From Brachypterus glaber (Eukaryota; Arthropoda; Insecta; Coleoptera; Kateretidae), in NCBI GenBank assembly GCA_958510825.1, contig OY294047.1, forward strand, positions 43,236,006 through 43,300,005: DNA of 64,000 bases. The letters run 5' to 3'. The notes below the pieces were generated by a model. The model was not told the DNA's origin, searched no databases, and saw only the letters and a program-made list of their open reading frames with translations. Shown in pieces: positions 1-64,000 of this stretch (position 1 is its first letter; each line of letters begins with the position of its first letter). Made by a program: the position numbers and the translations under genes.

Positions 1-1480
1 CGTGCATCACAAAACGATATTACCGTACTATTATCATTATTGCATTTTAAATGTGCGGGCTGCTTTAAAATTGAAAATTTCAAATTCAATTTTGTTATAA
101 TCAAAAATTGAATTATTTATTTTTAATAACGAATATAAAAATAATTATGATTGAAACTAAACATTTTTTAAATAAAAACAGGTTGCTAATAAACGATAAA
201 AAATACTTGGCGTTTTATTAGGCTTACTTAATTCGTAAAATATGACCTGGTATCAATATTTATTGATATATTTGACTAATTTTATCTAGTCAACTTTTTA
301 TCGAGACCATCGATTTGACGGCTAGGTTAGTTTTATTATTTTTTGTTTTTAATTTTTATTACTTTTTAGATAATAATTATCTAATCATACAGGTCTTTAA
401 AATAAAATGTCTAATGGAAGGATTATTTGCTATTTTTAATAAAAAAAAAACTATAGGGACATTTTTTTTTTTCTGGTCCTGTATAATTTGTTTTTGACAA
501 GTCCAGTTTATATTTTTGTGGTGCATAGATTATATTTTCAATTTACGAGTGTTAAAAAGCAATAAAATATTAAACTTTTTTAATATTTCATATATTTGTT
601 ATATATTATATGAGTTTTATAAAGTGTGCTCTAATATTAATATATATTAATATAAAATTGTAAACGAAATTATATATTTAATTAATAATTAGTAAATAAG
701 TTTGTACATATTAATATAAACATATTTTATTTAGATTTTAGAATAGCGCAGTTTATTGTATGTTAAATCCTTTTGAATTATCATTTTAGTTCTATTTTTG
801 CAAATGTACAGTATACTTTATATCAGATATCTTTTGTAACTTTAAAATTGAAGTTGACAGTCAATTTTACCCCGTTTCACGGTGTTCAGTGATCCAAAAA
901 ATGACACCCGATGACTTTTTCTCACTTAACCCGTTCAAAGTAGGGTTCCTGAACGTAGTGACATTGGACTGCACCCTTGGGTGAAGTTAGTCACTTAAAG
1001 GTTATGCCCTAAAACCTGTTATTTTATCTTTTTTCGATGTTTCCTTTTGTTTTTGAGAAGTGGGCATTGAGAGTCATTTTTGGAACATTTTACTTTTTAT
1101 ATATTGTCCTAACTAGAAATTGAACTAAAGCAACGATATTTTATTTTAATTTGCTTTTGTATTTATTTATTTTTTCTAAAATATTTTCGTCAAATTATTA
1201 TGCACGTTATAAAAAAACCATCAATAAATTGTTTTATTTTTTGCATTTTTGTTTTTTTTTATTCACAATTTTCAACATATCCTCTGTTTTTCTGCACCGG
1301 TAGTTTTATTTAATGTGATGTGATGAAAATGGTTTTCACATTTTTTTTGTGCTTTTAAGGTAAATATTTTTTTTGCATGTTTATATTTTTCCTGCTTTGG
1401 CTTTAACAAAGCCGCTTTTTAAATTTGTGCGCTGAGTTCTGAATGCTTTTATTGCAGATTAGGGCGGAGTAAAACTGGCC
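1..1480. other. AT-rich noncoding DNA
   Basis: I see no exon, RNA gene or clear transposon end here. Base composition is strongly A+T with many homopolymer runs. A less AT-rich patch at about 850-1010 has no long open frame and no convincing splice sites. If the MYND gene downstream has further 5' exons this may be its intron, but nothing in the sequence shows that. Confidence 0.5.
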
Positions 1481-1533
1481 AGTAAAAAAAAAGCATTACT
1501 AGTTATTTAAAAAAAAAAACAACTAGTATTACT

Positions 1534-1559
1534 TAGGGACACTAGATCTAGTGTCCCTA
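1534..1559. repeat. 26-bp perfect palindrome
   Basis: The half-site TAGGGACACTAGA is followed directly by its exact reverse complement. Short flanking repeats of ACTAGT and TATTACT continue the symmetry imperfectly. It may be the core of a small MITE; no function is visible. Confidence 0.8.
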
Positions 1560-1972
1560 GTATTACTGGCAGTAATTTACTGCAGAATAATTTTATTTTA
1601 AATCCCTTATGGACCTAAAACAGTCATACCTTTATTTTTGACATCAGAAGAAGCAAAATATAAAGCGTAAACGCAAGTGATACTGTTTTTTAATGTTTCA
1701 GAAAAACAAAATGACCGACACTAGTTACCATATTTATAGAAAATCTCAGAAAAAAAAATATTTCAAAATTATAATGTACGAAGTTTCTAAAGATAGTCAG
1801 TGTTTTATTTTTAACCCTCCGGTGCACCGGCTTTTACACCGCATCTGAAATTTGAAATTACTGTGAAAATACAAATGATTTAAAACAAAGTGCCTTCAAT
1901 TTTTTTGACACCAGTAAAATACACTGCCTTGTAAAAAAGCTTTGCCATGTTTCACCTCCGCGCGTGAAATGG

Positions 1973-2155
1973 ACTTTTTATTATCAGATTCACTTTCAGC
2001 AACCTCAAAAACCCCAATATACCAAACGAAAAGTACCCCCCGCCCCTCAGGAAATGGAGTTAGATTTTTTATTATCAGATTCACTTTCAGCAACCTCAAA
2101 AACCCCAATATACCAATTTTCACGAAAACTAACGCCCGCCCCTCAGGGGGTGGAA
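1973..2155 (+). repeat. Two-copy tandem repeat, 91-bp period
   Basis: A block starting TTATCAGATTCACTTTCAGC at 1981 recurs at 2072, followed both times by the same cytosine- and adenine-rich stretch and a GCCCCTCAG motif. The short open frames across it change with the repeat and look non-coding. Confidence 0.75.
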
Positions 2156-2194
2156 TTAGAAAAATGTTATTATTATTGTAACTTGATCACTAAT

Positions 2195-2400
2195 TCTGAT
2201 ACATGCAGGGCCGGACAGAAACAGCCCGGGCCCCGGGGAAACTTTATTTCTGGGCCCCTAATTTTTGCAAAAAAGTCTTCGCCTCCGGAAAAAAGCTTTA
2301 CCCATGGCAGAAAATTTTCGCGGGGCCCCTTCGGGCCCTGGGGAATGGGGAAAAAATGCTTTGGCTCCACCCTATTCCAGAGTCTGGGCTGTAAGGGATT
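2195..2400 (+). repeat. GC-rich interspersed repeat fragment
   Basis: This patch is unusually rich in GGGCCC-type runs for this AT-rich locus and has no sustained homologous frame. A similar GGGCCC-rich patch lies at about 21531-21905, so I read both as degraded copies of a dispersed repeat, possibly retroelement-derived. The family is not identified. Confidence 0.4.
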
Positions 2401-2587
2401 TTAATTTTAAAAAACAATACTATTTTGTACAACTAAAACAGAAATAGTGCCTTTACAAAGCGAGAGTAAATATTAGATATACTTTTGTGTAAAGCATAGT
2501 AAAGAAACATAAAATATGAATTTGAATTTCTGTGTTTTTTTAGTAATTTGTTTGCAACCCTCGCTTAAGAATAGCCCATTTACAACA

Positions 2588-3213
2588 TTAAACTCGGCGC
2601 AGAATCTGACTAAAACACTGGATCAAGGCAGCTATGATTGGTGGTTTAAAAATGACAGTGATATTTTTTTTTCATTGTGCTTTTAACTCCGCTTTTAATA
2701 ATTCTTGACATTTAGTTTAAATTTACTGTCATTGGCCGTGTTACAAATAATTATAAGAACATTTTAAAAGTTTGTTCAAAGTTATGATAAAAGTAAGTAG
2801 GGGTTTTTATTCATAATGTGCTATTAAAATAAAATTTTATAACCTGACCTAGTGATATCTAAAATTATATTTTTTAAATAAAATTATGGACTGTTATTCC
2901 TTTAACTTGCCGGAATATATTCTGCCACAACATGTCCTATATAACTTTTATTGAGCATTACGTTATATTGTTTAATTTTAACACAACAAATGTAGATTCA
3001 TTCTTTAGTTTTCTTTTTTAGGACCTCTTCTGTTCTTTATATCATTTTTAAAAAATTATTTGGATCTTATTTAAAGTTCAAAATATTGATTTGATTGACA
3101 AAAAACTTAAAACAGAAGATAATCACCCTTCATAGAAAAATAAATTTATTCCGCAAACCATAAAACAAGAAACAAACGAGCAACAAGTCAGATAGATTCT
3201 GCGCGGAGTTTAG
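2588..3213. mobile_element. TIR element, about 626 bp
   Basis: The left end AAACTCGGCGCAGAATCTG at about 2590 is matched by its inverted counterpart near 3189-3213 (AAACTCCGCGCAGAATCT on the opposite strand). The interior is AT-rich without an open frame, as in a non-autonomous DNA transposon. Confidence 0.45.
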
Positions 3214-3528
3214 ATTGTCGTTTCTCGAGGTGAAAACTATAAAAAACTACAGGGTCCTACAATACAATTGTGCAAATAAGGTCAGTTAGATGCTTGCTAA
3301 ATTTGCTTAAATTGTGCTTAAAAAATACTCCAATATCATATATCATATAAGTATTCTATTCTGCTTAACAGAAACGCAGTAAATCAATATAGGTGTACCG
3401 CTAAGCGATAACAGATATTGACTGAACTGTATCTCAATTTAATACGTTTTTGCTGAGGTATATTATTCTATAATAGTACTCTTGAGGAACACAACTCTGC
3501 TATATGGTTTTTACCTCACAACTAATCT

Positions 3529-3964
3529 ACTACTAAAGTTTATTTTTTTAAGGTATAGTTATTTTAAATTTGTCGCTAAATACTCCACAAAGTCCGATTT
3601 ACACTGAAGCATGTGGCTTGTTTTGAATGTCAACATAACCAAAATTTATAATTTTTGTTTACTTTGTTTTTATGATGTTTTGATGTAAAAAAAGAGAATT
3701 GATAAAGCTGTTGCCAAAAACACTTTTGTATTCCTGTAGAAACAATATTTCCTTATAAAATCGCTTTTATTCCAATAATATATATAAACCATTGTTTTGT
3801 TCTCGTTAATGGCACGTCAACGTTTTACGGTTGTGTAAATTGGGCCTAGTCACTTCGCTAAGACACATGCGTATCTTACGTTGCTATGGTAATTTCGAGA
3901 TTGTTTACAAGCGGGAAAGTTTAAAATAACTATACCTTAAAAAAATGAACTTTAACAAATCTAC
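3529..3964. mobile_element. TIR element, about 435 bp
   Basis: Inverted ends of about 40 bp share AAGGTATAGTTATTTTAAA (left at about 3552, reverse complement at about 3920). There is no coding capacity, which fits a MITE. Confidence 0.55.
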
Positions 3965-4386
3965 ACATAAAATTTATGTAACTTTTCTATCCTAACAAAG
4001 TTATATTCTATCAAAGTTATATTCTAGTTCCCTTAACGTTTAACATTTTTACACTAATCATTGATCAGTGCACTTAAACTAACGTTGGTGTTATAAAACT
4101 CTTTCACACACACCTATAACACTATGTGGGTTCTTGTAAAAACCGTAGCGGACTGACATCGATGATGATATAGCCTTTCTCGTAAATGAGCTGGGTTTAA
4201 AAACCCAAAACAAAAAAAAAATAAATACTCGTATAAAAGTAAATCAAGCTATAGCTATTTAACTATAGCTATTAAATGTAGTAATATGTACAATATTAAT
4301 TGTGATAATGTGTAATAATGGCTAAAAAATGTCATATATTTGGTACTAAAAAAGATGCTAGGGGTTCTTAAAACCAGGGAACTGGC

Positions 4387-5187
4387 AAAATCAGGCAAAA
4401 GTTTCGTTAGTCCGACACTGGTAAATAGTTCAGGCAAATTAGACAAAAAAACGATGAATAGAAGATATAATTTATAAAGTTTTGAAGTTTTGGTTGTGAA
4501 CTCCCAGTAGGAACCCAAATACAAATCCGAAGAGTTCTCGTCTTAAAAGCACATCCTTTTTTTATGACCCGAATTTGATTAAAAAATATTCATAAAAGCA
4601 AATTCTACAGTCGTTTAAAAAAAGGTTTTTTTTTTCTAAAACACCCTCTTTATAAAAACTGTGGGGTCATAGACCAAATCTGAAAACAGATTCAGAATCA
4701 GGAGAAAAAATGCTTTAACATAGGTTATGTCAGAAAAAAGTATGCTTCTTAGTATGCTTCAAAATTTTCATTTTGTGGGATAGTGTTTTTGTCTTCGCGC
4801 TGAGAAATATGCTTATTTTCCAACGTCATTTATGAGCGTTAGGTGGGAGATACACAAAAACTTTATAGGACAAATTTTATGCAGAATTTAATGGAGAATA
4901 TAATAAGTCCTTTAACATTTTCTCGTCGGAGTAACGGTTTACGAGAAAAATGCACAAAAGCGTCATGAGGTCACGTTTGGGGGTGGTTTTTTCAGCAAAA
5001 GGGGACGAAGATCCCGCCGGAGGGGGGAGGGGGTGAGAATTCTTCGGATCTGTAATTGCGTTCCTACTGGGAGTTCAAAAGCAAAACTTCAAAACTTTAT
5101 AAATTATATCTTCTATTCATCGTTTTTTTGTCTAATTTGCCTGAACTATTTACCAGTGTCGGACTAACGAAACTTTTGCATGATTTT
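4387..5187. mobile_element. Foldback element with about 150-bp arms
   Basis: The left arm, about 4387-4541, reappears inverted at about 5036-5187. Shared landmarks are AGTTTCGTTAGTCCGACACT, the block GATGAATAGAAGATATAATT and TCCGAAGA near the inner ends. The interior of about 500 bp is unrelated and non-coding. The right end lies about 100 bp upstream of the exon at 5291, so the element sits in the preceding intron. Confidence 0.75.
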
Positions 5188-5290
5188 ATAAATTATTTAT
5201 TCTAAAAAGTCTAATTTGCTTTAACTAAAAAACATCTCTAACAACACAAAAATACACAAAAATCTTACCTTATCCTTTGTTTCCCACCAG

Positions 5291-5428
5291 ACCTAAGCCT
5301 GCTGACGGCCGGCGACAGCAGTGCAAGACCATCACCAGGTTCGACCACTCTCGAAGACGTCCTGGATTCTCTTCTGGGACTCCCATCAACTGGCAGCGGC
5401 GGGAGGGCGCCCAGTCCCAGTCTCCAAG
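5291..5428 (+). CDS. MYND gene, internal exon
   Basis: The exon is framed by an acceptor with a pyrimidine tract (TTTGTTTCCCACCAG) and a donor (CAAG/GTAGGA). It is much more GC-rich than its surroundings. Only one frame is open throughout: after two bases that complete an upstream codon it reads about 45 residues rich in Ser, Pro and Gly, including TTLEDVLDSLLGLPS, a probable amphipathic helix. It ends with one base of a codon, which fits the next exon (G + AG = Glu). The opposite-strand frame here is a shadow. Confidence 0.82.
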
Positions 5429-8400
5429 GTAGGAGACCTGTGTAAGTTTCATTCCAGGTTACAATCTACGACAACAGCACGAACTTAATCACAGGTTTAT
5501 TTTTATTACAAATTTTTCTATTTTTATCCCTAAAAAATGTGCCAAAGAAATTGATAGATTCCAGAGTTTTCACAATCTTTAGTTAAAATATTCACTTAAA
5601 ATTCACTTAAAACTAATTACACAGTGTTTTTTGCCTTTAAATGTAGTAAAGAAAAAAAAATTAGGTCTAATTATAATTTTTTTTTTGCCGTAGATTCTCT
5701 ATTAGGGGGGTCTAAGCCAAAAAAATCGGATTTAAAATATCTTTATTCGTTTGTTTTTAAGAGGCTTCTAAATTCAAAAAATTATTTTTTTTTTGTATTT
5801 TTTCGATATATTTTGATCAAAATTTTATATAAATACTAAAGATACGACTCTAATTTGTACACGCAATACTAACACAAATGTGCGGTTTATAAAAATAAAA
5901 AGGGATTAGATTTAATCCAGTGGAGGAGATTTTACCGGGGGTTATCGAAAAAAAAAAAGAAAAATTGTGAAATATTTTAGTTATTTATACAATAAATTAA
6001 CTTTGTTATTAAAAAAGCGAAACGGAAAATTAAATAAAACTTTTTTCTCCTTGCTTTAAAACATTAAAATAACATTAAATAAACATTAAATAATTCAAAA
6101 TATTGTTGTACTGCTTTCAATAACTCACCGTAAAATCTCGGTTACTGGATTCAATCTAAAACTTTTTTTATTTTTACAAATCTCACGTGTGTTAGTGTTG
6201 CGAATAAAAATCAGAGCCATATCTTTCGTATTTATATCAAATTTTCATGAAAATATAGCGAAAAAGTACGAAAAATTTTCATTTTTTAAATTTAAAAGCC
6301 TATAAAAAACAAACGAATAAGATATTTGAAATCCGCTTTTTTCTCTTAGAGCCCTATTAATAGAGAACCAATCCACTGCAAAAAAATTGAACCTTAATTA
6401 TTTTTTTTACTACAACTACAAGCAAAAAACCACAAGCGTTACATCTCAAAAAAAAACGAGCTGATAGAGAAAAACGAAAAAAAGTTCCGAAATCATCGAA
6501 TCAAAAAATTTTATCCAGGTTACTTCATCTGGACACTCTAATCTTTGGTTCTTGGCCATCAGTTTTTGTTTTTTTTTTTTAATTTTGAAAACACGAAACA
6601 TACCAAACCAGAAAAAGAACATAAAAATAGCCAAAGAACAAAGAAAACCCAGATGGAGTGATTCTAATTGTACCATTTTTCACTCCGATCGGTGTAAAAA
6701 AGGTCAAAACAGACCCTCTGCTTCTATATTATCCGCAATTTAATTGAGTTAAAATGTCACGACATTGATTTTACTCTATATTTTTATGATGTAAATTCAT
6801 TAATTAGATATTTTTTTAAGTCCAATCTGCTGAGTCTATCCTCTTTCTTTTTAACATTTTTTCCAGGCTACAAACTGACAGTTTAAAACTGTCTACCCAG
6901 ATTTAAAAAAATAGGCATTGTATTTATAGTTTTGCATTTTTAGTAGTTGCATGTAGGTTTGTAGTAAAGCTTCAAAAATATGTTTATATTACACATTATG
7001 AAGACTTTGTTCGCCAAAATTTTTTTTCAGGAAATCATTTTAAAACCTTTTAATGTCAAAACGTTTGTATGCCCTCGTCGATATTTTGCTGGTTATTAAA
7101 TAAGCTAAATATCGGGCAAACATCGGCATTGTATTGATTTTTCTCATACAATTGAATAACGCATCATGATGGCCAAAGAAAATTTCGGCAGCACAAATAA
7201 CCAGAAGGCAAGCAGAGCTATGCTTGTTGGGCCTAAGGGGCTGTCCATAAAGTATGTCACGCAAATTGACCAAAATTCATAGAATTCATACCCCGTTTCT
7301 CGCGTTATGAAATCTCTACAGCCTTTAATAACGCGAGAAACGAGGAGCGCTTATGCCGCGTTTTGATAAACTGCGGATGCGCATGCGCTGACCGTTTTTC
7401 AAAATGTTATTTTAAATAAAAAACATTTTTTTACAAAAAAAAAAAAAAAACAACAGACGCCAAACCAACGTTAACGTAAACCAAGGCGCCCTCAACAAAC
7501 TCCTACTCTGTGCAGCTGCAATTAGGCGCTTGTGAGAAACGGGGTATGAATTTTGGTCAAAATGCGTGACATACTTTATGGACAGCCCCTCAGTAGTATT
7601 ATTACGCAGAGAAAAATATAAAAATACAAACTAACCCTTTATTATGTTGTATTAAAAGAAAAACCTTGAATAATAAATACAATGCCATATTTATTAGTAT
7701 ACTGTAGACATTTTTAGGAAAATCCAATTATACCTCTCAATACAGAAACATATGACTTCTGTTGGATATAAAGTTTCAAATGCACGTACAGCACTATAAT
7801 TAAAATAAACTTACAGGAATACAATGCATGTATACGTATACATGTATATCGAGCTGTCAGTTATTATTCTAAAACTGTAAAATCTAAATTTGTTTTTCGA
7901 ACATTATCATTTTTTATATCAGCTGCTGCACCTCACACTTAATTGAGGGTTAACAATTGTTAATAATTAATTATACTAAGACTAATACGTAGTATCCCAT
8001 TAATTATCATTTTCTTTACTTGCAAATTTTCTTTAGATATTTTATTTTTAAATAACTTTCTTATAATTTTACTTTAGATTTTTTTGTTTATAAATAACTA
8101 TCTCAGTCAATCTAGTTACGTCCCTCGTTGGAGATGATCAAAAGTTCTAAACAACTTTTACAAATTTTAAACGCCTTCAGGAATATGATATAAATTTAAA
8201 TATATATAGTGAACTTTCAACTTTTATCATTTAAGTATTAAATAGATATTTTTGTATCTACTTACTTATTCTTATATACTAGTAGTTTTATATTCTTTCA
8301 AAAACAAACTATATAGTTTATGTAGACAAACCTAATATTAAAATATAAATGGAAGATTTACTTTTTCTCATTCAATTCCATATTATTTTTACATTCTCTA

Positions 8401-9531
8401 GCATGAACATCTTTTTTAAAAGCCATTACAAATTAAGTACATGCCATTTGTACCATTTCAGAGACGGTGTCAGCTAATGCTAGTCCATGTCACCTAGGAA
8501 GCTTCAAAAGTCCAGACGACCAATTCCGGCGTCGGTCAGAGGGCAGTGAACCAACCTCGATCATATCGTACTCCAGAAGAGTATCCCTGAATTCCTCTCC
8601 GGTCCTTCGGTGCAGATATGCCCGATGCGGTAAAACCGCTTTAGCGACGAGTACGGAGGCAGAAAACTACAAAAATTGCCACAACTGTTCCTACATTTAC
8701 TGTTCAAGAACTTGCCGAAGAGCTCACTGGGAAAAACATCGAAAAACCTGCCTGTTCTCTAGGATAGGATCACTATGCAGACAGGTTATTGCTGCTAGCA
8801 AAGAACAAAAAGACTCTCTGTTATATTTATCAACTATGGCCAGAAGAGGGTTCTTATCACATGGACCTGGGGCTGTAAAATGCTTTTTCTCTTGCCCAGA
8901 AGTGGCAGAGAAGTTTCTATCGAACGGTTTGCAAGCACTAGGTGAACTAACTTACGTTCGGTGGCAGGACTTGTTACCTTCGGAGATGGGCCCTCAACTT
9001 TACGCCGAATTAGTAAAAATGTGTAAAAATTATAACCCAGACTCTAAACTCGTGCTGTACGTATCCATATGTGTGGTTTCGGAAACGCCAGCTTCGGGGG
9101 CGGTCAAATGGGAGAGACAATTAGTGTCGCGTTGTGCCAAGTTAAGGCTTAGTAAAGACATTCCCATACCTGAAAAAGAACAGGAAAATCCCGAAACCCT
9201 TATCCTAACCTGTCCCCCAATAAATGGAAGTGAGGAGAAGATCAAACATCTCAGGGAGATGAGCGTGAACAATCTACAAATACATCTAAGGCAGCGAGGT
9301 GTATCACTTCGTAGACAGCATCCCGAAATTTATAAACAAATGACTGCATATTGTGATAGTTTAGTCAAATTTACGCCCGTTACGGTTTATCCGAAGGATA
9401 GCGCGACCGGTAAGAGTTTTATGTGCATTATCATGCTGGAAGCTGATCATGACAGTCTAAAAAAAATTGAAACTGCTGGGGTCAAGGTAAAAACTATTGA
9501 TGTTTTAAGCAATCCACTCCCTGATTGGTAA
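5291..9531 (+). CDS. MYND zinc-finger, apical-junction-molecule-like protein, 3' part of gene (introns included)
   Basis: Two exons, 5291-5428 and 8462-9531, join in a compatible phase across a 3.0-kb intron. They give a continuous C-terminal fragment of 401 residues ending at TAA. The fragment starts with a Ser/Pro/Gly-rich segment containing LEDVLDSLLGLP. It continues with an Arg/Ser-rich linker, a MYND-type zinc finger (about residues 96-142) and a domain of about 250 residues with no obvious repeats or membrane segments. MYND fingers usually bind proline-rich partners. The finger plus the long C-terminal domain resembles AJM1-like junction proteins; that match is from memory, and an uncharacterised MYND protein is the alternative. 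The first visible exon begins in mid-codon, so upstream exons must exist; I found none in 1-5290. Confidence 0.85.
5642..6416. mobile_element. Foldback element in the MYND-gene intron
   Basis: Arms of roughly 300 bp (about 5642-5940 and 6110-6416) are inverted copies with scattered mismatches. Shared landmarks include CGGATTT, ATCTTATTCGTTTG-like blocks, TCTCTATTA and a GATTTAATCCAGT/ACTGGATTCAATC pair near the centre. The interior is AT-rich and non-coding. It lies wholly within the intron. Confidence 0.65.
6417..7235. other. Intron sequence, no feature seen
   Basis: AT-rich intron DNA. A reverse-strand open frame runs from about 7230 down to 7040, but it shows no recognisable domain and extends into the adjacent MITE, so I do not call a gene. 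Confidence 0.5.
7236..7590. mobile_element. MITE with GGGGCTGTCCATAAAGTATG ends
   Basis: Long inverted ends start AGGGGCTGTCCATAAAGTAT and continue through GACCAAAATTCAT and CCCCGTTTCTCGCG, all mirrored at 7530-7590. The centre carries GCGCATGCGCTGACCG and an A-rich run. A fragment of the same family ends the composite insertion at 36393-36485. Another inverted fragment lies at about 18735-18892 inside a different element. No transposase is encoded and the superfamily is not determined. Confidence 0.8.
7591..8461 (+). other. Intron 3' part with splice acceptor
   Basis: AT-rich intron DNA with no element recognised. It ends in a weak pyrimidine tract and the acceptor CATTTCAG at 8454-8461, which opens the terminal MYND-gene exon. 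Confidence 0.6.
8462..9531 (+). CDS. MYND gene, terminal exon with zinc finger
   Basis: A single open frame of 355 residues follows the acceptor; its frame continues from the exon at 5291. There is no ATG at its start, so it is not an independent gene. Potential zinc ligands, numbered along the 401-residue fragment, are C96, C101, C118, C121, C126, C130, H138 and C142 (H134 is also near). Their spacing includes C-x2-C, C-x3-C and H-x3-C, and W135 (in AHWEKH) is the tryptophan typical of MYND fingers. An Arg/Ser-rich stretch (QFRRRSEG, SRRVSLNSS) precedes the finger and could be phosphorylated. The rest is a mixed alpha/beta-looking domain ending in NPLPDW. Codon use is ordinary and no frame breaks are seen. 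Confidence 0.9.
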
Positions 9532-10215
9532 TCAGTAAAAAATCTTTTAACGCGATATTATCTTTTGATTTGCTGTAGCTTTAACCTGCATAGTACAAAA
9601 AACATTCCTGAAATCAGCCAAAACAAAACCATTTAAGTCTATCCGTAAATAAATAGACTTGAAGATAGTGCTATTTTCACTAGCATGGCAGTATTAACGA
9701 CGAGATGTGCCAAGATAACTAATAGCGTATTTTTATTTCTTGCGAAAAACGATTATAAAAACTTGACACCCTTTTATCATTACGCCTATCATCTTAAGAT
9801 CTTGATAATATCAAGAATATGAGAAAAGATTAAGTATTTACCGGTAATGCATTATCATCATCTGGTTTGAATCTTGAAAAAGGTTTTGATTTTATACACA
9901 AAATTTTATCAGAACTTAAATGAATAGCAACTATTATCCTTCCAAGACTTTAAAGCCGACTTTTTAGATGCTAATTTTCAAATATCATGATGAGAAGGCT
10001 CAAAAGAAATCATTACAGAAGTGGCGGTAAGGTTTCTCGTAAGGCTTTATACCATAGACTTTTAGATTGAAATTTAAAAACTTTTCTTATACCTACATAA
10101 TGTATATAAAAATATATTATTCAGTATTGGATTATGTTGTTATGTCCACTACATAATTTAATAAGCATTGTTCTTTTTATTGGACTTGAAATAAATAAAA
10201 TGTGTCTTCTACATT
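9532..10215 (+). other. Probable 3' UTR of the MYND gene
   Basis: Sequence after the TAA codon has no repeat signature. Two AATAAA signals, at 9648-9653 and 10194-10199, could end the transcript. The second is followed within about 25 bases by a GT-rich tract (TGTGTCTTC then AAGTGTTTCC), so it is the better candidate. Confidence 0.5.
10194..10199 (+). terminator. Candidate poly(A) signal, MYND gene
   Basis: AATAAA with a downstream GT/T-rich element. An earlier AATAAA at 9648 is an alternative. Confidence 0.45.
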
Positions 10216-10450
10216 AACAAGTGTTTCCATTTATTTGGAGTAAATAAAAATCGATTTAATTCAAGGCGAATTCATTAATTTAATTAAATAGGTTTGTTGA
10301 ATTTAAAATTACGAATCATTAGTAATTCAGAATTACAAAGATTTATATAATTTAGAGAGAAAGAGTAGAGTGAACTAAGTCAAATAGAAATTGTAAAGAC
10401 CCTCGAATTTCGCAAATATTTGAATTGGAATATTAGGAAATAATAACCAG

Positions 10451-10513
10451 TGACGTCAGAAGTAAGCTCTCGACAACGTAAGTACGTGTGGTTAAATTGA
10501 TCCTGTGACGTCA
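10451..10513. promoter_or_regulatory. Two CRE-type TGACGTCA palindromes
   Basis: Perfect TGACGTCA octamers occur at 10451-10458 and 10506-10513, 55 bp apart, in DNA outside any element I could delimit. The octamer is the consensus for CREB/ATF factors. No transcript start is evident nearby, so they may instead be subterminal motifs of an unrecognised MITE, as at other sites in this window. Confidence 0.3.
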
Positions 10514-10646
10514 AAGATAGAGCTGCATTGTTAATACTCATTATCTTCAGAACTAGGAAACAGAATCAGGCAGTGCCTTTCACTCAGGCGATTTATCCTT
10601 TCGTGTGGAATATGTCATATTTCAAACTTGTTACAGAATATATTGT

Positions 10647-10993
10647 TATAGTCCCGCCACATTTATAGTAAAATGTTTTTTACATTTGAAACAGATTAAT
10701 GTGAGACAGGGACGTAATTAAATTTTATTATATTAAATACGTATTTATCTTATATAGCTCGATGCACAGAGCACAAATAAAACAAATAAAGCCGGTCCAG
10801 TAAATATTTATTGCTACAAATGCCTTGTATGGATAGGGTGGCTGAAATCACTCAATGTGGACTTGATAAAAATCCATTAGTTTAAATGAGTCTAAAATTA
10901 TGCAACGTCCAGATTGGACGAACAGATTGACACGCACCAGAAAAAAATAATCGCTGCTAAAAAAATTCTCTTATATCTCTGGCAGCGACTATA
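10647..10993. mobile_element. MITE family with TAGTCSCKGCCA-like ends, copy 1
   Basis: The ends are TATAGTCCCGCCAC on the left and GGCAGCGACTATA on the right, imperfect inverted repeats flanked by TA. The interior matches 46532-46919 over nearly its whole length (for example GTGAGACAGGGACGTAATTA and CCGGTCCAGTAAATATTTAT), in the same orientation. There is no coding capacity. Confidence 0.75.
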
Positions 10994-12563
10994 CTTCGTT
11001 TGTGGTTAGTAAATCTATATATTTAAGGATGATTTCGCTGTGAGTAAAGGTTTAATATATTATCTGAATATAAATAAGCTTCGAGTATAACACAAATTTT
11101 GAATTTTGTCACTTGATATTTCACTCATGTAATCAATTACATCTTACCAACTATTTTTCAAATAAAACAAAATCTTATCGCCACTTCTTTTTCCAGAAAA
11201 ACAAACAAAACAAGAAAATAAATGCAATAAAACCTAAATAAAGCTATCTAAAGCTATCATTTTTTGAAAACTTATAACTTTAAAATGCCAGTTGCGGATT
11301 AGGACTGTAACATGGGACATCTGAAAAATATTAAGAAATTTTTTTAGAGTTCTTCCGCGGAGCACCTTTTCATATGTTAGTTAGGGATTCTTTGTGGGGA
11401 TCCAGATTCCCCTAGAATAATTTTTTTTTCAAACATTTTTTTTGCGCCATTTGGGAGTTTGTCTACCCTACGACGGTGTGGATTTATGGATTTTTTTCAG
11501 AACATCGTTCATGGACGCCCCCTAAGTATTTTATTTGAGAAAACTGATTTTCATTTGTTTTTATATGTGTGTTGCAATTTGCAGACTATATATTTTTTTA
11601 TTTGTTTGTAAGATATTTAAAATCAAAGTTGAAAAAACTCAATGTTTTCTCAGGTCTGCTATTGTAACATACATATTGACATATTTCGAAAATTTTTAAA
11701 TAATTTGAAATCAGATCGTCGCTATAGCTATTTGTAGATAAATCTAAAAAAATTATATTAGAAAATTACCAAAAAATGACTGTAAGCGACAGACCACAAT
11801 ATCTACACACTAAAATTAAGTTAGCTTTGGTTAGAGCTGTTTCAGCTTATTTCAAATTATTTTAAATTTTTGAAATATCTCAACAGGTTACAATGGGGGA
11901 CTTGATTAAAAATAAGTTTTGCTCTTTGGTTTTAAATATATTAAAAACAAATGAAAACAAAAAAAAAACATATATTTTGTAAGAAAAATTAACCCTTTCG
12001 ATAATTGTAATAAAAATTAAACATACACTGAAAAAATATAATAAACAAATGAAAATAAATTTTCTTACAACTTATTTTCGTTTTTGTCTTAAAATACTCG
12101 GGGGATGTTCCTGAAACATTCATAATACAAAAATTCAGATATAACAAAACTTTTGATCTAAATTAACAAAACCACACCGTGCTACTTGCAGTTTTCTTAT
12201 CAGGGTATCTATTCTGGTTTCGAATGATTTTTTCCGCCTGATATTTCGATAAATATGGGCGGAGCTACACGGTCTAGGTCAATCAATTCATCAGAAGAAC
12301 TACTATGAAGTTGGCTTTCACGGGTGAATAAAACTCATCGAAACGAGAATAGCCACCCTGATCATGTCCTAGTTTCAATTGTATAATCCCTAACAAAGTA
12401 CAAAGGACTTCAGTTCCATACATGTATGATAGAGAAAAATCAAATCGTATTTCAGAAAATAGAGTAAAACACATGTTTTTTGTACAGCACTGGACGTGAC
12501 ACTTTATGCTATAGTTTGAGAATTCTATTTTTAAATAACTTTCAGTTGAAAACATCAGGCGTC
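10994..12563. other. Intergenic AT-rich DNA
   Basis: No gene supported. Short A-rich inverted blocks (AAAACAAATGAAAAC near 11943 against its complement near 11545) hint at an old element. A 90-residue reverse-strand frame at 12283-12555 shows no domain I recognise. Confidence 0.45.
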
Positions 12564-13288
12564 TATACTGCCCTCTACGCTAGAAAGCAGTAACTCCATT
12601 TGTCGCCTAGCGACGTTTTCACGTCAACTCTGATGTAATATTTTGAAAACGCCAGGGTTTATTTTAAGCTTTTTTCCCACTGCACAAAGTAACGCATCCA
12701 CCAAAACTGCAAATGGTTCAAAATATATTTTTATTTCGTTTTTGAAAAAAAATTAAATTATATGCACCGCAGGCAAAATTTTCAAACCTTTTAAGTAAAC
12801 GCTGTAAAATAAAAAAAAATAAATCTTTTGATGAGCTGTTAACGAACAGAAATCTACAAAAAGGCGCCACAAGATTTTTTTGAACTTTGTGAGATAAAAA
12901 GCTACAAAAATGCGCAGGAGCAAAAATATTTTTTTATTTTTCAGGGCAAAAAGCTTTAAAATTTAATTCGAATTAATTTTAAATCGTTAACATCTGAAAC
13001 ACATAAGAAAATGCGCCGCAGGGATATTGTATAATTTTTTTCAAGCTCAAACGCTTTTAAATTGAAAAAGTAGAAGACAACGAGACATTTGTTTTATTAA
13101 TATCAATTTTTGTTACTTTTAAAATATGAATTTTTAATAAATATTTGTTTTATACTGCACAAATCCACACTGCACATTTAAATTTCCCACTGCACATTTT
13201 GTTTCCAACTTCACGTTAAAATAATCCCTGGAAAACGCTGCTATGCGACAAATGGAGTTACTGCTTTATAGCGTAGTAGGGCAGTATA
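12564..13288. mobile_element. TIR element, about 725 bp, TACTGCCCT ends
   Basis: The left end TACTGCCCTCTACGCTAG is mirrored by CTATAGCGTAGTAGGGCAGTA on the right; symmetry continues for about 55 bp through AGTAACTCCATTTGTCGC. TA flanks both sides. The interior holds several degenerate GCGCCGCAGG-type units, the reverse complement of the tandem units at 23510-23850. No transposase. Confidence 0.75.
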
Positions 13289-14596
13289 ATACACTGTAAT
13301 TATCTTTTTTTATATAAAATTACTTTTATCGTATTTCTTCTTTCCTTTCGATGTAAATACTTGGCACTAAATAATATAAAATTAAAAATTAAAGTACACA
13401 ATTTTAATATGTTTTCATAGTTCTTATTTTAAATAATGGGGTAAGTATACTTACCCCCATAGTTTAAGATCATATTCGGTCCTGTAAAAATGAATTTCTA
13501 GATTACCTCTGCAGTTTTCTATTTTATTTATTCTGAGACACCTGACCTTTGTCTAATTCATGATCACCCACTAAAAGAGAAATTTAAATAAATTTATAAG
13601 GATTATGTAAATGTATATTACCTACCCATCTTAATTTTGATTAAGATATTTGGCCAAAGATAAACTGTATTTGAATGAGACTTATTATTTTTATTTATTT
13701 TTAAAGTGTACGTCCGCAGCAAAAACCGAAAAATAAATAACCTGCCTTTTTCGCGTTGACGCGCATATTATTGGTCCGGATATTATTTAGATTACACAGG
13801 CACACAAAAAATTATGCAGCACCAAAAAAGCGACCTATAGGTATGGCATTATAGTATTTGTTTGTTTTTTTGTTTGTTCTATTTAATTAAGTATCCCCTA
13901 AGTCCAGGACTTGTGTGGGCTAGTAGTAGAGGGAACCACAGGCTTAATTAATTATTTAATTCACCGTATATAAGAATATTCATTTAAAAACGTTTATATT
14001 TCTTTTCGCCCCGCGAATAGGAACAATCCATAAAAAAATATATTAAGCATTTGGCAAGATTTTTATTTAAAACTGGGGTTGGAATACATAGTGCTAAGGT
14101 TCGCTCATATTTGAAATGAAAAATCTTAATCCTACTTTGAAAACTAAAGAAGATTTAGCTATCAAAAGTTCAGTTTCCTTCCTAATCACCCCGTTTTACG
14201 GTATTAAAAAATACATTTTACCGCAAAAAAAAAAACGACTTTCGATTTTTGGTGACCTACTTTTAAGTACTTAAAAGTAGGATAATTTGACATTAACTAA
14301 ACATTCAAATTCGAATAAAAAAACTAGTTATCTGAAAATTCTAATGAATGCAGATTTTGATTATGCTAGATCAATCCTACAACTATATAGGTCGCTTTAA
14401 GCTACACTAAATATAAAATATGTTACCTATCTTTTACAGAATTTATTTTCCTTTACAATGAAAAATTATTTTATAAATAAAATGTAAAATAATTTTCCAT
14501 AATTCGTTAAAAGTTAAGTTTTTACCCGCTATAAGTAATATTCATGGACAAAAAAGTATATTAATATAAATAGGTACATTAAATCAAATTTAGTAA
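13289..14596. other. Intergenic DNA with a 20-bp palindrome
   Basis: No gene seen. A perfect palindrome, GGGGTAAGTATACTTACCCC, lies at 13438-13457. The rest is AT-rich without delimitable elements. Confidence 0.5.
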
Positions 14597-14697
14597 TTAT
14601 ATACCAAGGTAGAGAAGACATTTTTTATAGCCGAGTTGTGTAGCAGCGAGGGATTTAAGAGTGCGAGTCTATAATAGTCTTCTTTACCGTAATTTAT
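14597..14697. repeat. Hairpin end block with CGAG core
   Basis: A quasi-palindrome: GGTAGAGAAGAC on the left pairs with GTCTTCTTTACC on the right, with GCCGAGTTG and GCGAGGG near the centre. It has the same layout as the blocks at 19458, 23250, 27035, 30223, 34125, 42421 and 44704. It lies just outside an inverted TTTTTTCGCTACTAGC motif at about 14704. Confidence 0.55.
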
Positions 14698-14703
14698 ATA
14701 TTA

Positions 14704-15813
14704 GTTTTTTCGCTACTAGCACTATTTAACCATTTTTATTCAAATAATAAAATAAATTATTAACAAATCGTCCACTAAAGGCTCTAGTTGTCTAACTCCA
14801 AATTTTTCAAAAATGAGATTTTTATCAAATTTGCTTCATTATCTGATTACCAACATACTTCAAAAAAAAAAAGTTGCATTAAACCAATATCAGCCTCAAA
14901 AAATGCAAAAATGTAAATATTTTAAGTCGCTAAGTGTCTAACTCCATCATATGATTGTGAGAAAACAATTAAATGAGAACTGTCACTAATGTCAAACTAT
15001 TTCTCGACAACAGGGGATCCCGTTTTAAATATTTGTTAATTTACTGTTTGATGATAATTATAATTATTGCCATTAATAATGTATATATATATTATGCCTA
15101 CCTAGTAGTAATATTATATATTAAATATAAAAATATAAATTTTTTGTAATAATATTACGCGATATAATACGATAGGTATCCTCCTTTATCTTTCCTTGGA
15201 GTTAGACCATTAGTGAATTTAGATTCTGTGGTTAAAATTTAATTTTCAAATAATTTATATAAAATAGATAACAATGAAAAGTTTTAAATACATTAACACA
15301 TTTCAAACATTTTTACCTGTGAACAAGCTAGTTTTAAAGTTCTAAATTGCTATAATTAGGTTTTAAATCGTTTTTTACGTCTCCTTAAAAATATGACGTT
15401 TTGGAGTTAGACCGTTAGAGCCTTTAGATGACGAAATATGATATTTCTTGAAATTTTCATAAAAATCAAGTAGCCTTGATCAATGACATTTGCTCAAATA
15501 AATACTTTGAACTGACGTTTAAAATTTTAGTTTTTTTTCTTAATATTTAGCTAATTATGATTGTATTAATTGGTAATAATTATAATTAATTACATTTAAT
15601 AAATAAAAAGTTATTTCAAGCTATTTTCTTGGGTTTAGTTAGTAAAAATTGCACAAAGAACTGAAACATCTAAAATGACAGAAATCAATTATTTATCAAA
15701 TTTACTCCTACTAGGAGAGAAAAAATTATTATTGCTATAGGTTAAGAAAATCGATTTCACAGTCTCAAAACATGATAAATAATGGTATGTTCTAAAGCTA
15801 GTAGTGAAAAAAA
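14704..15813. mobile_element. Hairpin-ended element carrying a nested MITE
   Basis: TTTTTTCGCTACTAGC at the left is mirrored by GCTAGTAGTGAAAAAAA at about 15798-15813. The left side is bordered by the hairpin at 14597-14697. Copy 1 of the CGTC MITE is inserted inside. The right end lacks an obvious hairpin. Confidence 0.4.
14769..15433. mobile_element. CGTC MITE, copy 1 (665 bp)
   Basis: Inverted ends of about 33 bp begin CGTCCACTAAAGGCTCTAG on the left and, read inward from the right, CGTCATCTAAAGGCTCTAA, then GTCTAACTCCA. The element is flanked by the 4-bp direct repeat AAAT (14765-14768 and 15434-15437). Subterminal GTCTAACTCCA motifs recur internally. It is nearly identical to copy 2 at 15893, which points to recent movement. 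No transposase is encoded. Confidence 0.88.
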
Positions 15814-15892
15814 TAAATTATTATTAAATCTTTTTAAATACTGTTTCTTATCATTTGTAAAAGGTAATATTACAAATAAAAAAAATATATAT

Positions 15893-16565
15893 CGTCCACT
15901 AAAGGCTCTAGTTGTCTAACTCCAAATTTTTCAAAAATGAGATTTTTATCAAATTTGCTTCATTATCTGATTACCAACATACTTCAAATAAAAAAAAAGT
16001 TGCATTAAACCAATATCAGCCTCAAAAAATGCAAAAATGTAAATATTTTAAGTCGCTAAGTATCTAACTCCATCATATGATTGTGAGAAAACAATTAAAT
16101 GAGAACTGTCACTAATGTCAAACTATTTCTCGACAACAGGGGATCCCGTTTCAAATATTTGTTAATTTACTGTTTGATGATAATTATAATTATTGCCATT
16201 AATAATGTATATATATATTATGCCTACCTAGTAGTAATATTATATATTAAATATAAAAATATAAATTTTTTGTAATAATATTACGCGATATAATACGATA
16301 GGTATCCTCTTTTATCTTCCCTTGGAGTTAGACCATTAGTGAATTTAGATTCTGTGGTTAAAATTTAATTTTCAAATAATTTATATAAAATAGATAACAA
16401 TGAAAAGTTTTAAATACATTAACATTAACACATTTCAAACATTTTTACCTGTGAACAAGCTAGTTTTAAAGTTCTAAATTGCTATAATTAAGTTTTAAAT
16501 CGTTTTTTACGTCTCCTGAAAAATATGACGTTTTGGAGAAAGACCGTTAGAGCCTTAAGATGACG
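15893..16565. mobile_element. CGTC MITE, copy 2 (673 bp)
   Basis: Same orientation and almost the same sequence as copy 1, with a few substitutions and a 6-base ATTAAC duplication. It is flanked by a different 4-bp direct repeat, ATAT (15889-15892 and 16566-16569), so it inserted on its own and did not arise by local tandem duplication. Confidence 0.88.
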
Positions 16566-16770
16566 ATATACTAAGAATATTTAAAAATTATTTATCATAA
16601 TTAAAACGTTTAATAAACTTATATAATTACAACTTCTAGGTTATAAAGCTAGGTAATAAAAATAATAGGTTAATTGTCCCCAGAGAAGCAAATGACCCCG
16701 TTACCCCTAGAAAAAACAAACCCATATATGGGTTTATGTATAATTAAAAAATTATAAATATTTATACTCA

Positions 16771-17460
16771 TACAGATCGGTAGAAGAGTCACCCCTCTCT
16801 CCCCTCTTAACTTTTGAACGAGTTGAGATATCGACTTCAAATTTTAAAACTCTTAAATAAGACTAAACTATATTTTAGCATGTATTTGATACTTTCAGCT
16901 CTTAAAATATGGGCAGGGGGGCATGGGGGGACATTTTTTTAAATGGAAGGAGGGTCGTTGAATACATCATTTTAAAGCAAATAAACTTCTTTATTAGACT
17001 GTATATTTTTTTATTTTTTAATTTTTTTTCATGGTTTCGATTTTTCATTTTTTTGTCCCTAAAAATTGCAAGTTTTTTTTTGTAAATTTTTATTTATGTC
17101 AATTAAAATTGGTTTAAAAGTATAATTTACGTTTTTTCATTATAAAATTAATCATTTTAAAAAAATTGTTTGATTTTTTTAGTGAAATTTTGACCAAATT
17201 ACCCATTTTCAACCCTACTTTAAACCCAAAAGAAATTCAAAAGTATACAGTAAAGTGGAAAATTACATAAGCTTTAAAATGATGTGCCACACGACCCCTT
17301 TCCATAAAAAAAATGCCCCCCAAGCCTCTCTGCCCACATTTTAAGAGCGGAAAGTATCAAATATATGCTAAAAGATAGTTTAAGTTGTCTTATTTGAAGT
17401 CGATATCTCAACTCGTCCAAAAGTTAAGACGGGGGGGGTTGACTTTTGGACCGCTCTGTA
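16771..17460. mobile_element. Long-TIR element, about 690 bp
   Basis: Arms of about 200 bp are mirrored, with ends TACAGATCGGTAGAAGAG (left) and, inward from the right, TACAGAGCGGTCCAAAAG. Shared landmarks include GAGATATCGACTTCAAAT and TACTTTCAGCTCTTAAAAT. TA borders both ends. The T-rich interior is non-coding. Confidence 0.75.
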
Positions 17461-17622
17461 AATGGGTTTTATTATATTATTGTACTTTTTTATTCAAGAA
17501 TATATTAAAATATTTATAAGAAAGGGTATACTCTGTGATTTTTATAGCTTGTTGTTAATCTGCAAATTTTAAATAAACTATATGTATAGAACAACCTAAA
17601 TCATTTTAATGAGGCCCATAAT

Positions 17623-17898
17623 AAAAAAATAAGAGAAGTTTGCTTTAAAATTGTGTCTCACACTTTAAATTTTATGCACTGTGAGCTGAGTTAAAATTAT
17701 GACGTCATCTGATGGCCGAATTATAGTTGTCTTTCCATCTCGCCAAGCTGCTGATGTCATAATAATTATGACGTCATCATATTGGTACTAGCAGTGAATT
17801 ATTCATATAGCGGATTTTTTAAATTAAATATTTTGGCTTACAGCGCATCAAATTTAAAGTGCTAGGCACAGTTTTAAAAGAAATTTCAGGTATTTTTT
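17623..17898. mobile_element. MITE with paired TGACGTCA motifs
   Basis: Inverted ends of about 50 bp (TGTCTCACACTTTAAATTTT on the left, matched by TGCCTAGCACTTTAAATTTG inverted on the right). TGACGTCA occurs at 17700-17707 and 17769-17776. Related GTGAGACAC blocks close the repeat units at about 57680 and 58905. Confidence 0.65.
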
Positions 17899-17998
17899 AC
17901 TTTCAGCCCCAAAAAAATGACAAGGTTCCAATTACTAATGTTACCATCTTTTGTAATTTACTTAGGTTAACTTATTAATTAATAAATTAAAAACAAAT

Positions 17999-19154
17999 CA
18001 CAGTGACCCTAGAAAGGTAAAAACCAAAATTTACCGTTCCATCAACCAATCATGATAATAAGTAAAAAGAGCCAAAAATTAAAAAATCTGTTGAAGATTT
18101 TTTTTTATAAAGAAAAAAATGATATTTTTTTGGAGTAGAATTAGAGCATTTTTTGGGTTGATTTTATTTATTTAAGCTTATGTTTGATCTAATATGCAAA
18201 CAATAAATCTTAATAAACCATTTTTTGCATTGCGACAACTAAAAGTTGATTTTTGTTTTATTATTTATCATTTTTTGATTTAAACCTTAATTTTTGTCAT
18301 CTTTTCGGAGCCATAACTTTTTTATTTACTAGCTGATTTAAAAAATTAAAAAAGGAAATTGAATCCTATAAAAAGGCAAATAATTTTCGTTTTAACGTTT
18401 TTTTTGTAAAATGTACCGTTAGATTGGTAACTGTCAAAATATAACAAAATGCAAATTTTTAATTTTTTTTTCTGGCCTAATTCTATAATTGTGATGACAT
18501 AACTGTTTTATTTATTAACCGATTTTAAAAATTAAAATAGATAATTAAAGCTTGTGAAATGCTGATTGATTCTTCATATGAATGTTTTTCTTAAAAATGT
18601 ACCGTTGAGTCAGTAAATGTCAAAAATTAAAAAATGTCAAGTTTTTGGCGTTTAAAACAAGCGCCTAAATGCAGCTCTCTGTGCAAGAGTTTGTTTTGGT
18701 TTTTTCTTGGTTTGGGCTTTTTTTTAATGAGATGGCCTTAGGTTACGTTAACGTTGGTTTGGCGTCTGTTTGGTGTTTTTTTTTTGTAAAACAAAGTTTT
18801 TAATTTAAAATAACATATTGAAAAACGGTCAGCGCATGCGCAGTTTGTAAAAACGTTGCATAAAGAGTTGCACATAGGCGCTCCTCGTTTAAACCCATTT
18901 TGGGTGTCTTAGAAAAATAGGGTGAAGTTGATTTATACCAACTATAAAGCACTATATAATAAAGGTTTGTTGCAAATTTCAGGCCAAAGTCCAATTGTAC
19001 TCCAAAAAAAATCACGTTTTTCATTATAAAAAAAAATCCTCGACAGATTTTTTTCATTTTTGGCTCTTTTTACTCGCATTGGATCACTAAACACGAATTA
19101 TGATTGGTTGATGGAACGGTAAATTTTGGTTATTTCAATTCTGGAGTCACTGTG
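17999..19154. mobile_element. DNA element with CACAGTG ends (1156 bp)
   Basis: The left end CACAGTGACCCTAGAAAGG is mirrored by CACTGTG at 19148-19154. Symmetry continues for about 150 bp through AACCAAAATTTACCGTTCCA, CCAATCAT and GAGCCAAAAAT. The flanks carry the 4-bp direct repeat AAAT. A related 3' fragment is at 48463-48734. No intact transposase frame is seen; the reverse-strand frame at 18800-19057 is not convincing. CACAGTG ends with a 4-bp duplication are compatible with the Chapaev-like group, but this is not established. Confidence 0.7.
18735..18892 (-). repeat. Nested fragment of the 7236-type MITE
   Basis: Blocks GTTAACGTTGGTTTGGCGTC and GAAAAACGGTCAGCGCATGC are the reverse complement of the centre of the MITE at 7236-7590. 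The fragment lies inside the CACAGTG element, so either it inserted there or the family donated sequence to it. Confidence 0.6.
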
Positions 19155-19457
19155 AAATATATTACTCAAGTTTTTTTATAAAACATTTTAAGCCAAACAA
19201 TTATTTTTAAAATAATACTAACAAAATTAAAAATTTAAGAATTATTATATTTTTTGTTCGTTTCTTTTTTTCCCGATTTACTAATGTTGAGTATAAAATT
19301 TTAAAACTAAGGCTATTATTATAAATTTAAAGTAAATTTTAAAATAAAGTTTATATAATAAATTCATGTTGCTCACATAAGAGTATATTGACTGAATAAT
19401 ATATTAAGTATTTTAATCTTTATTGAACTTTTTATTAGTTATTTATATCCATCAATA

Positions 19458-20356
19458 AAATAGTATATTACATAACTAGTGTGGAAAGTGACATATTTCA
19501 CGCGAGTGGGAAGGTTTACGAACGAGCCGCTAGGGGAGTGAGGAAACCCCACGAGTGTATGAAATACACTTTTCAACGAGTTATGTACAATATTTTTTCT
19601 ACGATCCCGAAGTTTCTTTTTTTAAAATTTTCTAATTTTTATTAATTTTTAAGAAAAGCAAAGCACAAAATAATTATAAAGAGCAAACTAATTTATATAT
19701 GTAGGTATGTCAAACAGGAAATATGACTCTCATTTAGCTTTAGTTTTCTTGGTTTTATATTTAATACAATACATAGCTGTTTAATGGGTTGCCTATTACT
19801 AAAAAATGCAAATTTGAGTTTACTTCATGGTTATCTATGGTTTACTTATTAAATTAGATTTTTGTGGTTATGATGCCACATAAGACAGCAAAATTGTACT
19901 ATTTTACATTTCATAAGAAAAATACTGTGTATTTTGATGTTTTTTATGTAATGTAAGGAAACTAAATAAAAAATTAAGTAATTTTTATAAGATCTAGACT
20001 ATCTATAGACCAATGAACTAGAGGAGTTCATTGGTCTAGACTAGACAGTAATGGTCAAAATAGTAACGTTATAACTATAGTTTCTATTTTTGACATGGAA
20101 AACAGAAATATTTGGATTAAAACACTTAAAAGATATAAAAGGCTGTGGTGAAAGGTGGAAAATGGTTTATAAAACAAGGTGAATAAAATTCGTAGAATCT
20201 ACGAGGAAATTTCTAAATAAAATTAGGCAAACCTCCATACATAAATATCACACGAGTGTCATATAAAAATATCAAACTAGTGCGATATGAGGCGTTTTCT
20301 AAACAAAAGAGTGTGCTAAATGTTATTTTCATAGAGGATCGTAGGAAAATTAATAT
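19458..20356. mobile_element. Hairpin-ended element (about 900 bp)
   Basis: It begins with AATAGTATATTACATAACTA, then a quasi-palindromic block to about 19590 with CGAACGAGCCGCTAGG at its centre. TATTTTTTCTACGATCCC follows and is mirrored near 20335 by GAGGATCGTAGGAAAAT. The right end contains part of another hairpin (CACACGAGTGTCATAT, CTAGTGCGATATGAGG). A separate 14-bp stem with a 5-base loop lies at 20006-20038. Non-coding. Confidence 0.55.
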
Positions 20357-20820
20357 TATATAAGGTGCTGTACTTAAATTACGAAATTATTTATAGGGTA
20401 GGGGGGTGAGCAAATCTCTACTCACCCTTAAGTATGGGTAACCTTACTCACTCTTAAAGGTGAGTAAGCCTAGGCCTTACATAAGGATAGGAGGTCTCAC
20501 AATTAAATGATGGCCTTATGCTTGGACCTACCAAAAGCTTTTGACACTGGGTATCTTCAAATTGAAACCTGGGAATAACTGGAATATTTTACAATATTTT
20601 GAATCTAAAAAATTGCATAATTGTAGATTCCCATGTAGTTTTTAAATCAAAATTATACAAAACTTTACAGAGAAAGGAGGGGTCTTAAATTTAAAAAAGT
20701 CAAGTCACGTAATTTATGGTGTTGTGCCCTGTAAAAATATGTAAATTGTTTTTATTTTATAAATCCTGTTTAACTATTAAGCAATAAAAATTGATTTTAA
20801 AAATTGCATTTTTATTTTAT
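20357..20820. other. No feature seen
   Basis: AT-rich DNA with a short repeat of GGTGAGTA/TACTCACC near 20405-20470. No gene or clear element ends. Confidence 0.5.
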
Positions 20821-20829
20821 AAAACTCCA

Positions 20830-21330
20830 AAAAGAACCCCTATTTACCAAAAACAACCCCAGCCCAGAACTTTGGTTAAAAAATGGTGAAATTCTTTAGC
20901 TCAAAGCGTTTTCGACTCATAATCGCAAATTTGGCGTATAAACAAACAGACCGACAGAAATAATGTTACCTAGACAAAAAATTCTTGAATATAAATTTGT
21001 TTAATAAAAAAATAAGCAACTTTTTTTTTAAATGTCCGTCCGTCTGTCCTGGGTCCCAGTCTGTCCTGTCCCAGTCTGTCCGATGTCACGATTTTTGTGA
21101 ACACGATTACTTAAGAACGAATAATCCGATCGATTTCAGGAAAAATCTACGAGGGGAAGATCCCTATTGGTTTTTGAAAGTAATCCCCCGAAAAGCACAA
21201 AAGTTATAGGGGGATTAAACTTTTAAAAAAATCTAAAAAAGCTGAAGAAAAAAATCCAAAAAACTTTTTCAGGAAATATTTCTTTTATTATAAGGATCAA
21301 AAAAGTTATGGGGGGGTTAAACATTTTAAA
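20830..21330 (+). repeat. TCCGTCCG-type interspersed repeat, copy 1
   Basis: It contains GTCCGTCCGTCTGTCC, then GATGTCACGATTTTTGTG, AACGAATAATCCGAT and GAAAGTAATCCCCC. The same ordered blocks occur at 38880-39420, 42000-42420 and 47390-47990, always on this strand. The short frame across it is broken and unlike any protein I know. The class is not determined. Confidence 0.6.
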
Positions 21331-21530
21331 ATATAAAAAAAAAACTATAATTTTCAACAATTTTTTTATTTTTTTTGTGTTTTGTAAAAAGAAATAAAAA
21401 AAATGAAAATATTTAAATTTGAGGTTTTTTTTTAATTTTTTTTTTCAATTTTTTTTTTTTTAATTTTTCGTTTTTCGGAAATGAAAATAAAAAAAATAAA
21501 ATTATGAATTTTTTTTTGAATGAGGTCAAA

Positions 21531-21905
21531 GCTTTGAAGGGCCCTAGGGCACATTGTACCCCGGGATACGAAGTATTTAAAATTTCAAAGTTTTTTAGAA
21601 AAAAAAATACTTTTTTTTATAAAATGAAACTTAAAAATAAAAATTCTCTTTTTCTAGTACCTAACGAAAAAAAAAAAACAATAAAAAAGATCAAGAATCA
21701 GTTTAAGCGATTTTTGAACACCGCATGCGGTGAAGTAAATTTTAATTTAAAATTTTTAAACAGCCCCTTTTCGAATAAAAAACCTTGCAAAATTACCATG
21801 CATGGTAATTTTCCCAAGTCAGTAGATTTTTTCAACTCGAGCAGATCTGCCGGGCCCCTCTGAACGCTATGGGCCCAACGTGGTAATCCCCGACCTAGGC
21901 CCTGA
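21531..21905 (+). repeat. GGGCCC-rich interspersed repeat fragment
   Basis: GGGCCCTAGGGCACATTG at its start and GGGCCCCTCTGAACGCTATG plus CGACCTAGGCCCTGAAAA at its end stand out from AT-rich DNA. It resembles the patch at 2195-2400. The 119-residue frame inside is Lys/Asn/Phe-rich and low in complexity, so not called as a gene. Confidence 0.4.
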
Positions 21906-22139
21906 AAATAAGTAGGTATATCTACTTATTTTAAGTTTTTTTTTATACACATACCCTATATCCATATCCATTAAAAGGAAATATTTTAAATAACTAAGAA
22001 TGTTCACAAAATTGCACTAAAATAACGTTCATTGCATGAATCATTGTTACAATACATGCAGAGTACTCTCTGCCAATAAAGGTAAAACAAATTCATGACG
22101 ACTAAACAGTTTCCTTTAATTTGCTTATAAATAGCTTAA

Positions 22140-22357
22140 CTACTGATTCAATGAGGGCGCTACAATACTAGTTGTCGACTATGAAGCCTGCGCAATGCTA
22201 CCTGACATCATAAAAATAAAAAAGATCAGCATCTTGAGTAACAAGGTCAACAACATTAATGGTAAAGAAGAACGAATATTCTGAAAAATCATAAATAATT
22301 TGTGTATTGTGATGTGATTTAAGGTGAAAACTAAGTGATCCAGCTAAAAAACAAAAG
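22140..22357 (+). promoter_or_regulatory. Possible noncoding first exon and promoter of FBXL6
   Basis: This stretch is less repetitive than its neighbours and ends in a consensus donor (AAAAG/GTAAGT, GT at 22358-22359). It contains no long open frame. A good acceptor (CCCTTGTTTTCTTTCAG, ending 26634) lies 4.3 kb downstream, just before the FBXL6 start codon, so it could be the 5' leader exon. The transcription start is not defined; GATCAGCATC near 22225 is a weak initiator-like match. A chance donor is the alternative. Confidence 0.3.
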
Positions 22358-22910
22358 GTAAGTTAATTAAAATCAATTGTTTCTTTGTAACAAAAGCCAC
22401 TTCGCCTGAGACCGATAACGATTTTTTACTGTATACAAAGGAAAAATGGGTACATCCCATGGATTTTACTTGAAAACGGGTCAGTTTTGCATTATTTACG
22501 AGGAATAGTGCAAAAAAATGCCTGGAAATTGCTTAAAACGGATAGAATTTCTTTCCATTTTTCCTTTTGCTGTCAATTGTGATTGTTTACGATTGGACTA
22601 CATATGAAAAAGACCGCCTAATTCAAATTTACGAATCCGGTTTTGAATATACTAATTATTGTTTTGTTCATTTTAATATTGTTTAAATTTACTGAGCTTT
22701 CAGTAAACTCTATTTGATTAAATAAACTATTAAAAAGCATAATTATAATAATTATAGTTGTTGCTTCTATTGCAATGCATCTTATGTTTGAGTTGCCAAC
22801 TCAGACTTGGTATTTATCTTTAATAAATAAATAATAACAATAAAAAAATCTTAGTCCCAAATCTATTTGACTAGCTATCATTTGTTTTTATGTTGCTATG
22901 ATAGGCTAAA

Positions 22911-23046
22911 GGGACATTACAGGCTCAGCATTGATAGCAATGCTATCTCTTTTTGTCATTTACAAATAAAAAGAGAGTAGCCAAAAAACAAATGATTGCT
23001 AGTAAATTTTCCTACAAACATGGTTACTGGGCCTGTAATGGCCCTT
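22911..23046. mobile_element. Small MITE (about 136 bp)
   Basis: Left AAAGGGACATTACAGGC is mirrored by GCCTGTAATGGCCCTTT on the right; the inner parts pair through CTCTTTTT and AAAAAGAGAG. TA lies at both borders. Confidence 0.65.
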
Positions 23047-23249
23047 TACCGGCCCCTTCTGGCATTTTCCGCCCCCCTGGCATTTTAGAATTAGGCCATT
23101 AGGTCTAAAAATTAAGAATGATGAAAGCAATAAATATCTGCCTTCTTATAAATCTTTAGTTACCTTATAATGCATAAAAATTATAATTAAATTAATAATT
23201 GATTAGTTGTAGGTATTATAAGTAACAGTGACGGATCCACGGGAGGGGT

Positions 23250-23345
23250 AATGGGGGTAATTACCCCACAAGCGGCTTGTTTTCTAAACTTGTACTCGTG
23301 CGCTAAAAACGTATGTTATGAAACTAGTGCTTTAATATACTATTT
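23250..23345 (-). repeat. Hairpin end block, fragment
   Basis: On the reverse strand it reads ATAGTATATTAAAGCACTAG, then TTTCATAACATACGTTTTTA, GCGCACGAG and AAACAAGCCGCTTGTGG. It is the same subfamily as 34125-34235, which starts with the same terminus. Only one end is seen here. Confidence 0.5.
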
Positions 23346-23509
23346 GAATTTTGGATGCAAAAAAACGTTGCAAACTTCAGCTTCATAAATAATTGTAGAA
23401 TTTGTAGCAATTTTTTTTCTAAATACGCATTTTCATGAAATAAATAAAGGGAGGTTGAAGCCAGAAATATCAGGAAGGGGCGCCAAAACGAGGTCAAGTG
23501 GACCATAAC

Positions 23510-23850
23510 CTTTAAATTCGTAAAAGTTTTGGCCTGTGGCGCTAGAAGTTTTTTACGTTTTTGTGTAATTTGGAATGTAAAACTGTTTTAAAATTAAAGT
23601 TTGTAAAAAAACACTTGCGGCACTAGGGCTTTTTGTAAACATTTGAATAATAAAACTGCTTAAAAATTAAAATATATAGATCTTCAAGTTTGTAAAAATT
23701 TCGCCTGTTGCCCTAGGGTAAGCGATATCCGTAAAAAAATTTAGCCTGCGGCGTTAGAACTTTCTGGATTTTTTTTTAAATTTGGAATAATAAAACTGTT
23801 TAAAAATTAAAATATACCAAGGTTTTCTTACGTTTTTTTTTTTTTTAATT
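23510..23850 (+). repeat. Degenerate tandem repeat, GCCTGCGGCGCTAG units
   Basis: At least three units contain (G)CCTGYGGCGCTAGAA or a variant, followed by GTTTGTAAAA and AATAATAAAACTGTTTAAAAA, with a period of roughly 110-130 bp. The reverse complement of the same unit lies inside the TIR element at 12564-13288. Confidence 0.6.
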
Positions 23851-24104
23851 AAGACTGCAGTAAAGACCAGTAGAAAACGAATCGGAATCTACTGGATCCT
23901 ACTGGTCTCTACTTGTTTTTTTTTTAACAGGGTATATAGTATAATATAAAACCTAGTGTCGGGCATTAAAATCAATAAAAAAATAAATATAGATTATTAT
24001 ATATTTTATAAGTAATTATAATATGATATATACTTATCCTTGACATTGAAAAAATGACCTGTAGGCATCTTTTAAATATTTATGCAAGCCTACATCAAAA
24101 AATT

Positions 24105-24750
24105 ACATCGGCACTTAGTGCTACTAAGAGTGCCGATGTATTGAAATACTCGCCGAAAAGTTAAAATCTTTGACCACGTTTTTTCACATTTCTCGACGTT
24201 TTAGACCATTCGAGTCGAAATCAGTAAAAAAAAAATTTGCGTCTGTCTGTCTGGGTGTAAACTCTAACTCCATTTCTACATGAGATATCGACTTGCGATT
24301 TTTTGCATATTGTTTCTTATTGTATTCCGATGCTGATTAGATTTTGGGGGTAAGGGGGTAAAAATAGGGTAAAACTCCTATTTTTAGCGTTTTTTGTTTA
24401 TAATTAAGGAAATTATTATTGTATTTGGTTAATTTAGCACTTATATAAAAGATAATTTTAAATTGGTCAAAAAATGTTATAAACAACGTTTTCCTAAAAC
24501 GCATTGTTTTCGAGATATTGGCGTTCAAAGCAGTAAAAGGTTTTTTTAGCATATCTCACATATTTATAACCCGATTTCAAAAAAATTATATTTTAAATAA
24601 AAGCTCTTTTTAAGCCCTAGAAAAAAATTAAATTATATACAGTTTTTTGCTAGAATATAATTTTTTAAAGATACAAAATTTAAAATCAAACCAAACACCT
24701 AGTTTGAAATTTGCAAAATAGATGGCTCTAGTGTACAATAGTGCCGATGT
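24105..24750. mobile_element. TIR element with ACATCGGCACT ends
   Basis: Left ACATCGGCACTTAGTGCTAC and right AGTGCCGATGT are inverted. The first about 30 bases themselves form a stem (GGCACTTAGT with ACTAAGAGTGCC). The interior has GTCTGTCTGTCTGGGTG, a palindrome-rich A/T core and AACGCCAATATCTCGAAAAC-like sequence on the reverse strand. That interior matches the centre of the palindrome at 62815-63945 in inverted orientation. Confidence 0.65.
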
Positions 24751-25253
24751 TTTGACAGGGTGCTTGCAACGTTTCATCTAGTTAATATTTAAAACATTAA
24801 ATAGAAAATATTTTGTGCAGTCATAACAACCAAATTGGTTAAACCAATTAGTAATGATTACACAGGCCAACAAGGATTTTGTGATCGGATGTTTTTTTCT
24901 GGCTTAGTTAAGACCCATTGACTGTCAAAAAAGCTTTTTCACGTATAATTTTTTTAGCTATAAGCCTCATTCCATTTTAAATATTTAAGTTATGGACATT
25001 GTTCTACATCAACATAATCAAAAGAAGCCATTTGACACATTTTCAGAAATCAAAACAAAAATAAAATTTTGGACCACCCTAATGGCGCGAAATTTTTTTT
25101 TGAAAATTTTCGTTATTTTATTCTAAATCAGCGGTAGTCCTATGTAAAAATTCAGAATGTTTTCCCCGTTTTTTTTTTCTGGTCCACTGTGCGGTTGTTT
25201 AAAACCCTTACGTGATGAACAAAAACGGAAGTTATATTCGAAATCAACATAAC

Positions 25254-25465
25254 TATGGTCTGTTTTTTTCAAGCAAGATAATAAATTAAAAACCGCACAG
25301 TAAATATTTTTACAACAGGTTTGAATAGTATATGTTTGTGTATAGAATATAGTTATGTTTTATAAAATAAACTACGCAGTATATTCGCACATCCAATAGT
25401 CGAATCTGTTTTTAAAATATTCACTCTGCGATTTTTAATTTACTTGCTTGAAAAAACAGACCATA
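25254..25465. mobile_element. MITE with TATGGTCTGTTTTTTTCAAG ends
   Basis: About 50-bp inverted ends (TATGGTCTGTTTTTTTCAAG and its complement at 25446-25465), TA-bordered, 212 bp overall. Mariner-like MITEs have this size and target; the family is not assigned. Confidence 0.75.
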
Positions 25466-25681
25466 AGTTACCCAAAAACAGCTGTCAGATCCAAATCAAT
25501 TTTCAAAAGTTGTAATTTTGTTGGCCTTTGTTATTTTTTGCGATAACTCAGTTATTGTTGTTTATATGACAAAACTTCTTGCACTGGTAAAAAATATGTT
25601 TAATTTTCTGCAAAAACACATTTAGTCATTTTCGATGTAGGGCTATTAGTTTTCTTGATATAGCAATTTAAAGATAATCCC

Positions 25682-25824
25682 TATCAAAAATAAAATTTTA
25701 ACCACATAAAATCTCATAAAACCTGTTAGACTAACCGAGTTGAAGCATGTAAAATTTGAAAATTTAGTGGGTTAGTGTAACAGGTTTTATGAGATTCTAT
25801 GTGGTTAAAATTTTATTTTTGATA
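25682..25824. repeat. Inverted repeat with 55-bp arms
   Basis: Arms 25682-25736 and 25770-25824 pair at 53 of 55 positions around a 33-base loop (TATCAAAAATAAAATTTTAA on the left). It is probably a small foldback MITE lying next to the element at 25838. Confidence 0.8.
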
Positions 25825-25837
25825 AGGTCGCCACTTA

Positions 25838-26592
25838 AGTGATAACAATTCGTCGTATCAGAACAACAAGGTTTCAACTAACATTTTTTCAGGTTTTCAC
25901 TTTTTTGCATTTTTTAATAGAGCTTTTTACTACCTTTTTGCCTGTACCAAAAAAACAAAAATATTATACACATAGCCCATTTTATTTACAATACATCCAT
26001 GTTCTATCTGCATTTTTTGAGATTTTTTTAGTGGTACGAGGTTCTAACTGATAATAAAGTTTAATTTGAATTTTTTACTTAAAAATCGGGTACTCAGTTA
26101 ATGAAAATTAGCTTAAGTCACTAGTGCATAAAAAGTTTGGCCTGTCATTTTTACCAAAATTATGGAGGTTGATGAGGAATACTTATGCGAAACAACTATT
26201 AATTATCAATTTCAATAATGATTAATAATAATTTATGCAAAATATTGCATTTATGTACAAATTATTAAAACAAACAGCCAAAAAACATGTGAATTTAATG
26301 CAAAACGGTTCTACTTCAGTTGGAACATTGTTGTACTACTACTTTTCATAGATTTTTGGGTTATCAAAGTTCCAACTGATTATTTATTTTAGCTAATATT
26401 TAAAATATCAACAAAATGTGTATTTTAGGTACTAATTTATCCTAATATAAGCCCATCACAGCATAATACACCATTCAGTTATGAAATTTTACGTAAGTTT
26501 CATGATTTGATTTTAAAGTTTTGATTGATCATAACTCAAAACTATAATTTATACATTGAAACCTTGTTGTTCTCATACGACGAATTGTTGCC
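25838..26592. mobile_element. TIR element, about 750 bp
   Basis: Ends share AACAATTCGTCGTAT and AGAACAACAAGGTTTCAA in inverted orientation (left about 25843-25876, right about 26555-26588). The interior is AT-rich, with a short frame lacking any domain. Its right end lies about 40 bp upstream of the probable FBXL6 leader acceptor at 26634. Confidence 0.7.
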
Positions 26593-26634
26593 ACCCGTCT
26601 AGGAAGGTTACTCATTTCCCTTGTTTTCTTTCAG

Positions 26635-26747
26635 TTTTAGTACGATGTTTTTACCAACATAGCCTTGGTAAACATCAGCCCAGTTCAACAATTCTCTGTC
26701 TGGATATGTAAAAGTTTTCTCCCACGTTTCGTCAGAAAAGTCTCATC
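26635..26747 (+). promoter_or_regulatory. FBXL6 5' leader with a short upstream ORF
   Basis: The leader is bounded by a strong candidate acceptor (pyrimidine tract ending TTTCTTTCAG at 26634) and the start codon at 26748. An upstream ATG at 26645 opens a five-codon frame ending TAG, in a different frame from the main one, which could reduce translation. If the acceptor is not used, this region would instead be promoter-proximal leader. Confidence 0.45.
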
Positions 26748-27012
26748 ATGTCCAGTTCAGCCAAGACTCCGCCGAGTTTTTCCGGAGCCAGACACCACCC
26801 AGAAGATCCGGATCTTAGGAAAAATGTGCCGGACCTAAACGGCGAGGTGAAGCACTCCGTGGCCAGTTTTTTGCCTAATAACAATGTTTGTGACAATGTA
26901 GTGTCGTCTGTTTGTGATACGCAAGAAATTGACAATTGTGGTGTGAAAAATGAGGGAGTTCTGGAGGAAGCGGGTGCACAGACGAATAGAGACTGCCTAG
27001 ATAAACCTTCCG
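26748..27012 (+). CDS. FBXL6: FBXL6 exon 1
   Basis: The exon starts at ATG 26748 (CTCATCATGTCC) and ends at donor CCG/GTAAGT, one base into a codon. It encodes residues 1-88: Ser/Pro/Asp/Asn-rich, several Cys, no domain. The start is chosen because it is the first ATG in this frame after the leader acceptor and because the frame joins exon 2 in phase (G + AC = Asp). The much less repetitive composition stands out from the flanks. Confidence 0.8.
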
Positions 27013-30000
27013 GTAAGTTTTTTTTACGAATGGAATAAAGAAATAGTATATTACATACTGAGGTGGAAAATGTTTAATTTTCTGAGGGAAAGTTAGCACC
27101 AAGGGGCGTTAGCCCCGGGGTCAGTTAATTTCCGAAGGTTTGCGTACTATTTTATTCACAATTTTTACCTATTTTATTAACAATTGTATATTTTTTGTTC
27201 CACGCATAGAAAAAAAGTATAGAATGCTCTCTTGAAAATAATTTCGTATTACTACGCCATTTCTAGGCTTGAAAGTCCAATAGAAAAGCTTATAATGCAT
27301 AGAATAAATTGAAAGCCTGCCACTAGTACTGAGTACTAGTGGCGCACCCGTGCCGGTAGAAATTCAATTTCAGTATAAAAATTAAATTTGAGTGCGCAGG
27401 GTATGGTCCCACGGAAAATCTGAATCTAAATTTATACACGGAAAGAAATTAGTGGGCTCTGCGCTATACATTATAAGATATTTGGTAACAGTGGCAAATT
27501 ATAGTGATTTAAGCTATAGATTATAAGGGACACAATAACTAATAATGTTAAAAATAAATTGGAAACGATTATATATATTACAGAAACGATTATATTTATT
27601 ACAGGCACTATTATAAATTTACAGAAATTTTATTATATTATAAAAATTATTAGCACGGACAATAATTAAATCTATTTAAGCTATAAATGCCATACTATTT
27701 GTTATATTTTATTATTCACTAAACAATTAAAGTATTTCATATAAATTTTTACACTGACTGCCATAATTGTAAGAGAAAGCCTTCTATTTATATAATAAGC
27801 GATTATAATTTGCTTGGTATGTGTGTTATAGCGCTCCTAGCTATAATTTTTTTTTTTCCGTGTACACTGGTAAAGTTAGTTACACATTTTTGCTTTATCA
27901 GTGCACGTATAGATGGCGATCTCCACGAAAATTAAACGATGCCGTGATTGGCTTTACACGTTTATGGTTATCCGAGCCTGTGGACAGCGCCTTATGTTGC
28001 TTAAAATGCTAGGCAAAGACATTATCGATATAACTGACGAAATTGGGACCCCTGACGAAATTAGGGACATAAGCCTTACTTAAAATTATATTTTTCCTAC
28101 ATTTTAAGTAGACAATACAATTATAAAACTTTTCGTAAAATTTCCACATGTATACGTTTTTTGTTGTTATACTTGCCATAAGTAACTTATTGCTGATTAG
28201 CCAGAATAAATTATGTTAATAAACATAAAAAAATTAAAATAAGCGTAAATTTCTTGATTACTTATTTATAAGCATGCTTTATGTATTTGTAGACTCTCGC
28301 CGATAGAGGGCCTTTGTTGTTTTATACTGTAGGGTTATCCCAGACATTTCATTCAACTTTTTTTTGGGTCGCTTTTTAATTTTGAATGGTTCAAACTGAT
28401 AAAAAATACGTAGCTAAAACTAGCTAAAAAGTGTACTTTTAGTTGGAATTTAAACAGGATTTGGGTTAAACTAGTCAGTTATGTTGTAAAAATCACCAAA
28501 CCATATAGATATATACCAGAACTAGTCGCGAAACCCGTTGTTCGCACGAGCATGTAATTATTATTTCTCGTCTTAGCATGGCCGGTTCTAACTTTTAGCA
28601 ATTACATTCAAAAGTTATAGGAATAATAATTCTTGGACAGGTCCGCCATTTTGTTTTCAACGGAGGGAGAATTTTATAAACGAAATTTTATATAGGTAAG
28701 TCCCCTAAAACTTATACAAAATATAAGTTTTCTATTTTATTCATAAACACAATAATCATAGAAAATGATAACTTTTTGGATTTTTTGTGGAATTTATGTG
28801 TAGCTGTGTAGATGTCAAGTTTCTGGCTAATTTGGAACTGGGTAAAAAGTGCAGACAAACATGATTTTTTGGTTGCGAAAATATACGCTCTTTTGTTTGA
28901 CTTTTAACGCATTAGCGTATAGAGCAACTACAAACTATCATCGCGCAAAAAATCAAAAAGGTCAATTTAGATGTCAGCTTATAGATTATCTCGTAATCTC
29001 GTAAAATGTAAGCGACAATATGGACCCTCTTCTGGCGGTGATTCACATTTATGCTAAATAAATCATTAGTTTTTTATTTAGGAGTGTAATAATCACTATT
29101 AATGACTTCTAAATTAACACGACCATTTAGAAATAGTACCTACCTATATTTCTAACCTAATAAGAAAATGAAACATTTTCAACTCGAGAGATGATATTTG
29201 GCCGAGGCGTAGTCCAAAATGATCAAAATTTGCGTTACGTAATACGTGAACATTCCCTAACTTAGGTTGAAAAAGAAAAACTTCAGCTTCATAGCTTTTT
29301 TAACTTTTAAAGAAACAGACAAAAATTATATATTTTGCTACTTTTTATAATGTATAAAGAACGTTTTTCTATATGCTTGTAGTCGTTTTGAATACGGAAA
29401 ACTCGAGGGGAAACTATAAATTGACAAATTTTTGCATTTATTATACTCCACTGTATCACACATTTCTTTTTTGTTCGTCGCACAGTGTTTCGTCTAGTGT
29501 ATAGCTAGCTGGACAAAATTATTTTTTTCACTACCAGCCTAAAACCACATCTTTATTACTGTTCTTTTCATTGGTAGAAATATTATTTCTCTACCTATGA
29601 CGTCAGAGGTTCTAACAATAATAAAATTGCACCATAGTTAATAATGAATTTTTATTCAGCTGTTTTGGCATCTGACGTTTCACTTAATTATTAAATCACA
29701 TTGCTATTTACAAGTGTCTTTAGGCACCAAATTTATTTATTGCATGATAAATTAAAAAATATTAACTAAATTAGTACCTATAAAACATGTTTTACAAAAA
29801 ACACTTCGAAAAGTGAAAATCATTGGCCCATCATATTCAACCATAGATTATACAACCCATATATTTTCGTAAGGATCATAGATTACTAGAGGTACAACCC
29901 CCATATATTGATTTTTGAGACAATAGATTCTCCCTCACAGTTTTCGCCTGTCCCCTTATTTCTGGGAGAGTACCAGAATCATCACTTTGCATTTCACTTT

Positions 30001-33000
30001 CCATTTTTATATATTTTATTACACTTAACACAGAAACACTTTCTAACTTAATAATTTTAGCAGATCACCAGAAAATTTCTGCCAGAAATGTCAAGTTATT
30101 CATTTGTTTTTTTAATGGCCGCGAACGACCAGCGTGATATTTTAAATTTATGAGCTTTTTCATTAAATTTTAGTAAAAAAAAATAAATAAATAGCTAATT
30201 AATTGTACTGGTAGTGAAAAAAATACTATATTTTCCACGTGAGTGAAGATTTAACATTTTAGACCGCGTCTTGCGGGCTTGGCGCTAGCGCGCTCATCCC
30301 GCAATTTGACGCAGGTCAAAAATGTTAAACTTCTCTCACTTGGTAAATAATATAGTAATATTTGTTTTAATTGCATAGAATTGTATATTATGCAATAACA
30401 AGGGCATATCAGAGAGAACAAAACATTATTTTCATAAAAAAAAGATTTTATTTTTTTACAATGAAATAATACGAGGATAAGACATTAAGGTAGACGTAAA
30501 AGTGCAATATCGAATGAAAATTAACAAAATTAAAACAAAATAATAAATCTTTACATACTATATAAATTATTAGTCCTAAAACATAACATTATCCGATGAT
30601 GACTCAACAAAAAAAAAAAAAAACTAAATTAAATTGTTTGATATTTACAAATTTAAAAAATCTATATAAAACATTTTACTATTCCTTAAAACGACTTTTG
30701 TTTGATTAACGCAGTCGTCCCTTCGAAGTGACTGATCGATTTCGTGCTTTTTAGCACTCTTCAGAGCCACATATCGGTAGTAGGGACAACTACGAAAATC
30801 AAATCCTTTCCATATATCTCTATATAGAGTTTAAAAATCGTTGTAAGGAAAAGCAAAAACAGCTAGCGACATCTACTGCTAAAAGCAGAGACTGGATAAA
30901 CCTATCGACAGTCCAAAAAAGGAAGCAGTTATTGGTTTCAAGCGTGCAATAGGTTCTTGAAACCAATAACTGCTTCCTTTTTTGGACTGTCGATAGGTTT
31001 ATCCAGTCTCTGCTTTTAGCAGTAGATGTCGCTAGCTGTTTTTGCTTTTCCTTACAACGATTTTTAAACTCTATATAGAGATATATGGAAAGGATTTGAT
31101 TTTCGTAGTTGTCCCTACTACCGATATGTGGCTCTGAAGAGTGCTAAAAAGCACGAAATCGATCAGTCACTTCGGAGGGACGACTGCGTTAATCAAACAA
31201 AAGTCGTTTTAAGGAATAGTAAAATGTTTTATAAAAAAAAATAGCCTAAAGGCTGGTCTAGATCAAAAGTTGTGGTCTTTGAAAATTAAAGAAATTTTCA
31301 AAAAAAAATTAACAGTACATTCAGTTACATATTTTAAGTACAACTACCCAACAAAACTGTATTTTTTTACATAAATATAATAAACATACCTTGAATAAAA
31401 GCTTCCATCACTAAAACACATTTCACTTTCACTAAAAATTTTGAGAGATGTTATCGAAACTGTGGCAAAATTGCAACTGGTACGAAATTCTCTTCTGTAA
31501 TTTGTTTGGTCTTTAAGAGACAGGCTCAGTGCCTATGGCTCATTTATCTAAAATTTGAATTAATTTGAATGGATAATTGGGGGAGTGAGTCTCTGCTCAC
31601 TGATGCTGATTTGCATCTGTCATGAATTTTTGGGTGTGACGAGGAAGGTGGGAGGGGGATTTGGGGGGATGGAGTAGGGATTGGAGGGAGGTGTGGGGGG
31701 AGTGAAACTAGTTCACTGGTGCTGGAGATGCACCTGTCCTGTGTTTGTGGGCACCATTACTGGTTGAGGACATTTTTGATCTTTTTGTAAGTGTAGTGGA
31801 TTTCATGATCGTAATCTAGAAAATTTGAGATGAGGGGGTTTGGGTGGTCTAAATTGTCTTGTATAAAAGACTTACTGTATCGGATGATTTCCGTTTTTAG
31901 GAGGGGCATGTCGAGATCTCTGTGAATTTGGTTGTTCCGCATGAACCAGGGGGTACGAAATTGGCCGCAACGCCTTGCTTATCACTTACCTTTAATCCAG
32001 GCTACCTAATTAGGGAATAATCCTGTGACCTTTATTTCTTGGATTTGGTACCTGGGAGGGGATGTTTCCTACGTGGCACCGTTAGTTTCATGTAATTAGG
32101 TCATGCATTTTGTCATCTAGACGAAACAGTGCGTCGGTCTGTGTCTTATATCTCGTATATTTATCAAGAGGGGAATGTCGCTATGAAATTTTCAGGAAAA
32201 TCAAATTCTGTGAAAGGAAGTTCTTCCAAAGGACTTAAATGCTTTAGAGAAAAGTCTAAAAATATATAAAAAATTGAAGGAAAAGTCCGATAAACTCCAA
32301 ATTTTCAGAAAACATTACTTCGATTGATAGAAATATTCATACCGATTTAAAACGTAAAATTATTACAAAAACAAAATAAAATACCCATAACTTAAGTAAA
32401 TTTATTCGAAATTTACACGGAAAACTTTTCAGGTATTTTATAAAATTACGCTCTTAAAATACGGTTCGTGTTATTTAATCGTAAAACGCATCAAAACAAA
32501 ACTGAAGAACGCCAATCTAATATTATTATACTCTTAACTGCGCGCAAGCGCTAGAATATGCACGGCATTCCTGAAGGACTAATGAGATGAAGTAGCTCTA
32601 CAGAAAAATCTGATTAGGGAGCGTTCAAGTATTACGTAACGCAAATTTTGATCATTTTGGACCCTCACCTCCCCCCTTCTGTAACGCTATTTTCCTATAC
32701 CATTAACGTGGGCGTAACACCCCCCTAGGAGCGTTACGTAATACTTGAACGTTCCCTTATAGATCATGGTAGCAGAAGGTCTACACATTACAGATGCTTT
32801 TACAGCTAAATCCAGAAAATTTGTTTTTGGTAAATAATGCTAAATAATCTTCTGCAGAATAATTCTGACAATAAATTGCATATTTTGTTGAACGATTCCG
32901 ATAGTATTTTTTTAGCTGATTCCGAATATCTTTAAAGTAAATATTTTTCCGTCTTCGAGAAAAATTATCTTGAAAATATTTTGTTCCGTTTTTCAAGTGC

Positions 33001-36000
33001 TTGTAGAAAAATTATCTATACTTGGGTATATTATACCAGAGAAAAGAGCTTTTACACAATAAATACGATAGTAATAACTACGATAGTTAGGTCTCGTTTA
33101 AACATCGTGATAGAGTCTCTATCATAGAGACTTGAAATTTGAAACAAAGATTTTTTAAGTGGTAAAGAACCTTTTGGTCCAAATTTCACGTCTCTATATA
33201 CTTAATATATTTTAAAAAGCGTTCTTGAAATATCGTAGCGTTAAGTTGTTTTGCAAAGGACTTGCATCTTTAATCTCAGCAAAGGACTTGCATCTTTAAT
33301 CTCACTGTATATAATTTATAATGTATATTTTAGCTGCCCATGAAAAGCAAACGTACAACAATAAATTTTAGTTGAATGTTATAGACTAGTCATGCAAGTC
33401 GGAAATTACAATTATTTCAATTTAGACAAATCTGTTATTGGAGAAATCTATAACAGAAAAAACCAATAAAGGGTACGTTCAAGTACGCCCCTTCATGTAA
33501 CTTACCATCAACTTTGTTGTGTACACAACCCCAACTTGTGACACGTGCTTTGGTTTAGAAGCTTTTTTCGAAAAAGTGTCCGAAGTCACCCACACCGTCC
33601 GAGGTCACCTCGGTTGGCGGTACTTTTCCTATACCATTAACATTGACTGGCGCTAACCCCCCTTCGCATTGTTGCGTTATATAATACTTGAACGAACCCA
33701 AAATGGTATACTCTCTGCTAATGCTAGTCTTACATTAAACAATCTTGGGTATATGCAAATTTGTAGTAAGACTAAATTGGCCAATCAAATACGTCGAAAA
33801 TAAAGGTCGGAGATTCAGTTGGTTAATTTCATACTGCTCATACCGTTTTTCCAAATAACTTTTCTAAGCTATTTTTACTGGTTTCCCACTTCAGCAAAAC
33901 GGTCGATTTTTAGTAAAAAATAAGTCTATTTTTAGCACAGAGGTTCCATATTTGCAAAAAAGTATACCCAGTAAGCAACTGCCTAAGACATGTGTATACC
34001 CAGTGAGCAATTTTTACTGGGCATCTACTTTTGCAAAAAATCCCCCATTTTCTTAAAAAGGGCTCGTTGTTAGGCATACGTATCCATTTAGATACACAAA
34101 TATACGTTAAACAGTGCTCAGATTATATTAGTATATTAAAGAACTAGTTTCATAACATACGTTTTTAGCGCACGAGTACAAGTTTAGAAAACGAGCCGCT
34201 TGCGGTGAATTTTCTAAAGTACTAGTGCGCTAAAATTTTAAAAAACTTACATTTAAATTGATTACTGATTTAGGGATTTTTGTTTAGAATTGGCATTACA
34301 GTTTTCGCCATGTTTAAAATTCTAAGGACGAATATTGTTTGATATATTTTATAGTCATTTCTTCTCTTTTCCACTGCAAGTAACCAAGCTACAATTTTAA
34401 CACGGTAAAACATAACCTAAACACAAAATTTTGTAGAAAATTAAACTTTAAACCGACGTTCACAATTGCACAGCAAACGTCAAGAGATAGACTTTTGTCT
34501 GTTGCCAACCCAAAAGAAAAAAAAGTAGAGACCCCTTATGGGCATATAAGAACACGCAAAATGCGTGTGATTATGAGCTTATAAGAGTCGCAAAATAGAA
34601 AAAAGTTTATTAAATAAGTTTGACCTATTAAGCCTAGATATACGCACACTCAGAGAAAAATCGTTGTAAAATCAAACAAATGTCATATGATTTAAAAGAA
34701 AACCAATATGTTTTTGCTCCGACAGTATTTTTTGTTAATTCAAAAAGATATTTTTCAATTTTATAAGACATTGTAAAAATAAAAATATTCCTTGTAATTT
34801 AAAAAATGTTTCCTTTTATTTGTAAACTTGTAAATGATTTAAATATAAAAATGGTTAATTTCAAAAGAATTATTTAATTATATTGATATTTTTCAACAAT
34901 CGAAAGGGAAATATTATAATTTTATTAAGAAAACATTTAAATAAGAAAGTAAGGGACAATATTTTTGCTTTAAAGTGAAAAACGTTTTGATGTAAGAATT
35001 ATTTTTTTAAATTAATATTATTCATAACTAAAACGTAAAGTTTTTACTTTTAATATTTTAAAAGACAATTTTTCTAAATTAAAATAATTTCTTATTGATT
35101 TTACAAGATGAGATTTTTCTGAGTGCAGCAAAAATATATCAATTTCTTTTTTGTTTAATTTAATAAACAATAAAGTTGATTGTGAGTTTTTACTAAGCAA
35201 GATTCAGTTTCAAATACCAAGAGGAAATAGGCAAATTAATACATTTAAGACCAACTTTGCAAAAACTAATATTGTGCTGAAATCACCTATTTATGTTATG
35301 TGTTCAAATTTTAACTGTATTGACAAGGTTGATATTAATTTTTCTAGTCTCAAACAAATTTTGTATGATAAAAATACTTAATTATTTATATATATTGGTC
35401 TATAGCCAGTTTTGTTATAAACTTTTATTTTGTGTCCTGCAATTGGTGTTAACTGTTGGGTAATAAACTCATTATTTATTTATTTACAATCCTGCTACAA
35501 ACTTGTATATCGGCAAAATACATAGTGTAAGCCTAGCTTTAAGCTGGAAGACAACTGTGTTCATAAATATATAAATTGAGTTTCAAGGTTGGATCTGATT
35601 GCTACCTATTGTTTTCTGTTCAAAGCCGTCTATAATTTTGATTTTAAATAAAAAGGATAATTATATATTAGCTCATTTTCCAACTGCTTTAAAAAACAAT
35701 CTACAATTGAAGAGTAAAACTTGCAAAGAGTCTAAGTGCCATTGGCACTTAGACCTATTTATACTCTTCAATTATATTTGGTACTATAAGTTACAGTTAC
35801 AAAGGGTCTATGTGCCAATGGCACTTAGACTCTTTGCAAGTTGTACTCTTCAATTTTGTAACTATACTACTAAAAATTATGTTTTTGGAATTAATTGCGT
35901 TGACCCAAAAAATTACAGTATGTACCCTATTAAAAATGACGGGGCTTTGCGGTTATAAATGGTGCACAAACCCGTCATTTTAATAGGGTAGTTTACAACT

Positions 36001-39000
36001 TTTTACTGTGGCGCACACACAGAAAAATATTATCTTAAATCAAGAATGTGTGATTTGGATATAATCAGGAGAATATATTCTTCTTTTAAGCATATCATTT
36101 CATATTTGAGATTATACCAGGTGTTTTTTTTTTACCTGAAATTTTCAAATATCTCGAATACTATGCATTTTAGAAAAAAAGATGTCGGACAAAAGTTGTT
36201 TATTTTAATGGGGGAAACAAAATGGCGTATTTAATTCCTCAAAAAAATAAAAATCTTTTGTAAAAAACTTTTTTTGATTGGCCTTTTAGTTGCAGAGATA
36301 ACACAGCCACACAAAATTAAGAAAGTTGAATCTCCGACGGACTCGAATAGTCAAAAAGTCCTATGTATTTTGAGCCCGCTGAATCCGAATATATAAAATC
36401 TCTACAGCCTTTAATAACGCAAGAAACGGGGTATGAAGTGTATGAATTTTGGTGAATTTGCGTGACGTATTTTATGGACGACCCCTTATATCCAAATCAC
36501 ACATTCTTGATTTAAGATAATATTTTTCTGTGTGCACTCGGGCTTCCGCATTTTTTCTTCAGCCTTCGAAATTAAAAAAAAAATTGGTATAAAAATACCT
36601 TAAAAGGTGCCCGGCACTGATGTGTAATTTTTTAAAAGAAATTCTCAGTTTTTTCTGTATCTATCGATTTAGGCGAGGGGTTTATTTATTGAAAAAATCT
36701 GTAAAAGGATTGTGAAATATTGTCAAAGATTGTAGAAAAACGTTGGGATTGTGAAAAATGTTTTAGAGATTTTTAAAGATTGTGGGAAGATTTAAGATGA
36801 TGCTTGTGAAAGATTGTTGGATAGGTGTACAAGGATTGTCCAGTAAATACACCTTTGTATTTAGGCATTTTAAAATTTGAAGTATAAAATACAGGGTATG
36901 TAAACTTCGCAAATATGTAAATGTCGAAATTGTAATTCTGTCCAAAGATAATCCGCAAAAAATATTGTTTTTTTTTTTGTTGTAAACTGCTTTCCATCTA
37001 ATTCCCTAACTAATCTCCTAAGGGAACTTTCAAGTATTACGTAACGCAAATGATAATTTTGGACCTCCTCCTCCCCCCGTAACGCTATTTTCCTATACCA
37101 TTAACATGGGCGTAACACTCCAAAATGACTCCCACTCCCCCTAGGACCGTTACATAATACTTGAACGTTCCCTAACTCCCCGAGCTCTAAAATTCTCCTC
37201 CTCGAATTCTGTAAATGTTATTTAGTGGCAATTAGTTAATGCTAGACTAAACTAGACTTAATCATAGTGAAACCTCTGATTTAAAGTGAGTCTGCAATCC
37301 ATGTTAATGAGTGCAACCTCCCTTCGGGCACGCCTAAGCGGGCGTTACGTTCGGTCTTTTCACTTCCGGTTCGCGAGCTTGGAATGCCGACACATTCCGG
37401 TTTAACTTTTGAGGTCTGAATTACTATCTGATGATTGTATTTTTCAGAGTCGGACTGGCTGGACATTTTACATAAACTAGAAATATGTATAATGAATGGA
37501 TCATTCTAAAAATGCCTAGTTTCCGAGAAATGTAAAGATTTATTTATTTAGCCGTGAAGATGATATCTTCATCTACATATTTAATAATAATAATAATAAT
37601 AGTATAATATAATAATATTATTATGTAATTCCGCGCATTCAGTTATATTCTATTCACAGTAAATGGTATATTGCATTTTCCCAAATACTTTAAAAAAATG
37701 TTCAAAAAAAACAGACCGATTTTTTGAAAAAAAAATTAAAATATGTCATATCCTTGTTAAAATGTGGCGAACGCGGCATTCGGAATGCCTCATGAGCTCA
37801 ACGATTTGCTAATTTAAAGTTTTATTAAATGGCAAAAGATTTGAGGAAGTTCTCCCAAGCTATTCCCTTATATCCTGCTTTGAATACGTCTCCAACTAGA
37901 GGGCTGCGAAGTATAATATAGAGATAATGCCGGCTGTTAAAACGGGCATAAAAACACCGGTACACACAGAAAAGATTATCTTAAATCAATAATGTGTGAT
38001 TTGGATATAACGAAAAGAATATATTCTCCTTTAAAGCAAAATTGTGCATTATATATGAAAAGATAAGAATATGGCATGCTTGAAAGAAGAATATATTGTT
38101 TTTGAAAGTAATCCCCCAAAAATATAAGTTATCGGGCGGTTAAACTTTTGAAAAAATCGAAAAAAGTTGAAAGAAAATTCCGATTAACGTAACTTTTTTT
38201 GGAAAAATTACTTTTATAAGGATTAATTCTACCAATTTTGAAAGTAATCCCCCCAAAAACAATGGGGGGTTTAACTTTTTTTTTAATTTAATTTTTTTAG
38301 CTTTTCGTTTTTTTGCAAAATGAATTTTTTTTTTTGAAAAAATTTTTTTATTGAAAAATTTTTATTTATTTTTTTTTGTTTTTTTTTTTTAAGAAATGAG
38401 CTATTCCCTTATATCCTGCTTTGAATACGTCTCCAACTAGAGGGCTGCGAAGTATAATATAGAGATAATGCTGGCTGTTAAAACGGGCATAAAAACAGCG
38501 GTACACACAGAAAAGATTATCTTAAATCAATAATGTGTGATTTGGATATAACGAAAAGAATATATTCTCCTTTAAAGCAAAATTGTGCATTATATATGAA
38601 AAGATAAGAATATGGCATGCTTGAAAGAAGAATATATTCTCTTCGTTATATCCAAATCACACATTCTTGATTTAAGATAATATTTTCTTGTGTATGTCGA
38701 ACTGGCTATGTATTTTATCGGGCAAATGCCCATATCTCCGAAACTAAGCATTTTCAGGCTCATGTTTATATAAACTTTTTTATTCAAAAGAAATCATTCT
38801 ACAACGCAGTATGTAACAAGTTTTTTTAAACAGTGAAAATGAGGGATAAATGTAAATTTATTTCAAAATTCAAAAATCGTCCTCGACAAAAAAATCTTGG
38901 ATAAAAATTTGTTTCATAAAAAAATAAGAAATGTTTGTTTTTTTAATTTTTGTCCGTCGGTATCTGTCAGATGTCACGATTTTTGTAGACACGATAACTC

Positions 39001-42000
39001 CAGAACGAAATTTTCAAGAAAAATTATGTTCTATGGGGGGACGATCCCTATTGTTTTTGAAAGTAATCCCCCAAAAATATCAGTTATCGGGCGGTTAAAC
39101 TTTTGAAAAAATCGAAAAAAGTTGAAAGAAAATTCCGATTAACGTAACTTTTTTTGGAAAAATTACTTTTATAAGGATTAATTCTACCAATTTTGAAAGT
39201 AATCCCCCCAAAAACAATGGGGAGTTTAACTTTTTTTTTAATTTTATTTTTTTAGCTTTTCGTTTTTTTGCAAAATAAATTTTTTTTTTGAAAAAAAAAA
39301 TTTTTTTATTGAAAAATTTTTATTTATTTTTTTTTTTTTTTTTAAGAAATGATCTTATTTAAAAAAAAATCTTTTTTAGTTTTTTTTTTATTTTTTTTTT
39401 GTTTTTCGCAAAAAGATAAAAAAAACAAGTTTTCCCTTTTACGTGGCAACAACAAGTATATCGTCGCGGTAAGGCGCACTGCAAAATTGGGTTAATAAAC
39501 CCGGACGACTTAAACGTTGGCGCACCGACTTGATGCCGCTTGCTGTGCAGATGCTGCTCTTTTTATTATGTTTACCAACACGGTGATGCTATTCCACTGC
39601 TAAATCACTGAAATAACCTCGGTAGCACACGGAGAAATCGGTATTTATAGATCAAACATCACAATACTTTTATATAAAAATATACCATTTACCACTACAG
39701 TTTACTCTAATATACAGATACAGATCATCCATCCGTTTTATATACACTCCAAAGTAGAATTCGTATTTTCTTGTACCCGTGCAGTACTCACGGTTCACCT
39801 GGGCGATTTTAAATAAAAATTTCGTGGACCCCTACATTTTTTGGACTAAAACATAACTGATGACATCAGAAATCAATTCCCATTTGAAAGAAAATCGTAA
39901 AAGATACACTTTTTTAGACAGATAAAAAAACGTTTTTTTTAAGGTGTGTCAAAAAATCGCGATTTTTAAAATCAAAAACGCTCCCTGGCTTAAAAGTTGC
40001 TCCTTAGTAAAAAACAGTGGCCACTCAAAAATAAGCCAAATCGATAAATGTTTAGAGGTAACTCAAAGCACTCAAACTTAAAAAAAAATCGGTACCTGTT
40101 TTTCGGAGTTTGAGTGCTTTGAGCTACCTCTAAACATTAATCGATTTGGCTCATTTTTGAGTAGCCACTGTTTTAACTAAGGAGCAACTTTTGAACCAGA
40201 GAGCGTTTTAGATTTCGCAAATCGGAATTTTTTGACACACTCTATTACTCAAAAAAACGTTTTTTCATCTTTCTAAAAAGGTGTATCTTTTACGATTTTC
40301 TTTCAAATGGAAATTGATTTCTTATGTCATCAGGTATGTTTTAGTCCAAAAAATGTAGGGGTCCACGAATTTTTTTTTTTAAAATCGCCCTGGTGAACCG
40401 TCTACTCTCGATGAAATCGGTATCAATCATTCCGCTTTCAAGATGTCAGTCGCAATTTCTTTAGTGGGGGATACGAGGTATACACATTCGATGGATTACC
40501 TTTATACTTTATGTTCCAAGAAAAAATATACTTTATAGTTTCAAGAAAAAAAGGAAAACGAGCTATAACTGAAGTTAATCAGAAAGTACTCTTTAGGAGC
40601 CAACTTTTAAGTTTTATCTGACCTTCGGTTTTTGCAGTTAATTAAAAGCGAGGAAGCACAAAGTAATTAGTGTGTCACTAATTTATTTAGCGGCAGCAGG
40701 GGTTATTGTTGTCCTAGTCCAGATTTGTGCGTCAACAAGGTTTAATTGGAAGTACTTTAAGCCAACGGGTGTAAGTGGAATTATTATAACCAGTACTCGG
40801 CGAATTTTCAGTACTCGCATAGGCGCCGCGTCGACTCTAGCGTTGACGCGAGGTTTTAAATACTTACATTTTTATTTCTTTTTATCTTGATGTTTTTTAA
40901 TGATTCCATTTAAACGAGTAAGGTGGGAAAAAAATTATCGATAAACAAAAATTAAAAACTTTCGTATTCTTAAAATATAAAAATCGAATGTCGGTTTTTT
41001 CTTTGAAAAACACCGATATATATACATATGTATAGTTAATATGTATAGTCAATATTGTTGTGTGTAACAAATTAGTCGACAAATGTTTCGATTTAGTGAC
41101 CTTTATAAAAATTTCTCTCATAATTCGGCAAAATTATTCCGTAAGCCTATGTTTCTGTGTTTATTTTCAACGTTGATGAGTCAGAACTGAGTTTACGCCG
41201 ACTACTGATTATAACATGCGCTAAGGGACTGTTCTCCTGGGTCACTGCTTAGCTTTCTTGTGTTTTGGTGGTTGGTGTTTGTGTTTGGCGTTTGACGAAA
41301 ACTTCCAAATACCCAACCAAATAACTTTTTTTTTTTTTTGGAAAATATTCCCTCAGTTTTAGAATGACTTAATCGGTTTTTGCCTAGTTAGTTTTCTTGT
41401 GTTTTAAGGCCTATTTACAAATACGACGTAAAAATGTAAACCTAAGGACGTAAAATAACCAATTCTTGCAAATAAATGGCACACTATACAGTTTTTTATA
41501 GTACTTAGTACCATTTATGTGTTAATAGGCCTTTAGTTTGGGGGTCTATCGAGAATTTCGAAAAACCCAACCACTTAACCACCAAAACAAAAGAAATTTT
41601 CTTTTGAAAACCAACTGGACAAAGCCACAACCAATTCATTGTAAACTATTTTTTTTAAGAACTTTAAGTTACTTTTTAAAAATAATCTAATTACTTTCAG
41701 ACGTAATTCATATATTATTATTTTGGCCCATTTTACTTGTTTACCCGTTTAGTGTCTGATTTAATCTGCGAGTTTCAGTGGAACGGTTTCAGTAAATAAA
41801 CTGATTTCAGGAATGACTTACTCTCACGCGTTTAAATTAGATTGTTTCCTTTTATGATTGTGTTCTGTTTTATTTTGTTTTATCTGCCTCCTTGTTTTAA
41901 TTAAGATCCACAAAGCATTATCAACAACACATAAAAATTATGTTTTTTTCCCTATTGACTATTTACGAGAAATTAATTTTCACCATCAAGGTCTATAATA

Positions 42001-45000
42001 ATTATAATTATTATATTATTCACAGCGCCTGCGCTAGAATAATATACGGTAGTTTCTAGTTTTCAAATAAAAATAAAAAATCGTCATAGACAAAAAATTC
42101 TTGGATATAAACTTGATTATCCAAAGTTCTAGGCTGGGATTGTTTTTCGTAAAAATCGGGCTGGGGTAAAATGGGGTAATTTTTTTTTTCAAAAACATAT
42201 TTTTTTCAAATTATTTTTGAAAAAAAAATTATTTTTTTTTTATTTTTGTTTTGTTTTTGATTTTAATGAACCTAAGCCTATAGGGAAAAGTATTATTTGT
42301 TGGCAGCAGTTTTTTTATATGTCGGTCCGTCTGTGCGCCCGATGTCACGTTTTTTGTGGACACGATAACTCAGGAACGAATGTCATTAAAATTTTGAATA
42401 AAAATATGAATTCCTAAGCTATTTATTGGATAAAACCTTGTATGGCACTCATGGGTAAACCGATATTGCCCTCTCGAAAATTAACCTGCTTGGCTGACGC
42501 CTCGATTAATTTTCTCATAGGCAATATCTTACTTTACCCACTAATACCATAAATATCTATTTGCCATTTAGGCCAAAATCCCATATTAATCAATACTCTC
42601 CTTACACGTATTTTTTTACTATGAGCCCTATAAAAATAACAAGGTTTCCATTTAAAAGTCTAAAATAATTTATTATTTATTTTTGCAGACACAAACTCGA
42701 CAAACGATGGTACCAGTACAACAAACTCCGAAACCGCTCCACCAGTGGCACAGACCTCGGAGGACCCATACAAAATGGACGACGACATGGACGCCGTCGA
42801 CGCGGAACCAAAACCGACGGTCGCGTCGTCTGAAAAACGCCCGGAACAACACAACAATGGCGTCGTAAAGAAGGCCAACAACAAGAAGAGCAAGAAGGTC
42901 AACAGTGGTGTTGGTAGGGGCAGGCCGAAGAAGGGCCAGGTGGAGATGTATCAGAGCCAGATCAGTGGGGACAAAAACACTATCAAGATCAGAATAAAGA
43001 AAAGTAATTTGACTGCGCAGGTTCAGGTAAATAAATAAAGGAGAGAAGAATAAGTTAACTAGTTATGTTTTGGCGATTTTTTTTTTCAGGATTTGATATA
43101 TTTTTCCGTTTTAAGGTGTATTTTTTACCAAAAATCCAAAAAAAGGTTTGGAGGCAAAAATGTGTTAAGCCTGATACATTTTTCCGTCTAGGGACGCCTC
43201 TGGATAAATTAAAAAAAATACGTTAACATAAACTTATTACCCTTATTAATACTAGTATACATGCAAAAGCTTGTTGCTCTAGCTTAAAGGGTACCAGGGT
43301 TAATTAAAAACCTTATCTTCGAGGGCCGTAGCTCCCTTAGGGCTCATTTGCAGACCAACCCTTGTAGGAACTTTTGTATTTGATATTTGGGATTTAGGAG
43401 ATAAAATTTTGGATTTTTTCTGAGGTCATGGGGATACTCCATGTACATACCTAATTTCAAGTTTCTAGCTCTTCTAGGTTTTTAATTTTTCTTCGATTAT
43501 GTGGAGGGTTGGGGGCCCATAGTCAATTTTTGAAAATGCTAAATTTCAAGTGTCTAGCTAATCTGGAAGTGGGTCTTCAAACCGGGACAACTATACATAC
43601 ACAAGTTTTTTTTTCTTTTATTGTATAGATTACTAGTATAAATACCGGTTTTTCCGGAAAAATTACATAAGGGAGTTACTTTTTTATGATCACCGAAAAT
43701 AAATGCAAACTGATTATATAATAATATAATATAAAGATAACAAAATAATCAAAATATCAAACTGATTTGCAAATTTTCGCGAGAAAGTAAACCGTGCCAT
43801 TTTCAGTTTATTAATAATCTATTACTTTTTAGCAAAGAATTAGCATGTGAATAAAAATATTAGAAATGCTTGGAAATCATATAGCTTTAAGTATAAATAT
43901 TTAAAAGTAGCTGGAAAAGTAGTCATTATAATATGTCTTACGTGCATTTTCTTTCATTTTGTACTTTTTATCTTTATCGGCTAATTTACATAATTGTATA
44001 GCACCGTTGTTGACGTTTTTGCGTTAAAATATTATAATGGGTATTTTTCTTATCATATCCGTCGCAAATACTATAAATATTTTAAAGCAAAATATTATTA
44101 CAGATCAGGAAGCTCTGCTTTTGATTTCTTTATTGGAAGTACTGTTTTAGAAAATTTTGTCTTTTATAATTTTCTATACTTATACTTTCTTCCCGACTTT
44201 CTTCATTTTCAAAATTTAATTTATGATTCTTCGTTATCAAATTATTTTTTTTTCAGAATTTTTATTTATTATTAAATTAAAATTATAAATTGTATATTCC
44301 TAAAGGAAAAAATCTTGTCAGTTTTTATAACCATTTTTTTTATTAAATATAGAAGAAATATATAAAATAAAAGTCAATCTTTCTTGTTGTTATGGCTAAA
44401 TATTTTATTAACACGAAGGGCGAATTTCATCCAGCCGATACTGTATATGTTTTGATATTAGAAATACGAACGCGAGTATAAAATTTTCGATAATTATCCA
44501 AAATTATAATTGAAGAAATTTCAATGTTGAGGTTATGATTGAAAGTTTATGGCTTTAAAATTTTCATTGTTACTGTTTATTTAAGCCGTTTGGCTCGTAA
44601 GATCAATTAAATGGGATCCCGGGATCAACGCACACACCTCAATCCCTAAAATGTAAGTATTTTGTGAAAAAAGTGCCTTTTCTAAAAGAGTACAATAAGT
44701 ATAATAGTATATTATTCAATGAGTGTATAATAATTGCTATTAACCAATGAGGGTGAATTTTGGGACACGAGCCGAAAGGCGAGTAACCTAATCACCCGAA
44801 TGATAAATAGCTTTTATACGCGAGTAGAATACTATACTTTATCCATGGTCGTTTTAACTTTTAAACGATTTATTTTTACAGACCTGTGATTAATAGGCCC
44901 ATTAATCACGGCCGTGGATAAAAATATTACCTCACATTGCTAAGGGAGACGTGAGACAATTTATAAACATTTAATATGTCAATTTCCTTAGGTAAATTGA

Positions 45001-48000
45001 CGACAGTAATCTTAAGTCTTTATATTGATGTACCTGGCAACAATGCGGATTCTAGGTTCAAGGTTCAAGGAGGACTTAAATTAGTTAATGGCTGGGATTT
45101 CCTGGGGTGACAAAAAGGGCCATAAATGGCCTAGTTGTCCAGCTTTGGACAACCCAAAAACTACTACTATATTGATGTATTGGATAAAATTTAATTCTTA
45201 ACTCGTGTATTAAGTGATTTTATCCACTTGATACACTAGTTAGGAAAATAATTATTAATTTTTCCCCCCTTTGTAATCTATAATTTTTCACATTTCAGGT
45301 GACCCCAAACAAAAAGAAAAGCGGGCGCCGGAAAAAGCACAAGTCCAACTCGGACAACGAAGCGTCCGACTACGAGCGCAAGCCGAAGAAAAGCAGATCG
45401 TCCACCGGCGACAACGACGTGTCCAGCACGCAGCAAGAGCAGGAGCCCGGCGAGCAGAGTCCCTGGGGCAACCAGTTGCCGGAAAATCTGTTGGAGAGGA
45501 TATTCGATTTTGCGTGTCATCATGATGGGTGTCTGCCCACTCTTGTTAGGTAAATATATAAGGTGTTTTTTTAACCTAAAACTTTGAAATATCTCGAATA
45601 CTATGCATTTTAGAAAAAAGAAATGTAAAACAAAAGTTATTTATTTTATGGGGGGAAACAACATGGCATATTATTTTTTTTACGGATATTTACGTTTTCA
45701 AAGTCAACTTTGTTTTAGTTGCAAAGATAACACAGCGACACAAAATTAAAAAAATTGGATCTCCAACGGACTCGACTAGTCAATTCCTATCTATTTTGAA
45801 CCGCTGAATCCGAATCTGAGGTCGGAATTTGTAAGTTCCCAAGCTCCTATTTTCAACATAACCTCAAAAGACATACTTTTTGCAATGATATGTTAAGTTT
45901 TTTGAGGTTATGTTAAAAATGGGAGCTAATTTACAAATTCCGACCTTAAATTCGGATTAGGATTCAAAATACATAGGAATTGATTACTCGAGTCCGTCGG
46001 AGATCCAACTGTTTTAATTTTGTGTTAATTCTGCAACTAAAAGTCCGATCAAAAAAAGTTTTTTACAAAAGATCTTTATTTTTTTGTGTTGAATTAAATA
46101 ACAGTAAAAAAATATATGTTTATATTAAAAAAAAAGTTCACCTTGAAAACGTAAATATCCGTAAAGAATAAATACGCCATTTTATTTCCCCCATTAAAAT
46201 AAAAACTTTTATTCTACATTTTTTTTCTAAAATGCATAGTATTCAAGATATTTGTAAGTTTCAGGTTAAAAAAAAACACCCTGTATAATTAAACACCCTT
46301 TACTTAAATTTTATTCATGTTTCGTGTTTTGATAAACGTAAAATTTTTGATTTTTTTAAATTAGTTTTTACCCCCTTGCCCCTAGCCTAATTTTTACCAA
46401 AACCAAAGCCAATGCCAGAACTTTCGATAACGACCCTATGGTTTAAATTTAAAGTCTTTAGCTCAAAGCGTTCTCGAGTTACCCCAGTCAAAAATTTTAC
46501 CGAACAGACCGACCGACACTTAGGTATTAAGTATAATCGGTCACATTTATAGTAGAATGTTTACATTTAAAATAGATTAATGTGAGACAGGGACGTAATT
46601 AAATTTTATTATATTAAATATGTACTTATCTTATATAGCTCGATATAGCACAGAACACAAATAAAACAAATTAAATCCGGTCCAGTAAATATTTATTGCT
46701 AAAAATGCTTTGTGGGTGTGGCTAAATCTTTTGTGAAATATGATTGGATAGAGTCGAACGTTAATTGGCTAGAATCAGTCCACGCGGACTCGATAAAAAT
46801 ACATTAGTTTAAATAAGTCTAAATTTATGCAACGTCCCGTTTGGACGAACAGTTTGACATGCGCCAGGTAAAAATAATTGCTGTTAAAAAAATCTCTTAT
46901 AACTCTGGCAGCGACTATACCTAAATACCTAAATAGACTTTTACGCCGCTACACAAAAATAAATTAGTATTCCAATAGTGTTTGATATATCGTTTCCTAT
47001 AGATTTTGGACGGCTGAATCCAAAAGAGAGAAAAATTAAAAATCAATTATTAATTTTAACTACTTGGGACAAACACCTGACTTTGTTATTAATTCATAGT
47101 CACTAATTTCACTTTTAAAATGTTTTTAATCAAATTTAAGTAAATGTAAATATTATTTAAAGTATGTTGATACTAAGTGTAATATCAGCGGTTAACTCTT
47201 GTCATGTTAACCATTCCAGATTAAACAATAATATTTACTTAAAAATCTGGCACTGATAGTAAATTTATCTAAAGTGTAATAAATTATTATGTTTTATTTA
47301 TCATATATTATGGATTTGTTTTATCTATTCAATATTTATTATCTAGTCAGTTTTATAATAACTGAATTTTTTATTTAAAAAATAAATAATTAAATAATTA
47401 TCTTATTATATCTACTATTCACAGCGCATGTGCTAGAATAGTATTATGCGGTAGTTTATAATTTCCCAAAATCGCCAAAAAACGTCCTAGACAAAAATTT
47501 CTTGGATACAAATGTGTATCATTAAAAACTAAGAAACTTTTTTTTGTCCGTCCGTCCGATTTCACGTTTTGGTGTAGACGATAACTCTAAAACGAATAAT
47601 CCGATAGACTCAAAATTTTCAGGAAAAATCAAGTTCTATGAGGGCAAGGTCCCTATTCTTTTTGAAAGTAATCCCCCTAAAAAGAAAAAAGTTATGGAGG
47701 GTTAAATTTTTAAAAAAATCGAAACAAGCTGCAAGAAAAATTCGATTAACGAACTTTTTTAGGAAAAAATACTTTTATTATAACGATCAATTCTACCAAT
47801 TTTAAACCCTCCAAAAACAAAAAAGTTATTGGAGAGGGTTAAACCTTTTTCAAAAATAAAAAACCGCAATTTTTTTGCAAAAAGAAAAGTCCAAACGAAA
47901 AAAATCAATGTTTTATTTTTAATTTTTTATTTAATTTTTTGTTTCTCAAAAAAAGATCTTATTTTAAAAAAATAATTGTAATTTTTTTTAATTTTTTTTT

Positions 48001-51000
48001 AATCGCTAAAGAATAGTAAAATAAAAAATGATTTTTTTATTTTTCTTACCGTTTTCTTTGTATGTAGCGTTTAATAGCGAAATAATGCCGGTTATTAATT
48101 TCAGAGTGAGTAAAGTATGCAAGTTGTGGCGCGACGTGTCGCAAAAGCCTGCCTTATGGAAGAAAGCCGACTTGAACTACGTGAGAGAGAAAGATCGGAC
48201 CGATTTACGGCTGCACTGGCTGATTTTAAATCGCCTGTCGGAATGTCAAGATCTTAACTTTGGTAAGTAAGAGCTAAAACAACATAATATGTTTCATAAT
48301 ATTATTCAACTTTACAGGGCATATACAGGGTTGGCAAAAAAACACTTTTTTTACAAAAGTCCAGGTCACTGGTCAAAACATGGTTTAAACCGGTTGAAAC
48401 TGAAATTAAAATTGCTCTAGATTGGAGTGGGGTAAGGGGGAAAAACAAATTAAAAAATATCTCTTAGAAAAATAGGGTGAAGTTGATTTTTATACCAACT
48501 ATAAAGCACCATATAATAAAGGGTTGGTGCAAATTTCAGGTCAATCGGAAAAAGTTTCCCAATATGCTCTAATTCTACGCCAAAAAAATCACGTTTTTCA
48601 TTATAAAAAAAAATCCTCGACCGATTTTTTTCATTTTTGGCTCTTTTTACTCGCATTGGGTCCCTACACACGAATTATCATGATTGGTTGATGAATCGGT
48701 AAATTTTGGTTATTTCCATTTTGGGGTCACTGTGCAAAGTATTCTTTTGTTGGTAGCAGTATGAGAACGTTTAAGTATAACGTAACGCAAATTTTGATCA
48801 TTTTGGAACCCCCCCGTAACTGTTTTCCTATACAATTAACATGGGCGTAACACTCCAAAATGACCCCCACACCCCCCCTAGGAGCGTTACGTAATACTTA
48901 AATATTCCCTATGTTATTTTCTGTTTTCTTACAGGCGAATGGAAAGTCCGCGACATCCAAGCCGTTTTGGAAGCTCTCTGTGAACACTGTCCTAAACTCA
49001 AAGGTCTAAATCTCAGCGGTTGGAAGGGACTAAACTCCGACAACTTAAAATATCTCACCACCGAATGTAAAAGTCTGGAAAAGCTGGACCTTTCGTCGAT
49101 CAACGTAAGCAAAGTAATTACTTTACAATAAGAAAATTCTCTATATTTTTCGTGTTTTCTTTCTGTTTCAGTCGACGTCCGCCATTAACGCCGGCCCTCT
49201 GGTGGCACTCAGTCAAGCTATGAACACGAGATTGACGCACTTGGTCCTGGCTCATAATAAGATTGCAGGATTTACTCAAATTATCACCTCCATCGCGGTA
49301 AGTGCACTTTGTAGAAATACATTATCTTTAAACTAGTTTTCTTTAAGCAATAATATTTTTTTCTTAGAAATACAATGTATCCTAAACTTTGGTACTAGAG
49401 TCAAGTCGCGTTAAGAAAGGTACAATGACGTCACTAAACACAACATGCTCAGTGAGCCAAAACAGATTGTTTACATACACGCCCCCTAGCAACGGCGTAT
49501 TTTTCTTAGCAACGGTCGCGTGTTGATGTTTCCATGTGCATACGGCGTTTTATATATTATATTTTAAAATTTATTATATAATAATAATTACAATTAATTT
49601 TTTTACACGCCACTGGAATAAATCCGTTTACTCCGCCTATAATATTGTGCGCACCGACGTCATTAATTTTATGACGTCAGTGTAGCACTCTTAACGCGAC
49701 CGGACTATAAATGTAAATTTGCCAAATTTAATTTGGTCAAAGTTTTTTATTATTTGTTTGTTTCAGACCCACTGTCCAAACTTGCAACTCCTAGATATAT
49801 CAAACATAAGAACATTTGCTCACAACACTGCCCTACTAAGCGTCGAGAAATTGCAATCAGGATGTCCCAAACTAAGAGTACTACGCATCACCAACAGCCA
49901 GATTTGGTTGGCTCCAGCTACAGTTTCCGAACAGGTAAATCGAAAATTAGTATGTTCTATAACAAGTTTGGAATAACGCATGTTCTACACCAGTGGAAAT
50001 TTTGACACACGAGCACTAGGAGAGTGGTGTCTCAGTTAGATAAAAAAGTATGCATTCGATAACTCTCTAACTTAGCATATAGCGACTTTAAATTCCAAAA
50101 TTTAGATTTGAATATTTAGAATAATAAATAGATTGCAAAATACAATTATGTAATTTAAACAAATGGGACGGTTCAGTAGTGTAAAATGTGTTTTTTAAAC
50201 ATGTTTCAGACTATACTTTTTCTTCTTCCATCACAAGACCAAGAAAATAATATTCCCGCACAGAATCCAGTAATTCTGTCATTGAAAATTATCTAAGAAT
50301 TATGCTATTATAAAAATATTACCCTAAGGAGACCAAAAACATCAAAATAAAAACAACACTCGACACTAATTTTGAAAAATTTACAAAATATCTGTTCGAG
50401 CGTTCTTTTTCTTTAAACACGCCCTATTTTGTGGGACATTTGTAGCTAAAATTGATTTGGAAACAATAACTAGACTAAAAAAACTAAATAAGATCTTCTT
50501 TACTTTCTCTTACTTAATGGAGATTGAGTCGACCCGAAATTTATTTTTTTTTGCTTAGTTATATTTTTCATGATTTGAGTGTCAAAGAGTAAATAAAATT
50601 TTTCCCGTTTATCTATTTTTATACGTTTTTGACCTAAAAGGTTCAAATTTTTACCAGAGGTGTCTTGGAGTTTATGATTTTGTTAATTAAAATTTTGTTA
50701 ATAAAATGATTTTTTTCTCAATGTAAAGAGAAAGTCTTCTCGCTTATCCGAGACAGATATTTAGTTATCATTTCGTGGGCGTGTTTACAATAGTATTGTA
50801 AACTCGCCCACGAAATGTCAACTATGCCATCTAAATAAAAAAATGAAACCAGAATTTTTTTTATTAAAATCAATTTTACCTGAGAACTTTTTCCTAAACC
50901 AAGCTGGCCACATTCTGGAAAATCAGGGAAATATCGGGGAATTTAATACATCAAGCTAAAATCAGGAAAAAGCCTTTTTTTTTGAAAAATAAATTGGAAC

Positions 51001-53804
51001 AGAAGTAACGCAATAAAGTGGTGGTTTAAACTTTTAGAATCGATTTTTGAAAAAAAATTAGCAAAAAAAAAATTTTGAAAAGGTTTTTAGGATGCCACAA
51101 ATAATAGTACCATGCAAAAATACACAAAAACTACTAAAAACATTCGGACATTAAATAGAAAGATGCGTTGCTACCCTGTAAACCAAGATACAGGCAAGGC
51201 CAAATTTCACCTTAATTTACAATTTTGCTTAGATGGCTTCGCCCGGTTTTCCCTGCCTGGAGGAGTTGTCTTTGGCTGGCATAGAGGAAGACAAGACCAC
51301 CACGTCCCGTTCCACCGACGACGAAGGCATCGAAAGGCTCCTGAAGAATAGTACAAAGTTGCGTTTGTTGGACGTCAGAGGGTGTAGCAAATTGACCGAC
51401 TCTGGTCTTGTTAGGGTACCTGCGTGGGACTTGGAACACTTATTCCTAAGTGGTTAGTTAATACTTTTTTTATCAAATGAAAAAAAAACATTTTTTCCTG
51501 TTTTAACCAGTTAAAACCAGTTTTTTCGGTTTAAACCGGTTTTTCAGGTTGAAACCGCTGTTTTTTCCAGTCTGATATTGAACAAGCAGCAGTCAAATTA
51601 GCTGAATTGGTCCTTATGATCAAAAAGCACTCATCTACAGAGCTTTCTAAAAATAATTATTATTATTACACTATACATTACATGTGATATGATGATATTA
51701 AAACAGAAAAAAAAAACGTACAGTAAAAACAACAATGTGATAACCGTCTAACCCACATTGTGAGATTATTGAGCTACTGTCATTTCACAATGTTGGTTAA
51801 ACGGTTATTGCATAACACCGCCTAATTAAACTGATAAGAAAACTTTCAAGATCGCCAATAAATAAAAAAGGTCATGGTTCATCTGAACTACCGCAAATGT
51901 AACGTAGCCCCTTTAGACAGCCAATAATAATAATAAATAACTATACTCCGTCCAGTTATGCAATATAGTAATGGACGCGGCCCGTTTTACACCCCAGGGC
52001 GCATAAATAGCACAATTATGCATCAATCGTAGTGTATCAAAAATTTAACAATGTCGGTACTGTCTTCCTGGAAAGGGCCTATCCAAAGACTCGCATAACA
52101 AGCATAGTACATAAGAATGCGATGCCAGGATTGGCTTGATGTGTCGTCATGTATCTTGTAATGGTTGTTATGCGAGCCTCTGGGTAGGCCTTAAGTTGTA
52201 ATTTTAACCTAAAAATTTAACGTTTTCCTTGTGTTCAATATAATTTATTTAATTTATTTATTTTATTTTATTTATTTGTTTATACTCTTTAGGGACCCAA
52301 TTAATTAGGTGTTTTATACAAGGGAGTGTTATCATTTACAACAAATCTCAGTGCTAATTTAGTGTGAGTGTATGAAGAATAAACCAAAAAGGTACCTTTT
52401 TCAATACCATATACAATAACATTAAGTATAAACATTTTTTTATGTAACTTTCTCTTCTTTTATTACCTTTAACGACCGTCAATCATTGTCATGGACAAAA
52501 AATGTCACAATATTTTATATGTTAAAAGATACGAGTTTTTAACCAATGAGGTAGCTTAAAAATCGCGGGAATTTTAAACTACTATCTTGCATAATTGGAT
52601 GGACTATAGTAAGATACAAATATTGTTCATAATTGAACTATCTGTATCTATTGAAATTTAATAAAAAAAAATGTCATGTTTTTCTTGTTCTAGCGTGTTA
52701 TATAACTCGGCTGCAAGGCTCCGGTCTAGAATTGATCGTACAAAAGTGGGCTCACAGTTTGTTAGAATTGGATCTGGGCTGGTCAACCGCAACTGAATCT
52801 CTTGATGCAGCTGTCCTGGCCTTAGCCGAAAAGGGGGAGGAGTCCAAAATAAAGTAAGAAAACGAATAATTCATAAACAAAATATTCTGATTTTATATAA
52901 GTTGCTCACTATACTCTTTACAGCGGGCATACAGTTGAAGACTATAATACGGTAGTTTCGAATTTTCTAAAATCATCAAGAGTTAAAAAATGCACCAACA
53001 AAATTTTCAATACTGCGGGGTGATTCTATACATTAACCTTTTAGAACGAATAATGAAAAATGTAAAAGTATAATATTTTATCTGATAAGAAAGCATTTAC
53101 CGGCTGATCTGTACTGTCGGTGCACTTAATTTAATTATTTTTTATATATAAAATACATTTACCACAAAAATTTAACTCAAAAAGAATATTTTGGCATGGT
53201 ATTTAAAAATTGCCACATAGCTTGTTTTAGACTTAACTAGTGACTAAAAATATAAAAAAAAAATGTATTTTTTTGTTTCTTCAGACGAGACAAACATATT
53301 CATACGTTTTTCGGGTCGCTGAATCAGAATCTGGGGTTGGTTTGACTCGGCCAGGTCGTATTTTGTTGTTTACCTCAAAAAAGTTGAAACATTTCATAAC
53401 TTTTTTGAGGTTAACAAAGAAATGCGACCTGACCAAGTCAAAGCAATACCATATTCGGATTCAGCGACCCCAAAAATGTATAGAAGTTTTTGTCTCGTCT
53501 GGGGAAACAGACCTTTATTATTTTTTTTTGTGTCTGTGTAATCTATTTAAACATTTTCCCTTTCAGAATCGTCAACCTGTGCGGTTCATCGGTAAGTTTG
53601 GAACCTGTAAAAGCCATCCTTGTTAAATGTCCTCACCTACATTCCATAAACCTGCAGTCCTGCAGGGCCCTGCCCAGGGGCATAAAACGTCTGTACACTG
53701 GCCAGCAGGTGGCCGAACTTAGGGACAGTTTACTCGAAAAACCAAAGACTGAAGTGAGTGCATCTGATAACGAAAAGTCTCCGGCGCAAGGAGCTACTGA
53801 GTGA
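26748..53804 (+). CDS. FBXL6: FBXL6: F-box/leucine-rich repeat protein 6, whole coding span (10 exons, introns included)
   Basis: Ten exons joined at GT-AG sites keep one frame to a TGA at 53802-53804 and total 2,094 coding bases, or 697 residues. Domain order: disordered acidic and polar N-terminus (1-160), AT-hook-like GRGRPKK (164-170), Lys/Arg-rich linker (200-240), F-box (about 257-310), then leucine-rich repeats of the Cys-containing type (about 350-660), and a Ser/Glu-rich tail. F-box proteins bind SKP1 and recruit substrates to SCF (CUL1) ubiquitin ligases; the repeats normally bind the substrate. The F-box/repeat arrangement and sequence such as LDLGWSTATESLD match the FBXL6 family (Drosophila Fbl6). 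The basic region suggests nuclear location, by inference. Intron sizes run from 67 bp (intron 5) to 15.7 kb (intron 1). Confidence 0.88.
27035..27140. repeat. Hairpin end block in intron 1
   Basis: ATAGTATATTACATACTGAG opens a quasi-palindrome whose centre is GGGGCGTTAGCCCCGG; the right side returns through GCGTACTATTT. It shares the AGTATATTA terminus with the blocks at 19458, 34125 and 44704. It starts 22 bases after the exon 1 donor. Confidence 0.55.
27434..27864. mobile_element. TIR element with TACACGGAAA ends
   Basis: TATACACGGAAAGAAATTA at the left is mirrored by TTTTTTCCGTGTA at the right. The subterminal sequence GCGCTATA is also mirrored. Non-coding, 431 bp, within intron 1. Confidence 0.6.
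27865..29515. other. Intron 1 DNA, mostly featureless
   Basis: No exon is supported. At about 29222-29263 a solo end of the Harbinger-like MITE family (see 32617) is visible: AAATTTGCGTTACGTAATAC followed by GTGAACATTCCC. Confidence 0.45.
29516..30357. mobile_element. Hairpin-ended element, reverse orientation
   Basis: The left end has TTTTTTTCACTACCAG, mirrored by CTGGTAGTGAAAAAAATA at 30209. Beyond it lies a stem of about 55 bp at 30223-30357: ATTTTCCACGTGAGTGAAG against CTTCTCTCACTTGGTAAAT, then AACATTTTAGACC with GGTCAAAAATGTT, and GGCGCTAGCGC in the loop. The order is the mirror of the element at 14597-15813. A TGACGTCA lies at 29598. Confidence 0.5.
30665..31233. repeat. Near-perfect inverted repeat: 278-bp arms, 13-bp loop
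   Basis: Arms 30665-30942 and 30956-31233 have equal length. By direct reading they differ at one position (CCCTTCGAAG against CCCTCCGAAG). The loop is 30943-30955. There is no long open frame. Within a sense FBXL6 pre-mRNA this would fold into one long duplex. Such identity means a very recent origin, strong homogenisation or an assembly/read artefact. No target duplication is clear beyond shared A/T. Confidence 0.95.
31500..31970 (-). mobile_element. Jockey-like LINE 3' end, 5'-truncated
   Basis: On the reverse strand a frame ending at 31757 reads PWFMRNNQIHRDLDMPLL, then YSKSFIQDNLDHPNPLI. This resembles the C-terminus of Jockey-type reverse-transcriptase proteins (the RN-x-x-x-HxDL and HPNPL pattern). 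The following C-rich stretch down to about 31500 would be its 3' UTR. Everything upstream of the C-terminus is missing, as expected for a target-primed truncated insertion. It lies antisense within FBXL6 intron 1. Confidence 0.6.
31971..32616. other. Intron 1 DNA, no feature seen
   Basis: No exon or element ends recognised. A sequence GCGCGCAAGCGCTAGAATATGC at 32540 is reminiscent of the start of the TCCGTCCG-type repeat but is not followed by its other blocks. Confidence 0.45.
32617..32756. mobile_element. PIF/Harbinger-like MITE, copy 1 (140 bp)
   Basis: Ends GGGAGCGTTCAAGTATTACG and, inward from the right, GGGAACGTTCAAGTATTACG. A 3-bp direct repeat TTA flanks it (32614-32616 and 32757-32759). 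The 3-bp T/A-rich target and GGG ends suggest the PIF/Harbinger group. Internal TTTTCCTATACCATTAAC is shared by the other copies. Confidence 0.85.
32757..33252. other. Intron 1 DNA, no feature seen
   Basis: AT-rich. A short reverse-strand frame at 32781-32996 has no domain. GATAGAGTCTCTATCATAGAGAC near 33111 is a local repeat. Confidence 0.4.
33253..33304 (+). repeat. 26-bp perfect direct repeat, two copies
   Basis: The unit begins GCAAAGGACTTGCATCTTTA and is repeated head to tail without change. This looks like a recent slippage or small duplication. Confidence 0.85.
33471..33699. mobile_element. PIF/Harbinger-like MITE with a nested insertion
   Basis: Left GGGTACGTTCAAGTAC and, inward from the right, GGGTTCGTTCAAGTATTATA, with AAA direct repeats on both sides. 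The internal CCTATACCATTAAC block is present. It is interrupted by the element at 33503-33622. It is more diverged than the copies at 32617, 37022 and 48763. Confidence 0.7.
33503..33622. mobile_element. Nested TACCGTCAACTG-type MITE, deleted form
   Basis: It starts TACCATCAACT and ends TTGGCGGTA. The right half (ACACGTGCTTTGG, CGAAAAAGTGTCCGAAGTCA, CCCACACCGTCCGA) matches the full copy at 60747-60980. Most of the left arm is missing. Confidence 0.7.
33700..34124. other. Intron 1 DNA, no feature seen
   Basis: A phrase GTATACCCAGTRAGCAA occurs twice near 33966 and 33995. No exon. Confidence 0.4.
34125..34235. repeat. Hairpin end block with ACGAGCCGCTTGCGG core
   Basis: It opens TTAGTATATTAAAGAACTAG, then CATAACATACGTTTTTAGCG, CACGAGTA, and the core AAAACGAGCCGCTTGCGG, returning through TTTTCTAAAGTACTAGTGCG. 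It is closely related to the reverse-strand fragment at 23250-23345. Confidence 0.6.
34644..35126. mobile_element. TIR element with GCACTCAGARAAA ends
   Basis: GCACACTCAGAGAAAAATCG at the left pairs with GAGATTTTTCTGAGTGC at the right; TTGTAAAATCAA continues the symmetry. The A/T-rich interior is non-coding. Confidence 0.6.
35131..35490 (+). mobile_element. LINE 3' end (reverse-transcriptase C-terminal fragment)
   Basis: A frame at about 35151-35381 reads LLSKIQFQIPRGNRQIN, then TFKTNFAKTNIVLKSPIYVM and CSNFN. This follows the C-terminal pattern of insect non-LTR retrotransposon proteins (IPR then TN-x-x-SPI then N). About 110 bases of 3' UTR follow and end in repeated TTTA units near 35490. 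It is 5'-truncated and sense to FBXL6. Confidence 0.6.
35703..35856. repeat. Double-palindrome block
   Basis: GTCTAAGTGCCA and TGGCACTTAGAC form a perfect 12-bp stem around one base at 35730-35754. A second stem (TATGTGCCA with TGGCACTTA) lies at about 35808-35830. The whole left side (ATTGAAGAGTAAAACTTGCA) is also mirrored by the right side (TGCAAGTTGTACTCTTCAAT). It could fold as two hairpins or one long one. A further stem, CCCTATTAAAAATGACGGG against CCCGTCATTTTAATAGGG, is at about 35923-35988. Confidence 0.8.
36012..36536. mobile_element. Composite of three nested MITEs
   Basis: Outer ends: CACACAGAAAAATATTATCT and its inverse, about 50 bp each, the same family as 38502-38694. Inside, 36112-36392 is the left half of the foldback family at 45557-46287 (AGGTGTTTTTTTTTTACCTG, AATACTATGCATTTTAGAAA). 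It is joined at 36393 to the right end of the 7236-type MITE, running to 36485 (TTTAATAACGCAAGAAACGG, TTTATGGACGACCCCT). At least two insertions and one truncation are needed to explain it. Confidence 0.7.
37022..37172. mobile_element. PIF/Harbinger-like MITE, copy 2 (151 bp)
   Basis: GGGAACTTTCAAGTATTACG at the left, inverse of AATACTTGAACGTTCCC at the right, flanked by TAA direct repeats (37019-37021 and 37173-37175). Internal CCTATACCATTAACATGG as in the other copies. Confidence 0.85.
37173..37857. other. Intron 1 DNA with an AAT microsatellite
   Basis: An (AAT)n run lies at 37581-37600 followed by AT repeats. A less AT-rich patch at 37290-37420 has a 61-residue reverse-strand frame without a recognisable domain or splice sites; I leave it unassigned. 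Confidence 0.5.
37858..39350 (+). repeat. Tandem duplication with an internal deletion
   Basis: The block at 37858-38098 (starting GCTATTCCCTTATATCCTGC) recurs at 38399, 541 bp later. The block 38099-38398 (starting TTTTTGAAAGTAATCCCCC) recurs at about 39051, 951 bp later. The simplest reading is a tandem copy of about 950 bp whose first copy lost about 410 bp, with the junction inside a MITE at about 38098. Confidence 0.75.
38502..38694. mobile_element. MITE with TACACACAGAAAA ends (193 bp)
   Basis: About 50-bp inverted ends (TACACACAGAAAAGATTATC on the left; GATAATATTTTCTTGTGTA on the right), with shared TGTGTGATTTGGATATAACG. A truncated copy is at 37961-38098 and a diverged outer pair at 36012-36536. 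Confidence 0.8.
38880..39420 (+). repeat. TCCGTCCG-type interspersed repeat, copy 2
   Basis: It carries TTTTTGTCCGTCGGTATCTG, GATGTCACGATTTTTGTAG, ACGATAACTCCAGAACG and GAAAGTAATCCCCCAAAAA, then T-rich runs. Same strand and order as at 20830. Confidence 0.6.
39421..39789. other. Unassigned, partly GC-richer patch
   Basis: 39440-39640 is less AT-rich (TATCGTCGCGGTAAGGCGCA, GATGCCGCTTGCTGTGCAG) but has no open frame of useful length and no matched ends. CACACGGAGAAATCGG at 39641 resembles the ends of the 27434 family. Confidence 0.35.
39790..40401. mobile_element. Foldback element with about 300-bp arms
   Basis: ACGGTTCACCTGGGCGATTT at the left is mirrored by AAATCGCCCTGGTGAACCGT at the right. 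Symmetry runs almost to the centre through GTGGACCCCTACATTTTTTG, GATACACTTTTTTAGA, AGGAGCAAC and CAAAGCACTCAAACTT. Loop near 40080-40110. Non-coding. Confidence 0.8.
40640..40890 (+). pseudogene. Possible degenerate membrane-anchored protein fragment (P450-like N-terminus?)
   Basis: After an acceptor-like TTTTTGCAG (ending about 40637) a frame reads SLIYLAAAGVIVVLVQICA, then STRFNWKYFKPTG. This is a hydrophobic anchor followed by basic and aromatic residues, a pattern seen at the N-terminus of insect microsomal P450s. There is no ATG (the frame opens at GTG, perhaps a decayed start). A donor-like GGGT/GTAAGT follows at about 40769. Nothing P450-like lies downstream. It could be a pseudogene scrap or chance. 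Confidence 0.2.
40891..41985. other. Intron 1 DNA, no gene
   Basis: Short inverted phrases (GTTTTGGTGGTTGGTG near 41263 against AACCACTTAACCACCAAAAC near 41570, and GGCCTATTTAC with TTAATAGGCC at 41409-41532) suggest old MITEs. No exon. Confidence 0.4.
41990..42420 (+). repeat. TCCGTCCG-type interspersed repeat, copy 3 with 5' part
   Basis: It begins ATTATTCACAGCGCCTGCGC, then GAATAATATACGGTAGTTTC, GACAAAAAATTCTTGGAT, GTCGGTCCGTCTGTGCG, GATGTCACGTTTTTTGTG and CACGATAACTCAGGAACG. The same start appears at 47410 and, alone, at about 52909. Confidence 0.6.
42421..42553. repeat. Hairpin end block in intron 1
   Basis: GGATAAAACCTTGTATGGCA pairs with GTGGGTAAAGT-type sequence on the right through CGATATTGCC/GGCAATATC and AAAATTAA/TTAATTTT; GCTTGGC at the centre. 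It ends about 135 bp before exon 2. Confidence 0.55.
42689..43026 (+). CDS. FBXL6: FBXL6 exon 2 (AT-hook-like segment)
   Basis: Acceptor TTTATTTTTGCAG and donor TTCAG/GTAAAT. It encodes residues 89-201. The first part is Thr/Ser/Asn- and acid-rich; the second is basic, with KKANNKKSKK and the AT-hook-like GRGRPKKG at about 164-171, ending in KIRIKKSNLTAQVQ. No folded domain is apparent. It ends on a codon boundary and fits exon 3. An earlier GT (after GCGCAG) is possible, but both choices keep the frame, so two alternative residues (VQ) may be optional. Confidence 0.85.
43027..44703. other. FBXL6 intron 2, 5' part
   Basis: AT-rich. 43290-43600 holds a moderately GC-richer stretch (GGGCCGTAGCTCCCTTAGGG, TTCAAGTTTCTAGCTCTTCT and a later TTTCAAGTGTCTAGCTAATC). 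Its phrasing recalls dispersed repeats, but no second full copy is in the window. The 93-residue frame at 43994-44275 is Phe/Tyr-rich and not called. Confidence 0.45.
44704..44930. mobile_element. Short hairpin-ended element in intron 2
   Basis: ATAGTATATTATTCAATGAG opens a hairpin with ACGAGCCGAAAGGCGAG at its centre, returning through TAGAATACTATAC by 44836. CTTTATCCATGGTCG follows and is mirrored by GGCCGTGGATAAAAATATTA at 44909-44929. A near-palindrome GTGATTAAT/ATTAATCAC lies between. This is the most compact example of the architecture. Confidence 0.6.
44931..45298. other. FBXL6 intron 2, 3' part
   Basis: It contains another hairpin at 45165-45245 (GTATTGGATAAAATTTAATT with CTCGTGTATTAAGTGATTTT and CACTTGATACACTAGTTAGG) and a short TTGTCCAGCTTTGGACAA stem at 45142-45160. 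It ends with the acceptor CACATTTCAG of exon 3. Confidence 0.5.
45299..45549 (+). CDS. FBXL6: FBXL6 exon 3 (basic linker and start of F-box)
   Basis: Acceptor ACATTTCAG, donor TTAG/GTAAAT. It encodes residues 202-284 and part of 285. A strongly basic start (NKKKSGRRKKHKS), a candidate nuclear localisation signal, is followed by an acidic/Gln patch. The first F-box helix comes next: WGNQLPENLLERIFDFA, then CLPTLV (from about residue 257). The F-box is split by the intron within LVR/VSKVCKLW. Third-position G/C is high compared with the other exons. Confidence 0.9.
45557..46287. mobile_element. Foldback element 8 bp after the exon 3 donor
   Basis: Left TATAAGGTGTTTTTTTAACC is mirrored by the end CACCCTGTATA at 46277-46287. 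Arms of about 300 bp pair through AATACTATGCATTTTAGAAA, CGGATATTTACGTTTTCAA, TTTAGTTGCA, CCGAATCTGAGGTCGGAATT and AACATAACCTCAAAA. The loop is near 45880. A left half is in the composite at 36112-36392. The family resembles the element at 53282-53502 in its CTGAATCCGAAT and GAGGTT blocks. Confidence 0.8.
46375..46531 (+). repeat. Fragment of the TCCGTCCG-associated repeat
   Basis: GCCAGAACTTTCGATAACGA and TCTTTAGCTCAAAGCGTTCT, then GAACAGACCGACCGACA, match the stretch at 20860-20960 just upstream of copy 1. Confidence 0.45.
46532..46919. mobile_element. MITE family with TAGTCSCKGCCA-like ends, copy 2
   Basis: Same orientation as 10647-10993. The right end TCTGGCAGCGACTATA is identical; the left end is diverged (TATAATCGGTCACATTT). 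It contains about 40 bp (TTGATTGG-like region near 46740) absent from copy 1. Confidence 0.75.
46920..47389. other. FBXL6 intron 3 DNA, no feature seen
   Basis: AT-rich with a weak inverted pair near 47155-47255 (AAATATTATTTAAAGTATG against CAATAATATTTACTT). No exon. Confidence 0.4.
47390..47990 (+). repeat. TCCGTCCG-type interspersed repeat, copy 4
   Basis: CTATTCACAGCGCATGTGCT, GTCCTAGACAAAAATTTCTT, TTTGTCCGTCCGTCCG, ACGATAACTCTAAAACGAAT and GAAAGTAATCCCCCTAAAAA in the same order as copies 2 and 3, then long T/A runs reaching towards exon 4. Confidence 0.6.
48105..48262 (+). CDS. FBXL6: FBXL6 exon 4 (end of F-box)
   Basis: Acceptor GTTATTAATTTCAG; donor TTTG/GTAAGT. The first base completes Arg285, giving LVRVSKVCKLWRDVSQKPAL, the typical second half of an F-box with the conserved W (VCKLWRD) and a second W in ALWKKADL. 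Residues 286-337. It continues with a basic/acidic helix (REKDRTDLRLHWLI) leading into the repeats. The open frame extends upstream of the acceptor, but that part is intron-like (Phe-rich). Confidence 0.9.
48463..48734 (-). mobile_element. Fragment of the CACAGTG element
   Basis: It matches the 3' part of 17999-19154, from TCTTAGAAAAATAGGGTGAA to GGGGTCACTGTG, in the same orientation. Blocks AAATCACGTTTTTCATTAT and TCATTTTTGGCTCTTTTTAC are shared. The left end is missing. It lies within FBXL6 intron 4. Confidence 0.65.
48763..48909. mobile_element. PIF/Harbinger-like MITE, copy 3, next to the exon 5 acceptor
   Basis: Left GAGAACGTTTAAGTATAACG and right GTAATACTTAAATATTCCC, flanked by TAT direct repeats (48760-48762 and 48910-48912). 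Its end is 25 bases upstream of the exon 5 start. Only the pyrimidine tract (TTATTTTCTGTTTTCTTACAG) lies between, so the intron branch point probably falls inside the MITE. Confidence 0.85.
48935..49104 (+). CDS. FBXL6: FBXL6 exon 5 (first leucine-rich repeats)
   Basis: Acceptor TTTTCTTACAG, donor CAAC/GTAAGC. Residues 338-394. It begins GEWKVRDIQAVLEALCEHC, then the repeats CPKLKGLNLSGWKGLNSD and CKSLEKLDLSSIN, with the LxxLxLSxx spacing and the leading Cys common in F-box repeat proteins. It ends on a codon boundary. Confidence 0.9.
49172..49297 (+). CDS. FBXL6: FBXL6 exon 6
   Basis: Acceptor TTCTGTTTCAG, donor CGCG/GTAAGT; 42 residues (395-436), both boundaries on codon edges. It contains STSAINAGPLVALSQAM and the repeat LTHLVLAHNKIAGF. 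It is separated from exon 5 by a 67-bp intron, the only short intron in the gene. Confidence 0.9.
49396..49708. mobile_element. MITE in intron 6 with subterminal TGACGTCA motifs
   Basis: Left TAGAGTCAAGTCGCGTTAAG and, inward from the right, TAGTCCGGTCGCGTTAAG; then TACAATGACGTCA and TACACTGACGTCA on the two sides (49426 and 49672). TA-bordered, about 313 bp. The right end is 58 bp before exon 7. Confidence 0.75.
49767..49934 (+). CDS. FBXL6: FBXL6 exon 7
   Basis: Acceptor TTTGTTTCAG, donor ACAG/GTAAAT; 56 residues (437-492) in phase 0. Two clear repeats: CPNLQLLDISNIRTF and CPKLRVLRITNSQIW. A second frame open across the exon is a shadow. Confidence 0.9.
49935..51232. other. FBXL6 intron 7
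   Basis: Near the start, CACACGAGCACTAGGAGAG with GATAACTCTCTAACTTAGC (50003-50085) resembles a degraded hairpin end block. A 23-bp stem with one mismatch and a 3-base loop is at 50769-50817 (CATTTCGTGGGCGTG against CTCGCCCACGAAATG). The rest is AT-rich. Confidence 0.5.
51233..51452 (+). CDS. FBXL6: FBXL6 exon 8
   Basis: Acceptor AATTTTGCTTAG, donor AGTG/GTTAGT (a less usual GTTAGT site). Residues 493-565 plus one base. It starts by chance with an ATG codon (MASPGFPCLEELSLAG). After an insertion rich in Asp/Thr (EEDKTTTSRSTDDEG) come STKLRLLDVRGCSKLTDSG and LEHLFLS. The GCSKLTD phrase is the classic Cys-type repeat. Phase fits exon 9 (G + CG = Ala). Confidence 0.9.
51736..51811. repeat. Inverted repeat in intron 8
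   Basis: TGTGATAACCGTCTAACCC with ACATTGTGA pairs with TCACAATGT and GGTTAAACGGTTATTGCA: arms of about 28 bp, loop about 20. Confidence 0.7.
51941..52609. mobile_element. TIR element in intron 8 with an inner hairpin
   Basis: CTATACTCCGTCCAGTTATG at the left and ATAATTGGATGGACTATAG at the right are inverted. Inside, at about 52070-52195, AGGGCCTATCCAAAGACTCG and GTTATGCGAGCC, TGGGTAGGCCT form a second inverted pair, so a smaller element may be nested. Its right end is about 85 bp before exon 9. Confidence 0.65.
52694..52853 (+). CDS. FBXL6: FBXL6 exon 9
   Basis: Acceptor TTTCTTGTTCTAG, donor ATAAA/GTAAGA. Residues 566-618 and two bases. ACYITRLQGSGLELIVQ, then the repeat SLLELDLGWSTATESLDA, and AVLALAEKGEESKIK. 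The LDLGWS phrase is a helpful FBXL6 landmark. Confidence 0.88.
52905..53040 (+). repeat. 5' fragment of the TCCGTCCG-type repeat
   Basis: CTATACTCTTTACAGCGGGC, then ATACGGTAGTTTCGAATTTT as at 42030 and 47445; the later blocks are missing. Confidence 0.45.
53282..53502. mobile_element. Foldback MITE in intron 9
   Basis: CAGACGAGACAAACATATTC pairs with TTTTGTCTCGTCTG. The symmetry continues through GGGTCGCTGAATC and CCTCAAAAAAGTT, giving arms of about 100 bp with a small loop near 53390. It ends 65 bp before exon 10. Confidence 0.8.
53567..53804 (+). CDS. FBXL6: FBXL6 exon 10 (last repeats, stop)
   Basis: Acceptor TTTCCCTTTCAG; phase AA + A = Lys619. It encodes residues 620-697: IVNLCGSSVSLEPVKAIL, CPHLHSINLQSCRALPRG and a charged tail (KPKTEVSASDNEKSPAQGAT) ending TGA. 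A consensus donor, TCATCG/GTAAGT, occurs inside the exon at 53592, but reading through it keeps the family-like repeats, so I treat the exon as uninterrupted. Confidence 0.9.
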
Positions 53805-54130
53805 TATTTTAAAACGTTATAAAGGCTATTATCAAGTATGGTTGAACAATAATTAAAAATATAAAGGTAGTTGTTTGGTAATTTTACTCCTTTTATGAAA
53901 GAGTAAAAAAGTATTCTTAAACTAAAGGTGAGTAAAAATCTATTATTTACTAGAAAATTGCATTGGTCAAACATAAATCTGTTCTTCGCTACCATGTTTA
54001 TTTATATTTGCAACAATGTTTTGTTACTTTTTTAGTTATGCTGCGGTTTGTTAAGGGGTTTACATACATATTAGTCTAAAAATGCTTTTTAATATTTCAT
54101 TAAAGCAATAAAATTCCAAAAAACTACCTT
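53805..54130 (+). other. Probable FBXL6 3' UTR
   Basis: AT-rich sequence after the stop, with AATAAA at 54107-54112 as the likely poly(A) signal. ATATAAAGGTAGTTG near 53860 is mirrored by ACTACCTTTATAT at 54124, so part of it may itself be a TIR element (about 53830-54170). Confidence 0.45.
54107..54112 (+). terminator. Candidate poly(A) signal, FBXL6
   Basis: AATAAA about 300 bases after the stop codon; a T-rich stretch (ATATATATTTTTTTGTTTAA) follows within 40 bases. Confidence 0.45.
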
Positions 54131-54319
54131 TATATATATTTTTTTGTTTAACCATATTTGATAATGACCGATAAAGGTTATATTTTCCGTTCGCTTGGTT
54201 GTGTGAGAAAGTGGTTGTTCGGCGAAGCAATTGAGTACTGATTTTTAAGTAATATTAAATTTGTTGTTTTACTAAGAATGTTGTTTTGGGAACATGGAAG
54301 TTTTAGTTGGAGGACTAAA

Positions 54320-54933
54320 TACACACATCGCCAAAATTATTAGCCCCCAATTATTTTGAAACGCAAAAAAAAAACATTCACACATTCAATTCTACATTTA
54401 AAATGCTTTATCAAATGTAAGGTTATTTTCTTGTAGGTTGAACTGGGGATTATCTCTGTTTAAATTGACCCTTTTTAGCATATCCTACACGTTCTCACAA
54501 GAATTCATGTCAGGTGAGTTTGCTGGCCAGTTCATTTTTTGAACATTCCTTGCTGTAGCAAATTGGTAACCCTTTTTGTGTGGGGAGTGGCGTTATCTTC
54601 CATAAAAATAAAATTATCTTCAATTTCGTTTCGCAATGGAAGACGATTGGTTAAGTAATGTTTTGGGCGTAAAGGTTTTGCCTGAGAACAGAGGAAGACA
54701 TACTGGTTATTGACATCTTTGTTTCTCACGTTTTGTGACGACTTTAATTTTTTTCAATAAAAATTGATACAATTTTTTTAATTTAATTCCTGGACGTGTA
54801 CTCATTCCATGAAAATAACTTTACATGTGATAAAGCATTTCAATAAAATGCAGAATCGAACCCTTATATTTGTTAGAATATTTTTTTTTACGTTCCAAAT
54901 TAATTTGGGGGCCAAGAGTTTTAGCGATGTGTA
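54320..54933 (-). pseudogene. Tc1-like transposon with dead transposase
   Basis: TIRs: ACACATCGCCAAAATTATTA (left) and, inward from the right, ACACATCGCTAAAACTCTTG, then GCCCCCAA, with TA at the borders. On the reverse strand, 54729-54532 reads RNEIEDNFIFMEDNATPHTK, the region of the second catalytic Asp in Tc1/mariner DDE transposases. After a frameshift at about 54540 the frame continues WPANSPDMNSCENV, where the third acidic residue lies, and then TAG in place of the usual Trp. The N-terminal DNA-binding part and first Asp are missing. It is inactive: internally deleted, frameshifted and with a stop. Confidence 0.8.
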
Positions 54934-55565
54934 CATTTATTCTGCGACCATTTTAAACCTATACAGGCGTCTAAATTACCGAATATCGTAGTAAGTTCGG
55001 ATTCCTCGTAAAACTGTAGGTTTTAACCATAACATGAACTCCGAAAGTTAAAAATACAAATTTAGACTTATGTAAATTTTTATAAATCGTTTTTGGATGC
55101 ATTTTGTTATAAAAGTGAGCACATAAACAAAAAATAATAAGATATTGACCAATCATTGTTACACATATTCATTATTATGAGATTATAATATGTATTAGAT
55201 ATTAGTATTGTTACTTTAAAAATTTAATTTATAAAAAAATTAAACTCATTTTTAGTAAAACAACGCAAATCCGAATAAAATCGTTTTTAAAAATTAATTT
55301 TTAAAGTTGTATTTATTGTGTATGTTTTAGATTATATTTAATTTTATATACATTTTATAATTAATATTCTTTTTATTTAAAATTATTAAGCAAATTTTTA
55401 TTATACAGCGTGTCCAGCAACTTGCACACTTTCTTTTAAGGGCAGTAGCTCATTTGATTTTAAACAACCGGACTAATTGTGGGATGCACTGTATAAACGT
55501 TATATTAATTTTTTTTGAATTAAGAAACATTGTACAGTACCTGTCTTAAAAAGTGGTTTCACACA
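54934..55565. other. Intergenic AT-rich DNA
   Basis: No gene seen. CAGCGTGTCCAGCAACTTGCAC at about 55407 resembles a transposon end, but no partner was found. Confidence 0.45.
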
Positions 55566-56374
55566 TACTGGGTGGGACAAAATGCTGGTACACCCCTATA
55601 ACTTTTTTGTTTATTAACAAAAGTCCAAACTGCGTTTTTTGATATTGTAAAAAAAATCTGTCACATCCGGTTTCGCCGGAAATGACCTCAACTTTACATT
55701 TTTAAATGGAACACCCTGTATATTTTTACTTATTGCGATTCAGAATTTAATTCTGATTACAACCATGTATAATTTGTCAATTTTTAACAGAACATGTAAT
55801 TTTTTAATTAAATTTTAATTTTAAATTTAGTTGTCTTTGAAATATGCAAAATTATTCTTGGCTTAGTACTTTTCTTAGAAAAATATGAAACAGCGTTTTA
55901 TTTAATTATTAACCAATTTGGAGCTTTTTAATACTTGACAAATAATTTTTTTCAATAAAACTATTCTTTTTTTAAACGGAAAGGTACTGGTACTGTGGTA
56001 CCATTAAATCACATGTTTTTTTCTTAAAAGATTGAGACCAATATAACTATATTTTAATCAAAATTTATTGGCAAAAAATGACTAAATAGTCTAATATTAA
56101 ATTTAATTAAAAAATCACATGTTCTGTCAAAATTTGACAAATACATGGTTGTACTCACACTTTAATTCTTAATCAAATTATGTAAAAATATACAGGTTGT
56201 TCCATTTAAAAATCAAAAGTTGAGGTAATTTCCGGCGAAACCGGAAGTGACAGATTTTTCTTACAATGTCAAAAAACGCAGTTCGGTCAATTATTTACAT
56301 CCTCTAAATTTTATTTTGATAAGTTAAAAAACAAAAAGTTATAGGGGTTTACCAGTATTTTGTCCCACCCGGTA
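55566..56374. mobile_element. Long-TIR element with TACTGGGTGGGACAAAATG ends
   Basis: Arms of about 240 bp: left TACTGGGTGGGACAAAATGC, right end ATTTTGTCCCACCCGGTA. Shared inner blocks: CCCCTATAACTTTTT, CCGGTTTCGCCGGAAAT, AACACCCTGTAT-like and CAACCATGTAT. TA-bordered, 809 bp, no transposase. GTGGGACAAAAT ends are frequent in mariner-like MITEs. Confidence 0.8.
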
Positions 56375-56546
56375 TATTATAAATCAAATATTGCATACAA
56401 AGAAAAACTTGGTCAACTTTGAACTTCAGAATTCAAATTATAAAAATACGTTTCATAAATTGTACAAATCGAAAACCATACTAAATTTTCCTTACGTATT
56501 TTAGGACGCTGAAAACAAATTGTACATTAAAAAATCTCGCCGACCC

Positions 56547-56885
56547 GGGTTTATATACCTTGTGGTTCGGGAAAATTGAGGGTTGATTTTTTTCAAGTAT
56601 GTAATCACAACTTTATTCGAACGACCTACAAAATATCAAATAGTATATGTTTTGATGTGTTTTTGAAAAAAAAATGTTTGGAAAATTCGGAAAATTGTGG
56701 AAACCATAGCCCTTGCCCCGAAATGCTTTTTTTTTTTGCGGTGACGACGATTTCTTGAAAACCAATTTAGCGGCCAATCTGTAATTTTACGAAAATAGCG
56801 ATGATTTTCCCAAAAAATCGATTTTCGATGTTGAAAATTGAGTTTTTCGACCGGAAAAAGTAGAAATTGAACTGAAAAGCTTCCA
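56547..56885. mobile_element. GGTTATATACC element, copy 1 (one side)
   Basis: TTTATATACCTTGTGGTTCG, GTATGTAATCACAACTTTAT, CGAACGACCTACAAAATATC and GTGGAAACCATAGCCCTTGC match the left half of the full copy at 58998. The right half is absent. Confidence 0.65.
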
Positions 56886-56886
56886 A

Positions 56887-58995
56887 ATTCTCTAGCACCT
56901 AAACTAAAGCTTTTTCATTGTTTAATTCGTTTTCAGCGCCCAAACATACGTAAAAAAGTACAGTCTGATTAATTGCCGTTTGTTTGTAGGCCGGTTTATT
57001 CTAATTTTAAATTACAAACCCTGCTGCCATGGTAGGGTACCAGCTTTTATTAAAATAACTTAAATTTGTCAAAACAAGTACCAAGCTTTCATGCAGGCTT
57101 ATTGATTTTTGTTGCACGAGTGATATTTGATAAGCTATTTTACCTATGAAAGATTTTAAAAACTTGAACATTTTGTATTGCGATTTTAAAAACTTATGTG
57201 GTAATAAGTTTACTAAAATTGCTAAAACTGTGTAAAGAGAACATAAAACTTTTAAAATTAAAATTTATAAACATAAAATATTAAAAAAGTATATTTTTTT
57301 ATTTTTGTAAGTTTTATGTTCACTTAAAAAAGAATCTCCTGTATATTTTTAAAAATTAATATTTTAGAAATGCAACTTAATGCACCGTTTTATTAATAAA
57401 AAATAAAATATTTGTGAAATAATAAAATTTATTATTTTACATAAATAATGTCGATAAAAACTATTGAGTTTTTTAAAAGAAGTTCAAACTGCCTTGATAT
57501 TAAAAATCATTTTTACTATTGATAATTGTTCATTTCTCTAAAGTAAACGTAAAAAAATTGGGTTACCTCTTGGTATTTCTCCAAAAGTTTTGGTTTTCTA
57601 AATCTAACATTCCCAAAACTGGTATGATAGATCACCTCATCACGGCAAGTTGCTGACGTCGGTTTGCAAAGTGTGAGACACCATTTAAGGGGTTATATAC
57701 CTACTGGCTCGGGAAAATCAACGGTTTTTATTGATTTTTTTCAGGTATGTAATCACAACTTTATTCGAACGACCTACAAAATATCAAATAGTATGTTATG
57801 ATGTGTTTGTGAAAAAACTTTCGTAATTTTTTTTGCTAAACCCTTCGTTCACAGACTAGCTCTTGTAATTAGGAACTACAACTAAAAATTTCAGATTCAC
57901 GAGTAAATTGGTTTTAGAGAAATCGTGGTCACCGCAAAAAAAGGCGTTTTAGGGCAAGGGCAATGGTTTCAACAAGTTTTCGAATCTTGCAATAAAAAAA
58001 ATTTCACAAACACATCAAAGCATATACTATTTGATATTTTGTAGATCGTGATTACCTGAAAATAAAATGCCTTGATTTTCCTGGACCACAAGGCATATAA
58101 CCCTTTAAGAAGAAAATTCTCTAGCACCTAAACTGAAGATTTTCATTTTTAAATTCGTTTTCAGTGCCCAAACATACGTACAAAAAGTATAGTCTGACTA
58201 ATTGGAGTTTATTCGTTTGTGGGCCGGTTTATTCTAATTTAAATTAAAAACCCTATCAGGGTAGGGTACAAGATTTTATTAAAATAACTTTGTCAAAAAA
58301 GTACCAAGCTTTCATGCAGGCTTATTGATTTTTATTGCACTAGTGATATTTGTTAAGCTATTTTACCTATGAAAGATTTTAAAAACTTGAACATTTTGTA
58401 TTGCGATTTTAAAAACTTAAATGGTAATAAGTTGACAAAAATTGGTAAAACTGTGAAAAGAGAGCATAAAACTTTTAAAATTAAAGTGTTAAAAACATAA
58501 AATATTAAAAAAATATTATTTTTTGTATTCTTGTAAGTTTTATGTTCACTTAAAAAAGAATCTCCTGTATATTTTTAAAAATTAATATTTTAGAAATGCA
58601 ACTTAATGCACCGTTTTATTAATAAAAAATTAAATATTTGTAAAATAATAAAATTTATTATTTTAAATAAAATAATGTCGATAAAAACTATTGAGTTTTT
58701 TAAAAGAATTTCAAACTGCCTTGATATTAAAAATCATTTTTACTATTGATAATTGTTCATTTCTCTAAAGTATACGTAAAAAAATGGGTTACCTCTGGGT
58801 TATTTCTCCGAAAGTTTTGGTTTTCTAAATCCAACATTCCCAAAACTGGTATGATAGAGACGTCATCTCGAAAAGCTGCTCACGTTAGTTTTTGCAAAGT
58901 GTGAGACACTATTTAAAAAGGAAATTTCACGTATTTTTAATATGGGCAAAAATTACAGAAACTTATTGATAAAAGAAAACTATTTTTTTAATAAA
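56887..58995 (+). repeat. Tandem duplication, 1,229-bp period
   Basis: The unit starting ATTCTCTAGCACCTAAACT at 56887 recurs at 58116. Matching continues through CCAAACATACGTA, GGCCGGTTTATTCTAATTT, CAAGCTTTCATGCAGGCTTA, TGCACCGTTTTATTAATAA and CATTCCCAAAACTGGTATGA to about 57690 and 58920. Each unit is followed by a copy of the GGTTATATACC element. Divergence of several percent shows it is not recent. Confidence 0.85.
57687..58108. mobile_element. GGTTATATACC element, copy 2 (internally deleted)
   Basis: AAGGGGTTATATACCTACTG on the left; right end CCACAAGGCATATAACCCTT. The centre has lost several hundred bases relative to copy 3 (AACTTTCG joined to CCTTCGTTCACAGACTAG). Confidence 0.8.
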
Positions 58996-58997
58996 TT

Positions 58998-59697
58998 AAG
59001 GGGTTATATACCTACTGGCTCCGGAAAATTAAGCATTTTTATTGATTTTTTTAGGTATGAAATCACATCTTTATTCAAACGACCTACATAATATCAAATG
59101 GTATGTTTTGATGTGTTTGTGAAAAAAATTTTATTGCAAAATTCGGAAAATCGTGGAAACCATAACCCTTGTCCCGAAACGCATTTTTTTCTCATTTGCG
59201 GTGACCACGATTTCTCGAAAACCAATTTACCGATCAATCTGAAATTTTTAGGTGTTGTTCCTAATTACAATAGTAAATTCGTAAACGAAGGGTTTTGCAG
59301 AAAAAATTACGAAAATGGCGATCATTTTCCCAAAAAATCGATTTTAGATGTTCCGAAAATTGAGTTTTCCGGCCGCAAAAAGTAGAAATTTTCGTTTAAA
59401 TAAAATCCCTTCGTTCACGAACTAGCTATTGTAATTAGGAACAACACCTAAAAAATTCAGATTGATCGGTAAATTGGTTTTCGAGAAATCGTGGTCACCG
59501 CAAAAAAAGGCGTTTCGTTTGGACTTTTTCCGAATTTCCACAATTTTCCGAATTTTCCAATAAAATTTTATTCAAAAACACATCAAAACATATACTATTT
59601 GATATTTTGTAGGCCATTCTAATAAAGTTGTGATTACATACCTGAAAAAAATCAATAAAAACCCTTATTTTCCCGAGCCACAAGGTATAACCCCTTA
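58998..59697. mobile_element. GGTTATATACC element, copy 3 (700 bp, most complete)
   Basis: Arms of about 320 bp, from AAGGGGTTATATACCTACTG to a mirrored CCACAAGGTATAACCCCTT. They pair through GTGATTTCATACC-like, GATATTTTGTAGG, GGTGACCACGATTTCTCGAA and GTTGTTCCTAATTACAAT. The open frames on both strands are mirror images of the arms and not genes. Confidence 0.85.
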
Positions 59698-59847
59698 AAA
59701 TGAGAAATGAATGATACTTGTTAACTAAATTTATTGTTAAATATTAATAACGGCAGAATGAGTTTCGTTACTTTTTATTATATTAAATACTTAGAAGTTC
59801 GTAGTACCTATATGTGTGTAAATGTGTAGACAATTTTTGTTATTTTT

Positions 59848-60436
59848 ACAGTCAAAATCAAGAAACCGACATTTTCGCAAAAATACTTACCATGTAAATG
59901 TAACAAAATAATGGTAAAAAAAGAATTCCTGTGAAATACGTTTCCCTATTTGGACTGTGTTTCAATAAAATATTAACGCACATTTTACAGCGTTAGAAAA
60001 AGGCAAAAAGTCCGACATACAATTTTTCCTTATTGGGCTAAAATGTTGCCTTATTGAAATACTCTCTAATAAAAAAAACAGTTTGGTCTTATTGGGATTT
60101 AAACAAAAAAAATTGAAATTAAGGTGTTTGTCTTATAATTTTAAAAAACACCTTTTGTTTTTTTGCAAAATTAAATTGAACATAAGATTTCCGACCATGA
60201 ATAAAGTTGATAATAAATTTCCATTGAAAATGTTTATTTTAGGTTTTCAATGCTAGAAAGTATTTTTTGTTAAAAAATGTTAACACCAGTTCCAAAATTA
60301 CCTTTTTTTGGATCTATTTATAAATAGATAGATCTATAGACTCGCATAACTTTTGCAAAAATAAAATATCTACAATTTTTATCTGCCATTTTACAAACAT
60401 GCACCCAAATGTCGGTTTCTTAGTTTTATTGAAGTC
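59848..60436. mobile_element. TIR element, about 590 bp
   Basis: AAAATCAAGAAACCGACATTT near the left is mirrored by AAATGTCGGTTTCTTAGTTT near the right. The interior has repeated CCTTATTGGG and CTTATTGAAA phrases. No coding capacity. Confidence 0.45.
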
Positions 60437-60746
60437 GAGGATGTTTATGCAAAATCAAACGTGCCCATGGCGAAAACACATGGACATGATTTTGCACGAA
60501 ACCTCTTTATTCTTGTACATTGAGTCAAGTCCTAATATTATCAGCGTTTTCTAACAGATTTCAACAAGCAATTGAGTTACTTTATTTTATACATTTGTGC
60601 ACTTTATATAATATTCTGTACCTACTAATATGTATATTATTTATATAAATATATAAATAGGTTGAAGTAATGGCAAACAGTGTTTTTGCGCGCTTTTATT
60701 TAATTCACTTCCCTCCACAGCTTTATAAATAGAAAAGTATTCCAAG
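60437..60746. other. Intergenic DNA, no feature seen
   Basis: AT-rich. GTGCCCATGGCGAAAACACA near 60461 has no partner. Confidence 0.4.
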
Positions 60747-60980
60747 TACCGTCAACTGGGGTGATTTCGGAAGGTGTGGGTGACTTCGGACACTTTTGAA
60801 AAACTCAAGCAAAGCACGTGTGCAAAAGTTGTGGGGTTATGTGTACAAGCTGGGGAATTGAACCCCACAACCTGTGCACATAACCCCACAACTTGTGCAC
60901 ACGTGCTTTGGCTAAGAGAGTTTTTCGAAAAAGTGTCCGAAGCCACCCACACCGTCCGAAATCACCCCCAGTTGACGGTA
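60747..60980. mobile_element. Palindromic MITE with TACCGTCAACTGGGG ends
   Basis: Left TACCGTCAACTGGGGTGATT, right CACCCCCAGTTGACGGTA; symmetry extends almost to the centre (AGTGTCCGAAG, GCAAAGCACGTGTGC, TGTGGGGTTATGTG), so the 234 bp are close to one hairpin. TA borders. A deleted copy is nested at 33503-33622. Confidence 0.88.
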
Positions 60981-60999
60981 TTTTCCAACTTTTTTAATA

Positions 61000-62232
61000 T
61001 ACAGGGTGGCCCAAAAAAACGGACACTTTTTAAATCGTTATAACTTCTTTGCCTTTTGACCGATCTATACCAAATTTGAAATGAATATACTAAAAACATG
61101 AAGGATTTGGAATACAGTTTTTTTTATTTAAAATATTATTATATTTTTCAGTAATTAACCTTTTTCGGAAGGGGTTGCTTTAACGCTTTGGGGATTAGAG
61201 CAAAATGTATATGATAACTTTCCGATCTCACTATGTTCAGTGATCTTTCTTGAATAGATGAGTATGTTTAAATTTTAATTTAAAATAGTAGTTTCTTTTT
61301 CCGAAAGGTTACAAATTGCAACAATTGATTTTTTAACGTAAAAAAACTGGTTCTGTAGGCGTGATTTATCTGACACCTCTCAAAAGATAATCTAAAAAGT
61401 ATACCAAATGACCAAAAAGCTGAAAAAATGTAGAATTACTTTAAAAACAAAGGGGAAAATTGTTAAAGCTAAACTCTAGATGGGTATTATAAGAAAAATG
61501 AGTATTAAATAACACAAAAATTGTAAATGACGTATGGAAATTCGAAAATTGTACTAGGTACATGTAACATGAGAAATAAGAAATCGCTAAGATTTAAGTA
61601 TTTGCTAAATGAAAAAATAATTTAAAGAAGAAATATGTTTTTATTACAAATTTATTACTTTATATTAAACACTGTGTTATTTTTTAACAATAATATAAAA
61701 CCATATTATGGTACAGGATCTTTGTTGGTTATTTGTAGTAATAATTTCATATTGATTTAATGAAAATTTCCATCATCCTTTAAGTTAACACAAAAGCACT
61801 TTTTTTCGTTTTGTCAAAAACTACTTATTTTTTATTTTTCTACACAATTTTAATTTTAAATATATTCATTCTTTAAATTGAAAATTGAATTGAATTGAAT
61901 TGTAGCCTTTCGGAATAATAATTATAAAAAATAAATTACAATTTTAAATTAAAAGGTAAACATATACAACTATTGAAGAAAGACCATTTAACGTAATGCA
62001 GACGAAAAGTTATCATTTTGTACATTTTGCTCTAATCCCCATGGCCTTAAAATAACCCCTTTAGATAAAGGTTTCTTACTAACAAAATTGATAATAATTT
62101 AAATAAATAAAATTATCAACCGAATCTTACATATTTTGAGTCTATTCATTTCAAAGTAAGTAAAGATCGCTCGAAAGGCAAAAAAGTTATAAATGTTTAA
62201 AAAGTGTCCGGTTTTTTTTGGGCCACCCTGTA
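61000..62232. mobile_element. Long-TIR mariner-like element, TACAGGGTGGCCCAAAAA ends
   Basis: Left TACAGGGTGGCCCAAAAAAA; right end TTTGGGCCACCCTGTA. Arms of about 230 bp pair through GGACACTTTTTAAA, TTATAACTT, TTTGCCTTT and GGGGATTAGAGCAAAATGTA. The interior is AT-rich with no transposase frame. TA borders. 1,233 bp. Confidence 0.85.
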
Positions 62233-62814
62233 CGAGTTCACCGGCGGCCATCTTTAAAAGTTCACAATCATTTTACGAGGTGGCACTAGGTACTGAAATT
62301 TGTCGTCAGTATTTTTTATAGGGCAATAAAAATGTAGATTAGATCCAATAGGTATATTTATTTTAAGTAAATGAATAAATCAAGTACAATAATTTAGTAC
62401 TCTAAAATTTTATATAACAAGCGAAATAAAATTAATAAAAGGTATATCCTACAAGGTTAGCCACTAGAAGCAATTGATAATAAATACAGCCTTTAAAATG
62501 TATATAAATCTTGAAAGTTTTAAAAACTTTTTTAAATTAATTAGTCATTATTTTGAGGTTTCTATTCTTATCGCAAAAGTAAAATATCGACTATGACAAT
62601 CCTTTAAGTAGATCGCCTATAAAGCTATCAGGGTTTGTTATTATATCCAATAATCCTAAAACAAAAGAGATTTTTAAATATTTAAAAAAAAGAGATTTGG
62701 CAAATGCCAAAAAAATTAAAAAAAAAATATTTACGCCCCTTTTAAGGTTGGTTTACCCAATAATTAACACTAAATTAACTAAGAAATTGACCAATAAATA
62801 GATATCGTCGGTAA
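62233..62814. other. Intergenic DNA, no feature seen
   Basis: AT-rich without open frames. GAGTTCACCGGCGGCCATC at 62235 is a small GC-rich patch with no partner. Confidence 0.45.
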
Positions 62815-63945
62815 AGAGGTAAAGGACCCCGCACCAAATACCTAGGAAATTTGTTGTCGACAGAATCTTTTTAAAATCTAGGAACAGAATCTTTAGGTCA
62901 TTCTGAATAAAAGTTGTCATGTACATAAAATCGCTAAGTGTCTTTATTTAAAAAATACAGCAGGTGGTAGCTCCAAAAATCGAAATTTTAAAATCGCCAT
63001 TTTACGTATTTTTTACCAAAATAAACGTATGTATTGGTTTATATGAAGTAGATATATATGTAAAATGATGTTTACATATGTATACTTATGTATTAATTCT
63101 TATGGTTACCTAATTACACCGGCACTTAGTACTACTAAGAGTGTCTTGAAATCTTCGCCAAATAAGTCAAAATCTTTTTATTATACCTAGATTAAGTTAT
63201 GCTAAAAAACATTTTACTGCTTTAAACGCCAATATCTCGAAAACAATATGCTTTAGGAAAAAATTGTTTCTAACATTTTTTGAGCAGTTTTAAAATATCT
63301 TTTATGTACATGCTTAATTAATAACATACCATAATAATTAACTTAATTATAACCAAAAAAACGCTAAAAATAGGAGTTTTACCCCATTCTTACCCCTTTA
63401 CCCCCAAAATCTAATCAGATCTTCGAAATTTGATAAGAAACGATATGCAAAAAAGCGCTTGTCGATATCTTTTTTAGAAATGGAGTTATTGAGTTTACAG
63501 ACAGACAGAGACAGACAGACGGACGAAAAATTTTTTTTTACTGGTTTTGGCTCAGGACGGTCTAAAACGTCGAGAAAGATAAAAAAGGTGGTTAAAGATT
63601 TTGACTTATTTGGCGAAGATTTCAAGACACTCTTAGTAGTACTAAGTGCCGGTTTAATTAGGTATACATAAGAATCAATACATAAGTACACAGCATTTTA
63701 CATATATATCTACTTTATATAAACCAATACATAAGTTCATTTCGGTAAAAAATACGTAAAATCGCGATTTTAAAATTTCGATTTTCGGAGCTACCACCTG
63801 CTGTATTTTTTAAATAAAGGCACTTAGTGATTTTATGTACATGACAACTTTTATTCAGAATGACCTAAAGATTCTATTCCTAGATTTTGGAAAAATTCTG
63901 TCGACAACAAATTTCCTAGGTATTTGGTGACCTTTACCTAAACCT
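62815..63945. mobile_element. Large nested palindrome at the window edge
   Basis: Arms 62815-63180 and 63590-63945 are inverted copies with few differences. Landmarks: CAAATACCTAGGAAATTTGT, GTCGACAGAATCT, TCATTCTGAATAAAAGTTGT, AGCAGGTGGTAGCTCC, and the inner pair CCGGCACTTAGTACTACTAA. The centre (63181-63589) carries GACAGACAGAGACAGACAGA and ATCTCGAAAACAATATGCTT. It matches the interior of 24105-24750 in the opposite orientation, so the inner ACATCGGCAC-type element and the outer arms may be one long element or one inside another. Confidence 0.75.
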
Positions 63946-64000
63946 ATTTTTTTTTTCAAAATCTGTATTTTTACAGAATCGGATACAAAATTTCTTACTT

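Follow-up and report, generated by a model that had tools for sequence, protein, structure and literature searches.

Among the described systems closest to the locus reported here are the non-LTR retrozymes of metazoans and the endonuclease-bearing Penelope-like elements (PLEs). In published PLE copies (PMC3846280) the pLTRs are inverted, one of the two ends bears a tail of 31 bases, and the duplications span 8-10 bases; self-priming is suggested there for head-to-head copies. When purified, the protein of one PLE extends the two strands of the target from a pair of start sites that lie on either side of the tail, and it does not require hammerhead cleavage in vitro (PMC11167929). Since start sites did not differ between the top and bottom strands in that assay (PMC11167929), one tail per insertion is not predicted by it. 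According to PMC7229834, PLEs are strong candidates for the machinery that moves the retrozymes of animals.

The hairpin of this study lies in a 64-kb window of a beetle genome, the window being the whole stretch of DNA analysed. A ten-exon gene model with GT-AG sites and matching phases was spliced from the window (coding 26748-53801, 689 aa, with some 8 residues probably missing where exon 9 begins). Its best match, at 71% over 99% with exon 1 aligned, was the Aethina tumida F-box/LRR-repeat protein 6, and the hairpin thus lies inside FBXL6 intron 1, where an earlier note on this DNA had placed it. The repeat search of the window and direct base comparison reproduced exactly the near-perfect structure which that note had described: two inverted arms of 278 nt each (30665-30942 and 30956-31233), a spacer of 13 nt and a single arm-arm mismatch, at 30723. 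Pairing ends at the arm limits, the adjacent outer base pair being unpaired. The features are as follows, with unit positions referring to the 436-bp repeat unit described below.

26748-27012, plus strand: FBXL6 coding exon 1 (spliced model and protein alignment)
27013-42688, plus strand: FBXL6 intron 1, 15.7 kb, which contains the insertion (spliced model)
42689-43026, plus strand: FBXL6 coding exon 2 (spliced model)
30618-31233, unstranded: whole putative retrozyme insertion, 616 bp, plus segment of unit 1-324 and then minus segment of unit 340-48 (mapped to the 436-bp unit; left limit, 30618, uncertain by a few bases within an A-run)
30618-30664, plus strand: tail, unit 1-47, at the left end only (homology of other copies passes the left arm, not the right arm)
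30665-30942, plus strand: left palindrome arm, unit 48-325 (repeat search, direct comparison and unit mapping)
30710-30794, minus strand: mirror of the predicted hammerhead motif in the left arm (core 30728-30770; outer limits set by symmetry with those in the right arm)
30941-30956, unstranded: inversion junction and 13-nt loop (plus stop at unit 324, minus stop at unit 340)
30956-31233, minus strand: right palindrome arm with its tail-less end at 31233 (repeat search and comparison with copies)
31104-31188, plus strand: predicted type I hammerhead motif, core and stems located, predicted cut after 31164
31234-31241, unstranded: probable right target-site duplication, AAAAAAAA (partner inside the A-run 30609-30623, exact place ambiguous)

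Sixteen inverted repeats of the window were compared for arm identity, and the hairpin ranked highest; the arms of the remaining 15 were 82-96% identical, and identity is what distinguishes the hairpin from them. The plus-strand RNA folded into a single stem of -506.4 kcal/mol; the mean of shuffled sequences was -124, and 0 of 100 shuffles reached the hairpin's value. The GC content of the arm is low, at 36.7%. An origin of the arm from a gene was rejected because its longest reading frame had neither a Pfam match nor protein relatives in Pfam and protein searches. A second match to the arm was absent within the 64-kb window, the matches listed for it in the whole genome belonged to the repeat family described below, and copies were absent by exact pattern from viral contigs and a general genome-contig collection, and by blastn from phages and plasmids. 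Rfam microRNA matches spanning the loop were discounted, since any long stem is expected to give them and an unrelated palindrome did so too.

Several other elements were seen in the window. FBXL6 intron 1 holds another full palindrome at 39790-40401 (612 bp, 12-nt spacer, arms 91% identical), which had no hammerhead match in the Rfam search. The palindromes at 45738-46025, 53255-53529 and 60744-60983 have spacers of 9-18 nt and arms 82-92% identical, and their sequences are unlike. The inverted repeats at 61000-62232 and 58996-59698 have ends starting with TACAGGGTGGCCC and TTAAGGGG, respectively, which we take to resemble TA- and TTAA-target DNA transposons. A single-exon-like frame at 8437-9528 encodes a homologue of apical junction component 1 with a MYND finger, the best named matches of which are from beetles.

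A search of the whole genome, as the earlier note had proposed, uncovered a young, dispersed, high-copy repeat family: at least 180 matches came from the 40 places scored of 199 candidates, and the family matches among those listed were mostly 97-100% identical. High copy number was one half of what the note had named as refuting its small-RNA reading, the other half being a lack of small RNAs. Homology with the other copies extends ca. 46 bases past the left arm and 0 past the right arm. A TA/TATA duplication of a DNA transposon, hinted at by the hairpin ends, was abandoned because other copies carry the tail. The retrieval of 37 further regions defined a unit of 436 bp, which also occurs as direct arrays (e.g. 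L015 and L022). A tandem unit of this length falls within the 150-450 bp of metazoan retrozymes, and the low GC (36.7%) and the longest arm frame, which lacks Pfam matches and relatives, agree with their non-coding, low-GC character. The lone arm mismatch is itself a family polymorphism (C in 102, T in 17; 17 of 46 loci have both bases), so that no change of the arms since insertion has to be assumed. Three loci (L068, L070 and L075), which are ca. 81-84% like the unit with different tail sequences and a largely kept hammerhead region, appear from their sequences to be an older subfamily.

In the right arm, Rfam Hammerhead_HH9 matched 31116-31186 (E=6.6e-5), where its 28.4 bits fall short of the gathering score, 52, and in the left arm it matched 30725-30773 (E=6.6e-4, 25.3 bits, also below gathering). 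The same model matched in all 5 further loci tried. In our own reading of the arm RNA strand, the motif comprises CUGAAGA, stem II GUGC/GCAC, GAAA, a one-pair helix III, a palindromic tetraloop UCGA and a two-part stem I. The hammerhead core and stem II were intact in 47 of 51 loci. The modelled lowest-energy fold was near the active fold and not identical to it (-40.7 vs -22.6 kcal/mol). Like metazoan retrozymes, the family thus has a type I hammerhead, here as a motif with Rfam scores below gathering. The RNA of the 436-bp unit is therefore predicted to carry a type I hammerhead, and by this motif the hairpin is classed as a metazoan retrozyme. An imperfect repeat within the arm was considered as an older MITE and rejected, the repeat being part of the hammerhead stem I region; its ungapped 26-bp match was better than 500 of 500 shuffles, and in gapped self-alignment 80 of 1000 shuffles were equally good, which makes it unremarkable.

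Insertions were mapped at 52 loci, 38 in set 1 and 14 in set 2. The set 1 query carried the tail of one side and might miss tail-less insertions; set 2 was drawn as a control with a tail-free query, the 34 candidates of which were all scored, yielding 14 more loci, some of them older. The lower divergence of set 2 in the ribozyme than elsewhere (5.1% vs 7.9%) was partly selected for, since the set 2 query spanned the ribozyme. In set 1, 31 of the 38 loci had a plus segment followed by a minus segment, that is, head-to-head (28 in simple form and 3 in which the plus part is split in two), and the remainder consisted of four single-strand loci, two cut by the retrieved stretch and one complex locus (L038). 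In the latter, 1354-2659 has the segment order plus, minus, plus, minus, that is, two consecutive palindromes. At L027 (1052-3152), the plus segment of unit 48-167 occurs twice, ca. 700 bp apart, ahead of the minus segment.

The outer ends mapped to unit ca. 433-3 (tailed) or ca. 31-48 (tail-less), with a tail of ca. 45 bp; a set 1 end called tail-less may hold a tail remnant of up to ca. 17 bp because this class covers unit 31-48. Both ends could be classed in 29 set 1 insertions, leaving L013, L016 and L044 with one unclear end and excluding the single-strand loci L015, L021, L036 and L037 and the cut loci L030 and L031. One tailed and one tail-less end were found in 28 of these 29, the exception (L033) having two tails. 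The tail-free sample gave the same arrangement in 10 of 10 clear insertions, which came from nine loci (L063 has two) and were judged by our reading of the ends. The other set 2 loci were single-strand (L062 and L070), overlapping L031 (L066), old and probably one-tailed (L068) or old and possibly two-tailed (L075). Direct duplications of at least 8 nt flanked 27 of the 31 loci passing the filters of the duplication test, compared with 15% of 396 mismatched pairs; their median length was 12 nt and 94% of their bases were A or T, and the other 4 of the 31 lacked a clear duplication. Inverted units, a tail at one end and short AT-rich duplications are the insertion mode of PLEs. The duplication of the window copy is a run of A and, taken alone, weak evidence.

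The explanation that we favour, at a probability of roughly 0.75, is that a non-autonomous retrozyme inserted here very recently and so gave rise to the hairpin, both target ends having primed cDNA on one multimeric RNA. A PLE-type reverse transcriptase/endonuclease would cut AT-rich DNA, leaving overhangs of ca. 12 nt, after which a single uncleaved RNA multimer would serve as the template for cDNA primed from both target 3' ends. The start of one cDNA would be near unit 1-4, which leaves the tail, and that of the other near unit 48. Both would grow inward, each stopping at a point of its own, and would then be joined. The stops of the window copy, 324 and 340, nearly coincide, and the insert is therefore an almost perfect palindrome. 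In the FBXL6 pre-mRNA, the arms should pair, the right-arm ribozyme with its left-arm mirror, which would trap the ribozyme in a duplex.

One alternative is self-priming, in which a retrozyme cDNA (or an antisense template) folds back and copies itself to give the inversion, as suggested for head-to-head PLEs in the Discussion of PMC3846280. Fold-back of a single cDNA predicts equal stops and the independent stops of two cDNAs predict unrelated ones; over the 45 junctions, the plus stops bore no relation to the minus stops (KS p=0.85 against uniform), and in each of two pairs of loci whose junctions are near-equal, the sequences are different. Stops no more than 21 bp apart were in slight excess (8 observed against an expectation of 4.4, p=0.07), so some copies may stem from fold-back, and the nearly equal stops of L034, L043 and the window copy, which is among the near-coincident cases, are in line with it. 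Self-priming also leaves the one tail per insertion unexplained, and we regard it as unlikely. Divergence between arms was 0.81% within a locus and 1.33% between loci (0 of 2000 permutations, 26 loci), a likeness that could come from one RNA or source, or from later homogenisation. The segments pass the predicted cut site and cover several units, and successive units were unlike each other in 22 of 29 segments. These features favour an uncleaved multimer over a one-unit circle as the template, though the unit differences could also come from later mutation.

The enzyme invoked by two-ended priming was sought in the genome. The GIY-YIG search gave at least 31 matches from 150 scored of 419 candidates. 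Among these loci, L086 has RVT_1 and GIY-YIG on one frame, both above the cut-offs, between inverted repeats of 369 bp (966-1334 and 2582-2950, 99.2% alike), and by this structure appears to be a young PLE copy with inverted ends. In L077 the two domains fall on successive frames, GIY-YIG on the first and a weak RVT_1 on the second. At L095, an inverted repeat of ca. 790 bp (840-1632 and 2247-3035, 98% alike) surrounds a GIY-YIG match. A PLE with the unit's ends was not found among the PLE loci examined. Likeness between the tails of the unit and of PLEs at 20 loci scored 28-38, compared with a window background of 34 (95th percentile) and 35 (maximum); only L081 (38) and L095 (37) exceeded that maximum, and tail likeness was set aside as unconvincing evidence of a partner. 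The insertion was not filed as a PLE because it lacks an RT/GIY-YIG ORF, the longest frame in its 616 bp being 107 aa with no Pfam match. The link drawn between the retrozyme and PLEs is one of mechanism and not of sequence. On balance, we think it rather probable that Penelope-type enzymes move animal retrozymes in trans, by an obligate two-ended target-primed reverse transcription in which each target end uses a different fixed start site of a single multimeric ribozyme RNA and the cDNAs are joined at unrelated stops.

The hairpin might alternatively serve as an hpRNA, if Dicer cut siRNAs out of the stem of FBXL6 intron transcripts and these siRNAs acted against the retrozyme family or another target. 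The stem is uninterrupted in the plus-strand RNA and lies within an intron of a gene presumed to be transcribed, and TEs can supply the arms of Drosophila hpRNAs, according to the part of PMC10317233 drawn on here. Many other family copies are hairpins too, however, and selection at the window copy is thus unneeded; we consider this role doubtful. It is compatible with the insertion by two-ended priming, of which any effect of Dicer or ADAR would be a by-product.

The earlier note had also offered a very young foldback transposon. Youth and mobility were borne out, and the class of foldback DNA transposon was not, because the copy has two dissimilar ends and an inversion point of its own, and because its arm consists of a retrozyme unit with a hammerhead motif. 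A palindromic MITE-type element copied by a transposase would suit a window that is rich in palindromic repeats, several with 9-18-nt spacers, and Made1 provides a precedent in the portion of PMC1784062 used here. A transposase would, however, copy a single fixed palindrome, whereas in this family the termini differ, the junctions are private, the palindrome is not inherited from copy to copy, the length varies with tandem units and a hammerhead motif is present, so that such an origin is highly improbable. Finally, short-loop near-perfect palindromes are a known form of chimera, but a sequencing or assembly artefact, also raised in the earlier note, is very unlikely, to the point of being negligible, since identical termini, tails and target-site duplications recur at dozens of places and the arm mismatch is a family polymorphism.

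These results turn the puzzle of an intronic hairpin into the footprint of an insertion. Hammerhead retrozymes and the anatomy of PLE insertions were already known; the test by private junctions and the one-tail regularity are new, and no report of head-to-head, one-tail retrozyme insertions was found in the parts of the open-access literature searched. The mapped copies provide a direct test of the ideas on the retrozyme-moving enzyme and on PLE self-priming put forward in sections of PMC7229834 and PMC3846280, respectively. If the copies were made from both broken DNA ends at once, the mirror-image form is explained and the Penelope-type insertion mechanism becomes testable. Two-ended priming, if true, would explain both the head-to-head form and the single tail of PLE insertions and would make near-perfect genomic hairpins its occasional by-product. 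A near-perfect hairpin known from sequence alone is not necessarily an hpRNA gene.

In the twin priming of LINE-1, two primers on one RNA produce an inversion with a variable junction, and just one outer end is fixed. Both outer ends of the retrozyme, in contrast, are fixed start sites. Among other palindromic sequences, the Made1/hsa-mir-548 MITEs, as presented in passages of PMC1784062, share the near-perfect palindrome and the possible read-through as a hairpin, but Made1 is an 80-bp mariner-derived DNA element of fixed structure. Drosophila hpRNAs share a long inverted repeat in a transcript, with arms possibly derived from TEs (PMC10317233, in part).

A close likeness in composition is with the metazoan non-LTR retrozymes described in the main text of PMC7229834, which share tandem units that are non-coding and a few hundred bp long, a type I hammerhead, low GC and duplications longer than 4 bp; the axolotl HHR_Amex1 described there also shares the one-pair helix III and the palindromic tetraloop. 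They differ in that most mapped beetle insertions are head-to-head with one tail, the word "inverted" being absent from that main text, and in that the heterogeneity of the units points to a multimeric RNA in many copies, not to a one-unit circle. Unlike PLEs, the beetle unit shows no RT/endonuclease gene. The PLE tail, at one end, is 31 bp, or 30-40 bp, in the relevant passages of PMC3846280 and PMC11167929, compared with ca. 45 bp in the beetle retrozyme, and the PLE duplications are 8-10 bp, compared with a median of 12. The endonuclease-bearing PLEs of these passages nevertheless share with the beetle insertions their inverted terminal units, AT-rich targets and, in some elements, a hammerhead.
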